Of a DNA stretch of 17,075 bases, positions 1 through 17,075 are shown one piece after another. The first letter of the stretch is position 1; every line of letters starts with the position of its first letter. The notes beneath the pieces were generated by a model. That model did not search any database and was not told the DNA's origin. It saw only the letters and a program-made list of their open reading frames with translations. Both the position numbers and the translations under genes were made by a program. The DNA is from Bordetella parapertussis (GTDB lineage Bacteria > Pseudomonadota > Gammaproteobacteria > Burkholderiales > SG8-41): contig CAMBCD010000016.1 of assembly GCA_945863085.1 (NCBI GenBank), positions 1-17,075 on the forward strand, given 5' to 3'.

Positions 1-866
1 TGCGCGCGCAGCTGTTCGAGGGCGGCGGGGTTGCGCTTCTGCGGCATGATGCTGCTGGTGCCGGTTAGTTCGCCGCTGCCGAGCATGAACCACGGTGTCG
101 GTTCGGCGTACTGGGTGTGCAGGTCCTGCGCGAACATGCCGGTCTGCACCGCGGTCATCGCCCAGGCATTGGCGACATCGAGCGCGCTGTCGATGGGTGC
201 CAAGTGGTTGGCGTCGTAGGCGTTTTCGACAAGCCCTTCAAAACCCAGCAGTTCTGCCAGGCGGTGCCGGTCGAGCGGGAAGCTGGAGGTCGCCAGCGCT
301 GCCGTGCCCAGCGGGCATTGGTTCACCCGCGTGTAGGCCTGCTGCAGGCGCTCGGTCGCGCGCGCGAGGGCGGACTCAAAGGCCAGCAGGTAATGCGCAA
401 ACGTCGTCGGCTGCGCCTGCACGCCGTGGGTGTAGGCGGGGATGATGGTTTCGATGTGTTCTTCCGCGCGCTTGAGCAGTTTCTCGCGGTCGGCGATCAG
501 CGCTTCAATCGTTTTCAGCAGCCCGTCGCGCAGGTTCATCCGCGCAATGGTCGAGGCCAGGTCCTGCCGGCTGCGGCCGGTGTGCAAACGGGACGCCTCC
601 TGTTCGGCGACGGCGATCAGGCGGGGTTCGTAATCCAGATAATCCGCGGAGGTGCGTTTCTCACCGGTCTTTTCATTTTCGATGACCTGCGCGATGCCCT
701 TGGCGATGCGCTTCGCCACGTCCTTCGGCACGATGCCGGTCTCGGCGAGCATGACGATGCAGGCCTTGTTGATTTCATCGAGCCATTCAATCGAACGGCC
801 GCCGCCGCGGAAGGTGGCGTTGATGTCGAGGGTGTGGCCGCTGTCGCTCATTGTTTTACTGCTCAT
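1..866 (-). CDS. Argininosuccinate lyase/fumarase superfamily lyase, 3' end cut by window edge
   Basis: Read from ATG at 866 down to the window edge, this gives 288 residues of a homotetrameric lyase that would eliminate fumarate or a similar leaving group across a C-N or C-O bond. Visible family motifs are HTGRSRQD (residues 95-102), a THG at 147-149, and the signature GTSSIMPQKRNP (269-280), which carries the mobile catalytic-serine loop. The C-terminal third is missing because the window ends. The N-terminus lacks the LWGGRF opening usual for biosynthetic ArgH and begins directly in the first helical region, so I infer a catabolic paralogue rather than the arginine enzyme. No good Shine-Dalgarno precedes 866; a second in-frame ATG lies at 851, so the start is uncertain by five residues. 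The AT-rich motif at 985-1013 is oriented towards this gene, with the inverted repeat 896-967 between. Alternative identities include aminopolycarboxylate C-N lyases of the ArgH-like branch. Confidence 0.85.
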   Translation of the reverse strand, partial: MSSKTMSDSGHTLDINATFRGGGRSIEWLDEINKACIVMLAETGIVPKDVAKRIAKGIAQVIENEKTGEKRTSADYLDYEPRLIAVAEQEASRLHTGRSRQDLASTIARMNLRDGLLKTIEALIADREKLLKRAEEHIETIIPAYTHGVQAQPTTFAHYLLAFESALARATERLQQAYTRVNQCPLGTAALATSSFPLDRHRLAELLGFEGLVENAYDANHLAPIDSALDVANAWAMTAVQTGMFAQDLHTQYAEPTPWFMLGSGELTGTSSIMPQKRNPAALEQLRA

Positions 867-895
867 GGTTCTACTTTAAGTGAGATTTCTGATTC

Positions 896-967
896 GTCAT
901 TCCGGCGAAAGCCGGAATCCAGACCGGTGGTGGCCAATTCCTGGATTCCGGCTTTCGCCGGAATGAC
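896..967. repeat. REP-like inverted repeat (two 27-bp arms)
   Basis: Arms at 896-922 and 941-967 are perfect reverse complements of each other over 27 bp, separated by an 18-bp spacer. Each arm also contains its own small palindrome, ttccggcgaaagccggaa, able to form a 7-bp stem with a GAAA loop. The edges (gtcattcc... and ...atccag) resemble the short dispersed palindromes common in Neisseria and other betaproteobacteria; that resemblance is from memory, not a search. It sits between the lyase start and the upstream AT-rich motif, so a minus-strand transcript from further upstream would carry it in its leader. No transposase is linked to it here. Confidence 0.85.
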
Positions 968-984
968 AGTAGGGGGTAAATCCT

Positions 985-1013
985 TAAAAACATCAATAAA
1001 AACAAATGCTTAT
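985..1013 (-). promoter_or_regulatory. AT-rich shared motif, copy A (candidate promoter/operator)
   Basis: Read on the minus strand this contains ATAAG, six bases, then TTTTTATTGAT and a T-rich tail. It shares the exact 14-mer TTGTTTTTATTGAT with copy C (14031-14060) and the TAAG...TTGTTTT core with copy B (3783-3812). It points towards the lyase gene starting at 866. The window is otherwise GC-rich, so three such AT-rich matches in intergenic DNA suggest a common promoter or protein-binding site. Its function is inference. Confidence 0.45.
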
Positions 1014-1079
1014 GATATATTCCAGCAGTGAGTCTTGTGACGGCCTTAGGTGAGTCAGTACTCGCTTATGCGCAGATTC

Positions 1080-1697
1080 TTAACTACTTTTGGCATGCGG
1101 GGTGGAGATAAATGAGGGGCGGGCCTCCAGCCTTGCGGCGAGGCGCGCCAGCGCGGGGTGTGCCTTGCGCCAGTCGTAATCCGGCAGCGCGTAATCGAGA
1201 TAACCCAGCGCGTAACCGGCGGCGATGTCGGCCAGTGTGAAGCGGCCGCTGGCACAGTATTCATTCTTCCCGAGGTCCTGTTCCATCACGCTCAGGCCGC
1301 GGTCGATTTTGAGTTGCTGCTTGGTGAACCACTCCGCGGAGCGCTGTTTATCCTTCGGTTCGCGGTATTCGTGGTTGATGTTGACGGTGGCTTCGGTGAT
1401 GCCGTCGCCCAGCGCTTCCCAGCGTTTGACTTCGATGCGGGCGTCGAACCCGGCGGGGATCAGCGCCGGCCCCGTGCCGAAGGCATCCAGGTATTCGACG
1501 ATCACCGGCGAGTCATACAGCGCGCGGCCGTCGTCGCGGACCAGCGTCGGGATCTTGGCCAGCGGATTGAAGGCCGGCACCGGGGAGTCGGGCGTCGATG
1601 CCCGCGCCACGATGTAGTCGTGCGCGATGTTTTTTTCGGCGAGCACGATGCGCACCTTGCGTGCGAACGGGCTGCCCGGCGTGCCGAACAGTTTCAT
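1080..1697 (-). CDS. Glutathione S-transferase family protein
   Basis: The 205-residue product has the size and two-domain plan of a cytosolic GST. The N-terminal thioredoxin-like domain (about 1-80) opens with MKLFGTPGSPFARKVR, which places a candidate catalytic Ser at residue 9. It carries the cis-proline motif KIPTLV (Pro50) and the glutathione gamma-glutamyl-binding DSPVIVEYL (Asp62, Ser63). The remainder is the all-helical domain. It probably conjugates glutathione to, or reduces, an electrophilic compound; the substrate cannot be read from the sequence. The start at 1697 is supported by an aaggggga Shine-Dalgarno a few bases upstream. The gene stands alone and ends about 60 bases before the AT-rich motif. 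The family call is firm, the subclass is not. Confidence 0.93.
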   Translation of the reverse strand: MKLFGTPGSPFARKVRIVLAEKNIAHDYIVARASTPDSPVPAFNPLAKIPTLVRDDGRALYDSPVIVEYLDAFGTGPALIPAGFDARIEVKRWEALGDGITEATVNINHEYREPKDKQRSAEWFTKQQLKIDRGLSVMEQDLGKNEYCASGRFTLADIAAGYALGYLDYALPDYDWRKAHPALARLAARLEARPSFISTPHAKSS

Positions 1698-1807
1698 GGA
1701 TCCCCCTTGTTTGAGGGATTCTAACCCCCGCTCCGCAGGGGGTGCCCGGCGAGTCCGTTTAATGAGACTTTGGCCCTTGGGGCTTGGGCCTGGCCTGATC
1801 CGTTAGC

Positions 1808-1845
1808 AAAAAAAGAGCCCGGTCACAGCTGAGCTGCCACCGGGC
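1808..1845 (-). terminator. Rho-independent terminator on the minus strand, no obvious gene upstream
   Basis: Stem 1817-1823 (gcccggt) pairs with 1839-1845 (accgggc), with a smaller cagc/gctg pairing inside. Positions 1808-1814 are seven A on the plus strand, so a minus-strand RNA would end in the stem followed by a run of U. No credible minus-strand protein gene ends here, so the terminator may belong to an unannotated small RNA or be a remnant. Confidence 0.6.
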
Positions 1846-1935
1846 CGTCAATGCGGGCGTCATCAAGGGAGGTTGATTGAGGCCCGTGTGGCCGGGGAAC
1901 ACCGGGGGACGGTGTTCGCTGCAACTTTGCCACGT
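1808..1935 (-). ncRNA. Candidate small RNA or structured leader (weak)
   Basis: Minus-strand DNA between about 1935 and the terminator at 1808-1845 could form a hairpin from 1917-1911 with 1903-1897 (7 bp, 7-nt loop) followed by the terminator stem. An AT-rich patch near 1936-1943 might hold a -10 element, but no clear -35 was found. I match it to no known RNA family. The 5' end is a guess. Confidence 0.2.
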
Positions 1936-2103
1936 TTAATTATTGCGCCGTCGTCGTCGGCGGACTGTACGCTGGCGTACGCAAGGGGCCCGGCGGTCCC
2001 GCCGGGGGGGCTTCTGCCGGTAGCGGACCGGGTAAGTTGGTAGCCAAGCCGGTAAGATGGGCCACGCTGGCGCGGGCCGGCCAGGCGATCACGGGAGGTG
2101 GAT

Positions 2104-2745
2104 ATGGAATTTATGAACATGATGGGGAACCAGGCCGTCCGGCTGTGGCTCGCGCAATCAACGGTGTTGTTTTTTATCACCGCCGGAATCGTCCTGCTGG
2201 CGGTCGGCATCAGCCTGATCGTCAACAGCGCGGGGACGCTGCGGTTTTTCGGGCGCATGAACCAGTGGGTGTCGATGCGCAGTGTCTCCAAACCGCTGGA
2301 GATTCCCCGCGACACGCGGCAGGCGGTGCAGAAGTACCGTTACTGGTTTGCCGCGGTGTTTGTCGTGGGGGGGCTGTATGCGGTGTTCGGCCTGCTCACC
2401 CAGTTCGACATCCGCGGCGTTATCCGGGTGTTCGGGCTGGAGTTTTTCCGTCCGGACTTTGCGGCCTGGGTCGTTGACAGCGCACGCTGGGTGCTGGTCG
2501 CGGGCAACCTGGTCGGGATTGCGGTCGGGCTGCTGCTCGCTTTTTCCCCGGCCACCGTGGTGAAGCTGGAGGCGCGCGGCAGCCACTGGTATTCGGAGCG
2601 CCAGATGACCAAGGGTGCCGACAGCCTGAATCTGAAGCTGGATGCCTGGGTGGCGGCGCATTCGCGCGTGGCCGGCGGCTGCATCGTGGTGCTGGCGCTG
2701 GCGCTGATCGGGGCCTTTGGTTTGATGCTGCCGCGGGTGTGGTAA
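2104..2745 (+). CDS. Four-helix inner-membrane protein of unknown function
   Basis: I do not recognise this 213-residue protein. It shows four likely membrane helices at about residues 19-41, 81-99, 127-148 and 189-208, joined by a basic loop (50-80, including RFFGRMNQW and EIPRDTR) and a polar loop (150-186). This is a compact integral membrane protein with no signal peptide, no enzyme motif and no recognisable transporter signature. A gggagg Shine-Dalgarno at 2093-2098 lies five bases before ATG 2104, so that start is preferred to the GTG two codons earlier. The gene converges on the binding-protein gene that ends at 2761, leaving only 15 bases between them. It is probably monocistronic. 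Confidence 0.85.
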   Translation: MEFMNMMGNQAVRLWLAQSTVLFFITAGIVLLAVGISLIVNSAGTLRFFGRMNQWVSMRSVSKPLEIPRDTRQAVQKYRYWFAAVFVVGGLYAVFGLLTQFDIRGVIRVFGLEFFRPDFAAWVVDSARWVLVAGNLVGIAVGLLLAFSPATVVKLEARGSHWYSERQMTKGADSLNLKLDAWVAAHSRVAGGCIVVLALALIGAFGLMLPRVW

Positions 2746-2760
2746 GCCGGTCAGGCTGGT

Positions 2761-3726
2761 TTAATTTTTAATACCGGCGCGTTTGACGATTTCGGCGGCC
2801 CGTTTCATTTCGGTGGCCAGATGCGTCTGGAACTGCTTGGGTGAACTGCCGCGCGGATCCGCGCCGTCGTTGAGCACCCGGCTCTTGACGTCCGGCGCTT
2901 CGATGGCCTTTTTCATTTCGTCGCTGAGCCTGTTTACGATGGCGGCAGGCGTGTTGGCCGGCGCAAGCAAACCGTACCAGGTGGTGGTCTGAAATCCCGG
3001 CACGCCTGCTTCGGCGATGGTCGGCAGTTCGGGTGCGCCGGCGGATCGTGTGCCGCCGGTGACGCCCAAAGCGCGGAGGCGCCCGTTTTTAACATGGCCC
3101 AGCGAAGACAGGACGCTGCCAAAGGTCATGTGTACCTGTCCGGCGATCACATCGACCAGTGCGGGGCCAGCGCCCTTGTAAGGAATATGAACAATTTTTA
3201 CGTTGGCCAGGTAGGTAAACAGTTCGCCGGCGAGGTGTCCCGAACTGCCATTGCCGCCCGAGGCGTAGTTGAGCACCCCCGGCTTTGCTTTTGCAAACGC
3301 CACCAGGTCTTTCACCGAGCGCACCGGCATTGAGGGATGTACCACCAGTAAAAAAGGTGCTTCGGCAATCAGCGAGACCGGCATCAGATCTTTCACCGGG
3401 TCAAAAGGCAGATCGGTATAAAGGCTGGGGTTGATGGCATAACTGCTGGAGACCACCAGCAGGTTGTAACCATCAGGCGCGCTTTTCGCGACAAACGCTG
3501 CGCCGATGGAGCCGGCTGCGCCGGTGCGATTTTCCACCACCACGGTCTGGCCCATTTGTTCGCCGAGTTTGGGGCTGACCAGCCGCGCGATCACATCAGT
3601 GGCACCGCCCGGCGCCTGGCCGACGATCAGGCGGACGGGTTTGTTGGGATAGGGGGTTTGCGCGTGGGCATAAAACGAAATGCCGGATGCCAGCAGTGCA
3701 GATGCCAGAACAAGTACCTTCGCCAT
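2761..3726 (-). CDS. TctC/Bug-family periplasmic carboxylate-binding protein
   Basis: This 321-residue protein begins with a Sec signal peptide (hydrophobic stretch about 3-20, likely cleavage after AHA near 22). It then shows the Bug-family opening YPNKPVRLIVGQAPGGATD, a conserved APDGYNLL (about 84-91), HIPYKG in the middle, and a C-terminal TWYGLLAPANTP. The family binds carboxylic acids in the periplasm for tripartite tricarboxylate transporters (TctABC), or for sensing. No TctA or TctB gene is present in the window, so it must share a permease encoded elsewhere or serve as a sensor. A gagg Shine-Dalgarno precedes ATG at 3726. It is divergent from the GntR regulator at 3907, which probably controls it through the shared 180-bp spacer. 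The ligand is unknown. Confidence 0.95.
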   Translation of the reverse strand: MAKVLVLASALLASGISFYAHAQTPYPNKPVRLIVGQAPGGATDVIARLVSPKLGEQMGQTVVVENRTGAAGSIGAAFVAKSAPDGYNLLVVSSSYAINPSLYTDLPFDPVKDLMPVSLIAEAPFLLVVHPSMPVRSVKDLVAFAKAKPGVLNYASGGNGSSGHLAGELFTYLANVKIVHIPYKGAGPALVDVIAGQVHMTFGSVLSSLGHVKNGRLRALGVTGGTRSAGAPELPTIAEAGVPGFQTTTWYGLLAPANTPAAIVNRLSDEMKKAIEAPDVKSRVLNDGADPRGSSPKQFQTHLATEMKRAAEIVKRAGIKN

Positions 3727-3782
3727 GCTTATGCTCCTCGATTAGACCTGAATGGTTTTCCCCGGAAATCAGGGAAAGTCAC

Positions 3783-3812
3783 TAAGTCATTGTTTTATAA
3801 TAATAATTTTAA
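3783..3812 (+). promoter_or_regulatory. AT-rich shared motif, copy B, with a TATAAT
   Basis: In the divergent spacer, TAAGTCATTGTTTT matches copy C (TAAGACATTGTTTT) at 13 of 14 bases, then diverges into ataataataatttt. A perfect TATAAT lies at 3796-3801, though no good -35 sits 17 bases before it. On the opposite strand, TTTACC near 3821-3826 with an AT-rich hexamer 17-19 bases on could serve the binding-protein gene. Either or both divergent promoters may lie here. Confidence 0.4.
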
Positions 3813-3836
3813 CTATCTGATGGTAAAGAGTTCACG

Positions 3837-3844
3837 TGTATACA
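3837..3844. promoter_or_regulatory. TGTATACA palindrome, candidate GntR operator
   Basis: The 8-bp perfect palindrome tgtataca fits the GT-N-N-AC core that FadR-subfamily GntR proteins commonly bind. It lies 63 bases before the GntR start and 110 bases before the divergent binding-protein start, where autoregulation and joint control would be expected. An 8-mer is short, so this is a candidate only. I saw no second copy in the window. Confidence 0.45.
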
Positions 3845-3906
3845 TGAGAGTACAATCTCGCTATCATCCCGTCAACCTCGCAATTTTCTGAAGAAAGCAC
3901 GCACGC

Positions 3907-4599
3907 ATGCCGAGCGCCAGCACGCCGGGAGCGAAATCGGGACCGAAAGCACTGCGCCACGGTTCGCGCAGTGAACACGCCTATCGACGCCTGCGCGACG
4001 CCATCCAGCAGGGGCAGTTCGCCTCCGGCCACCGGGTGATGGAAGTCGAGATCGCGGCCTGGCTCAACCTGAGTCGCACCCCCGTGCGTGACGCGATACG
4101 GCGCCTGGAAAGCGAAGGCATTCTTGAGCACGAACCCCGCAACGGCCTGATTGTTGCCCATCTCGACCGGCAGGCGGTGATGGAGCTCTACGCCATGCGC
4201 GAGGTGCTCGAAGGCACGGCCGCGCGGCTTTGTGCGCGCCACGCCTCCGACATTGAAGTGCAGTCCCTGCTGGATCTGGTGGAGCGGGAGCGCCAGCTGG
4301 CGGGCAACCACGAGGCGCTGTCGCAGAACAACCGGCGATTCCATGAGGCGATACACCGCGGGGCACACAACCGTTATCTGGAAAAGAGCCTTGCTGCGGT
4401 GAATGACTCGATGTGGCTGCTGGGCTCGCCGCTGATGTTGTTGCCCGGGCGCGCACAGACGGCGGCCAGGGAGCATGCGGCGCTGGCGGAAAACATCGCG
4501 CAGCGTGACGCCGACGCTGCAGAGAAGGTCGCGCGCGCGCATGTGCAGGCCGCGCAGCGCGAACGGCTGAAGCGGCTGTTCCCCGAAACCGAGGCTTAG
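3907..4599 (+). CDS. GntR-family transcriptional regulator, FadR/FCD subfamily
   Basis: The 230-residue product has an N-terminal winged helix-turn-helix (about 22-85) with the family signature LNLSRTPVRDAIRRLESEG (54-72). A C-terminal helical FCD domain (about 92-215) follows. His146 (RRFHEAI), His190 (REHAAL) and His212 fit the metal-binding histidine triad that helps FCD domains hold carboxylate effectors. It likely represses the divergent TctC gene and the downstream catabolic genes until the substrate or an intermediate binds; this is inferred from position. The Shine-Dalgarno is weak (gaagaaag upstream of ATG 3907). An 80-base gap separates it from the aconitase-like genes, which could be in the same transcript. 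Confidence 0.94.
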   Translation: MPSASTPGAKSGPKALRHGSRSEHAYRRLRDAIQQGQFASGHRVMEVEIAAWLNLSRTPVRDAIRRLESEGILEHEPRNGLIVAHLDRQAVMELYAMREVLEGTAARLCARHASDIEVQSLLDLVERERQLAGNHEALSQNNRRFHEAIHRGAHNRYLEKSLAAVNDSMWLLGSPLMLLPGRAQTAAREHAALAENIAQRDADAAEKVARAHVQAAQRERLKRLFPETEA

Positions 4600-4679
4600 T
4601 CAGCGGCTTGCCTGACCTGCGCTGGTTGCGGGACGGCATGCCGATTACCGAAACATTCTCGAATTAACCGGATTTGTTC

Positions 4680-5960
4680 ATGGCGCAGACGATGGCGGAA
4701 AAGCTGCTCACGCGGCACAACCTTGCCGGTGAGGAGGTGCGGGCAGGCGATTTTCTCGAGGCGCGGATCGACGGCGCGATGTGTCATTACCACGCCGCTG
4801 AACCCATGCACGATCTGGCGATCGAGGCCGGCTTCAAGGATGGTTTGCCCCGGGTGTGGGATCGCAGCAAGGTATATGTGCTGCTGGATCACCACCAGCC
4901 CACGCTCAGCCAGAAACTGGCGGATGAAAATGCGCTGGCCCGCCGCGAAGTCGAACGGCTGGGCATCAAGTGTTTTCATGATTCCGAGCCCGGCATTGCC
5001 CACCAGATGATGCTCGACTACGGCCTGGTGCGGCCCGGCGAACTGGTGGTCGGCAATGATTCTCACACCCTGGGTTATGGATCGGTCAATGCCGGCGCCA
5101 CCGGCATCACCCGCGCCGACATGCTTTATGTGCTGCTTTATGGTGAGTTGTGGTTTCAGGTGCCGCAGTCGGTGCGGGTGGTGCTCGACGGCAAACGGCC
5201 GGATTACCCGATTGCGAAAGACATCATTCTTTATCTGGCCGGTCAGTACGGCGACGACTTTGCGCAGGGCATGTCGATTGAATACTCCGGCACGCTGGCG
5301 TCGCAACTGTCCATCGACAGCCGCATGTGCCTGTCGACGCACGGTGTGGAGGTCGGCGCCAAATTCGCGATGTTCGGCATGGATGAAGTGACGCGGCAGT
5401 TCGTCAGCGCCAGGACGGCGCTGCCCTTTGAAGCGCTGACTGCAGACCAGGGCGCGCAGTATGCAAAGGAAATCCGGCTCTCCGTGGACGACATGCCTTT
5501 CGTGGTCGCCAAACCCCACCAGTTCGGCAACGTGGTCCCGGTAGACGAGGCGCGGGGCACACGCATCAACCAGGCGCAGATCGGTTCCTGCGCCAACGGG
5601 CGCTTTGAGGACATCGAAATTGCGGCGCGTGTGCTGAAAAAGCACAAGGTCGCGAAAGGTGTGCGTTTCCTGATCTCGCCGGCCTCGCAGCAGGTTTATC
5701 TGCAATGCCTCAAGGCGGGTCTGATCGAAACGCTGATCGAGGCCGGCGCCCAGGTCATCACGCCCGGCTGCGGCATTTGCCAACCCCGTGTCGGTTTCCT
5801 GTCCGATGGCGAGGTCTGCATTACCGCCACCACACGCAATTTCAAGGGACGCAAAGGCAGCGCCAAGGCCGAGATTTACCTGGGCGGCCCGCTCACGGTG
5901 GCGGCCGCAGCGGTGGCCGGCGAAATCGTCAACCCGAAGGAGGTGTTCAGTGGGCTTTGA
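4680..5960 (+). CDS. Aconitase/LeuC-family hydro-lyase, large subunit
   Basis: This 426-residue protein is the [4Fe-4S] subunit of a two-part hydro-lyase of the LeuC/homoaconitase type. It opens with MAQTMAEKLL, like LeuC, and carries LLDHHQPT (68-75) and GNDSHTLGYG (125-134). Cluster ligands are Cys304 (IGSCANGRFEDIE), Cys364 and Cys367 (TPGCGICQPR), and the 60-residue spacing plus CxxC is as expected for LeuC. It should dehydrate or hydrate a 2- or 3-hydroxy tri- or dicarboxylate through a cis-alkene. No other leucine gene is nearby; the neighbours are a TcuA-like dehydrogenase and an isocitrate-lyase-family enzyme. A cis-aconitate-like substrate is therefore more likely than isopropylmalate. 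ATG 4680 is preferred over the TTG at 4674; the Shine-Dalgarno is poor. The last 11 bases overlap the small subunit. Confidence 0.93.
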   Translation: MAQTMAEKLLTRHNLAGEEVRAGDFLEARIDGAMCHYHAAEPMHDLAIEAGFKDGLPRVWDRSKVYVLLDHHQPTLSQKLADENALARREVERLGIKCFHDSEPGIAHQMMLDYGLVRPGELVVGNDSHTLGYGSVNAGATGITRADMLYVLLYGELWFQVPQSVRVVLDGKRPDYPIAKDIILYLAGQYGDDFAQGMSIEYSGTLASQLSIDSRMCLSTHGVEVGAKFAMFGMDEVTRQFVSARTALPFEALTADQGAQYAKEIRLSVDDMPFVVAKPHQFGNVVPVDEARGTRINQAQIGSCANGRFEDIEIAARVLKKHKVAKGVRFLISPASQQVYLQCLKAGLIETLIEAGAQVITPGCGICQPRVGFLSDGEVCITATTRNFKGRKGSAKAEIYLGGPLTVAAAAVAGEIVNPKEVFSGL

Positions 5961-6492
5961 CCTCAATCGGCTGATCCGTGGCCGGGTATGGAAGTTCGGC
6001 GATTCGATCGAGACCGACGCCATCAATCCCTACTACCAGTATCCGACCATGGAGGAATTGAAGCAGCACACCATGGAAGTGTACCGACCCGAGTTTCCGC
6101 GCGAGGTAAAACCCGGCGACGTCATGATCGCGGGGCGCAACTTCGGCTGCGGATCCAGCAGGCCCGGCCTGGTGCTGCGCGAAGTGGGCATCGCCGCGAT
6201 CATCGCCGAGTCGGTGTCGCGTCTTTTTTTGCGCAACAGCATCTCGCGGGCGATCCCGATTTTTGTAGTGCCGGGCATCACTGCTTTGGCAGAGGACGGC
6301 GACACGCTGGAAGTGGATTACCCGAAAGGCGTGATCGTGAACCCCGCCACCGGCGCCACTTTGCCGGTCAATAAATACCCCGCGGGCGTCGAACAGATCT
6401 TCGAGTGCGGCGGATTGCTGCAGTTTGCTTATGAACGTTATATCCGTGAGGCCGCGCTGGCCGGGCGTAGCGGTCTGGAAAAGCAGGATTGA
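5950..6492 (+). CDS. Aconitase/LeuD-family hydro-lyase, small subunit
   Basis: This 180-residue swivel-domain subunit partners the preceding large subunit to complete the active site. The start is GTG 5950, inside the end of the large-subunit gene, chosen because a perfect aaggagg (5937-5943) lies six bases before it. A longer in-frame extension upstream only reads the other gene out of frame. The early residues GRVWKFGDSIETDAINP and the substrate-recognition loop GRNFGCGSSR (62-71) are typical. The residues after it are PGLVLRE, unlike the REHAPWAL of true LeuD, which supports a different substrate. The 11-base overlap implies translational coupling and 1:1 subunit production. The gene ends two bases before the first ATG of the FAD dehydrogenase. 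Confidence 0.93.
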   Translation: MGFDLNRLIRGRVWKFGDSIETDAINPYYQYPTMEELKQHTMEVYRPEFPREVKPGDVMIAGRNFGCGSSRPGLVLREVGIAAIIAESVSRLFLRNSISRAIPIFVVPGITALAEDGDTLEVDYPKGVIVNPATGATLPVNKYPAGVEQIFECGGLLQFAYERYIREAALAGRSGLEKQD

Positions 6493-6494
6493 AT

Positions 6495-6518
6495 ATGGGA
6501 AAGAATATGGGAAAGAAT
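6495..6518 (+). repeat. 12-bp tandem repeat carrying start codons
   Basis: atgggaaagaat occurs twice in a row (6495-6506, 6507-6518) and is followed by atggcaaat, giving the N-terminus MGKNMGKNMANT. Each unit brings its own ATG preceded by a purine-rich stretch that can act as a ribosome-binding site. It is in frame, so copy-number slippage would change only the N-terminal length and the number of initiation sites. Confidence 0.85.
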
Positions 6519-8021
6519 ATGGCAAATACGTACGATGTAATCGTGGTGGGCGGCGGCAACGCCGCGCTTTGTGCCGCCTTGTCGGCGCGCGAGAATGATG
6601 CGAGCGTTCTGTTGCTGGAGCGTGCCCCGGAAGCACAGCGCGGCGGCAACAGTGCGTACACCGGCGGCGGTTTTCGCATGGTGCACCATGGTGCGGATAC
6701 CGTGAGAACGGTCGTGCCGGATCTCTCCGAGGGGGAGATCGCCAATACCGATTTCGGTGAATACACCACCGAGCAGTACCTCGACGATCTGGGCCGCGTC
6801 ACGCAATATTATTGCGACCCGGACCTGGCGGAGATGCTGGTGCTCAACAGTACCGAGACCGTGCAATGGCTGCACGGCAGGGGTGTGCGTTTTGTGCCGC
6901 GCTTCGGGCGTTATGCGTTCAAACACGAAGGCAAGTTCAAGTTCTTCGGCGGCACGGTGGTCGAGGCGGCAGGCGGTGGACGAGGCCTGGTGCAGGCTGA
7001 ATATACGGCCGCTGAAAAACATGGCGTGGATATCCGCTACGGCGCCCAGGCCATCGGCCTGATCTGCGGCAGCGACGGTATTCAGGGTGTACGTGTGCGG
7101 GCGAACGGCGTCGAAGAGGAAATCAGCGCCAAGGCCGTGGTGCTTGCGGCGGGCGGCTTTGAGGCCAATCGCGAATGGCGCGCGCGTTACCTGGGGCCGG
7201 GCTGGGACATGGCCAAGGTGCGCGGCACCCGCTACAACACCGGTGACGGCATACGCATGGCCATCGATATCGGGGCGCAGCCGTACGGGCAGTGGTCAGG
7301 CTGTCACTCTGTTTCCTGGGAACGGTATGCGCCGGATTTCGGCGAACTCGACCGGCCGATCACCGCGAGCCGCAACGGATACCCGTTCAGCATCATGGTG
7401 AATGCCGAGGGCAAACGCTTCGTCGATGAAGGCGCCGACTTCCGCAACTATACGTATGCGAAGTACGGCCGCGTGGTTCTGGAGCAGCCGGGCGGTTACG
7501 CATGGCATGTCTTTGATTCGCAGGTGGACCACCTGCTGCATGACGAGTACCGCTCCAAGGGCACGACCAAAGTCCAGGCGGATACGCTTGAGGAGCTGGT
7601 GGCGAAGATGGAAGACGTCAACCCGCCGCAGTTCCTGAAGACCGTGCGTGAGTTCAACGCGGCGGTGAAACGGGACGCCGCGTTCAACCCCAACATCAAG
7701 GACGGCAAGTGCACGACCGGGCTCGCCATCGAGAAATCGAACTGGGCCAACCCGCTGGAGAAGGCGCCTTTCTCGGCCTATGCCGTGACTTGCGGCATCA
7801 CCTTCACTTTCGGCGGGCTGAAGATCGACACCGCGACCCGCGTGCTCGACATTGCGGACGCGCCGCTGCCGGGCCTGTTCGCCGCCGGTGAGCTGGTCGG
7901 CGGGCTGTTTTATTTCAACTATCCCGGCAGTTCCGGTCTGATGGCGGGCTCGGTGTTCGGGCGCATCGCCGGGCGCGAGGCCGCGGCGCACGCGCGCGGC
8001 GCATTATCGAAAGCGGCCTGA
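6495..8021 (+). CDS. tcuA: FAD-dependent dehydrogenase, tricarballylate dehydrogenase (TcuA)-like
   Basis: The product is about 508 residues in the fumarate reductase/succinate dehydrogenase flavoprotein fold. It has an N-terminal ADP-binding motif DVIVVGGGNAALCAA (14-28), then LLLERAPEAQRGGNSAYTGGG, characteristic of TcuA-like proteins. A central substrate-capping domain includes RFVDEGADFRNYTYAKYG. The C-terminal flavin region is GLFAAGELVGGLFYFNYPGSSGL. TcuA oxidises tricarballylate to cis-aconitate, passing electrons onward, and an aconitase-like enzyme directly upstream would accept such a product. I infer desaturation of a propane-tricarboxylate-like acid. Three in-frame ATGs (6495, 6507, 6519) come from a 12-bp tandem repeat; agga at 6485-6488 favours 6495. 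The true start could be any of the three. The symbol is by family resemblance only. Confidence 0.88.
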   Translation: MGKNMGKNMANTYDVIVVGGGNAALCAALSARENDASVLLLERAPEAQRGGNSAYTGGGFRMVHHGADTVRTVVPDLSEGEIANTDFGEYTTEQYLDDLGRVTQYYCDPDLAEMLVLNSTETVQWLHGRGVRFVPRFGRYAFKHEGKFKFFGGTVVEAAGGGRGLVQAEYTAAEKHGVDIRYGAQAIGLICGSDGIQGVRVRANGVEEEISAKAVVLAAGGFEANREWRARYLGPGWDMAKVRGTRYNTGDGIRMAIDIGAQPYGQWSGCHSVSWERYAPDFGELDRPITASRNGYPFSIMVNAEGKRFVDEGADFRNYTYAKYGRVVLEQPGGYAWHVFDSQVDHLLHDEYRSKGTTKVQADTLEELVAKMEDVNPPQFLKTVREFNAAVKRDAAFNPNIKDGKCTTGLAIEKSNWANPLEKAPFSAYAVTCGITFTFGGLKIDTATRVLDIADAPLPGLFAAGELVGGLFYFNYPGSSGLMAGSVFGRIAGREAAAHARGALSKAA

Positions 8022-8023
8022 AC

Positions 8024-8959
8024 ATGGACACGGTCAAAAAATCCGCGCGTTTGCGCGAACTGATACAGCGCAAGGACAAGGTACTGGTGGTCTTGCATCC
8101 GCCGACGGCGACCCATGCCCGCATCATGGAGCAGGCCGGCTGCGAATGCGGCTTTGTCGGCACCAGCGGTGTCGTTGGCTCCTACACCGGACTGTCGGAT
8201 GTGGGTACGGCGACCATGACCGAATGTGTACAGATCGCGGGATGGATCGCACAAAGCGCGAAATTCCCGGTCATCATGGACGGTGACACCGGGCATGGTG
8301 GCATCATGGCGGTGCGCAGGATGGTGCGGGAATGCATACGCGCCGGCGTGGCCGGCGTGCGGATTGATGACCAGCCGATCGAGGGCAAGCGGCGCACGCA
8401 AAGCGCCGGGGTCGAGGTGGTGCCGGTGGAGCAGGCGATCGCACGTTATCGCGCCGCCGTGGACATGAAGAACGAGATTGATCCGGATTTTGTGATCATG
8501 TCGCAGTGTTATGCGCGGGACGCGGTGAACAGCAGCCTTGAAGACTGCATCCGCCGCCTGCAGCTTTACCGTTCCGAGGCGGGTGTGGACTGGGTGCAAC
8601 TCGAGTCGCCGCATTCGCTGGACGAGATCAGGCAGGCGCGGGCTGCGGTCGAGGGGCCGCTTTCGTTCATGAAGGGCAAACTCCCGCGTTACCTCGGGCT
8701 GGACGAACATCTGGCGCTCGGCGTCAACATCGCCTGGTATCCCGGATTCACGCACGAGGTGATGTGGGCGGCGCTGCATGATTTCATGCAGGATTTCCAG
8801 AGTCGCGGAATTGTGGCGTGGGAGGATTTTCAGGCCAGCCGCAGGAACAACCCCTATCCGCGTCCCGATCCCGGTCCCGATGGTGAGGGCGGCGAAAAGC
8901 AGCGTGAGCTGGAGGAGCGTTACATGGCCGCTGCTGCGTTGAAAAAATACGCGGGTTGA
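8024..8959 (+). CDS. Isocitrate lyase/PEP mutase superfamily enzyme with altered catalytic loop
   Basis: The 311-residue product is a TIM barrel of the PEP mutase/isocitrate lyase family, whose members cleave or form C-C or P-C bonds in 2-hydroxy di- and tricarboxylates. Visible are FVGTSGVVGSYTGLSDVG (44-61, substrate phosphate/carboxylate loop), the metal motif MDGDTGHGG (Asp86, Asp88) and RIDDQ (113-117), where Asp115 replaces the usual Glu of IEDQ. The following loop reads GKRRTQSAG (121-129). Lyases of this family have K-K/R-C-G-H there with a catalytic Cys, and PEP mutases have an N-S motif, so this enzyme fits neither. Position suggests it splits the hydrated product made by the aconitase-like pair. 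It starts two bases after the FAD gene stop. The exact reaction is unknown. Confidence 0.9.
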   Translation: MDTVKKSARLRELIQRKDKVLVVLHPPTATHARIMEQAGCECGFVGTSGVVGSYTGLSDVGTATMTECVQIAGWIAQSAKFPVIMDGDTGHGGIMAVRRMVRECIRAGVAGVRIDDQPIEGKRRTQSAGVEVVPVEQAIARYRAAVDMKNEIDPDFVIMSQCYARDAVNSSLEDCIRRLQLYRSEAGVDWVQLESPHSLDEIRQARAAVEGPLSFMKGKLPRYLGLDEHLALGVNIAWYPGFTHEVMWAALHDFMQDFQSRGIVAWEDFQASRRNNPYPRPDPGPDGEGGEKQRELEERYMAAAALKKYAG

Positions 8960-9021
8960 CCTGCGGTGTTTACGACCGGCGGCGCAGCGGTTTATTCATG
9001 GCCTGATGAGCTGAGGTAATC

Positions 9022-9049
9022 GAGCGTGGCAAATTGAGCATGGCAAATA
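9022..9049 (+). repeat. 14-bp imperfect tandem duplication across the CapA-like start codon
   Basis: gagcgtggcaaatt (9022-9035) is followed directly by gagcatggcaaata (9036-9049), identical at 12 of 14 bases. The first copy has GTG (9026-9028) reading V-A-N then TGA (9035-9037); the second has the real ATG (9040). A gagg Shine-Dalgarno near 9013-9016 is well placed for the GTG but too far from the ATG, so initiation at the gene may depend on re-initiation after the three-codon minicistron. Confidence 0.7.
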
Positions 9050-10152
9050 CGGTGACACTGATGGCCTGCGGCGACGTTGGTCCTATCCACGAGCCGGTCG
9101 ATGCCTATGCTGCGCTGGCAAAACCGGTTCTGGCGGCGGCGGACATCCGGTTTGCGCAGGTCGAGCGTGTTTATTCAGAGCGCGGCGCGTTCCAGGTGCA
9201 TTCCGGCGGTGCACACAGCCGGGTGAAGCCGCATATGGCCTCGGTGTTCTCGGAATGCGGCTTCGATGTGTTGTCCCTCGCCAGCAACCATGCAATGGAT
9301 TGGGGCGAGGATGCCCTGCTCGATACGGTGGCCTTGTTCCGCGGCAAGGGCTTTCAGGTCATCGGTGCGGGCCGCAACCTGAGCGAGGCGCGCGCTCCGG
9401 CCATTATCGAAAAAAACGGTATCAAGACCGCCTTTCTGGCCTATTGCTCGATATTGCAGGCGGGATACGCCGCCGGGCCTGACCGCGCGGGCATCGCCCC
9501 CATGCGCGCCCACACTTATTACGAGCCCTTCGATTACCAGGCCGGTGTGCCGCCGCGGGTGGTTACGGTGCCGTATGCAGAAGATCTTGCCGGCATGGTT
9601 GAAGACATCCGCCGCGCCAGGGGCCTGGCCGACAACGTCGTGGTCTCTCTGCACTGGGGCATCCATTACATCCCGCGCCTGATTGCCGATTATCAGGTGA
9701 CTGTAGCCAATGCGGCATTTGATGCCGGAGCCGGTCTGATACTCGGCCACCACGCGCATACACCCAAGGCGGTGGGCGTGCACCAGGGCAAAGTCTGTTT
9801 CTACAGCCTGTCCAACTTCATCATGTCCTCGACCGCCAAGACTCCGGAGAAGGCGGCGGCATTCGAGAAGCGTTACGGCGTCGTTCTTGATGCGGATTAT
9901 CCGCACCTGTCCTATGGCGCCGACGCCAAACGCAGCCTTATTGCCAAGGCTCATTTGTCCCGCGATGGTGTCAAACGCGTGTCATTCCTTCCGGTGTTGA
10001 TCGACAAGGCGCTGCGTCCGGAAGTGTTGCGCCATGGCGATGATCGTTTTGACGATGCTGTGCGCTTCATGGATTGGGTGTCTGAAGATTTTGCACACCG
10101 TTTCACGGTCGAGGGTGACGAAGTGGTGGTAACCGCGGGTAAAAGCGTGTGA
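9040..10152 (+). CDS. CapA-family (PGA_cap) metallophosphatase-like protein
   Basis: This 370-residue protein belongs to the CapA/PgsA group, a calcineurin-like metallophosphoesterase fold named after a poly-gamma-glutamate capsule protein. Likely metal or active-site residues are Asp12 (MACGDVGP), Asn83-His84 (LASNHAMDWG), His205 (SLHWGIHY) and His237/His238/His240 (LGHHAHTPK). There is no signal peptide or membrane anchor, unlike exported CapA of Gram-positives, so a cytoplasmic hydrolase or ligase-like role is more likely. No CapB or CapC is present. It lies 80 bases after the lyase-family gene and 32 before the second TctC gene, within the catabolic run. Its part in that pathway is unclear; hydrolysis of a phospho-, amide- or ester-linked precursor is a guess. 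The start is complicated by the duplication at 9022-9049. Confidence 0.88.
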   Translation: MANTVTLMACGDVGPIHEPVDAYAALAKPVLAAADIRFAQVERVYSERGAFQVHSGGAHSRVKPHMASVFSECGFDVLSLASNHAMDWGEDALLDTVALFRGKGFQVIGAGRNLSEARAPAIIEKNGIKTAFLAYCSILQAGYAAGPDRAGIAPMRAHTYYEPFDYQAGVPPRVVTVPYAEDLAGMVEDIRRARGLADNVVVSLHWGIHYIPRLIADYQVTVANAAFDAGAGLILGHHAHTPKAVGVHQGKVCFYSLSNFIMSSTAKTPEKAAAFEKRYGVVLDADYPHLSYGADAKRSLIAKAHLSRDGVKRVSFLPVLIDKALRPEVLRHGDDRFDDAVRFMDWVSEDFAHRFTVEGDEVVVTAGKSV

Positions 10153-10184
10153 TGCTGGACTGATAAAACAAGAGGAGGTGTAGC

Positions 10185-11162
10185 ATGAAGGCTCTATTAT
10201 TGATGGTGATTCTGGCCAATGTTGGTATCGCCAACATGGCAGCTGCACAACAAAATCCATCCGGCTACCCATCCAGGCCGGTGCGGATTCTGGTCGGAAC
10301 TCCCGCCGGAAGTGGCAGCGATCTGATGACGCGTGCAGTCGCGCAAAAACTCTCCGAGCGTTTTGGGCATTCTGTCGTCGTCGACAATCGCCCCGGTGCA
10401 ACCGGGGCGATTTCGCTGCAAATTGGTACCCAGGCCGCCCCGGACGGCTACACGCTGGTCGCGCTCAGCGCGCAGAACGTGACGGCGATGCTCCTCGGCA
10501 CGGTGACCACCAACATTTCAAAAGAGCTCACGCCGGTGGGCATGATTCTGTCGCAGCCGTATCTGATGGTGGCAACGCCATCCCTGCCCGCAGCTTCGGT
10601 CAAGGAATTGATTGCTCTGGCCAAGGCGAAGCCACTGGTATACGCCTCAAGTGGCGTCGGCTCGGTTGTGCATCTGGGCATGGAATTATTCAAGTCCATG
10701 GCCGCGATCGAGATGACGCATATCCCTTATAAAGGCAGCGGCCTGTCGATGATCGATGTGATGGGTGGCCGGGTTAATCTTGCAATAACCAATACCCTCA
10801 CGGCGTCACCACTGGTCCGGAGCGGCAAGCTGAAAGCGCTCGCGATCACCAGTCCGCAGCGGGTACAGGCCATGCCCGATGTGCCGACCGTTGCGGAAAC
10901 CGTGCCTGGTTATGATCTGCGCAGCTGGTATGGCCTGCTTGCGCCCAACGGCACCCCGGCGGCCGTCGTGCTGACGCTCAATCGTGAGGTCAGTGCAGTG
11001 GTCAATGCGCCGGAAATGAAGGAACGGCTGGCCGCGGACGGTGCCGAAGCGGCGCCGCCGAATACGCCGGCGCAGTTCCGGGCTTTGATCCTTGCCGAGA
11101 CTCAGCGCTGGGGAAAAATCATCAACAACCTTGGGCTGGGCAAAAAGCCGGAGGTGAAATGA
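10185..11162 (+). CDS. TctC/Bug-family periplasmic carboxylate-binding protein
   Basis: The 325-residue product has a Sec signal peptide (hydrophobic about 3-20, cleavage near AAA-QQ at 21-22). It then shows the Bug hallmarks YPSRPVRILVGTPAGSGSD, APDGYTLV, THIPYKGSG and SWYGLLAPNGTP. It should capture a carboxylate in the periplasm and hand it to a tripartite transporter or report it to a sensor. Its place inside the enzyme operon implies that its ligand is the pathway substrate. A strong ggagg at 10174-10178 lies six bases before ATG 10185. Its stop overlaps the next gene's start as ATGA, indicating coupling. No TctA or TctB partner is in view. It is clearly diverged from the binding protein at 2761-3726, so the two may bind different acids. 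Confidence 0.95.
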   Translation: MKALLLMVILANVGIANMAAAQQNPSGYPSRPVRILVGTPAGSGSDLMTRAVAQKLSERFGHSVVVDNRPGATGAISLQIGTQAAPDGYTLVALSAQNVTAMLLGTVTTNISKELTPVGMILSQPYLMVATPSLPAASVKELIALAKAKPLVYASSGVGSVVHLGMELFKSMAAIEMTHIPYKGSGLSMIDVMGGRVNLAITNTLTASPLVRSGKLKALAITSPQRVQAMPDVPTVAETVPGYDLRSWYGLLAPNGTPAAVVLTLNREVSAVVNAPEMKERLAADGAEAAPPNTPAQFRALILAETQRWGKIINNLGLGKKPEVK

Positions 11163-12616
11163 GCGGAGGCACTGCTGCCGGGAAAAGGGATGCCGCCCGC
11201 AATCCGCCGGGCGTTACCCGCGCCCTTTCCCGGCATGCGGCGACACTGCAATACGAAGCGCTGCCGCCGGAGCTGGTCGATCTCATCAAGCAATGCGTGA
11301 TGGATACCCTGGGCGTCTCCATAGGCGCCAGCACGCTGGCGCCCGAGGCGGCGATCCTCGACGCCTATGTTGCCGACATGGGCGGCAAACCCGAAGCGAC
11401 GATACTCGGTTTCGGCAGCAAGGCGCCCGCGGCATGGGCGACGTTTGTCAACGGCAGCCTGGGCCACATGCTCGATTACGACGACATGGGCGAGAGCGGA
11501 CATCCCGGCATTGTCACGATTCCGGTTGCGTTCGCAGTCGCGGAAAAGATGGGTGGCGTCGATGGCCGTGAACTGATTACGGCCATTGCCGCGGGCATGG
11601 ACATCATGACGCGCATCAGCCGCGCGATCGACGTCCCCGACTGGACCATGGCCGAGGGCTGGTTTGCGACGCAACTGATCGGCTTCGCTGCCGGCGCCGC
11701 GACTGCCGGCAGGCTGCTGAAGCTCGACCCGGAGCAGATGGAGAATGCGCTCGGCATCGGCTTCAACCAGATGAGCGGCACGCGCCAGATGGCCGAAGGC
11801 GCAGCGACACACATGCGTTCGATGCAGGCCGGCTTCTCCGGTCAGGGGGCGGTGCTCGCAGCGGAACTCGCACGGCGCGGCATCATCGGCTCCAAGGACT
11901 TTGTCGAGGGACGTTACGGTTTTTTCAGGACCTACATTCGTGGCTGCGAGCCCGACTGGGACGGGATCGTGGACGGGCTCGGCGTGAAGTTTCCGATCCT
12001 CGAGAAGCACGGCTTCAAGGTGTGGCCGGCATGCGCCTACACACGCACGACAAATACTTCGACACTGGCCATCCGGGAGCAGCATGGCCTCAAGCCCGAG
12101 GACATCGAGTCGATCACCATCGTCGGCGGCACCGGCGGTACTCAGCAACTGTGTGAGCCGCTCGCAGCAAAGCGCCGGCCCAAAGTCAGCATTGATGGAA
12201 AGTTCAGCATCCCCTTCACGACTGCGGTGATGATGGCGAAGGGCAACGTGACGCTGCGCGATTACACCGAGGAGGGGCTTCGCGATCCGGCGGTGCTCGC
12301 CATGGCCGACCGGGTCAGTTACCGGGCGGGCACCGGGCCGGTCACGGGCAAGGGCGGCTCACAGGACGTGTCGAAGACCTCGGTCGAGATCGTCACCCGT
12401 GACGGCCGGCGTTTTGAACACCGGTCGACCAGCGTCCCCGGCGACGCGAAGAACCCGGTTTCCTGGGAGCGCCTCGAGGCAAAGTTCCGCGACTGCGTGT
12501 CGTTTTCCCTGAAACCGGTTGCGGCGCATCACTTGAATTCGGCCGTTGCACTCATACAGGCGCTGGAAGCGGAGCCGGATGCCACCGGGGTGGTTCGCTT
12601 GCTGGCGGGACCTTGA
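11159..12616 (+). CDS. MmgE/PrpD-family protein (2-methylcitrate dehydratase/aconitate-decarboxylase family)
   Basis: At 485 residues this matches the usual size of the MmgE/PrpD family. The N-terminal helical domain includes VMDTLGVSIGAS (48-59) and the family motif LDYDDMGESGHPG (105-117); the His of HPG is at 115 and is implicated in catalysis in relatives. Later stretches VWPACAYTR and KFSIPFTTA are also typical. Characterised members dehydrate 2-methylcitrate (PrpD) or decarboxylate cis-aconitate to itaconate (CAD). In this operon either activity would act on a tricarboxylate intermediate. The start ATG 11159 overlaps the TctC stop (ATGA), with ggagg at 11150-11154. It is the last gene of the plus-strand run; no clear terminator follows. 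Confidence 0.93.
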   Translation: MSGGTAAGKRDAARNPPGVTRALSRHAATLQYEALPPELVDLIKQCVMDTLGVSIGASTLAPEAAILDAYVADMGGKPEATILGFGSKAPAAWATFVNGSLGHMLDYDDMGESGHPGIVTIPVAFAVAEKMGGVDGRELITAIAAGMDIMTRISRAIDVPDWTMAEGWFATQLIGFAAGAATAGRLLKLDPEQMENALGIGFNQMSGTRQMAEGAATHMRSMQAGFSGQGAVLAAELARRGIIGSKDFVEGRYGFFRTYIRGCEPDWDGIVDGLGVKFPILEKHGFKVWPACAYTRTTNTSTLAIREQHGLKPEDIESITIVGGTGGTQQLCEPLAAKRRPKVSIDGKFSIPFTTAVMMAKGNVTLRDYTEEGLRDPAVLAMADRVSYRAGTGPVTGKGGSQDVSKTSVEIVTRDGRRFEHRSTSVPGDAKNPVSWERLEAKFRDCVSFSLKPVAAHHLNSAVALIQALEAEPDATGVVRLLAGP

Positions 12617-12625
12617 ACCGGATAA

Positions 12626-12639
12626 GTTCGCTAGCGAAC
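12626..12639. repeat. Perfect 14-bp palindrome
   Basis: gttcgctagcgaac is its own reverse complement and lies ten bases after the MmgE/PrpD stop. It has no loop and no T-tract, so it is not a typical terminator; it could be a protein-binding site. No second copy was seen. Confidence 0.5.
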
Positions 12640-12816
12640 GGACATTCTGCTCATACACGGCCATTTTCACCACTCCGGCAAGCGCTCGCGATGAGCGCCC
12701 CGCGACGAGGCAAGGCGCATCCTATGATCAGATTCATTGATTCAACGGCAAGACAGGAGCGGCGCTCCCCGGCGACACGGCCTGCAACCGTCGAACTGTT
12801 GATCGAGCAGCTTTTG

Positions 12817-12838
12817 TAGTGCAAAGGTAGTGCAAAGA
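12817..12838 (+). repeat. 11-bp tandem duplication
   Basis: tagtgcaaagg (12817-12827) and tagtgcaaaga (12828-12838) are adjacent and differ only at the last base. Each copy carries a GTG: the first reads V-Q-R and stops at TAG, the second opens the 59-codon frame. The unit is not a multiple of three, so the duplication shifts reading frame. Confidence 0.75.
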
Positions 12839-13009
12839 CTCGGCCGATGGCTCTCGCTTGAAACCCACGGCGATGCGTATATCCTGGTGCGTGAACTGAA
12901 CGAACTCTTTCATCAAGCCAATCGTCAATTGCGCGATATCCAGAATGGCACGAACGAAGCCAGCAAACGCTTCGTGCCCGGCGAGGCGGTTCAGACCTTG
13001 CGGCGCTGA
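12830..13009 (+). CDS. Possible small protein or gene remnant, 59 aa
   Basis: From GTG 12830 a frame of 59 residues runs to TGA at 13007-13009, with a protein-like composition (VQRLGRWLSLETHGDAYILV, then a polar helical RELNELFHQANRQLRDIQ). I do not recognise it. The only candidate ribosome-binding site, aaagg at 12823-12827, is too close to the GTG, and no ATG is in frame. It could be a real small gene, the C-terminal remnant of a larger one, or chance. Confidence 0.25.
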   Translation: MQRLGRWLSLETHGDAYILVRELNELFHQANRQLRDIQNGTNEASKRFVPGEAVQTLRR

Positions 13010-13054
13010 CGCTGCTGATGCATTCGGGTCGGGCGGGGTGGACGCGTCCCGGGT

Positions 13055-14017
13055 CTAACGCTTGGGAATGATCTCGTCGAGCCCCACACCTTCCAGCGCG
13101 CCGAACAGTTCCGCGATTTTTTGCCGGTCGGCGGCGGGCAGCGGCGGCTGCAGGATGGCCTTGATGTTGGGCGCCAGGTGATCGGGATTGCCGGTGCCGA
13201 ACAGCACGACGTTGGCGCCGGGTTCGTGTCGCGCATAGCGGTAGGCGGCTTCGATGATGTCGCGTGCGCCCTGGTCGTGCAGCAGGAAATCCAGCGGATT
13301 TTTCTTTTCCGCGAGCCATTTCGGCAGCTTGCCCGCCGTGGCGAGTTCGGTAATGTCCTGCTGCAGCCGCCCCGGCACGCTGAAAATCGCGCGCACCGCG
13401 AACATCAGCAGCGTGCCGATGTTTTTGGCCTGCGCCGCCGGAAACACCCGCTGCCGCGCATTCTGGTTGAGCATGTGGAAGGCGACCATCTTCACGTCCC
13501 AGCAGTCGTCGCCGAGCGCGCGGGCGAGCATGTCGTGCCGCGGATCGCGTCCGGCGAATTCGGTGATGCCGAGAAAACGGAATTTGCCCTTTTCCTTTTC
13601 GCGCAGCAGCGGCGGGACGATCTCGGCCAGCACGCGGTCGTATTCCTGCGGCAGCACGGTGTGCAGGCAGAACACATCGACATGGTCGGTGCCCAGCGCG
13701 CGCAGCGATCGGTCAAGCCCGGCGAGGATTTCGGCGACGGAGAAAACCGTGCCGTCGATCAATGAGACTTTGTGTTTGGTGGAAATGACGATGGAATCGC
13801 GCGGCCGGCCGTGGATCGCTTCACCGACCGCGGGTTCGGTGCCGTAGTACTGCGCGGTGTCGATGAAGTTGACGCCGAGGTCGAGTGCGCGCTGCACGAT
13901 GCCCACCGCATGGGCCTTGTCGTGGCCGGTGCCCAGCCCGAGTTTGCTGTTGCCGCCGCAGCCGAGGCCGGCGACGCTGACCTTGAGTCCGGTACGGCCG
14001 AGGGTGGTGTATTCCAT
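13055..14017 (-). CDS. Aldo/keto reductase family oxidoreductase
   Basis: The 320-residue TIM-barrel protein opens with MEYTTLGRTGLKVSVAGLGC, typical of AKR proteins. The catalytic tetrad is visible as Asp53 (NFIDTAQYYG), Tyr58, Lys81 (ISTKHK) and His119 (VFCLHTV). It should reduce an aldehyde or ketone, or oxidise the alcohol, using NADPH or NADH; the middle segment (130-260) is divergent, so substrate class is open. The start at 14017 has no visible Shine-Dalgarno (preceding bases gctgccccт on the minus strand carry none), so initiation may be from a very short leader. The AT-rich motif copy C (14031-14060) lies just 14 bases upstream and may be its promoter. Confidence 0.92.
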   Translation of the reverse strand: MEYTTLGRTGLKVSVAGLGCGGNSKLGLGTGHDKAHAVGIVQRALDLGVNFIDTAQYYGTEPAVGEAIHGRPRDSIVISTKHKVSLIDGTVFSVAEILAGLDRSLRALGTDHVDVFCLHTVLPQEYDRVLAEIVPPLLREKEKGKFRFLGITEFAGRDPRHDMLARALGDDCWDVKMVAFHMLNQNARQRVFPAAQAKNIGTLLMFAVRAIFSVPGRLQQDITELATAGKLPKWLAEKKNPLDFLLHDQGARDIIEAAYRYARHEPGANVVLFGTGNPDHLAPNIKAILQPPLPAADRQKIAELFGALEGVGLDEIIPKR

Positions 14018-14030
14018 AGGGGCAGCTTAC

Positions 14031-14060
14031 TAAAAAATATCAATAAAAACAATGTCTTAT
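14031..14060 (-). promoter_or_regulatory. AT-rich shared motif, copy C (candidate promoter/operator)
   Basis: On the minus strand: TATAAGACATTG, then TTTTTATTGATATTTTTTA, sharing 14 exact bases (TTGTTTTTATTGAT) with copy A and the TAAG-CATTGTTTT core with copy B. It is 14 bases from the aldo/keto reductase start. Taking TTGTTT as -35 with a 17-base spacer gives TAAGCT as a weak -10 almost at the start codon. The promoter reading is inference. Confidence 0.45.
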
Positions 14061-14067
14061 AAATATA

Positions 14068-14083
14068 GTTACAAATATGTGAC
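14068..14083. promoter_or_regulatory. 16-bp imperfect inverted repeat, candidate operator
   Basis: gttacaaatatgtgac has half-sites gttaca and tgtgac, which pair with one mismatch across a 4-base centre. It sits between the convergence point of motif copy C and the stop of the next minus-strand gene, about 50 bases upstream of the aldo/keto reductase. It could bind a GntR- or CRP-like dimer. Confidence 0.35.
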
Positions 14084-14092
14084 GCGCGAATA

Positions 14093-14770
14093 CTACACGA
14101 CGGGCCAGATGCGGCAACCCACCGCCGGTGAATATGGCGCGTGCTGGAGTTGCGGTACCACGCGGCCCATCCAGGTATCCGGGTCATCACGCTCGGCTTC
14201 GTGCGGCGCGAAATGCTGCTCGCGCAATTCGAGGCTGCTGAATTCGTGCAGGATCGCGTGTTTGTAGCTGCCGACGGTCGCCAGCATTTTGCGTGCGCCG
14301 ACACAGCCGGGCAATGTTGCCAGCAGCGGAAACCGTTGTTGTGCGTACCAGCCGCCGAGGTCGTCTTCGACCGCGGGTGAGGGCGCGTTGTAATGGCCGA
14401 TCTGCACCACCGGCGCCGCGGTCAGGCCGGGGCTGCGTCTGCCGGCATCGGGACCATCAACACGCGTTTCTTCGGCGAGGATGCAGGCGGCGGCGTTGAT
14501 GCGCATGGCGATGAATGTTCTGGTTTCGGTGTTTTGCCGCGTCGCGAGCTGGCCGGGACTGGGATTGAGAAAGGTCTGCGTGGTTTCGCCGCCGAACAGG
14601 GCGAGATAACCCTGGCCGCGCCCGCCGTGGCCCAGTGCGTAATGCGCGGCCCAGCGGTAACCGGGACGTGACAGTTTTTCGGGAATATGGACGCGATGGA
14701 ACCAGTCCAGGTATTCCGTCCTGTTGTTGTCGGCGATGTCGTACCAGATGGCCCAGATGCCGCGATCCAT
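14093..14770 (-). CDS. Two-domain small protein, probable dimeric alpha/beta-barrel fold, function unknown
   Basis: The 225-residue product appears to hold two related halves. Residues about 1-110 contain WYDIADNNRTEYLDWFHRVH and IPEKLSRPGYRWAAHYAL; residues about 118-215 contain IGHYNAPSPAVEDDLGGWYA and FPLLATLPGCVGARKML. The pattern 'D...EF/Y..W...HIPE....PG....RY' is typical of EthD-like and related dimeric alpha/beta-barrel proteins, which include small lyases and chaperone-like partners of catabolic enzymes. Start ATG 14770 is chosen because gggag lies a few bases before it; the longer open frame upstream overlaps the divergent amidohydrolase. It is divergent from the amidohydrolase with a 127-bp spacer and lies head-to-tail with the aldo/keto reductase, to which it may be co-transcribed. 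No catalytic residue can be assigned. Confidence 0.8.
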   Translation of the reverse strand: MDRGIWAIWYDIADNNRTEYLDWFHRVHIPEKLSRPGYRWAAHYALGHGGRGQGYLALFGGETTQTFLNPSPGQLATRQNTETRTFIAMRINAAACILAEETRVDGPDAGRRSPGLTAAPVVQIGHYNAPSPAVEDDLGGWYAQQRFPLLATLPGCVGARKMLATVGSYKHAILHEFSSLELREQHFAPHEAERDDPDTWMGRVVPQLQHAPYSPAVGCRIWPVV

Positions 14771-14897
14771 GTCTGCTCTCCCTGTTGCGGCGATTGTAAA
14801 GCAGCGCCGGGCGATGTCTGCTTCAAGGTCATGGTGTGGACATGGGGGCACTGGTATTCTGCGTGCCACAGTTGGTTCACGATCCACGGGGGAGTAC

Positions 14898-15965
14898 ATG
14901 AGCATACGCAACACAGAACACTGCTGCGCAGACCATAGCAGCCTCATTTTCACCGGCTGCAACATCAGCAATGCCGCGCAGGGGCCGGCGGGCGGGCGGC
15001 GCCGGCAGGTGCTGGTCGGCGGAAAACGCGTCAAAACCATCGACGTGCATGCGCATTGTGTGGTGGGCGAGGCGCTGGCCCTGCTCGGCATGAAGGTCGA
15101 AGACCAGCGTGGCCCCGGTATCGGTGACGTCGGTTCGCGGCGCATTGCGGAGATGGACGAGCAGGGAATCGACATCGAGGCGCTCAGCATCAATCCGACC
15201 TGGTATCGCGCCGAACGCGATGTGGCGGCGGAAGTGATCCGCATCCAGAACGACAGACTCGCCGAACATTGCGATAACTACCCCGACCGTTTTGTCGCGT
15301 TCGCGTCGGTGGCGCTGCAGTTTCCCGACCTCGCCGTGGAGCAGCTGGTGCATGGCGTGAAAAAACTCGGCCTGCGCGGTGCGGCGGTCGGCGCCAGTGT
15401 TGCGGGTGCGGAGTTTTCCGATCCCAGATTCCATCCGTTCTGGGCCAAGGCCGAGGAACTGGGCGTGCTGATTTTTATTCATCCGCAGAGTACGCCGCAA
15501 CTCGAACCGAGGTTCAAGGGCAACGGCTGGCTGTCGAACACCATCGGCAATCCGCTGGACACCACGATCGCGCTGTCGCACCTGATTTTTGAAGGCACGC
15601 TGGATCGTTTCCCCGGCCTGAAAATCTGTTCCGCGCACGGTGGCGGTTTCCTGCCGTCGTACGCGCCGCGTTCGGATCAGAGCCTGCGCGTCGCCCCGGA
15701 GATGGATACCGGGGTGAAGCTCAAGAAAAAACCGACCGAGTACCTGCGTGACATGTATTACGACACGCTGGTGTTTACCGACGAGGCGCTGCGCCACCTG
15801 GCGGCGGAAGTCGGCGTCAGCCAGCTGGTGATCGGCACCGACCACCCGATTCCCTGGCAGGCCGATTCGGTCAACCACATCCTCAACGCGCCGGGATTCA
15901 CCGACGCCGAGCGCCGGATGATGTTGGGTGAGACCGCGGCGAAGCTGCTGGGCATTCCGCTGTAG
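14898..15965 (+). CDS. ACMSD-type amidohydrolase (amidohydrolase 2 family)
   Basis: The 355-residue product is a metal-dependent TIM-barrel enzyme of the amidohydrolase-2 family, whose best-known members are decarboxylases such as ACMSD and several hydroxybenzoate decarboxylases. Metal and active-site residues are His51 and His53 (TIDVHAH), His195 (FIHPQS), His247 (SAHGGG) and Asp315 (GTDHP). The first 45 residues are an extension before the barrel, with His8, Cys9, Cys10, His13 and Cys21 (EHCCADH, FTGCN), perhaps an extra metal site. ATG 14898 is supported by a ggggg-ag stretch immediately before it. It heads an operon with the Tat-exported hydrolase 32 bases later. Decarboxylation or hydrolysis of an aromatic ring-cleavage product is a reasonable inference. 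Confidence 0.92.
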   Translation: MSIRNTEHCCADHSSLIFTGCNISNAAQGPAGGRRRQVLVGGKRVKTIDVHAHCVVGEALALLGMKVEDQRGPGIGDVGSRRIAEMDEQGIDIEALSINPTWYRAERDVAAEVIRIQNDRLAEHCDNYPDRFVAFASVALQFPDLAVEQLVHGVKKLGLRGAAVGASVAGAEFSDPRFHPFWAKAEELGVLIFIHPQSTPQLEPRFKGNGWLSNTIGNPLDTTIALSHLIFEGTLDRFPGLKICSAHGGGFLPSYAPRSDQSLRVAPEMDTGVKLKKKPTEYLRDMYYDTLVFTDEALRHLAAEVGVSQLVIGTDHPIPWQADSVNHILNAPGFTDAERRMMLGETAAKLLGIPL

Positions 15966-15997
15966 CTGTTCGCCTGATACCCAAACAGGAGATTGTC

Positions 15998-16888
15998 ATG
16001 GACCGCAGAACCGCAAAGGATTTTCCGCCGGAAGTGATGCAGCTGTTTGACGGCTACGTGCACGGCGCGCTCAGCCGGCGCGATTTTCTCGATCGTGCCG
16101 GCAAGTTTGCCGTTGGTGCATTTGGCGCGGCGGCAATGCTGGAAAGCCTGCAGCCGAACTTTGCCTGGGCGCAGCAGGTACCGCAGAGCGACAAACGCAT
16201 CAAGACCGGCTACGCGAATTACGCTTCGCCGGGCGGCTCGGGACCGATGCGTGGTTATATGGCGCAGCCGGCGAATGCACGCGGCAAACTGCCGGCCGTA
16301 TTGGTGATCCACGAGAACCGTGGCCTGAATCCGTACATTGAAGATGTCGTGCGGCGGCTGGCGTTGGCGGATTTCGTGGCTTTTGCGCCGGATGCGCTGA
16401 CGCCCTGGGGCGGGTATCCCGGCAACGAAGACCGGGGACGCGAGATGTTCGCGGCGCAGGATCCAAAACTGCGCAGCGAGGACCTGTACAACGGCGCGGT
16501 GTTCCTGAAGTCGCGTGCCGAGACTACCGGCAAGTTGGGTGTCGTCGGTTTCTGCTTTGGCGGCAGCGTGTCCAACTCGCTGGCGGTGCGGATGCCGGAT
16601 CTTGGTGCCGCAGTGCCGTACTACGGCAGCCAGCCGGCAGCCAGCGATGTCGCGAAAATCAGGGCGCCGCTGCTGATTCATTATGCCGGGCTCGACGAAC
16701 GCATCAACAAGGGCTGGCCTGCGTATGAGGCGGCGCTGAAAGCCAACAAGGTGCGTTACACCATGCACATGTACGATGGCGTCAACCACGGCTTCCACAA
16801 CGATACGACGCCGCGTTACGACGAAGCCGCGGCGAAACTGTCATGGCAGCGCACGCTGGAGTTTTTCAACCAGCATCTGCGGGTCTGA
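15998..16888 (+). CDS. Tat-exported dienelactone hydrolase family protein
   Basis: This 296-residue protein combines a twin-arginine signal with an alpha/beta-hydrolase. After a 25-residue acidic lead comes SRRDFLDRAGKFAVGAFGAA (26-45) and likely cleavage near FAWAQQ (55-60). The hydrolase domain shows the dienelactone hydrolase features IHENRGL (Glu106), GFCFGG (nucleophile Cys186), GLDERI (Asp233) and NHGFHN (His264). It should hydrolyse a lactone or ester in the periplasm. The shine-dalgarno aggag at 15987-15991 lies six bases before ATG 15998. It follows the amidohydrolase by 32 bases and is followed closely by a TctC-type gene, so periplasmic hydrolysis and uptake of the product may be coupled. 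Confidence 0.93.
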   Translation: MDRRTAKDFPPEVMQLFDGYVHGALSRRDFLDRAGKFAVGAFGAAAMLESLQPNFAWAQQVPQSDKRIKTGYANYASPGGSGPMRGYMAQPANARGKLPAVLVIHENRGLNPYIEDVVRRLALADFVAFAPDALTPWGGYPGNEDRGREMFAAQDPKLRSEDLYNGAVFLKSRAETTGKLGVVGFCFGGSVSNSLAVRMPDLGAAVPYYGSQPAASDVAKIRAPLLIHYAGLDERINKGWPAYEAALKANKVRYTMHMYDGVNHGFHNDTTPRYDEAAAKLSWQRTLEFFNQHLRV

Positions 16889-16911
16889 GTACGGCCGCGC
16901 CGTTTCTGCTG

Positions 16912-17075
16912 TTGCGCTTTGCGCGGCGGCTGGCATGCGGCGCGTGCATCCTTGTCGCCAGCGCGGGGCCCTGTGTCGCACAGCCGGGCCCGGTGGATTA
17001 TCCGGCGCGGCCGATACGGCTGATCGTTGCCGATTCACCGGGTTCGGCCGACGAATTTTTTGCGCGTTCGCTCGG
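16912..17075 (+). CDS. TctC/Bug-family binding protein, 5' end only
   Basis: A frame beginning shortly after the hydrolase stop reads a signal peptide (LLRFARRLACGACILVASAG, cleavage after CVAQ) and then VDYPARPIRLIVADSPGSAD, the Bug-family N-terminal signature. It then runs off the window. No ATG is in frame after the upstream gene; TTG 16912 is the best start I see, with CTG codons just before it and no Shine-Dalgarno, so the start is uncertain. The gene lies within about 25 bases of the hydrolase stop and is likely co-transcribed with it and the amidohydrolase. It is the third member of this family in the window. Confidence 0.85.
   Translation, partial: MRFARRLACGACILVASAGPCVAQPGPVDYPARPIRLIVADSPGSADEFFARSL

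Follow-up and report, generated by a model that had tools for sequence, protein, structure and literature searches.

A run of eight plus-strand genes on a contig from a metagenome bin titled Bordetella parapertussis raises the question of which compound these genes serve to break down. The initial annotation of this DNA (17,075 nucleotides, analyzed over their full length and referred to here as the window) had read the run as a tricarboxylate degradation operon that resembles the methylcitrate cycle but uses a dehydrogenase instead of a synthase. Organism names given here and below (e.g., Bordetella and Chitinophaga) are the titles of metagenome-bin records and may be wrong. The comparisons described below indicate that the cluster is a real, conserved bacterial unit that probably breaks down an organic acid and that the imported acid is most likely something other than tricarballylate or 2-methylcitrate.

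Layout of the gene cluster

The eight open reading frames were recovered at the annotated positions (Table 1), and their families were those named previously: GntR-FCD, aconitase-family large and small subunits, FAD_binding_2/TcuA-like, PEP_mutase/isocitrate lyase (ICL), PGA_cap (CapA), TctC, and the N and C domains of MmgE/PrpD. The unit had been placed at positions 3907 to 12616; this extent held for the eight genes but not for the start, as the conserved unit begins at a divergent TctC gene. Spacing within the plus-strand run was short or overlapping, with a gap of 2 bp between the TcuA-like and ICL-like genes, an overlap of 4 bp between the TctC and PrpD-like genes, and an overlap of the LeuC-like and LeuD-like genes if the latter starts at the GTG. 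Comparison with relatives made ATG 4680 a likelier start of the LeuC-like gene than TTG 4674. Searches of the window for Rfam families at gathering scores and for tRNAs gave no match. Promoter-like patterns numbered 4 compared to 2.7 in shuffled sequences, and terminator-like patterns numbered 8 compared to 8.0.

Table 1. Features of the cluster, with positions in the window
Feature	Positions	Strand	Basis
Divergent TctC solute-binding protein, part of the conserved unit	2761..3726	-	Pfam TctC, 258.7 bits
TGTATACA palindrome, probable GntR operator	3837..3844	.	Conservation among loci
GntR-family (FCD) regulator	3907..4599	+	Pfam FCD and GntR
LeuC-like aconitase-superfamily large subunit	4674..5960	+	NCBIfam subfamily models
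LeuD/DmdB-like small subunit, probable GTG start at 5950	5950..6492	+	TIGR02087 over cutoff
TcuA-like FAD dehydrogenase, start uncertain between 6489 and 6519	6489..8021	+	NF006130
Isocitrate-lyase/PEP-mutase-fold protein from a subfamily lacking the CGH Cys motif and catalytic Arg	8024..8959	+	
CapA/PGA_cap calcineurin-fold protein, ATG 9040 the likelier start	9034..10152	+	Pfam PGA_cap, 188.9 bits
TctC solute-binding protein	10185..11162	+	Pfam TctC, 210.2 bits
MmgE/PrpD-family protein, active-site residues replaced	11159..12616	+	Pfam MmgE_PrpD N and C

Conservation of the gene order

Loci were identified by way of the ICL-like protein and the patterns DGDTGHGG and G[VI]RIDDQP, and only the 80 best among 128 confirmed relatives were retained; all neighborhood counts are biased by this route of search. 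Alignment A1 comprised the window protein and 19 of 120 listed proteins, A2 comprised the window and 47 of the 80 loci, and A4 and A5 comprised the window with 19 of 25 and 20 of 23 usable loci, respectively. Gene order proved to be conserved in relatives. The complete nine-gene order was present in 7 of the 80 loci (L001, L002, L003, L005, L007, L010, and L079), with the divergent TctC gene at the same position (71 to 93% identity), and the ICL-like gene lay within 8 kb of LeuC, LeuD, and TcuA genes in 22 of them, a count that depends on identity thresholds set by us and includes many loci that stop at contig ends. These two counts indicate that the cluster is more than a chance arrangement. 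The same genes were found rearranged in further loci (e.g., L013/L014/L034, L030, and L036). In Shinella lacus (L049), a TcuA gene of 70% identity and the ICL-like gene adjoin a TctA gene and a different LeuCD pair. In Burkholderia sp. Ax-1724, the ICL-like gene is found at one locus (L047), while GntR, LeuC, LeuD, TcuA, TctA, TctB, and TctC genes are grouped on a different contig (L110), with TctA and TctB adjoining LeuCD-TcuA.

Counting against the reading of a catabolic unit, 41 of the 80 loci had an amidohydrolase-family cluster (two members checked by Pfam) instead of the window core beside the ICL-like gene. Of 22 genomes chosen because their locus lacked LeuC and TcuA, only 2 contained a window-type LeuC (E ≤ 1e-100) and 9 contained a close TcuA (E ≤ 1e-190); the ICL-like protein thus also exists apart from these partners. 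This set and the 16 related genomes considered below were our own selection from the genomes in which the 80 loci lie, and absences in both sets are weak because genome completeness is unstated.

The cluster occurred mainly in records titled Betaproteobacteria, with parts of it in Alphaproteobacteria, and the ICL-fold subfamily extended to records titled Rokubacteria and Chloroflexi. The 226 plasmid records that matched the ICL-like protein were all below 60% identity, so that no close member was present among them. A haloarchaeal plasmid (L081) that carries a TcuA-like gene, an MmgE/PrpD gene, and an ICL-family gene together was rejected as a parallel because its ICL protein has the CGH Cys.

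The GntR regulator and a probable operator

The palindrome TGTATACA was unchanged in all 8 of the intergenic regions that were aligned. It was present in 13 of the 14 loci with a GntR orthologue compared to 3 of the 66 without one, and 16 of its 17 copies sat a short distance upstream of GntR, TcuA, or ICL-like genes, including two that precede the ICL-like gene of Burkholderia sp. Ax-1724 (L047). The palindrome is probably an operator common to the GntR, TcuA, and ICL-like promoters. A phosphonate reading was rejected, since the scores were far under the cutoffs (PhnR, 89.7 versus 271.5 bits; PEP-mutase model, 55.1 versus 319.55 bits).

Active-site replacements in the ICL-like protein

Cleavage had been assigned to a PrpB-type lyase. 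The window protein has the fold of the ICL/PEP mutase superfamily, and the acidic metal-site residues D59, D86, and D88 were kept in 80/80 sequences (that of the window plus single sequences from 79 loci, L064 having yielded none). Two of these residues, D86 and D88, as well as the Asp at the Glu115 column, lie inside the search patterns, and their invariance is thus partly selected. The positions of the CGH loop and of the Arg/Gln replacement are excluded from these patterns. The CGH motif with its acid Cys was found in none of the 80 sequences, compared to 10 of 12 other family members, and the column of the carboxylate-binding Arg (Arg228 of Mtb ICL, matched in profile alignments) held Gln in all 80, whereas Arg was present in 12/12 other members. 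Compared to 1mum, 3eoo, 3fa3, 1zlp, and 1pym, the Cys column of the subfamily is mostly Arg, Lys, Gly, or Ala, and its Glu115 column is Asp. As judged from these alignments, the ICL-like "lyase" belongs to a branch that lacks the usual catalytic residues, and the assignment of PrpB-type cleavage was not upheld. Alternatively, the protein could be no C-C lyase at all but a hydrolase, decarboxylase, mutase, or binding protein, in which case the unit would end at the hydrated or isomerized acid. These kinds of ICL-family protein also keep the Arg, as did all 12 of the other members compared; its loss thus points to no non-lyase kind, and we consider this alternative unlikely.

Comparison with tricarballylate, methylcitrate, and alkylsuccinate degradation

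On the reading of the initial annotation, imported tricarballylate or a methylated relative would be converted to an aconitate by TcuA, hydrated by the LeuCD-like enzyme, and cleaved in the manner of PrpB/ICL. The conserved gene order and the TctC genes of the cluster are in line with this route, the FAD protein exceeded the cutoff of the broader TcuA model (NF006130; 583.4 bits, cutoff of 369), and the TGTATACA site also precedes tcuA in Shinella sp. HZN7. However, the stricter TcuA model was missed (TIGR02485; 284.8 bits, cutoff of 372.55), and in a tree of 57 rows the 8 tcuB-linked TcuA rows formed a group of their own (100/100), with the window protein on the other side of the branch. A search for tcuB gave no hit in the window with E below 5, and 6 of the 16 related genomes held a separate tcuB elsewhere, next to a TcuA of 38 to 39% identity. 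(Six tcuB-linked TcuA matches were flagged with one internal TGA, which in L088, where it was checked, was the gene's own stop [frame 7448 to 8860].) The tcuABC genes of Salmonella and the plasmid-borne tcuAB genes of Shinella sp. HZN7, which have an aconitase gene nearby, encode FAD dehydrogenases of the same broad family; the window protein, however, is 37 to 39% identical to these TcuA proteins and belongs to the other clade, and the visible uptake genes of the window are those for TctC. Together with the replacements in the ICL-fold protein, these results make the tricarballylate route distinctly improbable. The nearest solved structures of the FAD protein were fumarate and urocanate reductases, which we counted against our own reading of a desaturating enzyme.

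The reported lack of PrpC was borne out, since tblastn with the synthase of a relative gave no hit in the window with E below 0.15. The lyase, hydro-lyase, and PrpD superfamilies of the window are those of the 2-methylcitrate cycle (PrpB, PrpC, and PrpD or AcnD), and this resemblance of family names would suit a variant that takes 2-methylcitrate from outside and hence needs no synthase. The window proteins, however, were all far under the equivalog cutoffs (PrpB, 121.8 versus 354.4 bits; PrpD, 26.0 versus 458 bits; AcnD, 42.9 versus 1419.85 bits), and PrpB and a PrpC-type synthase were encoded elsewhere in 14 and 11 of the 16 related genomes, respectively. On the basis of these scores and genes, we rejected the variant as extremely improbable.

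DmdAB and 2,3-dimethylmalate lyase (Dml) catalyze steps of nicotinate fermentation in Eubacterium barkeri and likewise pair a LeuCD-like hydro-lyase with an ICL/PEP-mutase-fold protein. By analogy, the FAD protein could convert an alkylsuccinate to an alkylmaleate, from which the LeuCD-like enzyme would form a substituted malate to be split by the lyase into two carboxylates. In contrast to that system, the window adds the FAD protein, TctC, CapA, and PrpD, and its ICL-fold protein is without the Cys and Arg on which such lyases rely. The GSSRE substrate motif of canonical isopropylmalate isomerase/aconitase small subunits is replaced by GSSRP (R68-P69 in 26/26 orthologues), while the three solved homologues found read SSRE. 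Furthermore, two additional clusters that pair LeuCD with KRCGH lyases (L095 and L096), both in the genome of L002 (G002), offer a better fit. We regard an alkylsuccinate route through the window cluster as rather unlikely.

The LeuCD-like, MmgE/PrpD-like, CapA-like, and TctC proteins

The LeuC-like protein was over the cutoffs of three NCBIfam subfamily models and of no equivalog. All three Cys ligands of the Fe-S cluster are present, with C306 kept in 27/27 orthologues and C366 and C369 in 26/27 (one gap). The third residue of the Y-Y-x-Y loop in the LeuD-like protein was R in 15, L in 7, K in 3, and Q in 1 of the 26 orthologues, and this variability ruled out deriving a carboxylate count from the loop.

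The Asp, catalytic His, Lys, and Cys of IDS epimerase and IRG1/cis-aconitate decarboxylase (2hp3 and 7bra) are matched by D109, H115, K287, and C292 of the MmgE/PrpD-like protein. Thus, D91, H102, K266, and C271 of the bsIRG1 active site are kept, but His151 and Lys200 are replaced by Phe169 and Arg220 in 27/27 orthologues; R296 was likewise found in 27/27. The Phe at His151 hints at one carboxylate fewer, on the basis of one docked residue in another enzyme. For the CapA-like protein, the only solved relatives found by sequence were chains of the lasso-peptide epimerase MslH. In the printed alignment with MslH (8gq9), equivalents of E44, N87/H88/D91, H259, and H295 are present, but that of H261 is G209.

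The unit contains two TctC genes. Searches for TctA and TctB gave no hit in the window with E below 0.19, and TctA was found elsewhere in 16/16 related genomes. The originally suggested succession of uptake by TctC, desaturation, and hydration remains plausible.

Proposed pathway

From the gene families and their order, the probable operator, the fold, and the residue replacements, we infer the following reactions, together with their order, direction, and substrate. Under the control of GntR, the cluster would serve the catabolism of an organic acid taken up from outside. The TctC proteins would bind a di- or tricarboxylate, with TctAB encoded elsewhere, and the TcuA-like flavoprotein would form a C=C bond adjacent to a carboxylate. 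Water would then be added or moved by the LeuCD-like [4Fe-4S] hydro-lyase, and the ICL/PEP-mutase-fold enzyme, with Cys and Arg replaced, would act on the product of the hydro-lyase, most likely still through a metal-stabilized enolate but on a group that differs from the usual alpha-hydroxy acid. The MmgE/PrpD-like and CapA-like proteins may interconvert stereoisomers or open a derivative. This reading is supported by the whole order and the core in the 80 loci, the distribution of TGTATACA, the arrangements in L047/L110 and L049, the fold with its Asp residues, the Fe-S Cys ligands, and the TctA genes of the 16 genomes; for the route as a whole, we judge the chances to fall just short of even.

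Implications

Searches of open-licence literature, which covered listings and the opening lines of abstracts, gave no description of the gene set or of the ICL-like subfamily. The ICL-fold, MmgE/PrpD, and LeuD families are known for tri- and dicarboxylates. It is a serious possibility, with the balance leaning somewhat against it, that the cluster encodes an undescribed pathway for an environmental organic acid, in which members of these three families were each retooled at the active site and the ICL-fold chemistry is new to its superfamily. The automatic labels TcuA, 2,3-dimethylmalate lyase, and 2-methylisocitrate lyase-like are probably too specific for such metagenome genes, and overly specific labels affect any carbon-flux model that draws on them. 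The ICL/PEP-mutase superfamily serves as a model for how one metal-enolate scaffold acquires new reactions in evolution. A subfamily that is fixed for loss of the CGH Cys and the carboxylate-binding Arg, and that is tied to desaturase-like and hydro-lyase-like enzymes by gene order and a shared probable operator, constitutes a well-defined target in the search for a new reaction.

Conservation of the gene cluster

The eight open reading frames called by the initial annotation were confirmed in the families it named, and the closest relatives found for the window were betaproteobacterial metagenome bins. The isocitrate lyase (ICL)-like protein was 99% and 96% identical to those of loci L001 and L002, which also kept the downstream aldo/keto reductase. 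The genes downstream of the unit possibly serve lactone or dienelactone metabolism adjoining it.

Positions of features in the window
Feature	Position	Strand	Remarks
Lyase_1 (Pfam), fumarase/argininosuccinate-lyase superfamily gene	3-866	minus	runs off the left end
Perfect inverted repeat, 27 nt, 18-nt spacer (GTCATTCCGGCGAAAGCCGGAATCCAG)	896-967		REP-like; lies between lyase-family and GST genes
Invariant run TGTATACA	3837-3844		TctC-GntR intergenic region
Eight open reading frames of the unit	3907-12616	plus	
Aldo/keto reductase, Amidohydro_2 protein, dienelactone hydrolase	13055-16888	minus, plus, plus	downstream of the unit

The gene order was compared in the best 80 of 128 confirmed ICL-like relatives. 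Seven loci (L001, L002, L003, L005, L007, L010, and L079) displayed the full order of divergent TctC-GntR-LeuC-LeuD-TcuA-ICL-like-CapA-TctC-PrpD. At most 8 kb away from the ICL-like gene, LeuC was found in 25 loci, LeuD in 23, TcuA in 29, CapA in 18, PrpD in 28, and GntR in 15, with LeuC, LeuD, and TcuA jointly in 22; these counts depend on identity thresholds that we set, and contig ends cut many loci. Other arrangements comprised an ICL-like gene divergent from TcuA-GntR-LeuC-LeuD-PrpD (L013, L014, and L034), the order TcuA-ICL-LeuC-LeuD-TctC (L030), and, in Shinella lacus (L049), TcuA (70% identical) and ICL-like (71%) genes accompanied by TctA and by LeuCD genes from another subfamily (36-43% identity). 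The cluster is a real and conserved putative carboxylate unit, probably under the control of GntR. An amidohydrolase-family cluster (Pfam check on two members) lay beside the ICL-like gene in 41 of the 80 loci, and 22 genomes selected for a locus without LeuC and TcuA encoded a window-type LeuC in 2 cases and a close TcuA in 9, which argues against a fixed unit.

Related gene sets were also observed. On a plasmid of Hydrogenophaga sp. BPS33 (L082, 7938-14504), a PrpF-like isomerase replaced the ICL-like gene in the order TctC-TcuA-LeuC-LeuD-TctC-PrpF, and a haloarchaeal plasmid (L081, 7956-15007) carried clustered ICL-family, MmgE/PrpD, cupin, and TcuA-like genes. In locus L102 (genome G004), an enolase-superfamily (MLE-like) gene and a second MmgE/PrpD gene were near neighbours of GntR, TcuA, LeuCD, and CapA genes, which hints that some forms of the unit include a cycloisomerase or lactone step. 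The close relative G002 possessed two more clusters (L095 and L096) in which LeuCD-like subunits are paired with ICL-family proteins containing KRCGH; an enolase-superfamily-like gene is present in one, and two KRCGH lyases in the other.

A candidate GntR operator

TGTATACA was the single run of invariant columns common to eight aligned TctC-GntR intergenic regions. Requiring more than half the length of a GntR orthologue (hence 14 loci instead of the 15 above), exact copies were present in 13 of 14 loci that carry the orthologue (all except L009) versus 3 of 66 that lack it; the Fisher P value of 2.4e-11 exaggerates the association, since related loci are non-independent. Sixteen of the 17 copies in the 80 loci lay at most 300 bp ahead of a GntR, TcuA, or ICL-like gene, and all 114 loci (1.69 Mb) held 20 copies versus 3.2 expected under a first-order model. 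Allowing up to two mismatches, no upstream copy was found in some loci where the core is present, such as L019, L030, L031, and L057. In Burkholderia sp. Ax-1724, two copies preceded the ICL-like gene (L047), while another contig (L110) carried GntR, LeuC, LeuD, TcuA, TctA, TctB, and TctC, and there a copy with two mismatches preceded TcuA. Thus, the ICL-like gene is probably coregulated with TcuA and LeuCD, even where unlinked. One copy lay ahead of the tcuB-linked tcuA of Shinella sp. HZN7 (L086, 5922-5929); therefore, the motif is perhaps not exclusive to the window-type regulator.

Methylcitrate and tricarballylate readings

The initial annotation had likened the gene set to the methylcitrate cycle, a resemblance that proved weak. 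The window proteins scored far from the cut-offs of the PrpB, PrpD, and AcnD equivalog models. Of the 16 related genomes, 14 encode elsewhere a PrpB above the model's cut-off and 11 a protein that passes the model for 2-methylcitrate/citrate synthase II, so the enzymes of the cycle are available apart from the unit in most of them.

The proposed desaturation of tricarballylate is a weak reading as well. The FAD protein passed NF006130 (583.4; cut-off, 369) and failed the stricter TIGR02485 (284.8; cut-off, 372.55), whereas the HZN7 TcuA, 39% identical and adjoining tcuB, scored 708.4 and 597.2. In Salmonella, tcuA and tcuB are described as dehydrogenase and quinone oxidoreductase genes (PMC10468695). 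The TcuB cut-off was passed in 7 of 19 genomes carrying the ICL-like gene; in 6 of the 16 searched with both proteins (G002, G003, G005, G009, G010, and G016), tcuB was adjoined by a TcuA 38-39% identical to that of the window. The G002 pair (genome of L002) was 60.7% (TcuA) and 52% (TcuB) identical to that of HZN7. In a TcuA tree of 57 rows, a branch with 100/100 support separated eight tcuB-linked TcuAs from the window protein; most other rows were fetched via the ICL-like protein, which biases their LeuC/ICL labels. The closest solved structures were fumarate and urocanate reductases, so the FAD protein could act in the direction of either oxidation or reduction.

Active sites of the unit enzymes

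Fixed active-site changes were found in three enzymes of the unit, the LeuD-like, MmgE/PrpD, and ICL-fold proteins. The LeuD-like protein (residues of the orthologue alignment numbered from base 5959) carries GSSRP and a two-residue gap, unlike the GSSRE of the three solved homologues found, a motif described as strongly conserved among aconitases and small subunits (PMC7308503). Aligned with MslH (residues described in PMC10406935), the CapA-like protein retains most of those that form the metal site and the dyad, although Gly replaces His261, so it may be either an epimerase or a hydrolase.

For the MmgE/PrpD protein, the docking reported for Bacillus IRG1 placed cis-aconitate in contact with D91, H102, K200, K266, and C271, one carboxylate contacting H151 only (PMC7347537). 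The window protein and 27 of 27 orthologues match at D109, H115, K287, and C292 but differ at F169 (H151) and R220 (K200). Among 26 more distant MmgE/PrpD proteins from the same loci, the H151 place held His in 18 and Phe in 6, and the K200 place held Lys in 24; the Phe is thus not unique. As human His159Ala is described as retaining reduced activity (PMC11814083), replacement of the His alone would not exclude decarboxylation.

The clearest case is the ICL-fold subfamily, which has neither hallmark catalytic residue, the CGH-loop Cys or the carboxylate-binding Arg. These fixed changes across three of the unit's enzymes are the point of most interest.
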